From Allacma fusca (Eukaryota > Arthropoda > Collembola > Symphypleona > Sminthuridae): a stretch of 64,000 nt of DNA. A program made the translations under genes and the position numbers. The notes below the pieces were generated by a model. The model was not told where the DNA came from, did no database searches, and worked only from the letters and a program-made list of their open reading frames with translations. The stretch spans positions 32,240,001 through 32,304,000 of the forward strand of contig OX359246.1 of NCBI GenBank assembly GCA_947179485.1, in the 5' to 3' direction. Of the stretch, positions 1-64,000 are shown in pieces; the first letter of the stretch is position 1, and every line of letters begins with the position of its first letter.

Positions 1-146
1 ATTACGACAAATTAAAAAGTTCGCCCTTAAAAAATTCTGGAATAAATATTGCCCACGTAACATTTTTGTCTACTGTGAAATAGGAAAATAATAGCTGTGT
101 AAATAAAACAGTTAACAATCTCAAGATATATTTTGACACTCCAACA
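1..146 (+). promoter_or_regulatory. Proximal 5' flank of F-box gene A1
   Basis: These bases resemble the sequence just upstream of gene A3 (26750-26893) and, less closely, those of A2 and A4. Shared parts include a run around 'gataaattaaaaagttc', a 'gtgaaataggaaa' stretch and a 'cagttaacaatct' stretch that ends about 20 bases before the start codon. The block is the proximal end of a longer conserved upstream module, of which the rest lies outside the window. No TATA box or initiator was confidently identified. Confidence 0.4.
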
Positions 147-2277
147 ATGGATTTCGACGATTCCAGTGTCTGTGAAGCCGAATTCATACACGGGAACTTT
201 GAATCCAGTGTGACTGCCAATGATTTGGTAAAATTAGCTGCACAAATTTTAAACTTAAAATCTTAATTAGCTACAATAATAAAATTATAAAGTGCAATTG
301 ATTTATATTTCAGATTTTGGAGAGAATCTTGTACTTCATGACCTTCGATGATCTCTTGTCTAGTGCGCGGATCAATAAGCGATGGAATAAATTATCAAGG
401 TGGGAGCTTCGGAGGAACAGGAAATGTTTGGCAAAAATTGACAAGGACCGTCCCTGCCATTACTTGCTCCATCTGAAGGAACATTTTGAAGGAAACTCAG
501 TATTACCATTTCATGGGCTGTCCATAGGCTTTGTTGGCCATGGAAATTGCAAATGGATTGAAGACTACCGTATTTTGGAAAATACGGAATTTTGGAAGAC
601 TTTGCCCGTAAAGTACCTTAGAATCACCTTGGAGCAGTATACGCAATGTTTAGGAATGCAACTTATCAAATTATTGGTGAACCTGCGCTCACACGAGATA
701 CAAGAACTGGTTGTTTCAACTGAGTACTATACATTTGGTGATGTCCTAGATTTTTTTCACATTGAACCGAAAACACGGCATAATTTCTTACCCCAGCTGA
801 CCTCAATAAGCATACAGGATAAACAAGACGAAATGATTCTGCCCGAGCTGGTCGCAGGAGCACCATCTATTCAAAATATTTTCGGACACGTCCGTCCCCA
901 TCATCTATCCAAATTGATGGAATTGGGAAAGGCACATTTAATAACGGAATTTATTTGCGATCCTACAATTCCGACAGATGCAGACACTCTTTTGCAATTT
1001 GCAAAATTAAAACCAAAGCTACAACAGTTGACAATAGCAAACGAGTCAGCTGAAGAGGAGCCCTGGTCAACCATTACAGCAACTTTGTTAGAGTCTTGTA
1101 ATGACAGTTTAAAGGAGTTGGAAATTGGGCTTATGGATTTAATTTTGTTTGCATATTCGGGGAAACTAATTTCACCGAACTTGGAACACCTCATTATTAA
1201 TTTTAATGATAGACTGGATAAACAGCTAGGAATTTTTGTGATGCCTAAAATTAATTTTGATTTCGCATTTCCAAACTTGAAGTCCTGTAAATTTTCGGGA
1301 GGATCTGATCAATTTTCGTATTCTCACGAGCAATTAGAATTGATTCGGGCTGAATTGAGAAGCACCAATTTCCTCTGCTCGACAGTTAGACATGTGACGT
1401 TAAGTGACAACTGTTTTGATTTAGGGATAGAAAGTGAGTGCCGGTCTTTGGTCTCACTTTTCCCTAATGTGACCAGTTTCAAAATCGACAATTGTAGCCA
1501 ACCGGCTATTTATTTGAAGCATACTTTGGCCTTTTGGCAAGACTTAGAAAGTATTTGTATAAGCACAGTTGAATACCCTGCTCCTATAACAAATTTGGAT
1601 ATTTTATTTTGTGGGATTTCTAAAGAAGAATGGACATATTTTTGGTCCCTTGAAAAAACTATTCCAGGATTTCTTCAACAGGTTGAATTGGTACCTTCTG
1701 CTTGGTCCTTACTGCATTTGAAAAGTAAGACAATTGAATATATATAATTGTACAGACAATTAATATAAAAAAATTTAAGAATGAGTAGCAATTGCACGTA
1801 TTAACAAAGTTAAACTTTTAAGATAATTATTTTGTAAGTACTTCCTTTTATTATTTGTTGTAATTTGATGTGTGAAATATGAACTGTCTTTCAGATCTGA
1901 AGTCCTTGAAAATATCTGTCATCCATAATGACCGATGTCCCGTACCTAGACGTGAGGATTTTGTGCTTCTGTCTTCCCTAACAGGACATTTGATATTTTC
2001 AAAAATGTCGGAATTAAAGATTGACTTAGCCAGTTCAGACTGTCTGTCGAAAATAGAAAATTCTTGCTGTGAGTTGATTCATAAAATTTTGATGAAACCA
2101 TAAATATCTTGATGAAAAATGTTTAAAGAATGATGCCATGCTCGTATCTTTCCATGTAACTAAATACAAATAGGCTAATTTGAAATGTTTTATTTGACAA
2201 TTATTCCAGGTTTCACATTTGATGACTTAAGTGAATTCGCGACCATTTCCGAAATTAAAGGCAGACGTCAGTTATGA
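147..2277 (+). CDS. F-box/LRR-like protein, family A copy 1 (four exons)
   Basis: Predicted 577-aa protein from exons 147-227, 314-1724, 1895-2068 and 2210-2277, with GT-AG introns of 86, 170 and 141 bp. Exon 1 encodes a 27-residue acidic leader ending NDL and is followed in phase by ILERILYFMTFDDLLSSARI, so the F-box (about residues 24-66) is split by intron 1. The rest shows irregular leucine-rich repeats such as LPQLTSISI, LKELEIGL, FPNLKSCKF and LKSLKISVI. F-box proteins recruit substrates to SCF (Skp1-Cullin-F-box) ubiquitin ligases; that role is inferred from the family and the substrate is unknown. The small terminal exon encodes a conserved FTFDDL tail. The same structure with identical exon 3 and 4 lengths recurs in four more copies, which strongly supports the model. 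No frameshift or internal stop was found. Confidence 0.85.
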
Positions 2278-3251
2278 AGACATGAGAAAGTCATGGAATT
2301 CATTTAATTCCGTAATAAAATGAAACTTTTTTGTATTTCAAATTTTTGAGGTTTGGAGTAGTAGGAAATATTCAGAACAATTTTTGAGCACACAAATATC
2401 ATTAAAAAATTTTATGCTTGAATCTCCAAACTGAACCCATTGACATGGAAATATGGATCGCTAGACTCGAGACTCTGGAGTCAAATATTGATTTCCTATA
2501 ATATGGTGAATATCAATAATTATTCAATAATTATTAGATACAGTTTGGTCCATCATTTCATGACATTGGAAACTTGAAGCATGGTAAAGCTCCGGAGATT
2601 TCGCATATATTCTTCCCATAAAGTCCAAAGGAGATATTGTACGCTCAACTTATATGTTACACTTTGCAATGCTTGACTTGATTTACAGATGTAAAATATC
2701 GTCAACGCCAACGTTATAGGCTGCAGCAATATTAAGTAACAAATCCAACCTTGGCCGTGAAGCAGTGGAATGAAAGTTGAACATTGAATACGTATGCATG
2801 CATATGTACTGTACCTTTTTATTGTGTATCATTTCACTTCGCTCTGCCAGTGTCTTGTTGACTGGAAAGAGCGTGTTTGTAATTTTGTCTTTGAATGGAT
2901 TCATCATCTCATCCTGTGTATTCTGTTGAAGAATATTTTTTCCTAAACACCAACATGTGCTCATCCAAATACACGTATTTATATTAATTCACAATTTAAT
3001 TTTGACCACAATTATCCTTACAGCCAGGACTCTAAGTTAGGATAATTGCCTGAACTTTTGAACGTCACTTCAAAATTCCAAAATGTATTTTATTAAAATT
3101 CATGTTTACAACTATAGCAACAACGGGTATATTCTATGTGATAATATATTTTATAACTTTTTTTCAAAAACCGTTCGTATAAAACTGGAAGCACAGTGAG
3201 GATTAGATGTTTTATATTTGAAAAGAGGTTCCTAATAACTAGTACAGAAAT
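2278..3251. other. Intergenic 3' flank of A1 with a conserved exon-like relic
   Basis: The first 350 bases match the 3' flanks of A2, A3 and A4, with a shared landmark 'gagctccgg' near 2590. After that only the A4 flank (45770-46140) remains similar. A minus-strand open stretch inside is listed separately. Otherwise nothing recognisable. Confidence 0.5.
2815..2925 (-). pseudogene. Exon-like relic of an unidentified gene (copy 1)
   Basis: A minus-strand open stretch reads ...FPVNKTLAERSEMIHNKK and is bounded by an acceptor-like 'caacag' and a donor-like 'aaggtaca'. A homologous stretch after gene A4 (about 45985-46105) reads STVNKTLAERRQVIAQK with matching boundaries. The shared reading frame and splice-like edges suggest a former internal exon of a gene that was duplicated with the F-box unit. 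No start, stop or flanking exons could be assigned, and the family was not recognised. Confidence 0.3.
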
Positions 3252-3593
3252 ATATCGTCGCTGAAGAGGCATAATGGACTAAGTGCAATTTCGAATAGAA
3301 GCAAAATGGTCTACATGCCTTTTTCCTTAAAGGCAAAACGGAATAGTTGCAAGCTTTCCTGAAAGCAAAATGAACTACATGCAGTTTTCACTAAAAGCAA
3401 AATGGTCTACATGCGTGTATACTTTCATAATGTATGTAGACCATTTTGCTTTTAGACGAAATTGTACTTATTCCATTTTGCTTTTAAAACTTGATGCATC
3501 TATTCCATTTTGCATTTAGTAAAACTGCATGTAGACCATTTTGATTTTAATCCAAAATGCATGTATTCCATTTTGCCTCTTCAGCGACGATAT
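3252..3593. mobile_element. Fold-back DNA element with 19-bp perfect terminal inverted repeats
   Basis: Bases 3252-3270 are the exact reverse complement of 3575-3593. The 342-bp interior is nearly a complete inverted repeat made of variants of 'aagcaaaatggtctacatgc' on the left and their complements on the right, meeting near 3425. This is a non-coding fold-back or MITE-like element. A TA dinucleotide flanks both ends if the termini are trimmed to TCGTCGC...GCGACGA, which would suit a Tc1/mariner relative, but this is uncertain. Confidence 0.75.
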
Positions 3594-3776
3594 GATACTT
3601 TTTAAAACACTGCTATTAGCGCAAAATGAAGGTTAAATGCGCTACTTTTGCCTATTCAAAGATTTTTTATCAAATTCCATATGGACACTACTGTATTCAT
3701 AAAACCAGGCAAGACACGTTCTTTATTTGCAAACATAATTATTATAGTCGTCTGACACAACTCAAATTTCATGACA

Positions 3777-5172
3777 TTAAATCCACAAGTTACAGCTTAA
3801 CCAGGGCATTTTGACATTTGGGAAAATACGTCCGTAGCCAGGATTATTGATTATTGCATCGACAAGATCAGGGTTGAAGTAGTATCTGCCTCGGATATAA
3901 ATCAGTTTCACATTAACAAGCGAAGGGAACTCATCAATCTGAATGAACGCCTTAAAAGTCTCAAAAAATTGAAAATGGAGGACTTGTAAACTTTGTACAT
4001 TGGAAGCAATTATCCTGCTAAGTTTTTCAATATATTGAATTCCATAGAGATTGAAACCATTAGAAATTATAAGTTCTCTCAAAAATGGAGACACGTTTTC
4101 AATAAGGTGAACCTCTTCAGATCTAAGATCTCCGCCGATTTCCAATTTCTTAATCATTGAGACTCGGTTAAGGTCCACGAAATCTCGAACATGACCTGGA
4201 AATACCGGCATAAACCATTCCGTCATGGAAGGACAAGAAGCGAGTACCATTCTCAAACGCGAGGGCTTTTCAACGTAAAATATTGAAGTGTCCAGAGATT
4301 TTAAGTTTAAAAACTGCTTTCCTCCCAACACTTCTAACACATCCATCCATTCCAAGATATTTATCCCTTCAGTTTTTAAAAATTCAATTTTATCCACAGG
4401 AACAATTGGGAGGAATGTTTTGAGGATCTTATACCTATTTGACCAGTGAACCTGGGAAAAATTCAGGATAACACTTTTTACATTTATTCTTTCGAAGATT
4501 TCCGGAAGAAGCTGAAAAGTTCTTTGCTTAGTCTTCTGCCTTGTTTTGACTTTCTTATTAAAGATATGGAAGTGAGTGTCGGAGAAGCCGAACTTGACAC
4601 CATTGAAGGGATGGTTGTTGTTCAAAATTGGGTTGTCAATTAATTCTATCAGGCTCTCAAGACTTCTGATCCCATCTATGGAAGCAAATCGGAGGAAAGT
4701 TCCCCGATGACGTCGGAGAATCTCTCTCGAAACAGCATTCCAGTTTTTACAAACTAACGAACAGGAAAGAAGATCTGAATCCGACAAGTGTTTGAAAATT
4801 TCAAAGACGAGCTGAAAATATTTCTCAAAATATCAGGCAATTCCGTAATTTCGTTCTCTTTTTTGTTTTCATAACAGACCAATTCTTACCAGAGGGTTAG
4901 ACAAAATATTGCTTTTGAAAAAAGCTGATTCCTGGAGCTCCTATAAAGCAAACACTTGATTAAATCAATCTATTTCTTAAGATTCTCAGATTCAGATTCT
5001 CTTACAAAAACTCGCTACAAGTTGGAAGCCTTATTTTTGAATTGCAATATATTGTGTTTGCAAATTAAATGACAGTCTGTTTCCATAAAACAAGTCTCAC
5101 CTCTATTTCTGCAGGGCAGGCTTGAGCCCAAGTTGGGGTAGCTTTCTTTTGTCGTTTTGCTTTTTTGGGCAT
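3777..5172 (-). CDS. F-box protein, family B copy 1 (three exons)
   Basis: Predicted 385-aa protein on the minus strand from exons 5172-5101, 4940-4890 and 4811-3777. The first exon encodes a basic 24-residue leader starting MPKKAKRQKK, the second encodes 17 residues ending ILSNPL, and the third begins LVFEIFKHLSDSDLLSCSLV. The F-box (about residues 38-80) is thus completed only after splicing. The remainder has leucine-rich segments (LRELII, LQVLHF, LVNVKLIYI) and ends IFPNVKMPW plus a short tail. Introns have GT donors and AG acceptors, and the same exon structure is seen at 48691-50081, which supports it. The gene is convergent with A1. It probably acts as an SCF substrate adaptor; the target is unknown. 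Confidence 0.8.
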
Positions 5173-6181
5173 CTTGACAATACTTCATGTGGGAGCAGTT
5201 TTTCAATTACGTGATGGACAGACCGGTATTTTATTCTTCAGATTTCACTTTGCTCTGAATGGATATTTGTAAGAACTTCAAAACTTTTCTTTGCTGCGGA
5301 ATATTTCGTATCTGCCGGATAGAAAGGCACATTGATTAAACGTACAAATAAATTTGCACAGGGAAAGCCTACCAGAAACTCTACCTGCGTTTACAATCGT
5401 GGTGACTTCTTCATGTAAGTCTAGAAAGAATACTACATCTGAAAAAATAGCTCCAACTTTTTTAAATTTTGCTTCATCATTGTCGCTCCTCTGGCCGAAA
5501 TAATGTTTGATGAAAAAAAAAACAAATTAATGCATCCCCAAGATATTCAGTACAGGGTAAGTTGAAATATTTTCACGAACATCGCAGTCCGCCAGAGAAA
5601 AAGAATTTCAGGGTTTTTTACATCAAATTGTAAATGATTCAAACAGGCACAAAATCAAACGGGACAGGAAATTATTTTTACTCTGTATTTGCTGAATGCC
5701 TGGTTGATACTGACTGGGTGCAAAGGATTGTAAACGTGATGAATGGAATAGGAATTTATAAGGTAATATGTAATTACACATGACGTTACATGTGCTTATA
5801 TTATTACAATAGGATTCTCATTTTTTTCACACGATACAAGCTCAGCAACTCGCAAGAGTTCGTGTTCCTCCCCCTTTTCTTGTCTCATCCTGTTCCAACC
5901 TGCACACAAGTTCATTCCTGTCTTGTGTTTATAATTTTATAGTATATGCAGGAGTCGCTAATAATATTGAACACTGTTATTACTCCTTACAATTAGATTT
6001 TTGCTTTTTAATATTCCACAAATACTGTTATTTCCGATACGTTACTGCTGCGCATTATGTCATTTCAAATTCCCATGACATGAGATAATTTAACTTAAAT
6101 TGAGTAACTATATTGATTACAAGCACTTATTTTTATTTTAGCAATTAAATTTGAACCACCTACTGTTTTGATTGTTTTATA
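5173..6181. other. Upstream region of B1, no gene seen
   Basis: The first 200 bases resemble the region upstream of B2 (50082-50290), sharing an element around 'ctgccggatag', so part is likely the B-family promoter. Around 5640 there is a further similarity to 56136-56210 ('gtaaatgattcaaac'). No open frame with support was found. Confidence 0.4.
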
Positions 6182-6189
6182 CTCATTTC

Positions 6190-7031
6190 CAGAGAGGATG
6201 TGGAAAATACTTGAAATGTATTATTAAAATAAAAAATACAAATACATTATTCCTGAAATATTAAAATACAAATCTAAAATACAAATACCAGGAGTAACTT
6301 TGTTAAGAGACAAAATAAAATACTTTGCTTCCAGCTAAAACTGAAAAAACGAAATGAAAATACAGTATTCGAAATACAAAATACATTATTGAAAATACTC
6401 TCAAACTTATCTCGAAGTATGTCTGAGATTTATCAGTATCTGAAGTTTATTCTCTCAAAGTAACCAGGGGAATTTGGCCAAAAAATTCATTATATAATTA
6501 TTAAGCAAACGTAAGGTAACATATACGTGATTAGTGGTGTGCATTTGTGTGGATCAAAGTACAATAACATGACCCTAGATACAAAATATGTTTCCTTAAA
6601 ACGAATTGCCTTTTTGCGTAAATAATTTATTTACGCATTTTAAGCACGGTGAACTAATTTAACTTTATCACGTATGTATGTACATTGAACCTTTTATATT
6701 TATATACTAAGTTAGTACTTCAAACCAGGCAAAAACGTTTACAAAAATTGGCTTCAAATTATTTTAAATTAGTGCTTTTACATTTAAAATAATAATTTGA
6801 AAATGATTTAAAGACAACCTTGACAGTTGTCAGAGCTATGTATTTTGAAATTATATTTTGTATTTGAAATACGGGGTTTACAGACGTTACAAGATAAATA
6901 AATAGAAAATATTGTCACGTTCGCAGATCTTTAAAATACAAAATACAATCGAAATTTTGGTGCCAATAAAATACAAAATGTATTTCAAATACGATTTGAA
7001 ATACATTATTTCAAAATATTCCACACCTCTG
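6190..7031. mobile_element. Non-autonomous hAT-type element rich in AAATAC motifs
   Basis: The ends are inverted: cagagaggatgtggaaaata on the left against the complement of the right end, cagaggtgtggaatatttt. They are flanked by an 8-bp direct repeat with one mismatch, ctcatttc (6182-6189) and ctaatttc (7032-7039). The interior holds many copies of 'aaatacaaaatac' and its complement. An 8-bp target duplication with CAG-type ends is characteristic of hAT transposons. No transposase is present. Confidence 0.75.
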
Positions 7032-7039
7032 CTAATTTC

Positions 7040-7788
7040 TAGCGTGTACACAGTCTGTTTATTGTTCAGATCGTATTATTTCAAGCAATTCAAGCTGCAA
7101 ATGCTTGCTCAGTCTTTAGTCTGTAATATCTGATTTCAGCCACCAGGTAAGGTTAGGTTGGATTAACATTTTTTAAATAGTTTCTCATATAATATTGTAT
7201 TTTAAACAAAATTTGAGTACTTTTTAAAATTATTAATAGGCAAATAAGCAATTCCAGGATTGGACAATTGAAAATGCTATGACATTTTGGGTGTTTTCAA
7301 TTCATGGCATTTTCGGCATCCATGGCATTTTGGCATAATCCACGTAGGGCAGACAATTTTTGGCATATTCAATTATTTTTTGGAATACTTCCGCCTCGAC
7401 ACAATCCATTACTTTGTTTAGAAAGATAAATCTCCTTATCCCGTGCATTCGATGCATGCTTTGTTAGAACTTATGCAAACACCTGTATAAGTGCATACAT
7501 GATATTTCATTAATTGGAGCGTGTCTCGATTCATTTTACTGGAATTAATATTGTCAGTATCTTAAATTTTGTCTCGTTAACCTGGTTTGAATTTGAAATT
7601 TAATCACGGTGCCTCGAGTTAATGACAATTTTGGCTTCATTTGTAAAAACCAATAATTAATAACGGAATAACTATTGTCATAACAAGTAGTTGAAGCAGA
7701 TGTTGAGAATACTTTTGAAATAGATGAAGACAACACAGGGGAAGCAATGATGCAGGAAAACTAAGTTTTCAAATTTTAATGATTTCAG
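7040..7788. other. Intergenic, low-information sequence
   Basis: AT-rich spacer. Near 7275-7340 there are several degenerate repeats of 'catggcattttggcat', possibly a short tandem or an old element end. No coding evidence. Confidence 0.4.
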
Positions 7789-7792
7789 TTAA

Positions 7793-9898
7793 CCCGTTGC
7801 CTCCCAACCTAAATTAGTTACATATATTCCCAAGGTATGGACAGCCTGTCCAATGGAATTTTCCATGCAAGGGTCCATCAACAAAGTTACAAAGGAGTTG
7901 TCACATGCAGTAACCCAATTTCCTCCAGGCTGCTTTGAAAACTGAAACACCCTTCCACAAATTCCCCGTGTAACCCAATAGGTCAACCATCAGGTCAACT
8001 AGGTTGACCTGAGGTCAGTTAGTAGATCGTCTGGACCAGTGCTCAGCACGGGTATGGGTAATACTCGGGTAAACGGGTACGGGTATGGGTACTACCCGGA
8101 TACCAATTTTGTGTACCCGATCAATTTTGGGTACTACCCGGGTACACTTTGGTAAATAAAAATTTCGGGTATGGATACGGGTATGGGTACGGGTACACGG
8201 ATTTCAAAATGGGCATATACCCACCGGGTACGGGTATAATGGGGTCATTTACTATCGTACCCACGACTATTGTACCCTATTGAGTATTTGGATACACTGA
8301 GAACTGAGACATTTTAATGAATTTTATACTATAATGCCCGTACGTTGGAAACTTCTGGGCTTATTTTTGGTCTTTCTGAATACTTATAGCTTAGTGTTAA
8401 TACTATTTTAACCCTAAAACATACAGTAAATGTATTTTAGACTGTAGCTAAAATATATGTGTTTAGGGAAACAGGTTTTAGGATGTATAAATGAATAAAC
8501 ACAAACGAGGAATAATAACAAAATAGAAGAGGAGAATAGGATTCAGCAAAAATTTGTACGGTTGGTAATATTTTGTTAAATCTGCAAGTATGCAAGTTAA
8601 TTTTATTTCTAATCAAAAACGCTTCTAGTGTTTCTAATCTTCAATGAAAATATACAAAATCAAATACCGCTCTAGCTAGTCAAAATTACACACTAACAAT
8701 AAGCTGTCATACATTATTATACATAACATACTATATACTACATTTAGAGAAATCTGGATATAAAGTACCCGAGTACGATTACGGGTACGACACTGAGATA
8801 CCCGCGTATGGGTACAATTTTCGAGTATTTTTCGGGTACGGGTACAATGCGGGTACAGGTACATATTTTGAGATTACATTGCGGGTACGGGTATGAAAAA
8901 TTTGTACCCGGATACTTGGGTATGGGTACGGGTATAGATACCAGATATTACAATACCCGCACTTCGGGTACGGATACGGGTACAGGTACCGATTTTTCGT
9001 ACCCATGCCGAGCACTGGTCTGGACGAAACGTTTTGATAACCCCGCTGTATTCAACCTAAAAATGGTTAGATTGGGCCACTTTTTTGCTAATGACTGACG
9101 CGACCTTTACAGGTCAACTTGGGTCAAATAAGGTTAGACAGTGTAACTGACGAATAATGTCTGCTTTCCCCTCCAAACATATCCTCATTCAAGACCGTGA
9201 TCCTGGATGTCAACTAGGTTATCAGGAGGTCAAACACTACATGGAAAATAAATCGGAAACAAATACCGAGTTTTGCCAAAACTAATTGTAGTGGAAACCT
9301 AAACAAGGTACAAGAAGTGTATTGTGACCTGTAGAGAAAAAAACGAGTATGATGAGGTCAACGTCAAAATCGTCATTTTATAGCGTGGTGCCTCTCAATA
9401 ATTGTCAATACGACACAATTACCACCAGTGCCTCCTATAAATAAAACTGAAACTCTCAGATGGCTTTTATTTGGGAGAATTCCACTCGTTTTTATCGTGA
9501 CCTCAAGTTGACCTATGTGACCTGCAAAGGTGATAGGGACAATCTTTGGTATCCCTGCTACACATGTGTACCACTTTGAGCCTTCCCAGTGGCTTCAAAA
9601 TAATAGAAATTGCCTTTTCATTTCGTAGAAATATTTTGATGGCCCCTATGCAATTGCATGGACCGCTTATCTAGCATTGAAAATGGCGGAAATATAAGGA
9701 TTTTAATTTTTTATAATTTTATTGCGGCTTTGTTTATGAACCTGGAATGTTGAAAATTTTTAAAACAGCAGAAAACACTTCCGGAAACGAATATATTTTT
9801 TTTCAAATCTGTAGGTTTAACTGGAGTTTAAAAAAATAATAGTATTCCTCAAATTTTTCCATTTTGGACAGGCTGGACATAGGTTGGGAGCAGTAGGG
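7793..9898. mobile_element. piggyBac-like non-autonomous element (TTAA flanks) with a nested hAT insertion
   Basis: The left end TTAA|CCCGTTGCCTCCCAACC and the complement of the right end TTAA|CCCTACTGCTCCCAACC are inverted copies. Both ends also carry a subterminal 'ggacagcctgtcca' or its near complement. TTAA targets (7789-7792 and 9899-9902) followed by CCC are the signature of the piggyBac superfamily. The interior has scattered 'aggtcaac' motifs and no transposase. Removing the nested element at 8037-9017 and one 8-bp duplication leaves about 1.1 kb. Confidence 0.75.
8037..9017. mobile_element. hAT-type element with GGGTA motif arrays
   Basis: Flanked by an exact 8-bp duplication gtctggac (8029-8036 and 9018-9025). 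The termini are inverted: cagtgctcagcacgggta on the left against the complement of the right end, cagtgctcggcatgggta. About 150-250 bases at each end consist of 'gggtacgggtat' variants, pointing inward on both sides. It belongs to the same family as 22365-24754. It is inserted in the piggyBac-like element. Apparent open frames through it are products of the repeat. Confidence 0.85.
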
Positions 9899-9902
9899 TT
9901 AA

Positions 9903-11736
9903 TTCATTCTGTAAAATGCATATTTTTGAATGAAGTTTGATATTTCAAAAAAAAATCTTCAAACAAGAAAGGCAAATCCAGTTACTTACAAATATTCGAG
10001 TATGCCCTAAATGTCTGTCAAAAATGCCGGGCATTTTGACAGTTGTGCATTTTCAGGGCAATTTCAAGCGGGCAGGCATAAAACGTGAGCTATTTGATGA
10101 CGCACAAGCAGATGCGCAGACAACCAGATATAAAAACGATAACAATGAGGAACTTCATTTCACGCCGCCCCAACAAAATGTAACACATAAAATAGAAATA
10201 ATACAGAATATGAGGACGCGGAGTCATCTTTGCAGCCTTTCATAAATAATGACAATGTGTACATACGTATGTATATATTACGTCTTGCACCAACAAAATA
10301 TAATTTCATTTAATCCGAAATTCTTTTCACACTACCCGGGTCCATGTCAACACGCGACTTTCGAATGGAAGTACGTTGATTACGGATCGCCCCATTTATG
10401 ACGACTCTCTTCCTGATCAAGTATCAACAAAGAATCTTTCAATTCCCTGGCCTTCAGGAAATTGGAACCTTTCAAGTAGGCTTTCATGAGATCAGCTTGA
10501 CGGTCCACATAAAAACATTTCCTGGAGGATTTACGGATGTGATCTAGACACAATTGTGAGGTAGGGATGCCAGCGGTCCGGTCTAGTCTTTTCTGACCAG
10601 ACCATACCCAAAATTCTGGTATGTACACATTAATTTAAACATGTGCCCATCGACATGTGAATGTTTTTATTTACTGTCACTTTGTAAGTTACTTGCATAT
10701 AATTTAACTTCATGCGTACATTTTTGTGCACATTTCTCTTTTATTAAAATAATGAATAACATCCGGGTGGCGTGTGTGCGTCAGTCCGCCCGTCACGATT
10801 TTTACGTAGTTATTAGGAGAATGGCTTCTGTAGGTGATTATTTGAACAACTATTGCTTGTTTAGGTAATTATTCGGACAATGAGGGTGAAGCCCCCTGGT
10901 AATCACAAAAGAACTACACAATCAGTAGGCTGTTACGGGGTTAGGTTTTGCTAAATGAGTATGAACTATCCTGCGTATTATCTGTTTTTAAGACCGAAGT
11001 TCTGTATTAGGATTGTCGGGGAGTCCGTGACATCCTGTTCCCATAACAGTCTCTGTTACAAATTATTATTTTTTACGTTTTACCACTATTTCCTAACATC
11101 CCTCCCTTCCTTCATATTGTAAATTAATCACAACGGGCGGTAACGTTATCTCAAGCTAGTGATTGAGCCAAGCAATTGTATATTTCCTGATTGAAAAATG
11201 CAATAATTCATGTATTTATAAGTACAAGTAAATGGTTAAATGTTTCATTGGAATGTAAAGCAATATTTATTCCACGGAAAATATTTTCCTCTTAAAGGTG
11301 TATTTAGGACAAATTAATATCCCGGGTGTAATCTTAGAGCATTTCCTACCCGTAGGACTCATAGCGCAAAGAGCGAGTAAAAAGCATACTCAACAATTTT
11401 CCCAAAACGATTACTACTAACTTTGTGTATGCTTGGAACCAGAATACAATATTTATTGTAAGGATTGTTGCACATGCCATTGTGGAGGCTTCCATTGTTT
11501 TAATACTAATTTGAGCCTGTTCCTCAGATTTTAAGCTAAAAACGCATTTTTCCCCGAACCCAATTAAAATTACGGCATTAAAATATACGGCGCTGAAAAA
11601 TTTGTATTAGGTTCAATTCAAGTGAACATGGCAATGTCCCAAGCAGTTTGACAATTTAGCCATTTACATTAACACTAAATACAGGATTCAAGCCTTGCTA
11701 TTTAAAACTAAGAATATTCCTGAGATTACATCTACA
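9903..11736. other. 5' flank of receptor gene IR1
   Basis: From about 10340 this flank matches the flank of IR2 (18460-20234), with different insertions in each. An exon-like relic lies on the minus strand at 10380-10560. An upstream ATG at 11628 opens a 7-codon frame ending at 11651, out of frame with IR1; the IR2 counterpart is also a short upstream frame. A 'tagggatgcc' string at 10571 resembles the end of the hAT element at 51454. Confidence 0.45.
10380..10560 (-). pseudogene. Exon-like relic of an unidentified gene (upstream of IR1)
   Basis: The minus-strand frame contains LDHIRKSSRKCFYVDRQADL followed by MKAYLKGSNFLKARELKDS. The duplicated block upstream of IR2 (about 18545-18695) keeps the frame: LDHIRKSSRKRFYLDSQAVL and IKAYLKDSNFLKAMELEDS. 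A 'tctag' acceptor-like site precedes both. Conservation of the frame suggests a former coding exon, but the flanks differ, no complete gene is visible and the family was not recognised. Confidence 0.3.
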
Positions 11737-13839
11737 ATGCTTGCAAAAATTTTCGTACCAGTTGGGATACTCGTGGGAATAATTGAGGCTTTAGTACAGC
11801 CATCTGTCGTGCAAAGAATGACCATACCCTTGGCTACTGCAATTTCGAATATGTACCCCAATTGTGCAATACGCATATCAACTGTTGATGACAATCACAT
11901 GGTGGAGTATCCCCAAATCGAAGTCCCATTCCAGCTCCTGAACATCCCCAGTAGGACTGAGATACCAAAGAAAACTATCAACAGACAGGCCTCCCCGAAT
12001 TTATTCCGGAACCTCCGCCAAACCAGGTGCTTTGTAAATATGGTTTTCACACGATACTCGGACTTTAGCGTCAAGCCAGTAGAAGAGAATTTCTGCAATT
12101 TCCACTCAAAGTTACAACCCCAGCATCATTTCCATTTCACTGACAAATTTTATGATGCGTACGATAAGTTCTTTCGTTGTACCGGAAACCCAATATTCAA
12201 CGGAGCCAACCTATTAGGGGATTTAACAGTTTTTATTTACAGCGTCATTGCCACGACGAATTCTCAAATCGGGGCTGTGTACAGCGGTGGGATGTTTTGT
12301 GGCTACTGCGATAGGTTTAAGTTTGACAACTGTAATCCCTACAGGAGTGTCAATAAGCGTTTCCAATGTAGCGATGGGGATTCGTGTATTTACACAATGT
12401 TGACAACCCGCGCAGCTGCACTTGACAATGGGAGGAGCATATTTTGGAACGTGGAACTTATCGACCAGTCTTCAATAAACCTCAAAATTGCGGGTTTCAT
12501 CTTTGCTAATCACACCAGGCACCGTTCATTCCTGAACAAGTTGTTACCATTCGTAAGTTTCGCGTCCATCACCGAAGGTGTTTTTGATCTTCCCCATTCT
12601 ACTCAATTTTTCATTCTCGAAAATCTGGTCAGTTTTAAATTCGTGACATCTGAGGGGGTCCATCAAGTCAGGACAACGTTCCAGGTCTTTATAACCCCAT
12701 TTACATTAAACGCTTGGCTGGCACTATTTGGAACCATGTGTTTCGTTGCCTACTGCATTTCTATCATAAATATGAGGTTCTCATCGAAGCGGTCATACGC
12801 ATCGTTTTGTGACACCCTCCTCTGGATGTATGCCACCCTGGTTGAACAACATTTTGAAAAATCCCCAATCGAGTTGGGGCGGGAAAGCAAATACAAACCA
12901 ATGCTTACCAGGCTGTTTCGAATTACGATGACTTTGTGGCCTTTGGTCGCAATCGTGATCACAAATGGATACAAGGGATTTGTAAAATCCCGTATCCTAG
13001 AGGGATTCCCGTACGAGAGCAATTACACTTTGTTGGATCAATTGCAAAATTTTGATTTGTATATTTCACTGGATTGCGACGGAGAGAAGATATTCTCCAG
13101 GAATTTTATGATATATTCTAGCCTGGACGGAGTCGTTCCTAGCTTCGAAGTTGTCCGTCCAAAATTTCGACGTAACAACGACGAGAACCTGAAACTAATC
13201 AGGAATATTGTGAGTCAAGTAGATTTATACGAAGAAAAAATTACAAAAGGGGACGGTAAATTTAGAAATGACTATAAGCAGAGACTGACGGCTCTTAATG
13301 ACAGACTGGCCACAATGTTTTTTTTCTGTTCAAAAGATATAGAAAGGGTTATCGAGGAGTACTTGATTTATCCCAGAGCTGCGCTGGTCACAGTCAAAAC
13401 ATCATTGATGACTTATTGGGAGTTGATTCGAAGGAAGGAACGCCTGGATGCATCGGGTAAAAAGTTAATATTTGTGCACAATGGGATGTCGGAAGATGAA
13501 ATATTGCCTCAGGTGGAGGGAATTTTCATTAGTGACCTATTTGGTGTTCCAAATGTGGTCCTCATGAGAATGAGGTCCTTGATATCATCCGGAATTTATT
13601 TTTGGTGGAGAAAGCAGGAGCAGCGTGACTCTGAATTGAAAGCAAAATTCAAGGATGGTGACAAGGTTGCTGCAACGGCGATCTCTCTTTCCAACACCGA
13701 CGTTTCGTTGGTGTTTTACATTCTTTATTTACTGTTAGGGACCTGCCTGCTCGTTTTTTCCTTGGAGTGCATGCAACGGCTGATTGTCAATAAGGTCAGG
13801 GACGTTGACGTTGACCGTGACGTACATGCTGAGACCTGA
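11737..13839 (+). CDS. Ionotropic-receptor-like membrane protein IR1 (700 aa)
   Basis: Single open frame, apparently intronless. I chose the ATG at 11737 because it opens a signal-peptide-like stretch (MLAKIFVPVGILVGIIEALV); the frame is open further upstream but without another ATG. The layout matches the ionotropic glutamate receptor/IR fold: a long cysteine-containing extracellular region; a membrane segment at about residues 323-346; a pore-like loop around 355-370 (FCDTLLWMYATL); a second segment near 395-412 (LWPLVAIVITNGYKGF); a second ligand-binding lobe; and a last membrane segment at 655-676 before a short tail. Ionotropic receptors of this kind act in arthropod chemosensation as ligand-gated cation channels; the ligand is unknown. 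The key glutamate-binding residues of iGluRs were not identified, as is usual in divergent IRs. It is 88-90% similar by eye to IR2. Confidence 0.7.
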   Translation: MLAKIFVPVGILVGIIEALVQPSVVQRMTIPLATAISNMYPNCAIRISTVDDNHMVEYPQIEVPFQLLNIPSRTEIPKKTINRQASPNLFRNLRQTRCFVNMVFTRYSDFSVKPVEENFCNFHSKLQPQHHFHFTDKFYDAYDKFFRCTGNPIFNGANLLGDLTVFIYSVIATTNSQIGAVYSGGMFCGYCDRFKFDNCNPYRSVNKRFQCSDGDSCIYTMLTTRAAALDNGRSIFWNVELIDQSSINLKIAGFIFANHTRHRSFLNKLLPFVSFASITEGVFDLPHSTQFFILENLVSFKFVTSEGVHQVRTTFQVFITPFTLNAWLALFGTMCFVAYCISIINMRFSSKRSYASFCDTLLWMYATLVEQHFEKSPIELGRESKYKPMLTRLFRITMTLWPLVAIVITNGYKGFVKSRILEGFPYESNYTLLDQLQNFDLYISLDCDGEKIFSRNFMIYSSLDGVVPSFEVVRPKFRRNNDENLKLIRNIVSQVDLYEEKITKGDGKFRNDYKQRLTALNDRLATMFFFCSKDIERVIEEYLIYPRAALVTVKTSLMTYWELIRRKERLDASGKKLIFVHNGMSEDEILPQVEGIFISDLFGVPNVVLMRMRSLISSGIYFWWRKQEQRDSELKAKFKDGDKVAATAISLSNTDVSLVFYILYLLLGTCLLVFSLECMQRLIVNKVRDVDVDRDVHAET

Positions 13840-15310
13840 ACTATCATAAAATTACAATGAAGTGGCAATGGTAACTGATGCTCCTATGTTTAACTAAAGT
13901 AATTGAAGTGAGAATATTTGTTTCACTATTTTTCTCATGCTTAAAGTTTTTGAGATTCAACCAAAACACTTGGGCAGACCAGGCAGTGGAACCAAAAATT
14001 AAAGTGGAGAAAATTTTAGTACATTTTCCATCAATCAGAAATATTATTCCTTAGTTTTTCCATAGTTTTGTATTAATATGTATATCTGAAATTGGTTGAT
14101 GTATTTTTCAAGTTTTATATTATTTCTTGGGTATCCCTTTTTAAAGAGTCGACTTGTCAAAAGCCATGATTTAATTTGGTCCGACAAAATGGTCCTGTTT
14201 GGTCCATCTCCAATAGTTCGGCCCTTAAGTTCTAAAATTTTGTAGCAGATTTACAAGTCGGCCTAAGTTTATAGTAAAGAACATTTCAAATGTACCAAAG
14301 TGTTGGACCAGACCTCAACAGTCCCAGGTCCCAGCTGTGCTTACTGAATGCCAAAAAGGATTTAATTTCCCCCCCCCCCCGATAAAACCACAGACAGTAT
14401 ATAAGTTTATAATTGTGGCAAAACAGTTCAAACCTTTATGGATGTTGATGTGATAACTAATTTACGTCGAAACTGACGTTTGTATGTGTATTCTGGAGAT
14501 AATAATTCAGTAAATAAAAACATTAGCCATATCGTTATGTAACCCAATCGTGAGGACACCTTTACCCAAGTCGAGATTCGTAGTCCAGATATATTGGCTA
14601 CCGTAGCGAATGTACTTAAAATATTTCACTCAATAACTCAAATCCCTCAAAGCACCAAAATTGATACAGTGAAATCCCGTCACAGCTAAGATAAAAATAT
14701 TACGGACGGTGTACAAGAGCAGCGCTATCTTATTGAAGAATTGAATCTTCTATGAAAGTATTATAATTTCTATAGATTCTATGTCGTACATTTCCAGCAT
14801 AGGTTTGTTTAGGATTGGAAAATAGTGGCTAAACATTCCAGATTCCGCCTTGGGATAGTTGTAGCACACATGCATTATTATTATTATATAGGATGCATGA
14901 GATTTTTCATTTAAATAATGAAATTTTGAAAGAAAAAAAATTGTCACTTTACCCAAATTGTTATAATAAGCAGTAGTCAATTGTATAAGATTACTCCAAA
15001 CCAGGACAACATGCAGACTTATATGGTCAACAGGTATGTATTTTTCATATCAGGACAGTCCTGATAAAATCACAATCGGCGGGATCCTAACTCGTTGCTC
15101 ATAAGTTGCACAGTGTATCTGCATTTCGTTAGGAGTAATTGTACAGAAATTACCCGTCAATTCTATACTGCATAGATAAATAAAACAAGTACAGCCTAAA
15201 TTAGCACCAGAGTGTTCGACAGGCACAAATACTATGCAGTAAAATGTGTAACAGAAACATTGCTAAAATGTGCTGAAAGCTAAAACGTTTTGCCCATTCA
15301 TTTCCTTGCA
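13840..15310. other. Spacer between IR1 and the A2 upstream module
   Basis: From about 14070 this is homologous to 24775-26330, downstream of IR2, which shows that the duplication unit runs from the receptor 3' flank into the next F-box gene. It contains a run of about 11 C residues near 14370. No gene seen; the minus-strand open stretch at 14750-14980 has no supporting evidence. Confidence 0.5.
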
Positions 15311-15880
15311 TTCGCATATTGCACCGAGCTGACTTCATCGATCCAATACGCTTGTGTATAGTAAAAAGTAAAACGTTACACTGTCATAACTAAATCCGGA
15401 GTGCAACATGCTCGGAACGGCTTTACGGCCTTCAACTGTCCATGAGTCATGGGCAGAAAAATAAGCATACAAGATTCTCTGGGCTCATCATACATCATAC
15501 AGCACGCGAAGCGAACAGGTGTAGAGGAAAGGAGTGCTTTTATCTGTATATTGTTGACATTGTGGAGTTTTTACATTTTACGTGCAATTTACGGCTGGAT
15601 TTGTTAATTTTTGAAAAATGGTATCCATTGGTAATCGGGTGTACTCACAATCAAGATACAGCAGATGCAATTCATATATGAATTACGTATCGCTTTCCGT
15701 TATATGCCAACAACAAAAATATTATTTCTCCAACTACCATTACGATAAATTAAACAGTTCACCCGTAAGACATCCTCGAGTAATATTTTCCACGTAAACC
15801 TTTTGTCAAGTGTGAAAAATATAAAATATATAAGTAATAAAAAACTAAGTAAATTACCTATTTATTGCAACGCCCTAAAA
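15311..15880 (+). promoter_or_regulatory. Conserved upstream module of F-box gene A2
   Basis: The segment starting 'gctgacttcatcgatccaat' and running to the start codon is also found before A3 (26335-26893) and A4 (42712-43275), and partly before A1. Landmarks include 'aatccggagtgcaacatgc' and 'tgagtcatgggcag'. Its position directly before three coding starts makes it the likely promoter plus 5' UTR, although conservation may only reflect recent duplication. Confidence 0.45.
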
Positions 15881-17970
15881 ATGAATTTCGAAGATTCCAG
15901 CGTTAATGAAGAAGAGGACATACCTGGGAACTTTGAATCGTGTATAACTTCCAATGATTTGGTAAAATTTAGCGATACAAATTTCAAATTCAAGAATTGC
16001 TGATTGGCTGCAAATATTACACAAAATTAAATTATTTAATATTCCAGATTTTGGAGAGAATTTTGTACTTTATGACATTCGACGACCTCTTGTCCAGTGC
16101 TCGGATCAATAAGCGATGGAATAAATTATCGAGATGGGAGCTCGGGAGGAACAGGAAATGTTTAGCAAAAATTGAGAAGGACCTTCCCTGTCAAGACTTA
16201 CTCCGTCTGAAGGAACAGTTTGAAGGAAAGTCATATATACCATATCAAGGACTTTCCATAGGGTATTCCTTTGGTCATGCAAATTGCAAAATAGTGGAAG
16301 ACTACCGTGCTTTGGAAAGTACGGAGTTTTGGAAAACTTTGCCCATGAAGTACCTTAGAGTTCCCTTGAATCAGTACACGGATTGTTTAGCAATGCAACT
16401 TCTCAAATTACTAATGAACCAGCGCTCACACGAGATACAAGAACTGGTTGTACCAAGTTTGTACTATCGAATTGATGATGTTCCAGATTTCTTTGACATT
16501 GAACGGAAAATACGACCAAATTGGTTACCCCAGCTGACATCATTAGGGATAGGCGATATTAAAGACGAGTGGATTTTGCTCCAGCTGGTTGCAGCAGCAC
16601 CATCTATTAGAAATATTTATGGACATGTCCGTCCGCATCATCTGTACAAATTGTTTGAAATGCGAAAGGCAAAGTTAATTACGGAATTTATTTGTGACCC
16701 GGCCAGTCCAACAGATGCATATACTCTTTTGCGATTTGCCGAATTAAAACCGAAGTTACAACAATTGAGAATTGCAGACCGGTCAGCAGATAAGGAACCC
16801 TGGTCAAGTTTTGCAGCTTCTTTGTTAGAGTCGTCTAGCACAAGTTTGTACCATTTGGAAATTGAGCTCCTGGATTTGATTTTGTTGACATCGTCGGAGA
16901 AATTGAGTTTACTACACTTGAAACACCTCCATATCAAATTTAATGATAGATTAGATAAGCAGCTAGGATTTTTTGTGCTGAGTAAAATTAATTTTGATTT
17001 TTTATTCCCGAACTTGACGTCCTGCAAAATCTCGAGAAGCTCTTGTGAAAGTTTGTATTCTCAAGAACAGTTAGAATTGATTCCGGTTGAGTTGATGCAA
17101 AGCAATTTTGTATGCTCGACAGTTAGACAGATAACGTTAAGTGACAACTGTTTTAATTTATGGGTAGAAAGTGAGTGCCGGTCTGTGGGCTCACTTTTCC
17201 CTAATGTGACTTGTTTTCAAATCGAAAATTGTAGGCAACCGGGAACGTATTTAAAGTATACTTTGGCGTATTGGCAAAACTTAGAAAGTATTTGTATAAG
17301 TACAGTTGAATATCCTGCTCCTATTACAAATTTCGACGTTTTATTTTGTGGGATTTCTAAAGAAGAATGGACATATTTGAGATCCCTTGAAAAAACTAGT
17401 CCAGGATTTCTTCAACATGTTGAATTAGTACCTTCTGCCTGGTCCTTATTACATTTGAAAAGTACGACTATTGAATAGATGTTTACAGACAATTAATCAA
17501 AAATATCCAAGTAAGATCCTACTTGTAATGTTGGCTGTAATTTTATAAATGCGCTATATTTTAGATCTGAAGTCCGTGAAGATATCAGTCATGCATAACG
17601 ACCGGTGTCCGGTGCCCAGACGTGATGATTTTGTGCTTCTGTCTTCCCTAACAGGACATTTGGTATTTTCAAAAATGTCGGAATTAACTATAGACTTAGT
17701 CAGTTCGGACTGCCTATCAAAAGCAGAAAATGCTTGCTGTACGTTTATTAAGCAAATCTAATTTTCTTCATAAAATTTTCCTGAAACCATAAATACCTTA
17801 ATGAAAAAACATTTAAAAAACGGTACTATGCTCTTATTTTTCCATGTAACTACATACGTACAAATAGACTAATTGAAATGTTTTATTTGGTAATTATTCC
17901 AGGTCTTGCATTCGATGACTTACGTAACTTCGCGACTATTTCAGAAATTAAAGACAAACGTCAACGGTGA
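15881..17970 (+). CDS. F-box/LRR-like protein, family A copy 2 (four exons)
   Basis: Predicted 578-aa protein from exons 15881-15961, 16048-17461, 17565-17738 and 17903-17970. The exon 1 leader starts MNFEDSSVNEEEDIPGNFES. Relative to A1 the long exon is one codon longer, and the F-box at the exon 1/2 junction is intact (ILERILYFMTFDDLLSSARI). Splice donors are GTAAAA, GTACGA and GTACGT, with AG acceptors. The terminal exon ends KDKRQR and a stop. Substitutions relative to A3 and A4 are scattered in the leucine-rich part. It likely works as a substrate adaptor of an SCF ubiquitin ligase (family inference). Confidence 0.85.
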
Positions 17971-18544
17971 AGATATGTGAAATCATTGTAGCTTTTGCAG
18001 GTTTGTGTAAATTATGTCAAAAATGAAGTTTTGCATTTCAGATTCTCGAGGTATGAAAATAGTGGGAAAAAATGCGAAAAATTTTTGAACACAAAAAAAT
18101 AATTTTTTATTTGTATACTTTGAGACATTTCATAAACCTGAATTTCCATGTTGGCTTCAATGGATAAGGAAACACATGAGACTGTAGACTCGAAGTTCTG
18201 GTGTGAAATATTGATTTCCTATAATGTGATTGGTATACATACATAATTTGCACATATATAATTTGTACTATCAGTTCATGACATTGCAAACGTGAAGCAT
18301 GTTAGAGCTTCGAGGCGGGTGTGGAAAACGTTCCCTATCCTGCGAACCCGGTTAGTTGGGCACATGGTCAAGGCGGTTGGGCAGGTTGAAACGGCGGGGT
18401 AGTTGAGCAAACTTTTGACAATGTGTATATATAATTACACCCTGCACCAATCAAATACAGTTTCATCTAATCTGGAATTCGTTTCACACTCAGGTCTATG
18501 TCAACACGGCTTTCGAATGGAAGCACTTTGATTGAGGATCATTC

Positions 18545-18695
18545 AATTGATGACGATTCTCTTTCTCATTAAGCATCGGGAATCTTCTAATTCCATGGCC
18601 TTCAGGAAATTGGAATCTTTCAAGTAGGCTTTTATGAGAACAGCTTGACTATCCAAATAAAATCGTTTCCTGGAGGATTTGCGGATGTGATCTAG
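18545..18695 (-). pseudogene. Exon-like relic of an unidentified gene (upstream of IR2)
   Basis: Paralogue of the relic at 10380-10560. It retains the open frame with the conserved core HIRKSSRK, FY.D.QA.L and KAYLK.SNFLKA. The family was not recognised. Confidence 0.3.
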
Positions 18696-19139
18696 ATAGA
18701 AGTGTGGAGTAGGGATGCCAGTATCATTTGTGAATTTCCCTGCTGAATCAAATGTCACTGCAGGGAATTCCTCAACGATTTCAGAAATCCCTGCTGGAAA
18801 AAATTTCAACGATTTCAAAAACCTCTGCTGAAAAAAATGTCAACGACTTCAAAAATTCTTCCCTACAAGACGTCAAATCCCTGTTAAAAACCGGCCTACA
18901 AATCTCTGTTTGAATAACAAATTTCCATAAAACACGCCAAAACACGTGAAATTTAAAAATTCCTTCCAGACAAAAGATCAACGAATATTAATATTCCTGT
19001 TCGTGAAATAGAATTCTTCCCTTTGAGATTTTCCATGACGGAAATATGTTTTCCTTGGGAAGACCCTTTCCGTCTTCTCACAAAATTCCGACCAAATTCA
19101 CGTTCTCACAAATTATTCGGACAAAGACATTTTTTCCGG

Positions 19140-19335
19140 GAACTATTCGGACAATGATTTAATTTCGGGAATTATTCAGACAATGATTTAATTTCGGGAA
19201 TTATTCAGACTATGATTTAATTTCGGGAATTATTCAGACTATGATTTAATTTCGGGAATTATTCAGACTATGATTTAATTTCGGGAATTATTCAGACAAT
19301 GATTTAATTTCAGGAATTATTCGGACAAGGGTTAG
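19140..19335. repeat. 29-bp minisatellite, about six to seven copies
   Basis: Unit 'aattattcagacaatgatttaatttcggg' (consensus split: aattattcagacaatgattt + aatttcggg). The central copies are nearly identical and the outer copies diverge. The equivalent position upstream of IR1 (near 10868) has a single related unit, 'aattattcggacaatgag', so the expansion arose after the IR duplication. Confidence 0.9.
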
Positions 19336-20234
19336 AAGGGATAGGGCGGGGTGAAGCAAGTGTTCCACTCGCGCAAAAGAGCATGAAGCCCTCTGGTAAT
19401 CACAGAAGAAGTACACGATCAGTCGGTTATTACGGGGTTAGGTCTTGTTAAAAGAGTTTGAACTACCCTGCGTATTGTCTGTTTTTAAGGACGAAGTTCC
19501 CTAATAGTATTGTCGGAAAATCCGTGATATCCGGTGCCCATGGCTATCACTGTTACAAATAATTACTTTTATTTACATTTTGCCGCTTTTTGTTAAAAGC
19601 CGTTCCTTCCTTCATATTGTAAATTAATCCCAACGGGTGTTAACATAATCTCCAGCTAGTAGTTATTGAGCCAGGCGATTGCATATTTGTATTTCCTGCT
19701 TGAAAATTGCAGTTCATGTATTTATAAGTACAATTAAATGACTAAAATGTCTCTTTTGAACGCAAAGCAATGTTTATTTCACGGAAATGATTTCTTCACA
19801 GCTGTATATCCGACAAATTTATGTCCCGGGTGTAATCCTAGAACATTTCCGTGGTATAGAATTCGCACGGCAAAGAACGAGCAAAAGAAACGATCCGCAA
19901 AATAATTTTCCCAAAATAATTAAATAGTACTAACTCTGTGTATATTTTGAAGTTAAATACAATATTTAATGTTAAGAGTGTTGTCCATGACATTAAACAG
20001 GCTTCCGGTCATTTATCATCAATTTGAGCCTGCTGCTCAGATTTTAAGCTAAAAACGCATTAGTCCCAGAACCCAATTAAAATTACGACATTAAAATATT
20101 AGTATTACGTTCAATTCAAGTGCACATGGTAATTTCCCAAGCAGTTTGGCAATTTAGCCATTTACATTAACCCTAGACACAGGATTCAAGCCTTGCTATT
20201 TAAAACTAAGAATATTCCTCAGCTTATATTCACA

Positions 20235-22325
20235 ATGCTTGCAAAAAATTTCGTGCCACTTGGGATGCTCGTAGGAATAATTGAGGCTCTAGTTCAGCAA
20301 TCTGTCGTGCAAAGAATGACAGTACCCTTGGCTACTGCAATTGCGAATATGTACCCCCATTGTGCAGTACGTATATCAACTGTTGATGACAATCACATGG
20401 TGGAGTATCCCCAAATAGATGTCCCATTCCAGCTCCTGAACATCCCCAGTAGGACTGAGATACCCCTGAAAACTATCAACAAACAGGCCTCCCCGAATTT
20501 ATTCCGGAACCTTCGCCAAACCAGGTGCTTTGTAAATATGGTTTTCACACGATACTCGGACTTTAGCGTCAAGCCAGTAGAAGAGAATTTCTGTAATTTC
20601 CACTCAAAGTTACAACCCCAGTATCATTTCCATTTCACTGACAAATTTCAGGATGCCCACCTTATATTCTTTCGTTGTAACGGAAACCCAATATTCAACG
20701 GAGCAAGCCTATTAGGCGATTTAACAATTTTTATTTACAGCGTCATTGCCACAACGAGTTATCAAATCGGGGCTGTCTACAGTGGAGGGACATTTTGTGG
20801 CTACTGCAAAAGGTTTAAGATTGACAGAGATAAACCCTACAGGAGTGTCACAAAGCGTTTCCAATGTAACGATGGGGATTCGTGTATTTACAAAATGTTG
20901 ACAACCCGCGCTGCTGCGCTTGACGATAGGAGTATATTTTGGTCCATGGAACTCACCGAAGGGCCTTCAATAAACCGTGCAATTCTGGCTTTTATCTTTG
21001 CTAATCACACGAGGCAACGTCCATTCATGAACAACTTGTTACCATTCGCACGTTTCATGTCCATCTCAGAAGGCACATTTGACCTTCCCCATTCCAGTCA
21101 ATTTTTCATTCTTGAAAGTCTGGTCAGTTTTAAATTTGTGACATCTGAGGGGGTCCATCAGGTCAGGACAACGTTCCAGGTTTTTATAACCCCATTTAAG
21201 TTAAACGCTTGGCTGGCACTATTTGGAACCATGTGTTTCGTTGCCTACTGCATTTCTATCATAAATATGAGGTTCTCATCGAAGCGGTCATACGCATCGT
21301 TTTGTGACACCCTCCTCTGGTTGTATGCCACCCTGGTTGAACAACATTTTGAAAAATCCCCAATCGAGTTGGGGCGGGAAAGCAAATACAAACCAATGCT
21401 GACCAGGCTGTTTCGAATTACGATGACATTGTGGCCTTTGGTCGCAATCGTGATCACGAATGGATACAAGGGATTTGTAAAATCCCATATCCTAGACGGA
21501 TTCCCATACGAGAGTAATTACACGTTCTTGGATCAATTGCAAAATTTTGATTTGTATATTTCGCTGGATTGCGACGGAGAGAAGATGTTCTCCACAAATT
21601 TTATGATACAGTCTCGCCTGGACGGAGTTGTTCATAGCTCCGAAATTGTCATTGGACACTTTCAATTTAGTAACGACAAGAACCTGAAACTAATCAGGAA
21701 TATTATGAATCAAGTAGATGTATACAAAGATAAAATTGCAATAGGAGGCGGTAAATGTAGAAGTGACTATAAGCAGAGACTGGCGGCTCTCAATGACAGA
21801 CTGGCCACAATGTTTTTTTTCTGTTCAAAAGATATAGAAAGGGTTATCGAGGAGTACTTGATTTATCCCAGAGCTGCGCTGGTCACAGTCAAAACATCAT
21901 TGATGACTTATTGGGAGTTGATTCGAAGGAAGGAACGCCTTGATAAGTCTGGTAAAAAGTTAGTATTTGTGCACAATGGAATGTCGGAAGATGAAATATT
22001 GCCTCAGGTGGAGGGAATTTTCATTAGTGACCTATTTGGTGTTCCAAATGTGGTCCTCATGAGAATGAGGTCCTTGATATCATCCGGAATTTATTTTTGG
22101 TGGAGAAAGCAGGAGCAGCGTGACTCTGAATTGAAAGCAAAATTCAAGGATGGTGACAAGGTTGCTGCAACGGCGATCTCTCTTTCCAACACCGACGTTT
22201 CGTTGGTGTTTTACATTCTTTATTTACTGTTAGGGACCTGCCTGCTCGTTTTTTCCTTGGAGTGCATGCAACGGGTAATTTTTAAGGTGGCCAGGATCGG
22301 GCACGTTGACGTGCTTCAGAATTGA
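20235..22325 (+). CDS. Ionotropic-receptor-like membrane protein IR2 (696 aa)
   Basis: Tandem duplicate of IR1 with the same layout: signal-peptide-like start (MLAKNFVPLGMLVGIIEALV), cysteine-containing extracellular region, membrane segment in FKLNAWLALFGTMCFVAYC, pore-like loop, second segment LWPLVAIVITNGYKGF, and a last membrane segment VFYILYLLLGTCLLVF. The ATG at 20235 is equivalent to that of IR1. Differences cluster in the extracellular lobes (for example codons matching 21600-21780), while large parts of the membrane and second-lobe region are identical even at silent sites. The last 15 or so residues differ completely from IR1. Forty bases after the stop a hAT-type element is inserted. 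Probably a chemosensory channel subunit (family inference). Confidence 0.7.
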   Translation: MLAKNFVPLGMLVGIIEALVQQSVVQRMTVPLATAIANMYPHCAVRISTVDDNHMVEYPQIDVPFQLLNIPSRTEIPLKTINKQASPNLFRNLRQTRCFVNMVFTRYSDFSVKPVEENFCNFHSKLQPQYHFHFTDKFQDAHLIFFRCNGNPIFNGASLLGDLTIFIYSVIATTSYQIGAVYSGGTFCGYCKRFKIDRDKPYRSVTKRFQCNDGDSCIYKMLTTRAAALDDRSIFWSMELTEGPSINRAILAFIFANHTRQRPFMNNLLPFARFMSISEGTFDLPHSSQFFILESLVSFKFVTSEGVHQVRTTFQVFITPFKLNAWLALFGTMCFVAYCISIINMRFSSKRSYASFCDTLLWLYATLVEQHFEKSPIELGRESKYKPMLTRLFRITMTLWPLVAIVITNGYKGFVKSHILDGFPYESNYTFLDQLQNFDLYISLDCDGEKMFSTNFMIQSRLDGVVHSSEIVIGHFQFSNDKNLKLIRNIMNQVDVYKDKIAIGGGKCRSDYKQRLAALNDRLATMFFFCSKDIERVIEEYLIYPRAALVTVKTSLMTYWELIRRKERLDKSGKKLVFVHNGMSEDEILPQVEGIFISDLFGVPNVVLMRMRSLISSGIYFWWRKQEQRDSELKAKFKDGDKVAATAISLSNTDVSLVFYILYLLLGTCLLVFSLECMQRVIFKVARIGHVDVLQN

Positions 22326-22517
22326 AAGGCACTGCTAAGGCCTTAAATATCATTTCATTAGTATCATTGCTCGGACTGGGTACAGATATCTTGTACCCCT
22401 ACCCAAATCGGTTACGGCAAAATGTTGTAACTATACCCCCACCCATACCCGGGTACCGGGGTAAATTATTTCAGTGCCTGTACCCATACTTGAAACTACT
22501 ATGCAATACCCGTACCC

Positions 22518-23727
22518 GGGTATGGAAAAAGTTCCCTATCCTGCGAATCCGGTTAGTTGAACACATGGTCAAGGCGGTTACGCAGGTAGAAACGGCGGGG
22601 TAGTTGGGCAAAATGTTTTTGAGGTACCCAGATAGTTGGGCAAAACAAATTGGGATGCCAAGGGAGTTGGGCAAAGAAAATTTGGGCTACCCAGGTAGTT
22701 GGGCCAAAACAAATTGGACTGCCAAGGTAGTTCGGCAAAACAAATTGGTCTATCCAGGTAGCTGGGCAAAAATATTTTGGGCTGCCCAGGTAGTTGGGCA
22801 AAGAATCTTTGGGCTACCCAGGTAGTTGGGCAAAGAAAATTTAGGCTACCCAGGTAGTTGGGCAAAAAAAATTTAGGCTACCCAGGTAGTTGGGCAAAAA
22901 AAAATTGGGTTTCCCAGGTAGTTGGGCAAAAATATTTTGGGCTGCCCAGGTAGTTGGGCAAAAATATTTTGGTTTGCCCAGGTAGTTGGGCAAAAATATT
23001 TTGGGCTGCCCAGGTAATTTGGCAAAGAAAATTTTTGCTACCCAGGTAGTTGCGTAAAATAAATTTGGGCTTTCCAGGTGGTTGGGCAAATAAAATTTGG
23101 GCTACCCAGGTACTTGGGCATAGAAAATTTGGGCTACCCATGTAGTTGGGCAAAAATGTTTTGTCCTAATCAGGTAGTTGGGCAAAAAACATTTGGGCTA
23201 TCCGGGTAGTTGGGCAAAGAATCTTTGGGCTACCCAGGTAGTTGGGCAAAGAAAATTTAGGCTACCCAGGTAGTTGGGCAAAGAAAATTTAGGCTACCCA
23301 GGTAGTTGGACAAAAAAAATTGGGTTTCCCAGGTAGTTGGGCAAAAATATTTTGGGCTGCCCAGGTAGTTGGGCAAAAATATTTTGGTTTGCCCAGGTAG
23401 TTGGGCAAAAATATTTTGGGCTGCCCAGGTAATTTGGCAAAGAAAATTTTTGCTACCCAGGTAGTTGCGTAAAATAAATTTGGGCTATCCAGGTGGTTGG
23501 GCAAATAAAATTTGGGCTACCCAGGTACTTGGGCAAAGAAAATTTGGGCTACCCATGTAGTTGGGCAAAAATGTTCTGTCCTAATCAGGTAGTTGGGCAA
23601 AAAACATTTGGGCTATCCGGGTAGTTGGGCTAACTTGCCGGCGGGATTTTGGCCATTTTTTCTGGTGGGTTAGGTGGCCAACTACCTATTTTAGAATAGT
23701 TGGGCATGTGGAACTTTTTCCATACCC
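22518..23727. mobile_element. Inverted-repeat element filled with a 32-bp minisatellite
   Basis: The ends gggtatggaaaaagttcc (22518-22535) and its exact complement (23710-23727) bound an array of about 33 units of 'aggtagttgggcaaaaatat' + 'tttgggctgccc'. It sits inside the hAT-type element. A second end of the same family occurs at 18312. Superfamily unknown; the surrounding GGGTA-rich sequence hides any target duplication. Multiple open frames across the array arise because 32-bp units cycle through frames without stops. Confidence 0.65.
22615..23632. repeat. 32-bp minisatellite with 416-bp higher-order period
   Basis: Monomers vary at several positions, but the order of variants repeats: the run starting 'caaagaatctttggg' at 22799 recurs at 23215, a shift of 416 bp or 13 monomers. 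Each monomer contains TGGGCA and TGCCCA separated by an AT-rich core, allowing a small hairpin. Confidence 0.85.
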
Positions 23728-24762
23728 GCCCGTACCCGTAATGTACCCAAAACCTGTACCCGTACACGAGTGCCTATTGTTTGTAGACGGGTATTACTCG
23801 GGTACTTGAAGTTTAGCCGATTGAAAATGCCCTAAGAAATTTGCCTGCCCAGCTGAAAAAGTTTAATTTGTCCAATTTTTGACCTCCATTAAAATACCCG
23901 GGGTTTTTGGAATTTTCCCTAGGCGTTGAGGGCTACTTTTCAACTTCGAGAACATGAAGCAATTATGTTCTCGACTAATCGTTTTCTCAAAAATCTGTTA
24001 ACACAAGTCTGACATTAAGAACTTTTGGAGTTATCGTACAAATACTGTAGGACACATGGTTAGTAAAGTATAGGAGAAAATTAGAATTTTGCAGTTTCAA
24101 GAAGTAAGTGTAGGAGGCAAGATTGTATATTTATTTTATATTGCAGCATTATAAAACAAACATTCAAAACATTTCTCTCACCTTTATGGAGCCTGATACG
24201 AAACTTTTTTATCGATGCAGGTGAAGCTAGACACAAATGCAGCCCCATGAGGGTTTTGAAAGCCAAATTTAGATGCCTCTTGTTTTAGCATCAAAATTAT
24301 CAACAATAATCAAAGGGACTGAAATATTAATATTGCCTGCAAGGAATGAGATTTTCCATTCAAAAATTTTAACATTCAAAAATATTCACTGCAACGACGA
24401 CGTAATCATAAATAAAACGAAGCTACTTGACTCGGTAACTAACACAAGTATCTGTATACAAAGAAACAAGCAACTCCACGGTGTGCAGGTCTTATTGTTG
24501 GCCATAGTAATCCATCCCAGTAGAAATCCTTGAAGTACCCAAAAATACTCGAGTACAGCCCCATGAGTACAGATATTTTACATAACCCATATCTAGCGGG
24601 TACTACCCGATTGTCACTGGGTGAGTACCCGTACCTGTACCCACTTTATTGCCCAAAATCCAGAGCACCCGGGTAGTACCCGCGTACTTGCGAGTACGCA
24701 ATTTCTGTACCCGGGTAGTATCCATACCATTACCCGTACCCAGTCCGAGCACTGAATAGTAT

Positions 24763-26334
24763 AGAGTAGTAATGGTATTATCAGCAGGTGCAGTAACATA
24801 TCTGATATTGGTTGATTTTTAAAGTATTATACTCTTTCTGGAGTATCCCTTTAAAAAACCGAAGTGTCAAAACCCATCATTTAATTTCTCCTAAAGATCT
24901 AAAATTTTGCAACAGATTTACAAGCCCGGCCCAAATTTAGTACAGAACATTTCAAATGTACCAATAGAATAGTCCCAGCACTGTTTACAATCAGTCTGAT
25001 TGCCCAAAATGATTTAGTTTTTTTCCCGGTAAAACCACAGACAGTATATAAGTTTATATTTGTGGCAAAACAGTTTTAATTTAACCTTTATGGATGTTAA
25101 TGTGCTAACTAACATAAGTATGTGTACTCTGGGGATAATACTTTAGTAAATAAAAACAATAGCCATGTCTCTGTGTAACCCAATCCTGAGGACGCTTTTA
25201 CCCTAGACGAGGTTCCGAGTCCGGAAATATGCGCTACTGTAGCGAATGTTATAAAATTGAAATAATTAATTAATTAACTCAAATTTAATATCTCTGAATA
25301 TGTAGGTAATATTAACTTCAATGTTCCACAAGACCCGATTAGGCAAAACGCTGCAAGTGTGCAAAATTATGCAGAACAGAAACTGTAGATTATCTTATCC
25401 ATGTACCTTCATTGTCAAGAGCAAAGAATGCAGCTTATGCCTTATTATGCTTTGTCAAGTTCAGTCAACCCTCGGCATCCTCAAGGGATTGGAAACTTTC
25501 GTCCTTTATATGCATTAATTGTTCTTTAACATTGTGTGTACGGAGGTTGGGACTGATGTTTCGAATCCTTGTAGCTGAAATTTCTTACAAGGGCGTCCCT
25601 CATAAGAGTGTATACTGTATCTACACAGATTACATTAAAAATATATGTATGTTTGTCATTTTGTATTGTCACGTGCATTGTCCCCCGTTTCAATAGATTT
25701 TTCTTATCCAAGTTTACTATTTTCCCCACTGCACAATGTACATGTAAAACTAGGTACTTGTAAGCATGACAATTAGTTATTATTACCTATATCACAGTTC
25801 AACAATTATGTAATATTACCAATATCACAGTTCGAAAAGCACCAAAATCAATATAATGAGACTCCGTCTACCCCAAGGTAAAAACAATACGAGCGGTGCC
25901 CAAGAGCAGTGATATCTTATGGAAGAATTGAGTTTGGTATGAAAGTATAATAATTTTTATAGAATTATTTAATTTGCCCAAAGTCGTATTACATAGATAG
26001 TATAAGCTTCCTCGAGCCCCGGACAAAATGCAGACTCGTCAGATCAACACGTATGTATGTCTTTTTCATATCAGGACAGTCCTGATAAAATCACAATCAC
26101 TGGGATCCTAACTCGTTGCTGATAGTTCCAAAGTGCATATCGTTCGTAGCAATTGTGCAGACATTACCCATCAATTCTATACAGCATACATAAATAAAAC
26201 AAGTAAGGGCTAAATTTGCACCACAGTGTAATAAAGACACAAATACTATGCAGTAAAATGTGCAAAAGAAACATTGCTAAAATGTGCTAAACGCTAAAAC
26301 GTTTTGCCCATTTATTTCATAGCATTCACATATA
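24763..26334. other. Spacer between IR2 and the A3 upstream module
   Basis: Homologous to 14070-15310. No gene recognised; open stretches near 25320-25700 lack support. Confidence 0.45.
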
Positions 26335-26893
26335 GCACCGAGCTGACTTCATCGATCCAATACGCTTGTGTATAGCAAAAATGAAACGTTACATTTTCAT
26401 AACTACATCCGGAGTGCAACATGCATACAACGGTTTTACGGCCTTCAGCTTTCCACGAGTCATGGGCAGAAAAAAACGCATACAAGATTCTCTAAACGCA
26501 TACATCATACACCACACGAACTGAAAAGGTGTAGAGGAAAGGAGTGTTTTTGCATTGTCGACACTGTGGACTTCTTACATTTTAAGTGCGATTTACAGCT
26601 GGATTTATTATTTTTTGAAATATGGTATCTATTGGAAATCGGGCATACACGCAATCAAGATACAGCAGATGCAATTCATATATGAATTACATATCGCTCT
26701 CCGTTATACGCAAACAACAAAAATACTACTATTTTTCTAACTATTACTACGATAAATTAAAAAGTTCACCCTTGAAACATCCGGGAGTAAATATTTTTCG
26801 CGTTACGTCTGCGTCAAGTGTGAAATAGGAAATTAACAGTTGTAAATAAAGCAGTTAACAATCTTCAAATAAGTATATTGTGACACTTCAAAA
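26335..26893 (+). promoter_or_regulatory. Conserved upstream module of F-box gene A3
   Basis: Equivalent of 15311-15880, with the same start 'gagctgacttcatcgatcca'. Likely promoter and 5' UTR. The last 140 bases are closest to the A1 flank at 1-146. Confidence 0.45.
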
Positions 26894-28983
26894 ATGGATT
26901 ACGAAGATTCCAGCGTTTATGAAGAAGAATACACACCTGGGAACTTTGAATCGTGTGTGACTTCCAATGATTTGGTAAAATAAAATAAAATTCAAGAATT
27001 TTAAGTGACTACAATATAATTGGCTACAAATAAATACTACATACAATTAATTTACTCAATATTGCAGATTTTGGAGAGAATTTTGTACTTTATGACATTC
27101 GACGACCTCTTGTCAAGTGCTCGGATCAATAAGCGATGGAATAAATTATCAAGATGGGAGCTCGGGAGGAACAGGAAATGTTTGGTAAAAATTGACAAGG
27201 ACCTTCCCTGTCAAGACTTGCTTCGTCTGAAGGAACAGTTTGAAGGAAAGCCCACATTCCCATTTCAGGGCCTTTCCATAAGTTATTGTGGCCATAGAAA
27301 TTGCAAATGGGTTGAAGACTACCGTGCTTTGGAAAGTACGGGATTTTGGAAAACTTTGCCCATGAAGTACCTTAGAGTCACTTTGGAGAAGGACACGGAA
27401 TGCTTAGCTATGCAACTTATCAAATTACTGGTGAACCAGTGCTCACACGAGATACAAGAACTGGTTGTTTCAACTGAGTACTATTCAATTGGTGATGTTC
27501 CAGATTTATTTGACATTAAAAAGGAAAAACGACATAATTGGTTACCCCAGCTGACTTCATTGGAGGTAGGGGATACCCAACACGAGAGGATTTTGCACCA
27601 GCTGGTTGCAGCAGCACCGACTATTCAAAATATTTATGGACACGTCCGTCCGCATCATCTATTCAAATTGTTGGAAATGCGAAAGGCAGCGTTAATAACG
27701 GAATTTATTTGTGATCCTACAAGTCCGACAGATGCAGATACTCTTTTGTGTTTTGCCGAATTAAAGCCGAAGCTACAGCAATTGAGAATTGCAGACCGGA
27801 CAGCAGATAAGGAACCCTGGTCAACTGTTACAGCGTCTTTGTTAGATTCTTGTAGCGCAACTTTGCACCATTTGGAAATTGAGCTCCTGGATTTGATTTT
27901 GTTGACATTGTCGGAGAAACTGATTTTACCAAACTTGAAACACCTCGATGTCAAATTTAATGATAGATTAGATAAACAGCTAGGATTTTTTGTGATGAGC
28001 AAAATTAATTTTGATTTTGTATTTCCAAATTTAAAATCCTGTAAAATTTCGAGCAGCTCTTATGAAAGTTTGTATTCTCAAGAACAATTACAATTGATTC
28101 CGGCTGAATTGATCCACAAACATTTCCTATGCTCGACAGTTAGACAGATAACGTTAAGTGAAAACTGTTTTGATTTAGGGATAGAAAGTGGGTGCCGGTC
28201 TGTGTCCTCGCTTTTTCCTAATGTGACTTGTTTTAAAATCGAAAATTGTAGGCACCCGGGAACGTATTTGAAGTATACTTTGGCCAATTGGCAAAACTTA
28301 GAAAGTATTTTTATAAGCACAGTTGAATACCCTGGGCCTATAACAAATTTGGACATTTTATTTTGTGGGATTTCTAAAGAAGAATGGACATATTTGCGTT
28401 CCCTTGAAAAAACAAGTCCAGGATTTCTTCAACATGTTGAATTAGTACCTTCTGCTTGGTCTCTTTTACATTTGAAAAGTACGACAATCGAACTGTTATT
28501 TACAGACAATTAATATAAATATTCAAGGATGAACCTACTTATAATGTTGGATGTAATTTTGTATATGAACTGTCTTTTAGATGCTAAGTCCTTAAAAATA
28601 TCAGTCATCCATAATGACCGGTGTCCCGAACCCAGACGAGAGGATTCTCTGCTTTTGTCTTCCCTAACAGGACATTTGGTATTTTCGAAAATGTCGGAAT
28701 TAGATGTAGAATTAACCAGTTCGGACTGCCTATCAAAAATAGAAAATTCATGCTGTGAGTTTATTAAGCAGACCTAATTTGCTTTCTTAAAATTTCCATG
28801 AAACCATAAATACCTTAATGCAAAAGAATTTTAAAAATGAGTCCGTGCTCACATTTTCCCACGTAACTATGTACAAAAAGACTAATTCAAATGTTTTATT
28901 TGGCTATTATTCTAGGTCTTGCATTCGATGACTTACGTAAATTCGCGACTATTTCTGAAATGAAAGGCAAACGGCAACGTTGA
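26894..28983 (+). CDS. F-box/LRR-like protein, family A copy 3 (four exons)
   Basis: Predicted 577-aa protein from exons 26894-26974, 27068-28478, 28581-28754 and 28916-28983. Leader MDYEDSSVYEEEYTPGNFES, then the split F-box and irregular leucine-rich repeats. Splice sites are GTAAAA/AG, GTACGA/AG and GTGAGT/AG. The tail ends KGKRQR. It is closest to A4 in the middle of exon 2, where long runs such as the part encoding SSLFPNVTCFKIENCRHPGT are shared. The receptor gene expected downstream is missing here. SCF adaptor function is inferred from the family. Confidence 0.85.
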
Positions 28984-30998
28984 AGACATGTGAAAATCAA
29001 GACATTGTTACAGCTTTTGAAGCTCTGTATAAGTTTTGCCAAAAAATGTTAAATTTTTTATTTCAGTTTCTCGAGGTGTGGAAATAGTGGGAAAAATTGA
29101 GAGCAATTTTTTAACACAAAATACTCATCACTCATTTCTATACTTTGAGATATTTGATAAACTTGAAATTTCCTTATTGAGCCCATTCGTGTGGAGACAT
29201 GACTCTCGAGTCTCGGGAGTTAAATACTGATTTCATATAGTTATTGAATATGTGTAAATACATACCTTGTATATTCAGTATGTACTATCATTTCAGGGCA
29301 TTGTAAACTAGAATCACGTTAAAGCTCCGGAGATACGCAGCAAAAATATTATCACATTTGACAAAATGACTCATATTGGACATCGTATTTACTTGAAGCT
29401 TACCGTTTTGACTACGATTTTTAACACGATGTTCTCGCCATGGCTGGTGATACTGGAAGCTATATTTATTAGCACGATTGTGGTAGATTTAATTCTTGCA
29501 ATTGTTATCGATCACATGTCGTTGCTTATCAAAGGATTGCTGTGAACCGTCAACGTTGTGTTTTTATTTTCAAGCTGCGGAGATGTCAGTGAGCAGGACA
29601 TTAAGACCACGAATTCCTAGAAGCTGCTTCATCAAAGAGAGTTTCGAAAATTGTATGGATCATATATTATGAGCATTGATAATTGCTCATGAAACATGGA
29701 ACGCTGATCTTACTCATCGATCCAGCAAATCTTTGTGTGCTACGACAGCTTGCAGGCTTCGTATTAGAATATTTTAGGGGCATACTCAAGCGCAAAATCG
29801 TTTTCTAGTAATCCCAATTAGCATCGGCAGTAATTTCATACCTGCAATCTCTCCCAACTTCAACCCAAAAATTTTCTAATAATGTTAACGACAATTATTT
29901 GGTTTCAACACGTAATTCCCCAGATCCAGGGACTAAACAATATTTACCAAAAAGGGGACAAAGTTCTGATACTGATTTACATAGTACTATATACATGGGT
30001 ATACATATGCATAATTGGTATAGTACTTATATATAAGTATATGTACGTATACGACATTTTATTAAATCACAGAACAGATTTTTATGCTACAAATATCTAT
30101 CCTTTCCAAATATTTTTGATTTTTGCGAATTTTATACCTAAAGTTTTGAGTAGATTTTTGTGTAAATTAAAATTACTTGCAAAGGATTCCCTGAAGTTTT
30201 GTGTTACATAGTCGACTCTGCTGTTTTTTTAATCGACTATTGTGCAAATGTCTTGCCGAGCTTTATTGAGTTTATTACGCTTGAAAAATATTTGTGGACA
30301 TATTACTTGTGACGAAGGGGTTTGGTCGAGACATATTTCCATTCAGTCATTAACTTCCTCCGCGTAAAATTTAGTTCGAGGTTTAGTTTGGAAATTGGGG
30401 GTAAAACTTTGTGAAACATTGGAAATTTATTGAAATTTTAACAAATATTTTGTCGAATTGGTGCACAAATATTTTACAAAATGTTTGTATTCATTAACTG
30501 CTGTTTTTGATTACCTTTAGCCGAACTTCTGGGGCAGTTTGTTGGCCATATATTGTGAAATTTTTGTGGTTAGTTCAATTCAATTTGTAAACTTTCGATT
30601 TTGAATTGTACTGTAAATTATTGACGTTTGCGAGCTTCTTAGATAACATTCCCACGGCTTCGAGTTTTTCAGGTGCGGACATCACACTGAGGCCAAAATA
30701 TCTGGAGTCGAGAATTATATTTTCTTATTTTGTATGAAGGTATATAATGCATGAAAATTTATTACAATCCGCAAAACGCTCAGTAATTTGCATGTACACC
30801 AGGATAGCAAATGGTCACAGCTTGCTTGAAACTATTTGTGTGATTTAGTTGTGCACATACTGGATTTAGTAGCTGATTGAGTCCATTATGGTGAGGTTAG
30901 TTGTATTCAGAATGCTTTATTGAATTTAACGTAATTGGGAATGCAAATGAGAGTTTCAGCCAGTGTTTTAAATTTGTTCGTCAAGATGGTAGGGGCTG
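28984..30998. other. Flank of A3 and spacer without a recognised gene
   Basis: The first 320 bases are the common A-gene 3' flank. A membrane-protein relic follows at 29366-29545. From 29546 to 30998 nothing was recognised; the plus-strand open stretch at 29882-30211 has no supporting feature. Confidence 0.4.
29366..29545 (+). pseudogene. Membrane-protein fragment (59 codons), relic of an unidentified receptor or transporter
   Basis: An open frame starting MTHIGHRIYLKL encodes two hydrophobic stretches, including SPWLVILEAIFISTIVVDLI, and stops at 29543. A second relic at 61437-61535 shares YLK.T.LTTIFNTMFSPW. The two copies differ by substitutions that keep the frame, suggesting a once-functional exon. 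It may be the end of a chemoreceptor gene, but this is only a guess from hydrophobicity and context. Confidence 0.3.
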
Positions 30999-31006
30999 TA
31001 CATGAG

Positions 31007-31644
31007 TATAGCTCCTTATTGAGTGATTACCTTGCGGAACCGTACTCGAACTCGTACTCGAAATCGAAGCATCGAGTATGGACTCCAATCCAAGGTACTC
31101 GTACTCGCCACATATACGAGTACTCAGGAAAATACTTGAAATAAGCGACTGAGTTCCAGTTCAGAACCCGAACTTGTTTCATACTCGCGAGTACGGAACT
31201 GTAAATATCGAAATCCCGTACTCGTACTCGTGCCGTGACTCGAGTCTTCATACTCGAGTATTTAATAATAACAAGACCACAATTGAACAGTGATTTTTTT
31301 TAGATTCATTTAATTTCTCACAAATAATTCCCCCAAAATTTTAAATTGAACATGCAGTGCCTTCGTCTCTTTACTGGAAATTCAAAAGTTTGCAACACTT
31401 GTGTGCACGTGTACGCGTACTCGTATATTGAGCATGTGGTACTCGAACTCGAGCTCGATAACCCTTATGAGTATTTTTATTGGACTCGTACTCGTTTGAT
31501 ACTCGTACTCGTAAGTATGTAAAAAATCGTTACCCGTACTCGACACCCATTTCAAGTATCGAGTATTCACAAAAATTTGACCGTACTCGACTCGAACTCG
31601 TACTCGATACTCGCCGGTATACTCGAACTCGATAAGGAGCTATA
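31007..31644. mobile_element. Non-autonomous DNA element with ACTCG motif arrays
   Basis: Flanked by an exact 8-bp duplication tacatgag (30999-31006 and 31645-31652). Inverted ends: tatagctccttattgag against the complement of the right end, tatagctccttatcgag. Both arms contain many 'actcgtactcgaactcg' variants. The duplication length points to hAT or a relative; the terminal bases differ from the CAG/TAG ends seen in the others, so the superfamily call is weaker. Confidence 0.75.
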
Positions 31645-32392
31645 TACATGAGTGATGCCGACTCCATGAAAAATAAGAACGGATCTTTCCAAACACGGTG
31701 GGCCCATCTTCTCCAGAGGTACTTACGGGGGTGAAGCCACAGAATCTCATACTACAGTGAATTTCCCATATAGTGGTTTCCTCTTAGATGGCATTCCCTC
31801 TTTAGTGGCATCAAAAAACCCTCCCTAGAGGTTTGCAATGTTAAAGGTATACTATATAGTGGCACCCGCTATAATGGTATTCCCTCTATAATGTCACTAT
31901 TATGTGTTACAATGGCTCAGACAACGCGAAATTATAATGGCAGTTGGCATAAAAGTATCTAGATAATGGCTACAAAAGTATAACATGATGTTATAAAACG
32001 TGCGGGCGGTTAATAATGCTTATGTCGGTTGGTTCAATTGTAATTTCAAATGTTAATACAGTTTGATTATTATTGTGGTTTACTGACGCCCTGGTATGAT
32101 TAGCTGGATTTACGGCATATGATCCTTGACTTAAGTTAAAACGAACAGTTATAACACAAATCATTACCATTTTTGCCTTGGCTAACTTCTAATAGGTTTC
32201 AATTCGTGCTGGTTTTTTTTAAATAAATTGAATTATTATATTGAAGATTTAAAATGACATTAAACAGACAGTCAAGAAAACCCTCATTGTGAAAAAGAGT
32301 ACTCAGTGGAAGTAATTCCCATTGCCATAATTCCAGGATTTTGGTTTCTGGAATGGTGACATTGCAGTCGAAAAGTTTGTTACGACTAATAT

Positions 32393-32910
32393 TGTAAGAG
32401 TAGGTTATGGTTATACCATGAAATCCTAACTCCTGGATTATTTACTTATGTAATTGTCAAGAAATTGTAAATAATTGAAAATCGTGCTGATGGAAGGAAT
32501 GATTATGAATAAACGATTGAGTGTGATTTTACATTAATCCGAAGACTAATTGCTTTTATTTATGATTGAAACTAAAAGGAAAAGGAAATGAAGATTAACA
32601 ACTAAAAATAGGTGTTACTGGAATGACTCTCAGTTATTCACTGAAGAGTCTGGAAGAATCTTAAACTTAACAAGTGGCTACTTGAGCCTATTTTTACAAT
32701 CTTAAGTCTAGACGTTACATCATAACGGATGTAACGGGACGTTGACACTCGTCGGCTTTTAGCCGATGGGAAGTGCTTACATTGCACCTTTACAATAAGT
32801 GTTTAAGTAACTTTGAACTGACTTAACCTAAGGTTGTGTGTTTCACAACTTAATTAATTATTCATGTGAGACTTAACTAATTTATGTAATTTCTATATAC
32901 ATACCTAACA
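32393..32910 (-). repeat. 3' LTR (518 bp)
   Basis: On the minus strand it begins TGTTAGG and ends CTCTTACA (TG...CA). I compared it line by line with 41033-41550 and found no difference. It is preceded on the minus strand by a short purine stretch ending CGCGGGA, the probable polypurine tract. Confidence 0.95.
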
Positions 32911-33177
32911 TCCCGCGCGGTCGGGGAAAATTTTGTCCCCAAAATTTAATAATTTGCATTTAAAATTCATATTATGTTAGTACAATTGGTATGTATGTTT
33001 GAACGAAAGATAGGTAGAATAAAGAAGAGATAGGTCAAAAAAAAAAAAATTATTTTTGTGTTTTTGTTTACAAGCTAGTACACATACTGTAATCATTTAA
33101 GGCGAAGGTGATAACAGGTGTAAAATCAATATTGTATTAGTACAACCTATCGTTATAAAATCAAAGTGAGCTTAAAA

Positions 33178-34125
33178 CTAGGCTGGAGTCCGGGCAGACA
33201 GCTGGTTGGATAAATTGTTGAGGGCTACAATTGGTGGGTACGGGTCATTGTTGTGTGGGCGGGGATTATTGATGAAGTAGGCGCTGGGTAGGGCATGAGA
33301 GATTCGGGAGTTCTGACTGTTTCTTTGACGATACCGGTAATAACAATATAAACCATATATAATTAAACCAAAACCAATAATGGTTGAAAGAGCAGTACTT
33401 GATAATGTAAAAATATGGAGGAGAACTTGGGAATCGCCCTCGCCAACGCCGAATTCCATCTTTGGAACCGGAAGAACGGGAAGAATTGGTTCCGGTGCCG
33501 TTTGCTTAGCATGTACAGGCGTAGAGAGGGTAGTAGTGAGAGTAACTGTCTGGCCGGGCTCATCCTTCTTATTCTGTGAAGAGAGAAAAGAATTATGAAT
33601 AGATTTCCATTCTTCTAACATTTGAGTTATGTTGGCATCATAATTATTAACATCTTTGAAAGGCTTAAAAGTATCGTCTTTATAATCGTCAATCGTAATT
33701 GGTGAATTTATCAAGAGTCGTTTTTCGAGTGGGGAAGGAGTGAGCGGAGGAGGAGGAAGGGTTTCCAGTTCAGGTTTAGGAATTTCTGGGAAGGTGTTGG
33801 AGCGAGAGGGAATAAAATCCAAGATTTTACTTATAATTGGTGGGGCTACCATAAGAGCAGCTCCAGCAGCCATAACTTTGACTGCATTATTTTTCTTGGC
33901 AGGGGAAGCCTGCATGGGAAGATTAAAATTTTTGTTACCGTTTCGAGCCATGGAAGGTAATGATTGGATACTGACTGACCGTTGTAGAGGTACCATTTTG
34001 TGCATTGAATTGGTCCGGGCCATGTTCAATTTTGTTCCGGCACCTGTCAGCTTGGAAAGGTTGGGGAGGCTTCCCCAAATGCCAAGTGGAGCACATTCAC
34101 AGGCAAAAATAAAAAGAAAAATCAT
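33178..34125 (-). CDS. ORF4: envelope-like type I membrane protein (315 aa)
   Basis: I start it at the ATG at 34125, five bases after the ORF3 stop, because this begins a clear signal peptide (MIFLFIFACECA). The open frame extends far upstream, but that part overlaps ORF3 in another frame and is likely spurious. Visible parts: signal peptide 1-12; a basic stretch; a hydrophobic segment at about 83-104 (VMAAGAALMVAPPII); a proline-rich linker with EKR at 134-136; an NIT glycosylation site at 165; a membrane anchor at about 239-260; and a tyrosine-rich basic juxtamembrane tail. The order resembles a small envelope or glycoprotein subunit. Neither a furin site nor a fusion peptide could be confirmed, so 'envelope-like' rests on topology and position only. 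Confidence 0.6.
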   Translation of the reverse strand: MIFLFIFACECAPLGIWGSLPNLSKLTGAGTKLNMARTNSMHKMVPLQRSVSIQSLPSMARNGNKNFNLPMQASPAKKNNAVKVMAAGAALMVAPPIISKILDFIPSRSNTFPEIPKPELETLPPPPLTPSPLEKRLLINSPITIDDYKDDTFKPFKDVNNYDANITQMLEEWKSIHNSFLSSQNKKDEPGQTVTLTTTLSTPVHAKQTAPEPILPVLPVPKMEFGVGEGDSQVLLHIFTLSSTALSTIIGFGLIIYGLYCYYRYRQRNSQNSRISHALPSAYFINNPRPHNNDPYPPIVALNNLSNQLSARTPA

Positions 34126-34130
34126 AATTA

Positions 34131-35090
34131 TTAGGGTTGAAAACTCGACGGGGCTTCCACGAATTCCCCTTGTTCGTTGAGAACGAGTTCCGGGTAGATT
34201 CGGTGAGGTTGATGGAGAGGAGTGAGTTGTATGGTTTCCATTATCGGTTGGGGTCTGAGGTCGATCACCGTCCCAGTCGTCGGAGTCCATTGCTGCGGCG
34301 GCTTGACATGCGTCGTACCAGTCATCATATGAGTCGTTGGCGGGGGGCCGGGCGTCAGAGTTGGGAGAGGGCGAGTTTGGCAAACTGTCGTCATCACTTC
34401 CGGTGATGTCACTTTCGGAAGTGAAGGTATATGTACAGGGCCTTGTTGAGGCGGCTGGGCGAGAGGGTTTTGAATGGGGTCCGGTGGAGCAGTTGTCAGG
34501 AGTTGTTGAGGCAATGTCAGAGTTGGGCCTTGACGTGGCCCGTGTTTCTTGACCCAATTGGATCGACGGGTTTGGATTGCACAAGTGTTGGCTGATTCCA
34601 AACATGCCCGAGATATTTGTTCGAACCGAATCTGCGGATCGATGGAAATAACGGGCGTCGCTGAGACGTAATTCGGTGGGGCGTCTCGTAGTTGTAGGAG
34701 AAATTCGTTCCACATCTGAGATTGTTTCACTGTGGCTTGGAAATAAGTTGCGCTCAACTGGTCCAGAAGAGAGGGAATTTGGTCGGGTAATACAATTCCG
34801 ACAGCAACATGGCGGAAGGTCCTCTTGAGAATAGGAATTGAGGAGTCGTAACAATGTAGTTCGTTCCCAGACGCGTCGGCAAATTGATATGGAAATATCT
34901 GAACTGTGCAGATTGATACCGGGCAACAGATGAGTGTGTCCGGGGTGCCGGGGAGATAAACTTTGATCAGTTCCGTCCATGGATTGTCGGAGAGGCGGAT
35001 AGCAGGATTGATACCCAGAGTTGTCGGGTATTGGACAATGCCTGGCACATAAGGGTACACAGGCGGGGACTGGGGGTTGTTGCTGGTCAT
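34131..35090 (-). CDS. ORF3: 319-aa protein of unknown function in the LTR element
   Basis: The frame starts MTSNNPQSPPVYPYVPGIVQ six bases before the end of pol and stops at 34131. The first 140 residues look globular, with several cysteines (DTLICCPVSICTVQIF); the rest is proline/glutamine/threonine-rich and ends EAPSSFQP. No signal peptide or membrane segment is visible. It lies between pol and the membrane-anchored ORF4 with a five-base gap before the next ATG, a layout that suggests coupled or spliced expression. I did not recognise a family. Possibilities are a surface subunit made without its own signal, or an accessory protein. Confidence 0.55.
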   Translation of the reverse strand: MTSNNPQSPPVYPYVPGIVQYPTTLGINPAIRLSDNPWTELIKVYLPGTPDTLICCPVSICTVQIFPYQFADASGNELHCYDSSIPILKRTFRHVAVGIVLPDQIPSLLDQLSATYFQATVKQSQMWNEFLLQLRDAPPNYVSATPVISIDPQIRFEQISRACLESANTCAIQTRRSNWVKKHGPRQGPTLTLPQQLLTTAPPDPIQNPLAQPPQQGPVHIPSLPKVTSPEVMTTVCQTRPLPTLTPGPPPTTHMMTGTTHVKPPQQWTPTTGTVIDLRPQPIMETIQLTPLHQPHRIYPELVLNEQGEFVEAPSSFQP

Positions 35091-35095
35091 TGTGG

Positions 35096-38000
35096 TCAGA
35101 CATGGGAAAATGTAACTTTCTTTGTTTTATTTCGTAAACGTACGGAACGTCGAAGTGGATGATTCGTATCAATAGGTTGGGGCGGTTTGAGAATTGATTT
35201 TAACTTTGTGGAGTGATAACCAAAATTTTGTGGCGAGAAGTTTGGAGGAGGAGAAGTTAAACGCTTAACTGGACTGGCTTCAGATGAAGTGGACGGTTGT
35301 AGTTTCATTTTGCGTGAAGGACGTGTAGAATCTTTATGGATGGGAGAAGGGAGAGAGGAACCGGAGTCTGGGGTGTCGGAGGGAAATTGTGTCAACCAAG
35401 CGTCAAATTCGTGCTGGTCTTCCGTAGTATATACATACTCGGGATGAATAATGCCATCCCCCAAATCAATTTTTATGAGCTTGAGTTGGGAGAGGTGACA
35501 CTTAATACTAGGTCTAAGCTTAGTAGAAGGAAAGGTTAAAACTAAGTCAGCATTATTGTTCTTATCAATATAAGTTATGGTATAAGGTCCAACCCAACGA
35601 CAAAGAAGTTTGTCAGACAAACCAATTTTTCGCTGAGGGAGATAAAATCGAACGTGGGAACCAACTTTAAACTCTAAGGGTTGGTACATAGCATCAAATC
35701 GTTCTTTGGCTTGTAATTGAGCCTTTTTAATTAATTGGGATATTCTTTGATGCATGATTTTGACCTGAGAAGCGCTGAGCTGAGTCATTTGTAAAAGTGT
35801 ATTGGGGATGGAGTTGAGTAGAGGGGCTGGAGGAGCTCTACCGAAAAATGCTTGAAAAGGGGAAATTTTTGTAACTGAATGCTCGGAAGTATTATATGCA
35901 GTGATTACATACGGAACAAATATGTCCCAATCTAACTGATTGTCCGAGACAAATTTGCTGAGCATAATTGCGAGAGTTTGATTTAATCTTTCTACAACTC
36001 CGTGAGAACGGGGGTGAAAGGGCATACTGACATTATGTGTAATATTAAACCGTTTTAATAATTCTTGTAGAGTTGCAGATTTGAACTCCGCAGCTCCGTC
36101 GGAAATTAATATAGACATGCCTGGAAATGTTAAAATAAAAGATTCCAGATGCATGGCTATATGAGCAGCCTCTCTGTTGGGAAGGAGTGAAGTATGTACC
36201 CATTTGGTAAATAAGTCGGTGAGGACGAGTACATATTTATTGCCTCTCGGAGTTTCACGAAAGGGGCCTAATAAATCCATAGCATACGTGCTTGCTGGAA
36301 TTTTTATGGGAATGTTTTTCAGACTGTCCATACGTAATTTGGTCATGTGTTGGCGACTTTGGCACTCTGGGCAGTGAGTACAGTGTTTAAATGTGTCTGA
36401 GGTAATTGATCTCCACCAATAAAATGGACGGAGACGTGCCAAAGTCCGTTGAAAATTTAAATGACCTCCAAGGGGATGATTATGAGCATTTTGTAACACG
36501 ATGGGAATCATAGCTTTAGGGATGACTAAAAGTTTAGGGTTGCGTGGATTAAATTGAATAAAATAAATACCATCATCATTTGGAATTAACTTGGAGCGCT
36601 TTTTCTGCAATAATTTATTTAAAGTATGATCAATAGCTTGAGCATGCTTTAAATCAGCAGGATTAATGAGAGGTATTGCTGGGAGTGGATTGGGGCTGGA
36701 TGTTGGAGATTGGGCTGAAAGGCCTGGAATTGTAAGGTCATCTTCAGTGTCTTTTGTAGTGGAAAGAGCGTAGGGGCATCGGGAGACACCATCTACGTTC
36801 CTATGTAGGGTACCTTTCTTATACCTAATTACATAGCGAAATTGTTCTAAAATTACAGCCATACGAGTAAGTCGGGCGGTGGGATTACGTTGGCATTTTA
36901 AATAACATAAAGCATGATGGTCAGTAACAATTATGAAAGGTTTGAGATATAAAAATTCTCGAAGCTTTCGTGTTGCAAATACTACGGCTAAACATTCTTT
37001 TTCGGTAGCACCCCAATTTTTCTCCGCTGGAGTCAAAGCTCTGGAAATAAAATAAATTGGGTGTTCACCATCCTCAAAGTGTTGATGTAAAATGCCAGCT
37101 ATGGCTAAATTACTTGCGTCCGTATATAAAATACATGGGAGTGTGGGATCGTAATGCCTAAGTACGGGAGCTGTGCATAAAGCATTTTTGAGAGTCAAAA
37201 ATGCCTTATCACAGTCAGGGCTCCAATGGTATAGTGAATGTTTCTTCAATAATCCCTGGAGTGGAGCAGCTATTTGAGCAAAATTCCAAATAAATCTGCG
37301 ATAATAACCTATAGTGCCTAAAAATTTACGTAGTGTTTCTAAATTATTAGGTTTGGGCTGTTGCATGATTGCAGCTACTTTTGCTGATTCTGTGGATAGA
37401 CCTTTTTGTGACAAAAAGAATCCAAATACTACATGTTCTTGCATACCAAAGAAACACTTTTTGGGATTCATGCGAAAATTAACTCTAGCGAGTCGTTGAA
37501 ACACAAGTTCTATTGCAACCAGGTGAGAGGGGAAGTCTTTACTATAGGGTATAATGTCATCAATATAAGATACAGCGTGTGTGTATCTTAAAGTACCGAG
37601 AGTACGAGTAGCGAGTCTTTGAAAGTAGGCGGGGGCATTTTTCAGACCAAAACATACACGTAAGTACATGTATAGTCCGAATTCAGTGACAATAGCAGTT
37701 AAATGCTGATCATCCGGGTGGATGAGGGCTTGGTAATAACCGCTAAATAAATCTAAAGGGGAAAAATACGCAGCATTTCGTAATTGAAAAAGCAAGTCAT
37801 CAATCCTTGGGAGAGGGAAAATTTCGTCTATTGTGATTTTATTCAGTTTTTGAAAATCACAGACGAGTCGCCATTTACCTAATTTTTGGCGGACTAAAAA
37901 TACAGGTGTGGAATAATTGGAGTTTTCACAGGGAACAATTATACCGGCTTGAATTAATTTATCTAATTCTTGCTTTAAAATCTCACGCTCCGTAGTGCTC

Positions 38001-38887
38001 AAGCGATAGGGTTTAGCTTGAACTGGAGTGTCAGAGTTTAACCTAATTCTCATGGGAGGTAAGGTACAAACTTGAAGATCCATAAGAGTCCACGCAAATA
38101 AATATGAATATTTATTGAGGAGATTTATGATCGAGGCGCGTTCAGCGGGCCGTAATTTTGGATTAATATTTAATGAGAGAATTTGTTCCGGAGTAAAAGG
38201 GGTTGGATTTTGAGGAATCACCGGAGCTGTGTTTAAGCTTTGGGTAAAATCATAGCGTTGAGCATGACCTAAAAGAGTGTCAGCGGGAATAATCTGGGTA
38301 GATGTGGAAATGTTTGTGGCAAGCAAAACATTTTTCGCTGGGTTGATAACTGGAGGAAAAATTACTTTGTATTGTTTTTCAATGAGTGGATGAGGGTTGA
38401 AAAATGTCGTGTGAGACGTGTGTAATGGAGTAGTGGGTACATACATTTGGTGCCGAGGGGGAAGTTGGATAGTAAATAATGTTTTGACGGGAGAGGAACA
38501 GCCGCACTCAGATGAGCAAGTGGCAGAGTATGCATGCTTACGAAAGTAATGACATACGTGAGAGTTGTATAGGGAGTTTGAGTTCAGATGTATATGAAAG
38601 TCAAATTGTGTAATAAACTTGCAGCCTAGAATGAGTGGAGGAGTGAGCGTTTCAAGGACATGGGCCTCGGTTGTGTAAAAGTAGTTATCAAGTTGGAACG
38701 TTAAGGAGGCTATATGGGACGTAGGAATGCGAGCTTTATCTGCTGTGATAACAAATCTTTGTGGGCAAGGAGTGATGACTGCACTGGAGGGGATGTGATT
38801 CTTTTGTATTAAATTATGAGAAGCTCCTGTATCAATTAATGCGTCAATGGAGACATCATCAAAATAACACATAATATATGGGCACAT
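35096..38887 (-). CDS. pol: Pol polyprotein: protease, reverse transcriptase, RNase H, integrase (1263 aa)
   Basis: The domains are in Ty3/gypsy order. Aspartic protease: DTGAS at 19-23. Reverse transcriptase: VCDFQKLN near 342, catalytic D379 and YIDD at 441-444. RNase H: TDAS at 589-592, E629 and D656. Integrase: zinc finger with H804, H809, C839 and C842; catalytic triad D871, D930 and E966 with D-35-E spacing; and a GPY-type chromodomain-side motif (WVGPY) at 1098-1102. All key residues are present. The ATG at 38887 is 20 bases after the gag stop, and pol lies in the -1 frame relative to gag, so a -1 ribosomal frameshift or reinitiation could express it. The C-terminal tail past 1140 is low-complexity and basic. 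Confidence 0.95.
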   Translation of the reverse strand: MCPYIMCYFDDVSIDALIDTGASHNLIQKNHIPSSAVITPCPQRFVITADKARIPTSHIASLTFQLDNYFYTTEAHVLETLTPPLILGCKFITQFDFHIHLNSNSLYNSHVCHYFRKHAYSATCSSECGCSSPVKTLFTIQLPPRHQMYVPTTPLHTSHTTFFNPHPLIEKQYKVIFPPVINPAKNVLLATNISTSTQIIPADTLLGHAQRYDFTQSLNTAPVIPQNPTPFTPEQILSLNINPKLRPAERASIINLLNKYSYLFAWTLMDLQVCTLPPMRIRLNSDTPVQAKPYRLSTTEREILKQELDKLIQAGIIVPCENSNYSTPVFLVRQKLGKWRLVCDFQKLNKITIDEIFPLPRIDDLLFQLRNAAYFSPLDLFSGYYQALIHPDDQHLTAIVTEFGLYMYLRVCFGLKNAPAYFQRLATRTLGTLRYTHAVSYIDDIIPYSKDFPSHLVAIELVFQRLARVNFRMNPKKCFFGMQEHVVFGFFLSQKGLSTESAKVAAIMQQPKPNNLETLRKFLGTIGYYRRFIWNFAQIAAPLQGLLKKHSLYHWSPDCDKAFLTLKNALCTAPVLRHYDPTLPCILYTDASNLAIAGILHQHFEDGEHPIYFISRALTPAEKNWGATEKECLAVVFATRKLREFLYLKPFIIVTDHHALCYLKCQRNPTARLTRMAVILEQFRYVIRYKKGTLHRNVDGVSRCPYALSTTKDTEDDLTIPGLSAQSPTSSPNPLPAIPLINPADLKHAQAIDHTLNKLLQKKRSKLIPNDDGIYFIQFNPRNPKLLVIPKAMIPIVLQNAHNHPLGGHLNFQRTLARLRPFYWWRSITSDTFKHCTHCPECQSRQHMTKLRMDSLKNIPIKIPASTYAMDLLGPFRETPRGNKYVLVLTDLFTKWVHTSLLPNREAAHIAMHLESFILTFPGMSILISDGAAEFKSATLQELLKRFNITHNVSMPFHPRSHGVVERLNQTLAIMLSKFVSDNQLDWDIFVPYVITAYNTSEHSVTKISPFQAFFGRAPPAPLLNSIPNTLLQMTQLSASQVKIMHQRISQLIKKAQLQAKERFDAMYQPLEFKVGSHVRFYLPQRKIGLSDKLLCRWVGPYTITYIDKNNNADLVLTFPSTKLRPSIKCHLSQLKLIKIDLGDGIIHPEYVYTTEDQHEFDAWLTQFPSDTPDSGSSLPSPIHKDSTRPSRKMKLQPSTSSEASPVKRLTSPPPNFSPQNFGYHSTKLKSILKPPQPIDTNHPLRRSVRLRNKTKKVTFSHV

Positions 38888-38907
38888 TGATGAAGTAGGT
38901 GACAGGT

Positions 38908-40512
38908 TTATTGTGGGTAAGTTATGGAGGGATATTGAAGATTCGCAAAGTGATTCTGGGGAGTTTGATTGGTTTGGGGCGGATTGGGATTGAATGAAAT
39001 TTCCAATCTGTGGGCATTTTGGTCGTTCCGGCGATTGTTGCCGTTGTTCTGATTGTTGCGGAAGCCGTTGTTGTTTCCGCGGAAATTGTTGTTCCGAAAG
39101 TTCGGGCGGGGACCCTGACCACGCTGGTTGGGCCCCCTCTGTTGGTTTCCCGAACGGCAGTCACGACTGATGTGACCAAACTTATTACAATTATAACATT
39201 GCATGCCTTTGTGGGGATTTTGATTTTGTCCTCTGTTATTATTGTTATTATTATTATTATTATTATTATTGCCTCGGGGCTGGTGGGGAACTGGTTGATG
39301 AATGTTACCTTGATTACCGCGGGGATTATTATTATGAGAATTGCCGCGGCCATTGCCACGACCTCGTCCGCGGCCAGGGACAAAAGCAAAATTAGCTTGG
39401 GCATTTGGCGCATCAGACAAGGTAAGTTTTTGGATTGTTTCTTCCAAAGACTTAACTTTTGCAGCCATATCAGAAGGTCCAGCAGTTGTATCTGCAAATT
39501 CTCGTTGTTCGCAAAAACGAACGAGAGCAGCTATGCTTGTAAATGGAAAACCTGCCGCTGCAGATTTGTACTTGGGAAGGAGTCCTTCCATTCCCCAAGC
39601 AACACGGTCAGGTTGACTCATTGTTGGGTCATAGCGAGTGCAAATACTATCAACGTCATACAAAAACTTGGCACTCGTCTCATTGTCTTTTTGCTTACGG
39701 GAAATTAATTGATTGAGATAAACCTGTCGAGGTTTGGCATAGCGCTCACGGAGAGCCGTGAAGAATGTATCAATACTAATAATGGTGGGTGGCGCTATGG
39801 CGAGTTGGGTTTGCAGCCATTGAAAGGGGTCACGAGCTAATAAATTGGGAGTGTGTCCTTGGAGAGTGGGCCAATCCCATTGGTATTGGGCCACGACACG
39901 TTGAAGGTCAATAATAAAATCATGAACATCATGAGTTGCGGGGAGGAATTGTTTAATCTTTTGAAAGTCAACAATGGAATGAATGGGTGCGGTATTTACC
40001 GTGACATTGACTGGGGTTGCTGCGGCTGCGGCGGCCATTTTGAATGGTTTGACTTTGCGAGTTTTGGTAGAGGGTCCGTGACGTGAAAAATGTTGGATTT
40101 TACGGGCTTTTAATATTTGTCGCTTAAAAGAGGGAACGGTTCGTGTAACTGGAGTAACTAATGGAAGCGCAGGTAACGGTGGAGGGAGTGGTGGTGGTAT
40201 AGATATTGGTGGTGGAGTGCCTGGTGGAGTAGTATATGGTGGACTGGGAGTTCTCGGAGGAGAAACTTGTGCGGGAGGGACTACTGGAGGTAATGGCGGT
40301 GGAGGTGGTGTGTTTATAGGTAATGGCGGAGGTAATAGAGGTGTCTTTTTACTACTGCTAGTGGAAGCTTTTGCTTTGGCTTTTGCTTGTTGTAAAACTT
40401 TGGCTAATTCGGAAGCGTCTTTTAAATCAGGGTCAGAATTTTTACGAGTGACGCGACTTGTAGAAGGCTTAGGGTCAGGTTTGGATGCTGAGGGCTTCTT
40501 TTTATCGGACAT
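38908..40512 (-). CDS. gag: Gag polyprotein (534 aa)
   Basis: Starts MSDKKKPSASKPDPKPSTSR. Residues 60-120 are extremely proline-rich, about 165-345 look like a capsid domain (VDFQKIKQFL... VRFCEQREF), then an RG/GN-rich stretch, a run of about 12 asparagines, and a CCHC zinc knuckle with C439, C442, H447 and C452 (C-X2-C-X4-H-X4-C), followed by an asparagine/arginine-rich tail. Gag forms the particle and binds the RNA genome. Length is typical for gypsy-like elements. The asparagine run is encoded by a trinucleotide microsatellite (about 39236-39275). Confidence 0.9.
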   Translation of the reverse strand: MSDKKKPSASKPDPKPSTSRVTRKNSDPDLKDASELAKVLQQAKAKAKASTSSSKKTPLLPPPLPINTPPPPPLPPVVPPAQVSPPRTPSPPYTTPPGTPPPISIPPPLPPPLPALPLVTPVTRTVPSFKRQILKARKIQHFSRHGPSTKTRKVKPFKMAAAAAATPVNVTVNTAPIHSIVDFQKIKQFLPATHDVHDFIIDLQRVVAQYQWDWPTLQGHTPNLLARDPFQWLQTQLAIAPPTIISIDTFFTALRERYAKPRQVYLNQLISRKQKDNETSAKFLYDVDSICTRYDPTMSQPDRVAWGMEGLLPKYKSAAAGFPFTSIAALVRFCEQREFADTTAGPSDMAAKVKSLEETIQKLTLSDAPNAQANFAFVPGRGRGRGNGRGNSHNNNPRGNQGNIHQPVPHQPRGNNNNNNNNNNNNRGQNQNPHKGMQCYNCNKFGHISRDCRSGNQQRGPNQRGQGPRPNFRNNNFRGNNNGFRNNQNNGNNRRNDQNAHRLEISFNPNPPQTNQTPQNHFANLQYPSITYPQ

Positions 40513-41014
40513 AAATTATAACGTAAGTATGTACGTACCGTGACGGTGGTTCATGGATATGAAATTTAACACTGTGCATTTACTATATAAAATTCCTCCT
40601 GGATGAGGTGGGAACGGTACTGAGCTCCGTGGCTGTCCGTTGAGTATACCCAAATCCTCAGGGCATCGGTCGGTGAAGCGCAGGTAAATCCGTCTGCCTT
40701 CCGTGTACAAGAAATAATAACCCCGTTTATCAATAAAACTTACGAGGGTTTCTTCGACCGGTCACAGTCAATAACTGTGGACTCCTCTGGGGGTAGTCCC
40801 GAATGAGCTGTGCGTGTTGCAACGTCAAAAATGCAGGAATGTAACCTCTGCGTGGCCAAAACTGTAAATCTCAAAAATTTTCACGAAATATGACACGTTA
40901 TTCAAACTTGCCTGGTAATGAAATCAATTCTTAAAGTAAATCGATTGTTTCCCAAGGGGAGTGATAATTGAGAGTAATTCGGGAGCATCGCCAGGGAAAT
41001 AATATTTTGGCAAT
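40513..41014 (-). other. Untranslated leader of the LTR element
   Basis: About 500 bases between the primer-binding site and the gag ATG. Expected to hold packaging and possibly splice-donor signals; none was identified specifically. Confidence 0.5.
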
Positions 41015-41032
41015 GTTTTACAGAGGCCACCA
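41015..41032 (-). other. Primer-binding site of the LTR element
   Basis: Immediately after the 5' LTR on the minus strand the sequence reads TGGTGGCCTCTGTAAAAC. It begins TGG, the complement of a tRNA CCA end, and abuts the LTR as expected in Ty3/gypsy elements. The tRNA species was not determined. Confidence 0.65.
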
Positions 41033-41550
41033 TGTAAGAGTAGGTTATGGTTATACCATGAAATCCTAACTCCTGGATTATTTACTTATGTAATTGTCAA
41101 GAAATTGTAAATAATTGAAAATCGTGCTGATGGAAGGAATGATTATGAATAAACGATTGAGTGTGATTTTACATTAATCCGAAGACTAATTGCTTTTATT
41201 TATGATTGAAACTAAAAGGAAAAGGAAATGAAGATTAACAACTAAAAATAGGTGTTACTGGAATGACTCTCAGTTATTCACTGAAGAGTCTGGAAGAATC
41301 TTAAACTTAACAAGTGGCTACTTGAGCCTATTTTTACAATCTTAAGTCTAGACGTTACATCATAACGGATGTAACGGGACGTTGACACTCGTCGGCTTTT
41401 AGCCGATGGGAAGTGCTTACATTGCACCTTTACAATAAGTGTTTAAGTAACTTTGAACTGACTTAACCTAAGGTTGTGTGTTTCACAACTTAATTAATTA
41501 TTCATGTGAGACTTAACTAATTTATGTAATTTCTATATACATACCTAACA
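41033..41550 (-). repeat. 5' LTR (518 bp)
   Basis: Same sequence as 32393-32910. It should contain the element promoter. It is the upstream LTR because gag and pol read leftward from it. Confidence 0.95.
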
Positions 41551-41670
41551 ATATTATTAATACTATTAATAGTATGAGGAAACCTAAAGTTACTGAACAT
41601 CTTCAACTCAATGAAGCTTAGCATACCTCATAATTTTGAGTATTCTGTAAAAATAAATAAATTTATAAAT

Positions 41671-42162
41671 AATTTTAATAATTTAAAATTGGATTACCTG
41701 ATACCATGATAGAAACAAACTGTTTCCACAAAAGGCTTATATCTGGCGACCACTAACAGTTGATACTTAAGACCAGAAACCTTGTTAGCTGCAGACACCG
41801 GTGTTTCGTCCTATTTGGGACTCGTCAGTACAGCGCAAACAGAAAAAAATGACTATAAAAATAGCGACTGACTTCGTGAACCGTCAGTGGCAGAATGAAG
41901 ATTGACGTAGAAAATAAAATTATTATTTTCTCAACTTCAGTTGCTGCTCGAAATAATTCAATGTTTGTTTTTTGGAAAAGAGATGGTTACATCTCAATAT
42001 CCATGGTGCACAACGGAGCAGCTATTTACAAAACTTGAATTCCGACCAGTACGGATTGATTATAAAGAGGCAAAGAGTTTTTCATATCACGAATTTGATA
42101 ATTTTAATAATTTAAAACTGGATTACGTGATACCATGATAGAAACAAACTGTTTCCACAAAA
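41671..42162 (-). mobile_element. Retrozyme-like non-autonomous retroelement carrying a hammerhead ribozyme (492 bp)
   Basis: The insert is exactly bounded by a 10-bp target duplication atttataaat (41661-41670 and 42163-42172). It consists of a 429-bp unit (41671-42099) followed by the first 63 bp of a second unit (42100-42162, 61 of 63 identical to 41671-41733). One complete hammerhead ribozyme lies in the unit on the minus strand. Tandem units with a self-cleaving hammerhead and short target duplications are the known hallmark of animal retrozymes and of Penelope-like element ends. No coding frame of substance is present. It is inserted in the TA-flanked element. Confidence 0.7.
41788..41834 (-). 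ncRNA. Hammerhead self-cleaving ribozyme (type I, very short stem III)
   Basis: On the minus strand the parts are in order. Stem I 5' side GCUGUA; core CUGACGA; stem II GUCC with loop CAAAUA and GGAC; core GAA; stem III ACACC/GGUGU with no extra loop; cleavage nucleotide C (41794); stem I 3' side UGCAGC. All invariant core positions (CUGANGA, GAA, A15.1-U16.1, H17) are satisfied, and all helices pair, with one G-U in stem I. The palindromic, loopless stem III implies either strained monomer folding or cleavage as a dimer, as described for short-stem-III hammerheads in retroelements. Confidence 0.88.
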
Positions 42163-42287
42163 ATTTATAAATGCATTTAGTTACAGTTATTGTCTAAAAA
42201 CATTAATAGTATATAGTTAACCATTAGTAACATATAGTCAGGAATTTGTCACTCCCTTGGAAACCACTATATAGGAAATTCACTGTA

Positions 42288-42711
42288 TACGATGAAAATT
42301 AGCATGTAAAATTTCAGCTTAACAGGGGGCCCCTTACAATTCATATGTGTGCACTAAATTTTTGGGACCTCTAGAGGAAAAACCTGGTCGAACTGGGACG
42401 AAAATTAATGTGAAATTGAACTTGGGCCTGAGTACTAACAGCTCACAACATTTTACTCCGATATTAATTTTTGCATAATGCGATGTTTAAGTAAAGTTGT
42501 GAAAGTAAGCCAAGTACAACGACACGTTTTGCCCTTTTATTTCATATTACAGCGAATTTCCTAGATAATGGTTCGCAAGGGCTGACAAAATACCTATCAA
42601 TATATTTTATAATGTAAATGTAATTCTAGGGAAAATTTAAGCATGCCAATATGGAGTGAATGCTGTCTAAGAGGAAACGACTACTATTGCGGAAATTTAC
42701 TTAATTCAGAT
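42288..42711. other. Spacer with a short inverted-repeat relic
   Basis: At 42553-42575 the sequence tacagcgaatttcctagataatgg resembles the end of the TA-flanked element at 31755, and a degenerate complement lies near 42680-42710. This is probably a small, decayed relative. No gene. Confidence 0.4.
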
Positions 42712-43275
42712 TCTCACACAGCTGACTTCATTGATTGCAAACGTATGATAAAAAGTAAAACATTACGCTTACATAACTAAATCCGGAATGCAACATGCAT
42801 GCAACGGTCTAACGACCTTCAACTTTCCGTGAGTCATGGTCAGAAATATCAGCAAAGAAGATTGTCCGGGCTCATAATATATCATACAGCACACAACAGG
42901 TGAAGAGGGAAAGAATGCTTTTTCAAAGCACTGTAGAGTTTTACATTTTAAGTGCGATTTACGCTGGATTTGTTATTTTCTGAAATGCTATCTATTGATA
43001 ATCGGACGTGCTCACAACCAAAGTACAGTAGACACAATTCATATAATAATTACGTATCACTCTACGTTATAAGTCATTACGTTATACGCAAACAACACAC
43101 TACTACTATTTCTCCAACTATCATTGCGATAAGTTAAACAGTTCACACCCCTATAACGTCTTGAGCAAATATTTCCCACGTTACATTTTTGTCAAGTGTG
43201 AAATTTATAAAATGTAATTGTAAGAAAGGTAGTATATAAAAAAATCAATTACCTATTTATTGCAACGCTCTAAAA
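42712..43275 (+). promoter_or_regulatory. Conserved upstream module of F-box gene A4
   Basis: Equivalent of 15311-15880, including 'aactaaatccggaatgcaac' and the 'cgtgagtcatggtcag' region. It is the most diverged of the three full copies. Likely promoter and 5' UTR. Confidence 0.4.
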
Positions 43276-45416
43276 ATGGATTTCAAAGATTCCAGCGTTC
43301 ATGAAGAAGAATACACGCTTGGGAACTTTGAATCGTGTGTGACTTCCAATGATTTGGTAAAATTTAGTGGTACAAATTTAAAATTCAGGAATCATAATTG
43401 GCTGCAAATATTACACATAATTGTTTTATTCAATATTGCAGATTTTGGAGAGAATTTTGAACTTCATGACCTTTGATGATCTCTTGTCAAGTGCTCGGAT
43501 CAATAAGCGATGGAATAAATTAGCAAGATGGGAGCTCGGGAGGAACAGGAAATGTCTGGCAAAAATTGACAAGGACCTTCCCTGTCAAAATGTCCTCCGT
43601 CTGAAGGAACAGTTTGAGGGAGAGTCATATATACCATATCAAGGACTTTCCATAGGTTATGCTGGCCATAGAAATTGTAACTGGGTTGAAGACTACCGTA
43701 GTTTGGAAAGTACGGGATTTTGGAAAACTTTGCCCATAAAGTACCTCAGAGTCCCCTTGGAGCAGAACACGGAATGTTTAGCAATACAGATTCTCAGACT
43801 ATTGGTAAACCAACGCTCGCACGAGATACAAGAACTGGTTATAACAAGTTTGTATTACCGAATTGAGGATGTTTCTGAATTCTTTGACATTGACCCGAAA
43901 ATACAACACAATTGGTTACCCCAACTGAAATCATTGGGGATAGGGGATATTAAAAACGAATGGATGTTGCTTCAGCTGGTTGCAGCAGCACCATCTACTA
44001 GAAATATTTATGGACACGTCCGTCCGCATCATCTATCCAAATTGTTTGAAATGCGAAAGGCAGCGTTCATAACGGAATTTATTTGTGACCCGGAGAGTCC
44101 GACAGATGCTTATACTCTTTTGCGGTTTGCCGAATTAAAACCGAAGCTACAACAATTGAGAATTGCAGCCCGGTCAGCAGATAAGGAACCCTGGTCAACG
44201 TTTACAGCTTCTTTGTTAGAGTCTTCTAGGACAAGTTTGTACCATTTGGAAATTGAGCTCCTGGAATTGATTTTGTTGACATCGTCGGAGAAATTGATTT
44301 TACCAAACTTGAAACACCTCCATATCAAATTTAATGATAGATTAGATAAACAGCTAGGATTTTTTGTGACGAGCAAAATTAATTTTGAATTTGCATTTCC
44401 AAACTTAAAATCCTGTCAATTCTCCAGAAGCTCTTACGAAAGATTGTATTCTCAAGAACAATTACAATTGATTCCGGTTGGGTTGATGCACAAAAATTTC
44501 TTATGCTCAACGGTTAGGCAGATGACGATAAGTGACAACTGTTTTGATTTAGCAATAGAAAGTGGGTGCCGCTCTGTGTCCTCGCTTTTTCCTAATGTGA
44601 CTTGTTTTAAAATCGAAAATTGTAGGCACCCGGGAACGTATTTGAAGTATACTTTGGCCAATTGGCCAAACTTAGAAAGTATTTGTATAAGCACAGTTGA
44701 ATACCCTGCGCCTATAACAAATTTGGACATTTTATTTTGTGGGATTTCTAAAGAAGAATGGACATATTTGCGGTCCCTGGAGAAAAGTAGTCCAGGATTT
44801 CTTCAACATGTTAAATTAGTACCTTCTGCCTGGTCCTTATTACATTTAAAAAGTACGGGTAGAAGTATACGAATTTTACATTTATTCAAAAATTTCCAAG
44901 TAACATCGTTATATTCAACATTTACTAGTTGAACTTCAACATTCGAACCGGAGGTCTTGTATGAGCTACTTTTAATATGCTGTCTTTAATTGTATGCATT
45001 AACTGTCTTATAGGTCTGAAGTCCTTAATGATATCGGTCATGCATAACGACGGGTGTCCTGTGCCCAGACGTGATGATTTTGTGCTTTTGTCTTCCCTGA
45101 CAGGACATTTGGTATTTTCTAGAATGCCCGAATTAATTGTAGACTTAGCCTATTCAGACTGCCTATCGAAGCTAAAAAATTCTTGCTGTGAGTTTATTAA
45201 GCAGGATGAATTTTCTTTTTAAAATTTTTCATGAAACCATAAATACACTAATGCAAAGGAATTTTAAAAATGAGTCCATGCTCATGTTTTTCCATGTAAC
45301 TATATACAAATAGACTAATTCAAATGTTTTATTTGGATATTATTCCAGGTCTTGCTTTCGATGACTTGCATAACTTCGCTACTATTTCAGAAGTGAAAGG
45401 CAAACGTAAACGCTAA
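43276..45416 (+). CDS. F-box/LRR-like protein, family A copy 4 (four exons)
   Basis: Predicted 577-aa protein from exons 43276-43356, 43442-44852, 45014-45187 and 45349-45416. Leader MDFKDSSVHEEEYTLGNFES; F-box split by intron 1 as ...NDL / ILERILNFMTFDDLLSSARI; then irregular leucine-rich repeats. Donors are GTAAAA, GTACGG and GTGAGT. Without splicing, exon 2 would read 26 codons past the donor into a non-conserved tail, so the spliced model is preferred. The tail ends KGKRKR. Likely an SCF substrate adaptor, by family inference. Confidence 0.85.
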
Positions 45417-46322
45417 ATATACAGTTAAAATTATGGAATTATTATAGCTTTTACAAATATGTATAAATTCTGCCAAAAAATTAAACTTTGCATTTCCAAT
45501 TCTTGAGGCATGGAAACATTGTTAAAAATTCCGAGCAACTTCTGAATACACAAAAGTTATGAATTTATTGTTAATACTTTGAGTGGTTTTATAAACTCTA
45601 ATTTATATGCCTCCATGGATAAGGAGACATATGAGACTGTAGACTCGAAACTCTGCTGTTAAATATTGATTTTCTATAATATGGTATACAAAATTTGCTC
45701 ATATATCTATAATTTGGACTATCAATTCATGACATTGCAAGCTTGCAGCAAGGTAGAGCTCCGGGGGCTTCGCATATCTATACCCGTAAAGTCCAAGCGA
45801 AGTATTGTACATTCAACTTCTGTGCTTGCACTTTGAAGTCCTTGGCACTTGGGCCATGAGTTGCACAGGAGTAAAATACAGCAAACGTTAGGCAGCAGAA
45901 ATTATAATAAGCATCACAGAATGACTCACATTCAGCCTTGGCCATGAAGCAGTGAATCTATCGCTGAACATTTCAACCCATGAATACCTTTTTGTGCTAT
46001 CACTTGTCTACGCTCTGCCAGTGTTTTGTTGACTGTGGAACGAGAGTGCTCGTAATTTTGTACTTGAATAAGGTGATTCTCCTGACAGTGTATTTTCTGT
46101 AGAAACATTTTTATCAAACTTTCATGTGTACGTCCAAACATACCCAGTTATCTGTACTTTAACACTCCAAAGCTCTATACAGTACATTATCTTCTAAAAC
46201 ATCCCACTGAGAGAAATAACAACAAGATAAGCTCACAGATACAGTGCCAGCTCAATGTCATCCCAATTTCTCACAGACTTCAGAATCGCTCACCCTATTT
46301 GTAGCCCTCGAGTTAAGCAAAA
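45417..46322. other. 3' flank of A4 with an exon-like relic; 5' flank of A5
   Basis: Similar to 2278-2960. A minus-strand open stretch at about 45985-46105 (VNKTLAER core) is the second copy of the relic at 2815-2925. The last 180 bases before A5 do not show the upstream module of the other A genes, consistent with A5 being an older paralogue. Confidence 0.4.
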
Positions 46323-48357
46323 ATGGATCAAATCTCTGAAACAGTGGAGGAGTCGATCATCACTGCTAATGATTTGGTATTTTTTATGGAAAATTCTTGC
46401 GTTCAATATTTTTTACATGATTTGAGCAATACAATAACATGGAGCTGTCAACATTTGCTATTAAGTTTAAGATCTTAATCTTTTTTATTTTAGATTTTGA
46501 AAAGAATCCTACACTTCACAGCTTTCCCTGATCTGCTAACATGTAGGCTCGTGAGTACAAGATGGAAGCACTTATCCCAATTTGTTTTACTTCAAGAAAG
46601 AAAATGTTTTGCAAAAATCGGAAGCGATAAACCCTGTCAGCAGCTCGTCCGTCTAAATGAGTTCCTTCAAGATTCGGAAGGAACCCCACCCTTCAATGGA
46701 CTGTCCATGGGTCACAGTTACCATTTCGTGGACCATTGTTTACAAGATATCAAACTTTTGAGAACAATTTATTCCGCAGTGCTTGAGCACTGCCCCATCA
46801 GATACTTAAATGTGCATCTGGATCAGTACACGGACTGCCTGGCAATGCAGTTTATAAAAATTTTGGTGGAAGAACGTGGAGCGGAGATTCAAGAATTAAG
46901 TGTGTCCACGACGGATTTTGAATTCCCTTTCCTCCTGGATTTCTTTAGTAATACAAAAAAAGACATGGGAAAATGGCTGCCGAATTTAATTTCCCTGGAA
47001 TTAAAAACAGAGCAAGATGGTCAGTTACTCCAAGAGATGGTAGCAGTAGCCCCGAACCTCCAAAGGTTCGGTGGCTGGATTTGTCCACACCACCTGCCAA
47101 ATCTTCTCGCAACGAAAAGGGCAAAGTTTATTAAAGAATTCCATATGCGAATATTTAGTCACAATTTAGCTTCCTGTTTCGAATTTTCGAAACTCCAACC
47201 AAAACTTGAAAGCCTTTGGATCTCTTCCCGAGACTATCATGGAGGAAGTGATAATGACACATATGTCCCAGAGCTTTGCTCTACACTGTTAAACAGCAGT
47301 TCAGCTAGTCTGAATTACTTGGATATTGATCACTTAGACCTGGTCTTGTTGGTGTCAAAGACACAGTTTTGTCTGGAAACCTTGTCAAGCTTAAACGTTG
47401 ATTTCAATTTAGGACTTGATAGATATCTGGGGTACTTCTCCATTAGTAGGATTAATTTCCAGGAGTTATTTCCTAATTTAAAGATGATTAAAATCTCTAC
47501 AAGTAAAGACCCCTATTCTGTAAGAGATCTGAAAAGCATTCCAGAATCCTTCAAAAATTCCGATAGCTTTTACAGCTCTCAATCCGTGGTTAATGTTCAG
47601 ATCCGAGGAACTCCTTTCAGACCTGTTTCCCTGAGTGCGCGGATACCATTGGCAAGAGTTTTTCCTAACGTGAAACATGTCGGGATCAAATATTCCTCCG
47701 ATATAACTTCATATTTGGAGTATGTTTTACCCGCGTGGCCAGATTTGGAGTCCTTACAAATCACTGCAAATGAATACCCAAAGAATTTAACTAACTTGGA
47801 TAGGATATTCTGTGGGACTTCTGAGGAGGAATCCTTTCATTTACAGTCTTGGGAGTCAAAAGAACCCGGTTGTCTTCAAAATTATCAAATAGTACCTCTG
47901 AAGCGGTCTTTATTGCACTCAAAATGTACGGGTCTTATTTTCTGTAAAGGCATCGATGCGTACCATCAAAAATGAATAATATTAACATTTTCTTGTTTGA
48001 TTTTCTTGGGGTTTTCTAGATTTGAAGTCCCTTAAAATAAGGGTATGTCACAACGATAGCTGTCCCTTAAACACTAGGAGCTCTCAAGTGCTACTCTCAG
48101 CAGTATCTGGTCATTTGGTATTTTCAAGAATCCCTCATTTACGCCTGGAGATCATGAGATCGCTTTGCGGAGGTGGGGAGAATGGAATGTGCTGTAAGTT
48201 ATTTGAAACATGTGTGCTGAGTAATGCTTATTGTAAAAAAATGAAGGAATTATATATAATTTACGAAAATTATTTTGTTTTTTTTTTAGACTTCACCTTC
48301 AATGACTTACATCCATTTGCAAAACTATCAACAGACTCTGACAGCAATTATCCTTAG
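46323..48357 (+). CDS. Divergent F-box/LRR-like protein, family A copy 5 (four exons)
   Basis: Predicted 575-aa protein from exons 46323-46376, 46494-47925, 48020-48193 and 48290-48357. Exon 1 is shorter (18 codons, MDQISETVEESIITANDL), but the splice phase is the same and the F-box continues ILKRILHFTAFPDLLTCRLV. Exons 3 and 4 keep the 174- and 68-base lengths of the family. Shared motifs with A1-A4 include QYTDCLAMQ, SARIPLARVFPNVKHVGI and FNDL in the terminal exon. Sequence identity is far lower than among A1-A4, so the duplication is older and this copy may have a different target. Exon 3 also reads through to the end without a stop, so the intron 3 call rests on family conservation. Confidence 0.82.
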
Positions 48358-48690
48358 GAATGTAACTGAAGATTTTCACCTGAGCTTGAGCCTCGCGTTG
48401 AATTAATTTCAAACTATATTTTATTAAAAATGTTTTACAATAACAGCAACGACAAATATATAATTGTGTTCAATACGGATGTAATTAACGATAGGAGAAA
48501 TAATGGCTCCGCCGTGAGCTTGGATTAAATGTTTACCAAAAACTTTGTTTTACAAAAATTCTCGGGTTTTATTATTTGCAAAAGGGTTATCATCCCAATT
48601 TTATTTTAAACATTGATTGAGGGAAGGTTTCTTTGAGTGCTGCGAGCATATAAGGAATCATTCTTTTACAAAATTCATAAGATGATAAAC
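48358..48690. other. Short spacer between convergent A5 and B2
   Basis: AT-rich, no gene seen. Expected to hold the 3' UTRs and poly(A) signals of both genes; 'attaaa' occurs near 48420. Confidence 0.4.
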
Positions 48691-50081
48691 CTATGAGAGA
48701 GTCTGGGTCCAGGGTAATTTAACATTTGGAAAAATACGTCTGTAACCAGGACTATCAATGATTGCATCGATACTCTCAGGCTTGAGGAAGGATCTATCTC
48801 TGATGTGAATTAATCGCACATTGACAAGCGTAGGGAACTCCTCCGTTTGGTAAAACTTCTTGAAAGTCTCAATCGAGGGGAAATGAAAGACTTTTAAACT
48901 TGGTACATTTGATACAATTATCCTGGTAAGGCATTCAGTAAACAGAATCCCATAGAGTTGGAAGTTACTAGGAATCTTCAATTCCCTCAAAATGGGAGAC
49001 GCTTCTTCAATAAGAGAAGCTTCTTCAGAGCTGATATCTCCACAGATTTCCATCTTCTTAATCATTGAAACCCGATTAGTATCCACAAAATCTCGGAAAT
49101 GTCCTTGCAATATAGGCATAAACCATTCCGTCATTGAGGGACAAACGTCCAGTGCCATTTTTACCAGTGATGGACTTCGGATGTAAAACTAAAAATATTT
49201 TCCCGCCTAATAGTTCCATCACAGTCGTCCAGCTCAAGAGTAACCCTTTGGTTTTTAAAGACACAATCCTTTCTACAGGTATTATCGGGAAGAACTTTCG
49301 GAAGACATTTTCTCTATTTGTCCAGTGAACCTGGGAAACATTGAGGATAATTCCTTTCACTTTTATCCTTTCATAGATTTCGGCAAGAAGTTCCAAAGTC
49401 TTTGCTTTAGTCTTCTGTGTTGTTTTGAATTTCTTATTAAAGATATGGAAGTGAGCATCGCAGAAGCCAAAACTGACACCATTGAAGGGATGGTTGTTGT
49501 TCAAGATTGGATTGTCAATCAATTCTAAAAGGCTCTCAAGACTTCTGATCCCATCTATGGAAGAAAACCTGAGGTAAGTTCCCCGATGACGACGAAGAAT
49601 CTCTCTCGAAACGGCATTCCATTTTTTACAAACCAACGAACAGGAAAGAAGATCCGAAACCGACAGGTGATTGAAGATTTCAAAGACGAGCTAAAATATT
49701 TCGATTGCAAAAACATCAAGTAGTTTCGTAATTTTCTTTTTCTTCTATTTTGACCTCAAATCAAGAGCTTACCAGGGGATTAGAAAGAATATTGCTTTTG
49801 AAAAAAGCTGACTCCTGGAGCTCCTATGAATCATACACTGGAATAAAGCCTTTATTTTGTATGTTATTTATAATAATTATATGTGCATATTTTATGTAAT
49901 TACACAACCTTGCTACAACTTAGTGGATCTACTCTCGAGTTGTAATATTTATGTTGTGTGGAATCTTGGGCTGGAGACACTGTTTTCGTAAAAATAAGTT
50001 TCTTCTCACCTGGGTTTCTGCTGGACAGGATTTCGCCCACGTTGGAGTAACTTTCTTCTGTCGTTTGACTTTTTTGGGCAT
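48691..50081 (-). pseudogene. F-box protein, family B copy 2, interrupted by a 26-nt deletion
   Basis: Exons 50081-50010 (MPKKVKRQKK...), 49823-49773 and 49690-48691 match B1 in length and splice phase. The F-box is intact (LVFEIF... LLSCSLVCKKWNAV). In exon 3, next to the GGKIFL codons (about 49190-49200), 26 bases present in B1 are missing. This shifts the frame and yields an early stop; the downstream part is still open in the shifted frame (VCPSMTEWFMP... to 48691). Apart from this the copy is well preserved, so inactivation is recent, or the product is a truncated F-box protein. A cryptic acceptor 'tttttag' at the deletion edge leaves a small chance of rescue by splicing. Confidence 0.7.
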
Positions 50082-50704
50082 CACAAAAACACTGCTTTTG
50101 GTTGCAGTCTCTCAATTACGCAATGAACCGAGCAGCATTTTCCTACTCAAGTTTCCCTTTACGCCGTGTGGATATTAGTCAGGACTTAAACCCTATTTTT
50201 TGCGGACAATGAATTTAAACCTGCCGGATAGGAAGTCACATTGATAAAAGTATTACTGCCAAATGATGCACATAATAAGCGTAAATGTGTATAGGGAAAC
50301 ATTGACAAAAACAGACAATTCCCTTTCCTAACGAAGGTTGTTAGACTACGATTAGAGGCAAAGGTGTCCAAAGGATGCAGCCTACCTAGCAATCAGCAAA
50401 GAAGGTTAGATAGTGAAATAACATAAATCACGTTCAGTTCCTGTTGGATATTATCAGCAAGTAAATTAAAATCTTTTGCAAGCGTAATCATGCTTGCTTA
50501 AGTTCGGTTTCTCACTGTTAGCGTCAAATTCTAACAGCTGGCTAAATACGAATGTAAGTATTGTAATATTTGTAATTCAAAAAAAAACTACAACACTTAC
50601 TTGACTGCTTAATTTGTATTTCTGAAATTGCCTACCTTAACCCATATAAAAATATTATACATTTTTTCTCAACTTTTGTATAGTTCTCGAAGTTCTGTAT
50701 GAGA
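50082..50704. other. Upstream region of B2
   Basis: The first 200 bases resemble the region upstream of B1 (5190-5400), including a 'ctgccggatag' string. The rest is unassigned AT-rich sequence. Confidence 0.4.
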
Positions 50705-51453
50705 CACAGGAGCAGAGCTGCGCTCAAGTCAAGTAAATCTCAAACTTGACCCTGAACTTGACTTGACCCTGACAGTCAAGTAGGTTTTTCAGACGGTCTT
50801 GAACTTGACGGTTCATGGTCAGACATTTACTTGAAAATTCAGGGTCAAGTATTCAAGTACTTTTCGCGTAACTTGAACCTGTTCAAGTATAGACATGTCA
50901 ACTCTTGACTTGACCATGACTTGACCGTGACCCGAACTTGAACTTGACTTGAATTGTCAAGTCTTTTTCAACATAGAAAAACAGGTACAACATTTATTAT
51001 CATTTTTATTGATGAAACACTAAATAATTAATCTAATGAAATAACTCCTGATGTTCATTACTACATACAATTAATCGACTAAAACAGCAAGTAACAATAT
51101 TATTCCCAATCAGAGCTGCGCTGAAGTTCAAGTAGTACTTGACTAGTATCAAGTCAGGTCAAGTTCGGATCAAGTTCGGGATCATGAGCGTTTCTACTTG
51201 GTTGAATCAGGTCAAGTTCAAGTATTTACTGGATCCGAACTTGGAACTGCAAGTCGGTTCTGGTCCAAGTGCAAGCCTACAGAATTGACTTGAACTAAGG
51301 ATCAAGTTCAAGTTCGGGTCTGGACATGGATTTTACTTGAACCCGAACTTGCACTTCAAGTACCGATTCAAGTATCTTAGTTCCAACGTTTGCTTCCTTT
51401 TTGCATTCTTCTCCCTCGGTTGTTCGCACTTCTGCAACACGCATTCTAGAAAC

Positions 51454-51804
51454 TAGTGATGCCAATGGTCTTGTCTGATCCAGTCGTTCGGACCAAACCA
51501 GACCAAAGACCATGCTCCGGACCATGGTCCAGAAAACCATTGAGAGCAATTAAATTATCACATTTTATCCCGTCAAATTCTTCTTGTATCCCCAGAAATG
51601 TCAGTTTTAATTTGCTCTATGGGATTTCGTTAACTCATACATTTTTATTTTGGGCACGTTTGAGACCATGGTCCTGTGGTCAGGTCTGGTCTGGTCCTGA
51701 AGCTGGACAAACTGTATCTGGTGTGGTCCAAGTGTTGAATCAGACCGGACCAGACCAATAACGGACCATTATCAATGGTCCGGACCAGACCATTGGTATC
51801 CCTA
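51454..51804. mobile_element. 351-bp hAT-type element with GGTCCGGACC motifs
   Basis: Exact 8-bp duplication ctagaaac (51446-51453 and 51805-51812). Ends tagtgatgccaatggtc against the complement of the right end, tagggataccaatggtc. The arms hold palindromic 'ggtccggaccagacc' variants. Non-coding. Confidence 0.85.
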
Positions 51805-51868
51805 CTAGAAACCATATCTGCAGAGATATGCACAGAAGCTGGAGCTCACTTTCATTTGGAGTGACTGT

Positions 51869-52687
51869 TAAAGGCGTGGCCCGCGGGTGAAAATTCGGGT
51901 CGGGCCGAGACCCGCCCGTGCGGGTTATGGGCGGGTTCGGGTTTAATGCTTTGTCGTGTTGCAAGTTGCGGATCGGGTTGGGTTTTTATCGTATTTCAAC
52001 GGGGCAGGTCGGGTTGAAATTTATGCACATAGTGCGGGCTGCGGGCGGGTTCGGGCAGGATTTAAATATACCTTGGGCCCGCAAGCAGCCCGCAAAACGT
52101 TTAAATTTCAATCACCGACGTTTAGGATTTTTCCAGAATTATATGGTTTGCGTCCGTTTGTGATTGCTCACGTTTCTGCCTTTGTAAGTGTTGGTTGTTA
52201 CTATTCATCGTGTTCTTCGCTTATCATTGTGTGACTGTGACTTGTAACGTTTTGAAGTTGCTGCTCTGAAATCTGTTAGAGCAGTATTCTTACCATTAGT
52301 TAACGTTTCCTGCGAAGGGATTTTCAAACACAAATTAAAAATCGAACCAGCTACAGATATTAAAATTTTTTTAAAACTTAAACAATATTTATTCTTCGGT
52401 TTCTACGGTTTATACTTTTGTTTTAGACATTGTGATGGGAAGCGAATCTGACAGCGTTTTACTAAGTTCTTAAACAATTGCGGGCCCCGCGGGGGCCCGC
52501 AAGCTGGGTCGGGCTGTGTCACCTGAAACTCAGCGGGCTGCGGTCTGGCGCGGGCCTAAAAAAATACTGTCGAGTCGGGGCGGGTCGACGTTTCAGAGGT
52601 TGACTTTCGGGTCGGGCGGGTTCGGGTTACGTATTTGTGGGTAAGACTCGGGTTGGGTTGGGAAATCTCCTGCGGGCCACGCCTTTA
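51869..52687. mobile_element. 819-bp hAT-type element with CGGGT motifs
   Basis: Exact 8-bp duplication gtgactgt (51861-51868 and 52688-52695). Ends taaaggcgtggcccgcgg against the complement of the right end, taaaggcgtggcccgcag, one mismatch in 18. The GC-rich arms are built of 'gggtcgggcgggttcggg' variants, in strong contrast with the AT-rich surroundings. Non-coding. Confidence 0.88.
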
Positions 52688-54013
52688 GTGACTGTTGTAT
52701 ATTCTGTAAATCGTCGTGCTTAAAACTATTGTTCTAATTTTTCATCTTTTTTGAAAAACTGTTGAAGTAAATTGTCCGGTGAGGCTGTAACACAAGGAAA
52801 ACACCCATGATTGAACCCGAATCTAAATTTAATAAAGACGACGGAAATTGAAAATCATAGCTTCACCCGTTTGAAAGATTTTGCGACTTCATAATACAAA
52901 GTTGCAAGGTTCAAGTATTTACTTGAAATCCAAGTTCGGGTTCAAGTCAATTCCAAGTTCGGTTCTCAAGATTTATGGACCCAACATTCAAGTAACAGAT
53001 CAAGTTCAGGTTTAGGAAAGATTACTTCCAAGATATGACTTGGTATGACAAGTAATTCCTGGGACCCGAAAAGCCAAGTTCGGGTACTGACAAATATCTA
53101 CTTGAAAGTTCAAGTGCAGGTCAAGTTCAAGTTCGGATCCTCAAAATACTTGACCCGAACGCAGGTCTGTTCCCAATTCACAAGCTTCTCCAAGAAGATT
53201 TTGAGTAACTGCTACAGTTCAACGCTTTAATGTCTTTGTGTTTTAATTTTAGCCAACCTTGAATAACTAGAAAGTCTGCTAACAATAAGATAGAAAATCT
53301 TTTAGGTGTAAGTAAATCATTTCCCATTGAATTTTACTGTTAATAATAATTACTTACGCTAACATTCAAGTTTGGGTTGCTTCACTAAAAATTTCCAGAG
53401 TTCGGCGTTTCCCCTGTTAATGAAACAACCTGGCTTATGTAGTACAGCTGTTAACGATGTTAAATGATTAAGAATAAAACAACAACTTGGATGTAAGTAA
53501 CTTGATTCCTTAACAATGCGTTTATAGTATGCAACAATACAGTACAACAATGGAACACTTGCTTTCGTAAGTGCAGGCGTGGCTTCCCAAGCGGATGTGG
53601 AAATATTGAATCGTAACTTGAAAATATGTAGTTTAGACGAACATGCATGGATACGGAGTCTCGGACTAATGACAAAATTTTGAAAGAAAGAAAGCTTGTA
53701 GAAATATTTGGCGTCACAACTTCGATATGCGTAACGTTTCGTTACTTGAATAAGTACTTGAAATACTCATGGCTCATGGTCAAGGATTTACATGTTTACT
53801 TGACCATGAACATGACTTGACTCTCAAGTAGAACTTTTTGTCTTGACCATGATAAATACTTGACTCCAAATCTCAGGGTCAAGTATATAAACAACTTGAC
53901 CATGCCTTGAATGCTCAAGTATCCATTATATTTTACTTGACCATGACCCGAACTTGACCATGACTTGAAATATTCATGGTCTACTTGAACTTGAGCGCAG
54001 CTCTGCACAGGAG

Positions 54014-54520
54014 TGATTAGTGCTAAGTATTAATAAAGCAGATATTTTTATTTCCCATGTAACTCATAGGGATTCAAACGAACAAGGAGCTAGCAACTGC
54101 AGTACGTTTTGAATTGTTCCCTCAGGGAGGGGGGGGTCCTCAAATTTTAAAATCCAAAGCAGGTTTGTCTACATGCCTACCATAACATTTTACATACTAA
54201 ATCCCACAAATACTTTTCAAAGTAGGTGAGCATTAAACCTACAAAACTGAATATGTATCTGTTGAACTAATGGAAACAGATGCTTGGGAAAAAGCTTTGC
54301 GAGCTGCCAAAATATACAATTTCAGAAACATTAACTAACGTTTTAAATTTGTCCTATAGGGTGTAACAAACAATTTTCGCCCCTATACTATACATTAGGG
54401 GTAATGCTGCAAATTTGACTCCGTCAATACAATTCTTTTGCTGTTTTTCCGAAATTTGTTTCCTGGTCTTGGTCAATAATTCATTATTGCGGATTGCCTT
54501 TGAAAAGTTAAATAAATTCA
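54014..54520. other. Spacer, no gene seen
   Basis: AT-rich with a run of nine G residues near 54130. Nothing recognised. Confidence 0.4.
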
Positions 54521-54528
54521 GTATATAC

Positions 54529-55035
54529 CAGGGTTGGGTTTTTTTTTGGTTTTTTTCAAAAAAACCAAACAACCAGGTTTTTTTGGTTTAAACCGGTTTT
54601 TTTTGGTTTAAACAAATTTTCAATCCAAAACATTCGTTAATATGCAAAAACATGTGAATTTTAACAACTTTACGTATTTCCCAAACTCAGTAAGTATCAC
54701 AAAGCATTAAATATTTAATAATTTAGATATAATTTTAACGATAACTTTGCAGCATAAACACAAGTTTGGCATTTTTCATTGTACAAACGATACCGAATTT
54801 CCAAATGTACAAGACTAAAAGCTAATAGTATTATTTACTTCACTAAAGTTTAACTACACAATATCACAGTAACTGCACAAGTTTTGCGCACGACGAAATA
54901 TAAGCATTTTGGATCGAAAATATTAAACTTTTAGGTGTTTGGTTTAAACCATTGGTTTTTATAAAAAAACCGTTTGGTTTAAACCGTGGTTTAAACCATG
55001 GTTTAAATCATTTGGTTTAAACCAAACCAACCCTG
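54529..55035. mobile_element. 507-bp hAT-type element with GGTTTAAACC motifs
   Basis: Exact 8-bp duplication gtatatac (54521-54528 and 55036-55043). Ends cagggttgggtttttttt against the complement of the right end, cagggttggtttggttt. Subterminal arms consist of 'ggtttaaaccaaa' variants. Non-coding. Confidence 0.85.
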
Positions 55036-55043
55036 GTATATAC

Positions 55044-55503
55044 ATACATATTTGTAAAAGAATTAAAAACTTGCTCATTGCCAAACTTTTTTCAAATGCC
55101 TTTCACGCTGGGTGTACGAAAATGTATCCGTTTTTCAGGCAGATATTTAACATGCTTCTTGATGGAGGATTGTTTGATCCACGATCGAAAAAAAATAGGG
55201 TGGAAGATCTTGTTAGCCTTAATTGCAAAGGGGCGAAAATGTGTAATTGTCAGATGTTTATAAAAATATTTCCAAGCATAGGGGTAGTAACAAATATTAT
55301 GGGAAATCGCAGGCACTTGATTGTATATTACTAATTGTAAGTCAACAATTGTGCTCATAAGGAATACAAAATAACTGTAGGGCATGGTGATTACCTTTTA
55401 AAAACCATTGACGTTTGGAAAAAGTATTTTTTTGCTTGTTTCAATTTTGGTGTCTGCATGTTATGGCCCCATATTTGACAGAAGGAAATAATATTCCTAC
55501 GAT
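55044..55503. other. Spacer with open stretches of unknown meaning
   Basis: Overlapping open frames exist on both strands (55071-55334 and 55385-55092). Neither has a recognisable motif or paralogue in the window, so no gene is called. Confidence 0.3.
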
Positions 55504-55511
55504 ATTCAATA

Positions 55512-56081
55512 CAGAGATGCGCAAAGGAAATAGCCTTCCTTCAAGCCTTTGAAGGCGAAAATTCAGTAAAAATTTCCCCTTCACCATGTCCTGGAATGAA
55601 GCCCTCTAAAAAATCTGCCTTCCTTCACCCTTCCTTCCAAAATACATGCACTCATTTTTGCCTTCAGCCTTCATCTAAAAATTGCCTTCCTTCAATTTTA
55701 AACTACAACCCGCTTAAATACGCTTTGCACCAGCAGGATTCAGTGCAGTGAAGATAGCGGCACACAATGTCAGATGTGAGTTCACGAATTGGGTGTATTG
55801 TTGCCCTAGCAGCAATACACCCAATGCATGCCAGTTGCATATGCTATGCTTTCACGTTATAGATATTTCATGTACGTGGAAGCCTTCACGGCCTTAGAGG
55901 GCTAACATTTAGGAACCCTTCCTTCACAATCCTTCATTGCTAATTTTTGTGAAGGCTTCCTTCAGCCTTCAGGAAAAAGTATCGCCATCCTTCCATTCCT
56001 TCTGCAACGTTAAGAAAGTTACCTTTCCGCCTTCAAGGAAGCCTTCTTGGAAGGCTAGCCTTCGAAGGTTGCGCATCTCTG
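55512..56081. mobile_element. 570-bp hAT-type element with CCTTCCTTC motifs
   Basis: Exact 8-bp duplication attcaata (55504-55511 and 56082-56089). Ends cagagatgcgcaaaggaa against the complement of the right end, cagagatgcgcaaccttc. The arms contain many 'gccttccttcaag' variants. A 12-bp hairpin (ttgggtgtattg and its complement) lies near 55789-55824. Non-coding. Confidence 0.87.
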
Positions 56082-56089
56082 ATTCAATA

Positions 56090-57153
56090 CAAGATTGTAC
56101 TGAATTGTTTGTATCAACCCCAGAAACCCACAAAACCATGTAAATGATTCAAACGTAAACATAAAATCGGACTGAAAAGAAATAATTTTGAATTCGTATT
56201 TGATTAATGTCCGATTATGCAATTTTAATTTTATTGTGCCGAGGAAGTGCCATGCACGAACGATCTTGTTTTAATTAGTGACAAAACTCAAAATCGGACA
56301 AAATTGTGTACTAAATTTGTTGAGTTCTTTATCCGATTCCTATTTAACTGTAATAATACCTCACCAGGGTTTTATTTTCATTCTTACTTTTCAATCATTG
56401 TTGAGTATCGTGATTGCGCATGCGGCAAGACATTTCAAATAATTAGCAACAGAATTACATCGCTAACGCTGGATTACTCTCCAAAATTTTTAGCGGGTTA
56501 GGATATTGTAATTTTTATATCAAATGACAAATGTTATAGTTGGTATTTCTGTTTAAATGACTATTGGCTATGATTAAAAATTATAGTAGGAATTATGACT
56601 TCTTGAGATATCTAACCATAAACTTTCGCAATCAACCGGAAATGTAACATGCTATTGCTTTATAATCTTATAAGTACATCAAAATAATTTTTACTATTTA
56701 AAATTCCGTTGTGGGATTAGGGATTACGGATAACTTGGGAAAATTATTGAATGTGGAATTGCTGTCAAGGATTACGTCTGTGAAATCTTGCCGAAAGGGA
56801 TTATGGATTATTGTATTCCAGATTACGCTCACAATCATCCCTGGTCGGATAAAAAGATTGTCACTGTCTTAATGCATCGCTAAATTCGGGACGTTGGTTT
56901 GAAAGGCAGCGAGTCCTGCAGTTTTATGTAGACTTCACATTTTGTGTATTTTTTTACTAAATTAATTGTGCCCTTGCTTTATTAAACCTACTGTTTTACT
57001 TTCAAGTTCAGGTGAAAATATTTTAAAAGAAGGTATCATTATTGCGATCATTGACAATAAATGCGATGTGCATATTCAAATGAACTGAGAATCAACTAAA
57101 ATGTGAAACATTGAAGGCTGTGTTCTATTTTGTATTCATGTATTATTATTATT
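56090..57153. other. Spacer, no gene seen
   Basis: The start resembles 5640-5700. Around 56715-56850 several 'gggattacggatta' variants occur, perhaps an old relic of another motif-array element. No coding evidence. Confidence 0.35.
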
Positions 57154-57161
57154 GTCTGGAA

Positions 57162-58941
57162 CAGACCTGGTTAACGTTATGGTATAACGTTATGGAATAA
57201 CGTTATGGAATAACGTTATGGAATAACGTTATGGAATAACGTTATGGAATAACGTTATGGAATAACGCTATGGTATAACGTTATGGAATAACGCTATGGT
57301 ATAACGTTATGGAATAACGTTATTAACGGAAAAATTACAATAACGGTTTTTGAAATCAAACCGAAAACCAAAAATAGAATATTTACGATAAACGAAAACA
57401 AACGATAAATGTGTTTTAGTTATAACCGTAACCGAAACCGAAAAAATACGGCTATTTTAGGTTTTTTCTCAACTGTAAAGTCAACCAGTACTCCAATTTC
57501 CAACTGTCGATTGAACTCAACGTGAACGTACGCCGTTAGAATACGTGGCTAATTGTAAACGTATTTTATATGAGTATGTATGTACATATCGGTACGTTGA
57601 TTACTTACCTAGTACACATAAATTGCTTATTATTAGATTCATTCAATTTAAGCTTATTTCGACTTGTGTATTGTTAGTTTTATGCAAACATACATCTGCT
57701 TTTGCTAATTATTTTTCAATTTCAGCATATTTCGATTTCTGCTAATAGTGCTAATTGTTAGATCCACTTTAATAACACGTTGTCGACCAGCTTGAAGCTA
57801 ATGTTTCTAATGACAAGGAAGACCCGTTTGAAGTATTTCTGAGGAATAAAGACAAAAACAGAATATGCATATACGGATTCTGTTTCAAGTAGAACAGCAT
57901 TGTTGGAAGGTTTATGCAGTGTGTGAGTGGATGTGTATATGTATTATGTGGTCATGTCAAAGGTAAAGGTTGGGACATAGCTGCACTTGGGAAGTGTAGG
58001 AAGCTGGAGTTGAGAGGGATGCATTTGTAATAATTATTTATGGACCTAATGTGGCACTGTGTGGGGGAGAAGGTCAGGAGGTGATGAAGCTTCTCCTGGA
58101 AGGATCGAGAAAGTGCGTGAGAGAGGAGAGAGGGATTCTGATTGTGAGCTCGAGACTGGAAGGACTGGCTGCTTGTACATTTTCTCAGTAGTCTCATTTT
58201 TCTGAAAAATTAATAAAAAGTTACAATATATTTTTCCTCGTCCAGAACGAAGTATTTCAACTCACATTTTATTTTGGCTATTGAGCCTGCATTGGGAGTA
58301 GTAGCAGATTAGAGTGAAGTTCAGCCCAGCCACAAGAAGGAAGGAAGGAAGATCCTAACATTTATATGATATTAGATCATATATGATATGATCTACAGAT
58401 ATGATCTATAGATGTTATACGATATAAGGTATTATATAAAAAAATTCCGAGTGAAAAAAACAAAAAGTGCGTAAAGTGTGATCTATTCGAATAGTGGACC
58501 AGTATTGCTCCGACGTAATTGAGATATATAGCTAGAGTAATTATTTGGGCTTCTGGGACTCAAGTGAGTGTTGAACCCCTGTTTTTTGCCTTAACATTTG
58601 TTCTATCTGAAAGACGAAGCAGTATGAAGGACGAGGTACTGAACGCCGTTTTGTTCCTTCGAACAAATGGATTTTGAATGGTACATGTTATGAAGTTCCG
58701 TGGTTTTGAAATGTTTGAATAATACTTTTGTTATTAGTTTAATCAAATAAATTTAAAAATAACTCAATAAAATTTGCTGAATACCGTTATTAACCGTTTA
58801 ATCGAATTCATTTTGCTTGAAAACTGTTATAACCGATAACGGTATTTTAAAATAACGGTAAACAAAAACCAAAACGGAAAAAAATTTGCAATAACGTATG
58901 ACGACCTAACGGAAACCTTATTTTTCGGTTATCCAGGTCTG
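57162..58941. mobile_element. hAT-type element with ATAACGTTAT motifs
   Basis: Inverted ends cagacctggttaacg against the complement of the right end, cagacctggataaccg. Flanks gtctggaa (57154-57161) and gctggaat differ by a one-base gap, a decayed 8-bp duplication. The left arm holds a 13-bp tandem array, and the right arm 'aaccgttataaccgataacgg' variants. The 1.1-kb middle is unrecognised. Confidence 0.7.
57171..57326. repeat. 13-bp palindromic minisatellite (about 11 copies)
   Basis: Unit 'ataacgttatgga', whose first ten bases are a perfect palindrome. It forms the subterminal part of the hAT-type element. Confidence 0.9.
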
Positions 58942-58948
58942 GCTGGAA

Positions 58949-59660
58949 TAATTACTGGTTACACGGGTACTACAAACTACGATGTGAATACTTTTACGCT
59001 TGCAGTTATACATGTTAAATACGTACGCATGTATTTGCATGTCACTTTATTCTTTCCTGTGTACTCCTCACATACTCATTTCTGGAAATTCAATGTAATT
59101 CATGTAAATAATCAGGTTTAAATTTTGTCTAAAAACTTTATTCCCAATTAAAATCTTATGTATAGATACTTACAATTTGTTGGACTATGGGGAAGTACAG
59201 TTTAACGCCAAATTTTCCAGTAGTTTTCATGCTTCAATATGCACTTATACGTTACACCGGCATTTAAGGCATTTCCTTGTTGTTAATGTAGCTATAGTTA
59301 GAGCTCGCCATAGTTGTACATACAATTTCTGCACATTACAATTGCACAAGACTAATTTTAACTTTATACAAGTACACGTGTGCAATTTCCCCTAATTCTT
59401 ATGCCATACGAATGTATATAATTATATACATACATACGCATACACTTGTCAATCCAACTCCTTGTCAACCCAACAATGTCAGGTTGTATTCAAACTAAAG
59501 CAAACTCAGCCATGTAACTTGCACTTCAAAATCGTCATGCATTTCTCTATAACACTTTTTTCTCTACATTTTCCCTGTCTATATAATATCGTTATAAAAT
59601 CTAACCTCTTTTCTTGAATTTAAATTAGAAATGTTTTATGTAAGATACATATGCTTACTA
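58949..59660. other. Spacer, no gene seen
   Basis: AT-rich, with short TA/CATA-rich stretches near 59420. No supported coding region. Confidence 0.4.
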
Positions 59661-59945
59661 ATAGTGGGACAAACTTCGAATATCATTTTTACCCGGGATG
59701 GACTTCGGTAGTAAAAATACAAAATACCCAGAAATTTTAAGCAGAAAACTACCTTTTATTAGATTGTTCATCACAGTCATCCCGTTCAAGGAGATTCCTT
59801 CGGTTTTTAAAAACTCAACCTTGTCCATAGGAAAAATTAGGAAAAATGTCTTCATGACCTTTAAATAAATTCCTCCTTGAACCTAAACAAAATTCATGAT
59901 ACAATTTTACCCTTTCTCCTTGAAAATTTCAGGAAACAACTGAAA
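59661..59945 (-). pseudogene. Relic of a family B F-box gene (copy 3, central part)
   Basis: The minus strand matches the middle of exon 3 of B1 and B2: it keeps MDKVEFLKTEGI, which parallels VDKIEFLKTEGI of B1, and an out-of-frame VKM...VCP segment. Frameshifts and stops are present, and neither the F-box nor the C-terminal part is found nearby. A decayed fragment. Confidence 0.65.
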
Positions 59946-61535
59946 AAAACAACTGAAAATATATATGTACATGTGTATATATTATAATATGCATAGTAAT
60001 GCGTACTGTGTATTATATCAAAATAACACACTGACAGTAATAAAAAGGAACGTTGCTAACAAAAAACCTTAGTTGTTAATTGCGAATAATTACAAATATT
60101 TAGTGCATTTTCTCGTTACTCCGGAAATGTCCTTCAACTTTCAAGACGTTGACATGATCTAGATGATTAATGCTTTAAAGACTGACTAATTTAACAAATA
60201 AATGCCTTCCGGAAGTGTAAACACTTCACATTTACCATTATTCAAGTCCTACTTTTACCTGTACCTATATAACGTAGTCATGAACGAACGACTGTATAGT
60301 GTAACCATTACTCGTTGCTTCTCAGTGTGGTTGAGCAAAATCCAAATTCCGTAAAAACAATCAGTCAGATTTCCCAAAACGGTCAAAAAATTGATTCTGT
60401 AGATTTTATTAGAATTTATGGGATAATTATGAATCTCCTTAAGGTGGAATGCTCTGTGATGATCAAAACTTGGGGTTGGTTGCATCAAGCAATGACGGAA
60501 ACACTATCTCTGCTGCATGCTGGTATGGAATTCAAAAAGGTTCCATCATTACATAAGATAGCATATCAAATGTTAACTTTTTTAACTGCACGTAATATAC
60601 ATAGGTAATGATCCACATGCCAGGAGGCGCAAAACATCCAAACGGGTATTTTGCGTTGTGACTTGTTACACTTGTTTGTCTCACTTTTATACGGAGAACA
60701 TTCGATAACTTTGTAAACACATTCTCACCAACTTTCCTGCCATCCGGGTTTGTAAATCAAAGCTGGTTCCATGGATTCATCAAAATTGGCATTGGTTGCC
60801 TAGTCTTACAATAACTCAGTGCTGTACTTCTACTTCCTTTTCAATGTTCTGACTATATTCACATTCGTGTATTCAATTACAAGTGTAATTGAAAATTTCA
60901 GGTACAGGGTTAAACGTTGTCATCATACGTACGTTATTACATACAAGGTATTGCATGTCTTTCCTCTCTAGCCCATATTACTGATATTAACGTAAAATAT
61001 GTGATACCCCTATTTGGAAGGAAAGTCCTTCCTAGATGTTTTATAATTTGTTTCATTGGCCCAGGTTAAAATTGTAGTTTTTGTGGGTCATGCCAACAAT
61101 TCTCAACTCATTGATCTGTGTGATGGCTCATTGGAAATAACGTGGAAAAATATTTGGGGAAAATTTTCGTCACGAAGAACAATTTGTGTTGCTAAAAGTC
61201 GTTCAAAAATCACGAGTTACACTTCTGAGATTATGACAGCAATTTCTGACCTAGGTCAAGGAAACAAAGTTTGAAGAATCCGGATAAGAATCTGCTTGAA
61301 ATGGGGAATCACATAGTTTTTTTCGCCGTTTTTAATATGGAGATGGGAGGAGTCAAAGGATATGAAAAACCCTATTCGTACATACGTATATATATGAAAC
61401 CGAGAAATTCGATTGTTTTTAGGATACGTTCCGACCGTAAAGAATCCGGACAGCTTAAATTAGCGTACTTGAAGATTACCATATTGACTACAATTTTTAA
61501 CACGATGTTCTCACCATGGCGGATGACAGTGGAAG
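59946..61535. other. Spacer with unassigned open stretches
   Basis: The plus-strand open stretch 60315-60608 ends near a donor-like 'taggtaatg' and might be an exon, but there is no paralogue or motif. The stretch 61437-61535 is a relic of the membrane protein also seen at 29366 (shared YLK.T.LTTIFNTMFSPW); its homology stops exactly where the LTR begins. Confidence 0.35.
61437..61535 (+). pseudogene. Second relic of the unidentified membrane protein, cut by an LTR element
   Basis: It parallels 29389-29463 in frame. Alignment to that copy is lost at 61536, the first base of the putative LTR, which supports the LTR boundary. Confidence 0.35.
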
Positions 61536-62721
61536 TGTGAGTGTGCATTCACACTCACCTCAACCCACACTCGGGCACTACACACTAATAAAAAGTGACC
61601 CGGGTGGATGGGAGATGATAAGGCAGAGGGATGATGATGCTGCTGATACTAATGACGCCCGTGACCTGCGACATTAAAATATTGGTCATGAGGGGAAATC
61701 TAAACAAAACTTGTTTACATTTTCCCTCACTAAAGTCAATTTTATTCCTCCCTTCATTTTTCCTTATTATCCCTATCCTAAAATTAAATAATGTAAATAT
61801 CCTTACCTATATGTACCTACCTGCAAATTCCCGGACCTGTCCAGGGTATATATAGGGCTGCCTTTTTTCCAATTTCCTCAGACTTGTAATGAGTCTCCTT
61901 CCATGAGTTGCTCGTGGCGAAATATCCGGGGAAATCCCAGGCTCTGTTTTCCGATTTTTATCGGCTAATTTTAAAAAGCCCTGCCTTATGTCCAAATTCC
62001 TGGTCAAGTCCTTTTCCGGTGACAATTTCTAAAATTGTCCAGACTGGTTTCCTGTATAATACATACATGGTTTTGTTGTTTTTTTGGTGTCCTGTATTTT
62101 TTTGAAAATATTATTTTTTAATTATTTTCATAAATTTTACTTATTTATGTCCGGATAAATTCCTGGTTTTGTAGTAATTTTTGTGTATTGGTACCCCTTT
62201 TGCAAACATTAATTTTTATGTGTCACTGGGTCAAAACCAAACGTCACTCCTACCCTATACCCCTTTTGGACATCCGGAATTCCTACCCTAAGTTAAATAA
62301 AATATTTGTGTCCGGTCTAAAGTACATGGATCCTTTTAATTAAATCCTTAAACCCCTTTTAATTAAATACAGGGTACCCATTTTAATTAACCCCTTTAAT
62401 TAAATTCATTTTATGATCCCTATTTAATTAAATCATTTAATTAATTCAGAGTAGTTAACTGCATATGCCGACACGGGTTGAAATTATTTGAGTAGATTAT
62501 CGTATGTACCTACTGAGAGTAGAACTATTTAAATTATTAAAGTAGTTAGTCATGTATGCCGACCGAAGCTGAACTTATTATAGATCAGATTGTAGAATAA
62601 CCCTCGTGAGTCTCCTCACATATAAGGTGCGGGTTTTGATCTCCTAATTAAAACTCAACTTTCAATTAGGGTTATTATTATTATTTTTTTCGGTATCTAA
62701 GGGCAACAGTTAGGTGTGACA
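61536..62721 (+). repeat. Putative 5' LTR (about 1186 bp)
   Basis: Begins TGTGAGTGTGCATTCACACT and ends GTGTGACA (TG...CA). It contains a TATA-like 'gggtatatataggg' at about 61844. The right boundary is uncertain because no TGG primer-binding site follows directly and the second LTR is outside the window. Confidence 0.45.
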
Positions 62722-63041
62722 GTTGCAGTACGAACTCCACCTCTCACAGCCAAGTCCAATGTTTCTTGATTTCAATTATTTTATTAATTCATCCCCTTCT
62801 TGTCAATTAAGACAGCATTCCCGAATTATAGTTTCTGGTATATTTGGCAGGTTCACTACTTTTAGTTATCATTTCGAGGCCTCAAATTATTCCGTTGTGT
62901 TCCATCTTTTCGAGATTAATTGAGTAGAGCCCGTTGAGATAGGAATATCCCCTTTCATTTTTTTACAGCGCAATTTCCCAAATTGCCCGCGATTTAAGTA
63001 TTATTTCCACCTCTTAAAGATTCCTCTTCTCCGAAACGAAC

Positions 63042-63944
63042 ATGGATCCTAACGACATCCAGAATATTGTCGCTGCGGTTGCACAATACTTTATGCAGCA
63101 CCCCTTACAACCTCTCCCCCAGCAGGCAGATCCATCTCGGATGTTCCACATGCTCCAGACTTTCCGTAAATACGACGGTAGTTTTAACGCTAGGGATTGG
63201 CTTAGTCAGTTCGACAGCGAATGTCAGCTATATGGCTTGACAGATTCCTGGAAGGTCAGCAATTTAGACCGTTTTCTGAGCTCCACGCCATGTATTTGGT
63301 GGAAATCGCAGAAGTCCCCCTTCATACAGTTAGCGGCGAATCAGCCAACATTAGAGGTTCCAGACTTCGCGGCTTACGCATGGGCTACCATCGGCAATTC
63401 CTTAACTAGTTTCTTTTCGGACGCCAATATAAAGGAGCGTGCTAAGTCCGAACTGAAATCCCTCCGTTACACATTCGGCGCCGATCCTATGGAGTTTGTG
63501 GCGAGTGCAGTAGATTGTATGGCCCGAATCAACCCTCATATGACAGAGGACGAGAAAGTCACCAATCTTTTGCGGGGTTTACCAGAGAATTTACGTCCGC
63601 ATGTAACTTCTGGGGCTACGACCTTAGATACGTTCTTTCTCAACCTGACTCGTCACATCCATGTGAACCCCCATTTAGCCAGGGAAGTATCTACAGCAGG
63701 AACATCTTTCGGACAACACTCCTCTTCTCTTAGGACTTTGTCTTCCGACAAGAAGTTAGTTATCCCTAAGTATTCTGATGATCATATCGCTTCTTGTAGG
63801 ACACCTGATGGGAAACTATTATGTTTCGAGTGCAGGCGACCCAATCATAGGGTTTACAACTGTTTCCAGCTTATGAAGAAGCAAGGCATCCCCATCCCAC
63901 CCCGGAAGCCCAAGATTGAAGTTACTGATTCGGGAAACGACTAA
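63042..63944 (+). CDS. gag: Gag-like protein of the second LTR retrotransposon (300 aa)
   Basis: Starts MDPNDIQNIVAAVAQYFMQH. Residues 40-215 look like a gypsy-type capsid domain (YDGSFNARDWLSQFDSECQL, RGLPENLRPHV). A zinc knuckle follows near residue 267 with C-X2-C-X4-H-X4-C spacing (CFECRRPNHRVYNC). It stops at 63944. It is unrelated at sequence level to the gag at 38908-40512, so this is a different lineage. Pol probably follows in another frame. Confidence 0.85.
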   Translation: MDPNDIQNIVAAVAQYFMQHPLQPLPQQADPSRMFHMLQTFRKYDGSFNARDWLSQFDSECQLYGLTDSWKVSNLDRFLSSTPCIWWKSQKSPFIQLAANQPTLEVPDFAAYAWATIGNSLTSFFSDANIKERAKSELKSLRYTFGADPMEFVASAVDCMARINPHMTEDEKVTNLLRGLPENLRPHVTSGATTLDTFFLNLTRHIHVNPHLAREVSTAGTSFGQHSSSLRTLSSDKKLVIPKYSDDHIASCRTPDGKLLCFECRRPNHRVYNCFQLMKKQGIPIPPRKPKIEVTDSGND

Positions 63945-64000
63945 GGTACGCTGTGCGGGCAGACGTACCTAAAGTTCCCCCTTCTCTACATAATTCTACT

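What the first reader, a model, noticed from the sequence alone, without database searches (positions are those of the whole stretch)
41671..42162. A retrozyme-like insert with a complete hammerhead ribozyme
The sequence shows every invariant hammerhead position on the minus strand (41788-41834), in a 429-bp unit followed by a 63-bp partial second unit, and an exact 10-bp target duplication atttataaat at both outer edges. The insert boundaries coincide precisely with the repeat boundaries. Known animal retrozymes and Penelope-like elements carry such type I hammerheads with very short stem III and move as RNA, often through circular RNA. This copy may belong to an undescribed family. No autonomous partner is visible in the window.
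Basis: partly seen in the sequence, partly recalled or inferred. Interest (0 to 1): 0.88.

Follow-up and report, generated by a model that had tools for sequence, protein, structure and literature searches.

The report
Springtail retrozyme with hammerhead ribozyme
This is a small mobile genetic element in a springtail that carries a self-cutting RNA; the shapes of its many genomic copies suggest it spreads by copying a circular RNA back into DNA, sometimes for more than one lap.

Summary
Window 41671-42162 (minus strand as RNA) holds a 429-nt unit plus 63 nt of a second, flanked by ATTTATAAAT, with a type I hammerhead at 41834-41788 (Rfam 46.8 bits). Of 105 loci examined, 95 share one 3' end (unit 427-429/1-9), while 5' ends scatter and copies reach about two units; direct repeats of 9 nt or more flank 25 of 96. 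This is the print of target-primed reverse transcription from one internal site, 123 nt past the ribozyme cut. Copies do not pile up at the cut; some overrun the start after one lap; one stop zone recurs on the second lap. At four of the five longest copies the two units are each other's closest or tied-closest relatives. A circular RNA template fits best. The genome has a Penelope-like family with like anatomy (fixed 3' end, direct repeats of 10-14 nt at 5 of 8 copies): the best candidate partner, though no sequence similarity was found. It is a new member of a known kind, metazoan non-LTR retrozymes. Activity, circularity and partner are inferred, not shown.

The parts
41671..42162 (-). Retrozyme insertion, 492 bp: RNA-sense 5'-[63-nt end of unit][429-nt unit]-3'
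41671..42099 (-). Full unit (429 nt here; 420-421 nt between the HHRs of the four double-HHR loci)
42100..42162 (-). Partial second unit, 63 nt (unit positions 367-429), 61 of 63 identical to the full unit; 5' end of the copy
41788..41834 (-). Type I hammerhead ribozyme (unit 266-312); predicted cut between 41794 and 41793 (after unit 306, GUC|UGC)
41671..41673 (-). Fixed 3' end of the family = inferred internal start of reverse transcription (unit 427-429), 123 nt downstream of the ribozyme cut
41721..41747 (-). Stop zone (about unit 353-379) in the full unit, where 5' ends of short copies pile up on the first lap
42150..42162 (-). Same stop zone met on the second lap; this copy ends inside it (unit 367)
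41661..41670 (+). Target-site duplication, copy 1 (ATTTATAAAT)
42163..42172 (+). Target-site duplication, copy 2 (ATTTATAAAT)

Best explanation
A non-autonomous non-LTR retrozyme of Allacma fusca. Transcripts with two hammerheads cut themselves after unit position 306 (inferred). The 420-429-nt monomer is closed into a circle by a host ligase (inferred). A reverse transcriptase supplied in trans, most likely from the resident Penelope-like family (inferred), nicks AT-rich DNA, primes at one internal site of the circle (unit 427-429; shown as the fixed 3' end) and copies around it. Most copies stop within one lap; some stop just after passing the start again, some run to nearly two laps (shown as lengths). 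Second-strand joining leaves direct repeats of about 9-15 bp (shown at a quarter of loci). Copies with two intact ribozymes can make new monomers (inferred).
For: Fixed 3' end: 77 of 105 loci at unit 427-429/1-2, 18 more at 3-9. 5' ends scattered, with no excess at the ribozyme cut: 2 of 47 at risk within 3 nt, 1.2 expected, so HHR-cut linear RNA is not the usual template. In 59 loci chosen only by their 3' segment and having the standard 3' end: second-lap recurrence of the first-lap stop zone 4 of 7 at risk (0.52 expected, P 0.0009); one-lap pile-up 4 of 12 at risk (1.14 expected, P 0.021); over all 85 such loci 5 of 10 (0.75) and 6 of 18 (1.71). Of those 6 one-lap copies, 4 carry 8-18 nt of unit end, exact or with one mismatch, before unit position 1. 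Units within long copies: 1 of 406 differences at L040, 0 of 301 at L047; L039, L040 and L043 closer to each other than to any other locus compared, L047 tied with 2% of them. Direct repeats of at least 9 nt at 25 of 96 loci vs 0.8% of controls; at least 12 nt at 13 of 96 vs 0.0000 of controls. Both HHRs at 46.8 bits at the four double loci. Penelope-like family: RVT_1 plus GIY-YIG in one 859-aa frame, 34 of 40 scored hits end within 14 nt, direct repeats of 10-14 nt at 5 of 8 truncated copies.
Against: No RNA data: cleavage, circles and expression are untested. No sequence similarity between retrozyme and Penelope-like element, so the partner rests on anatomy alone. An uncut multimeric transcript could give the same lengths. 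The pile-up zones were partly chosen after seeing the data, with small counts; the one-lap signal weakens from P 0.006 to 0.021 when copies with another 3' end are dropped. Of the 6 one-lap copies, L055 has only 5 nt of unit end and L054 a poor match. L088 is an exception (13 of 107 differences between its units), L041 is closer than only 90% of other loci, and L042, L046 and the window copy are uninformative. 71 of 96 loci show no exact direct repeat of 9 nt. Nine of 105 loci have 3' ends well away and one lies at 423. Energy folding prefers another fold to the hammerhead (-11.3 vs -8.6 kcal/mol).
Confidence: 0.7

Rival explanations
1. The template is an uncut linear multimer (or a transcript ending at unit 429), as reported in vitro for a lizard Penelope-like element where ribozyme mutants still insert; the hammerhead does other work.
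For: PMC11167929 (parts 1-2 of 4 read): internal start, and HHR cleavage not needed in vitro for that element. Four loci have two full HHRs and could supply multimers.
Against: Needs the ribozyme to stay uncut although the core is kept in 74 of 83 unit copies. Gives no reason for stops just past one lap. Units of one locus are near-identical in the best cases, which a linear dimer explains only if its source units were identical.
Confidence: 0.22
2. A LINE machinery, not a Penelope-like one, mobilises it, as with SINEs: the retrozyme 3' end is what a LINE enzyme recognises. (This rivals the partner, not the circular template.)
For: 5' truncation and duplications of this length are general to target-primed elements (established knowledge). 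Short A/T-rich overlap between element and target at many 3' junctions.
Against: No poly(A) tail at the 3' ends printed, and no shared tail seen: the 28 extra 3'-segment hits fetched all aligned to the retrozyme unit and by eye have different flanks apart from two duplicated pairs. The start is internal to the RNA, as reported for a Penelope-like enzyme. LINEs of this genome were not surveyed.
Confidence: 0.25
3. It is a DNA satellite spread by recombination, with the hammerhead a relic.
For: A diverged subset on C1:62.96-63.97 Mb shares strand and similar flanks, as expected of segmental duplication.
Against: Dispersed insertions with their own flanks on all six chromosomes, direct repeats at 25 of 96, fixed 3' and ragged 5' ends.
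Confidence: 0.03

Closest known systems
Metazoan non-LTR retrozymes (Cervera & de la Pena 2020, PMC7229834, parts 1-4 of 6 read)
   Same: Type I hammerhead, 150-450-bp low-GC repeat, no long frame, duplications longer than 4 bp, dispersed, host with a Penelope-like family.
   Different: The unit is at the long end of the published range, and no copy seen exceeds about two units. The insertion ends show a start site and lap structure that the parts I read do not describe. Expression and circles are not shown here.
Penelope-like elements (Poseidon of Anolis, PMC11167929, parts 1-2 of 4 read; and the A. fusca family at L143)
   Same: Fixed internal start tens of nt past a hammerhead cut, AT-rich target, tandem or partial-tandem copies, 5' truncation, direct repeats of similar length.
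   Different: The retrozyme has no enzyme frame, no detected sequence similarity, and a canonical instead of a minimal hammerhead.
Plant LTR retrozymes (PMC7761336, passages; PMC4918200, search listing only)
   Same: Hammerhead-bearing non-autonomous element with a supposed circular intermediate.
   Different: Type III hammerhead (PMC7229834), LTRs and 4-bp duplications, which do not fit here; PBS and PPT were not searched for.
Schistosome Sm-alpha repeats (recalled)
   Same: The hammerhead core of the Rfam type I model, matched closely here, resembles the schistosome ribozyme (recalled).
   Different: Sm-alpha is said to be Pol III SINE-like (recalled); here no A or B box by simple pattern and eight runs of four or more T in sense.

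Membership tests
Metazoan non-LTR retrozyme | Type I hammerhead ribozyme | tested here: met
   RF00163 46.8 bits, gathering 34; 64 of 74 scored genome hits over cut-off
Metazoan non-LTR retrozyme | Short tandem repeat of about 150-450 bp | tested here: met
   429-nt unit, 420-421 between paired HHRs; up to about two units
Metazoan non-LTR retrozyme | GC below 50% and no long coding frame | tested here: met
   36% GC; longest stop-free run 53 aa sense, 75 aa antisense over two turns
Metazoan non-LTR retrozyme | Multicopy, dispersed, with target duplications longer than 4 bp | tested here: met
   (repeats of at least 9 nt at 25 of 96 loci)
Metazoan non-LTR retrozyme | Efficient self-cleavage | not testable with these tools
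   Core kept in 74 of 83 unit copies; energy model prefers another fold
Metazoan non-LTR retrozyme | Loop 1-loop 2 tertiary contact | not tested
   No tool for it; helix I extension not modelled
Metazoan non-LTR retrozyme | Circular RNA of unit length in cells | not testable with these tools
   No RNA data; indirect support
Penelope-like element | Reverse transcriptase (with GIY-YIG) frame | tested here: not met
   No stop-free run over 75 aa in the unit; no similarity to the resident family
Penelope-like element | Fixed internal start of reverse transcription past the HHR | tested here: met
   Unit 427-429, 123 nt past the cut; it works like one in this respect only
tRNA-type SINE | Pol III A and B boxes | tested here: not met
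   No match to a simple (recalled) consensus on either strand; degenerate boxes not excluded
Plant LTR retrozyme | Type III HHR and 4-bp duplication | tested here: not met
   Best Rfam family is type I; 10-bp duplication

The most novel reading that the evidence does not exclude
A Penelope-like enzyme takes a ribozyme-made RNA circle in trans, primes it at one internal site from nicked DNA and copies it for one or more laps, so that retrozymes are circular-RNA parasites of Penelope-like elements. The start site, lap stop and second-lap stop in the springtail genome would be a genomic record of this step, which I found in none of the papers looked at.
Probability: 0.45. Interest if true: 0.78.

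Novelty: new member of a known kind. Interest (0 to 1): 0.6.

Why it matters
How animal retrozymes get back into DNA, and whose enzyme they use, is open: the 2020 review says their repeats show no conserved motif that would help deduce the partner (PMC7761336, passages). This family is little diverged (2.6% from the column majority), so its junctions can be read. They give a defined start site, evidence of lap-wise copying and a resident candidate enzyme with similar junctions, all directly testable with one RNA, one protein and springtail RNA.

Tried and rejected
Peak of 5' ends at the ribozyme cut: looked for and not found (2 of 51 at risk; 2 of 47). Shared tail with a larger element: the 28 further 3'-segment hits (14, all 28) align to the retrozyme unit and by eye have different flanks, except duplicated pairs L120/L121 and L138/L140. 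Similarity between retrozyme and Penelope-like element: BLAST with word 7, nothing better than E 0.035, scattered matches on both strands. Rfam found no hammerhead in the Penelope-like element at E up to 1; I place a minimal one at L143:742-780 by eye, from the recalled CUGANGA...GAA core. Solved structures: no match for the Penelope-like protein at E 0.001. HHR core in IMG/VR viral contigs: 0. Nick-site motif: dropped, because maximal duplication calls bias the base before them. HHR less diverged than the whole unit (1.9% vs 2.6%): not used, since many loci were found by their HHR. L169 did not reach its 5' junction and is not among the 8 Penelope-like copies counted; that comparison had no shuffled control.

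Full report
Observation. The insert is real. Rfam places a full type I hammerhead (RF00163) on the minus strand at 41834-41788 with 46.8 bits. The 65-nt direct repeat spaced by 429 is there and ATTTATAAAT flanks the insert on both sides. RNA sense is the minus strand: 5'-63 nt of unit end, then a 429-nt unit, 3'. The ribozyme occupies unit 266-312 and its predicted cut follows unit 306. Stem III is three base pairs closed by a palindromic CCGG loop (sequence; pairs counted).

Host. The window lies at G000:C8:32240001-32304000 in a 392.7-Mb genome of 91 contigs. The six large contigs agree within 0.01 Mb with the published chromosomes of the springtail Allacma fusca (81.9, 75.61, 66.08, 58.81, 55.59, 48.07 Mb; PMC10427803, passages). 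C8 corresponds to chromosome 2.

Family. The 492-bp insert finds 46 hits with 40 of 453 candidates scored. RF00163 gives 74 scored hits out of 49186 first-look candidates, 64 over the cut-off, 44 of them at the same 46.8 bits. I fetched the loci of both searches, and each of the 77 sequences compared, the window included, aligns to the unit. A 24-mer near the 3' end occurs 75 times with up to two mismatches, 0 in the reversed control; 28 further loci came from it. In all, 105 loci were analysed, including nine of one duplicated region and two duplicated pairs. Divergence from the column majority is 2.6% over the unit, so the family is young by sequence; no clock was applied.

Ends. 3' ends fall at unit 427-429/1-2 in 77 of 105 loci, at 3-9 in 18, at 423 in one, and elsewhere in 9. 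Without the duplicated region, one of each duplicated pair and L141 it is 66 and 18 of 93. The spread of a few bases I read as sequence shared with the target. 5' ends are scattered over the unit. Direct repeats of at least 9 nt join the two flanks at 25 of 96 loci against 0.8% of shuffled flank pairs; at least 12 nt, 13 of 96 against 0.0000. One of these, L043 (27 nt), lies in a local simple repeat. Fixed 3' end, ragged 5' end and target duplications are the marks of target-primed reverse transcription (established knowledge).

What was the template? A transcript cut by its own ribozyme would end at unit 306 and begin at 307. Insertions do not start at 306, and only 2 of 47 copies at risk stop within 3 nt of the cut, 1.2 expected. 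So the cut, if it happens, has been closed again, or the template was never cut. The length test uses 59 loci chosen only by their 3' segment and having the standard 3' end. Four of the 12 copies that complete a lap stop within 430-456 nt (1.14 expected, P 0.021); over all 85 loci with the standard 3' end it is 6 of 18 (1.71 expected, P 0.005). Of these six, L049, L050, L053 and L056 carry 8-18 nt of unit end, exact or with one mismatch, before unit position 1; L055 has only 5 nt and L054 matches poorly. The four therefore crossed the start point and then stopped, as expected if the enzyme runs into its own first-strand duplex on a circle (inference). A first-lap stop at 57-77 nt (11 of 59, 4.4 expected, P 0.004) recurs on the second lap at 486-506 nt (4 of 7 at risk, 0.52 expected, P 0.0009). 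The window copy, at 492 nt, is one of these. An earlier run that kept copies with other 3' ends gave 5 of 14 and 4 of 8. The zones were partly set after seeing the histogram, so the P values are guides.

Units of one locus. Fourteen loci allow a comparison. At L040 the units differ at 1 of 406 positions (nearest other locus 1.6%), at L047 0 of 301 (2% of others equally close), at L043 1 of 146, at L039 7 of 415; at L041 6 of 268, with 10% of others as close. L088 contradicts (13 of 107). L042, L046 and the window copy are no closer than about half of the other loci, and L044, L045, L048, L051 and L052 have short overlaps (40-68 nt) with 0 to 20% of others as close. This fits repeated laps on one molecule; conversion between units would look alike. 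The four loci with two full hammerheads keep both at 46.8 bits, and these could make monomers.

Partner. A GIY-YIG search gives 59 matches, many with one and the same score, in frames of up to 871 aa. L143 has an 859-aa frame with RVT_1 (4.6e-12) and GIY-YIG (2.2e-5) and an 843-nt repeat at 99.9% identity, spacing 2776: a tandem Penelope-like element. Of 40 scored hits to its 5' region (299 candidates), 34 end at query 235-248 and 6 run through. Twenty junctions read directly end at L143:835-848, eight of them at 840 and 15 at 840-844. A minimal hammerhead can be placed by eye at L143:742-780, cut after 777, so the start lies about 63 nt past the cut; Rfam does not report it. Of eight truncated copies with both ends read, five have direct repeats of 10-14 nt, one of them 11 nt from the boundary, and three have only 6-7 nt. 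In a lizard Penelope-like element reverse transcription starts inside the RNA, about 85-92 nt past the hammerhead cut by the numbers given there, on AT-rich targets (PMC11167929, parts 1-2). The retrozyme start, 123 nt past its cut, follows the same plan. Flanks of both elements are AT-rich, but so is the genome. There is no detected sequence similarity, and LINEs were not surveyed. The partner is therefore a candidate, not a finding.

Known or new. Animal non-LTR retrozymes are described (PMC7229834, parts 1-4 of 6), including circles seen on northern blots, a proposed circular template and Penelope-like elements as candidate partner. The review adds that no conserved motif helps to deduce the partner (PMC7761336, passages). 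Searches of the held library for hammerhead ribozyme with springtail, and for two of retrozyme, Collembola and hammerhead from 2021 on (25 of 27 listed), showed no such report by title and listing; searches joining retrozymes with Penelope-like elements or truncation listed no paper with this junction analysis by title. Most subscription papers are not held. New here, as far as I could see, are the springtail family and the junction evidence for start site and laps. That evidence speaks for published proposals and does not make a new kind of element.

Limits. No RNA data, no empty site (the flank searches did not complete, last), no second springtail genome. Energy folding of the ribozyme alone prefers another fold (-11.3 vs -8.6 kcal/mol), which is not decisive because tertiary contacts are not modelled.

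Noticed in passing
window 32393-41550: LTR element of Gypsy type on the minus strand: 518-bp LTRs identical at all positions, ATAT on both sides, frames with zinc knuckle, RT/RNase H/integrase and a weak protease match, and a third frame (33178-35199) without Pfam match in the envelope position. Its LTR ends 110 bp from the retrozyme duplication. Observed only.
   Followed up: partly
G000:C1:62957947-63972775 (L085, L086, L092, L094, L098-L102): Nine retrozyme copies about 82-85% identical to the window unit, all on one strand over 1 Mb with similar 3' flanks, four of nine with a hammerhead over the Rfam cut-off: perhaps an old copy multiplied by segmental duplication or a large satellite.
   Followed up: partly
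window 302-1747, 15973-17478, 27020-28513, 43421-44932, 46494-47975: Cluster of related F-box-like frames; of the two scanned (first and last) only the last matches the Pfam F-box over its cut-off.
   Followed up: no
window 11626-13839 and 20133-22325: Two closely related frames of about 730 aa that look like ionotropic receptors by eye; no Pfam match.
   Followed up: no
window 22599-23630: 32-bp minisatellite, about 32 copies.
   Followed up: no
L052, L066, L118, L060, L043, L141: A few copies have 3' ends at unit 18-65 instead of 429, perhaps a second, rarer start site like the 'tail' of Penelope-like elements; L043 lies in a simple repeat and L141 runs to the edge of its fetched stretch.
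   Followed up: no
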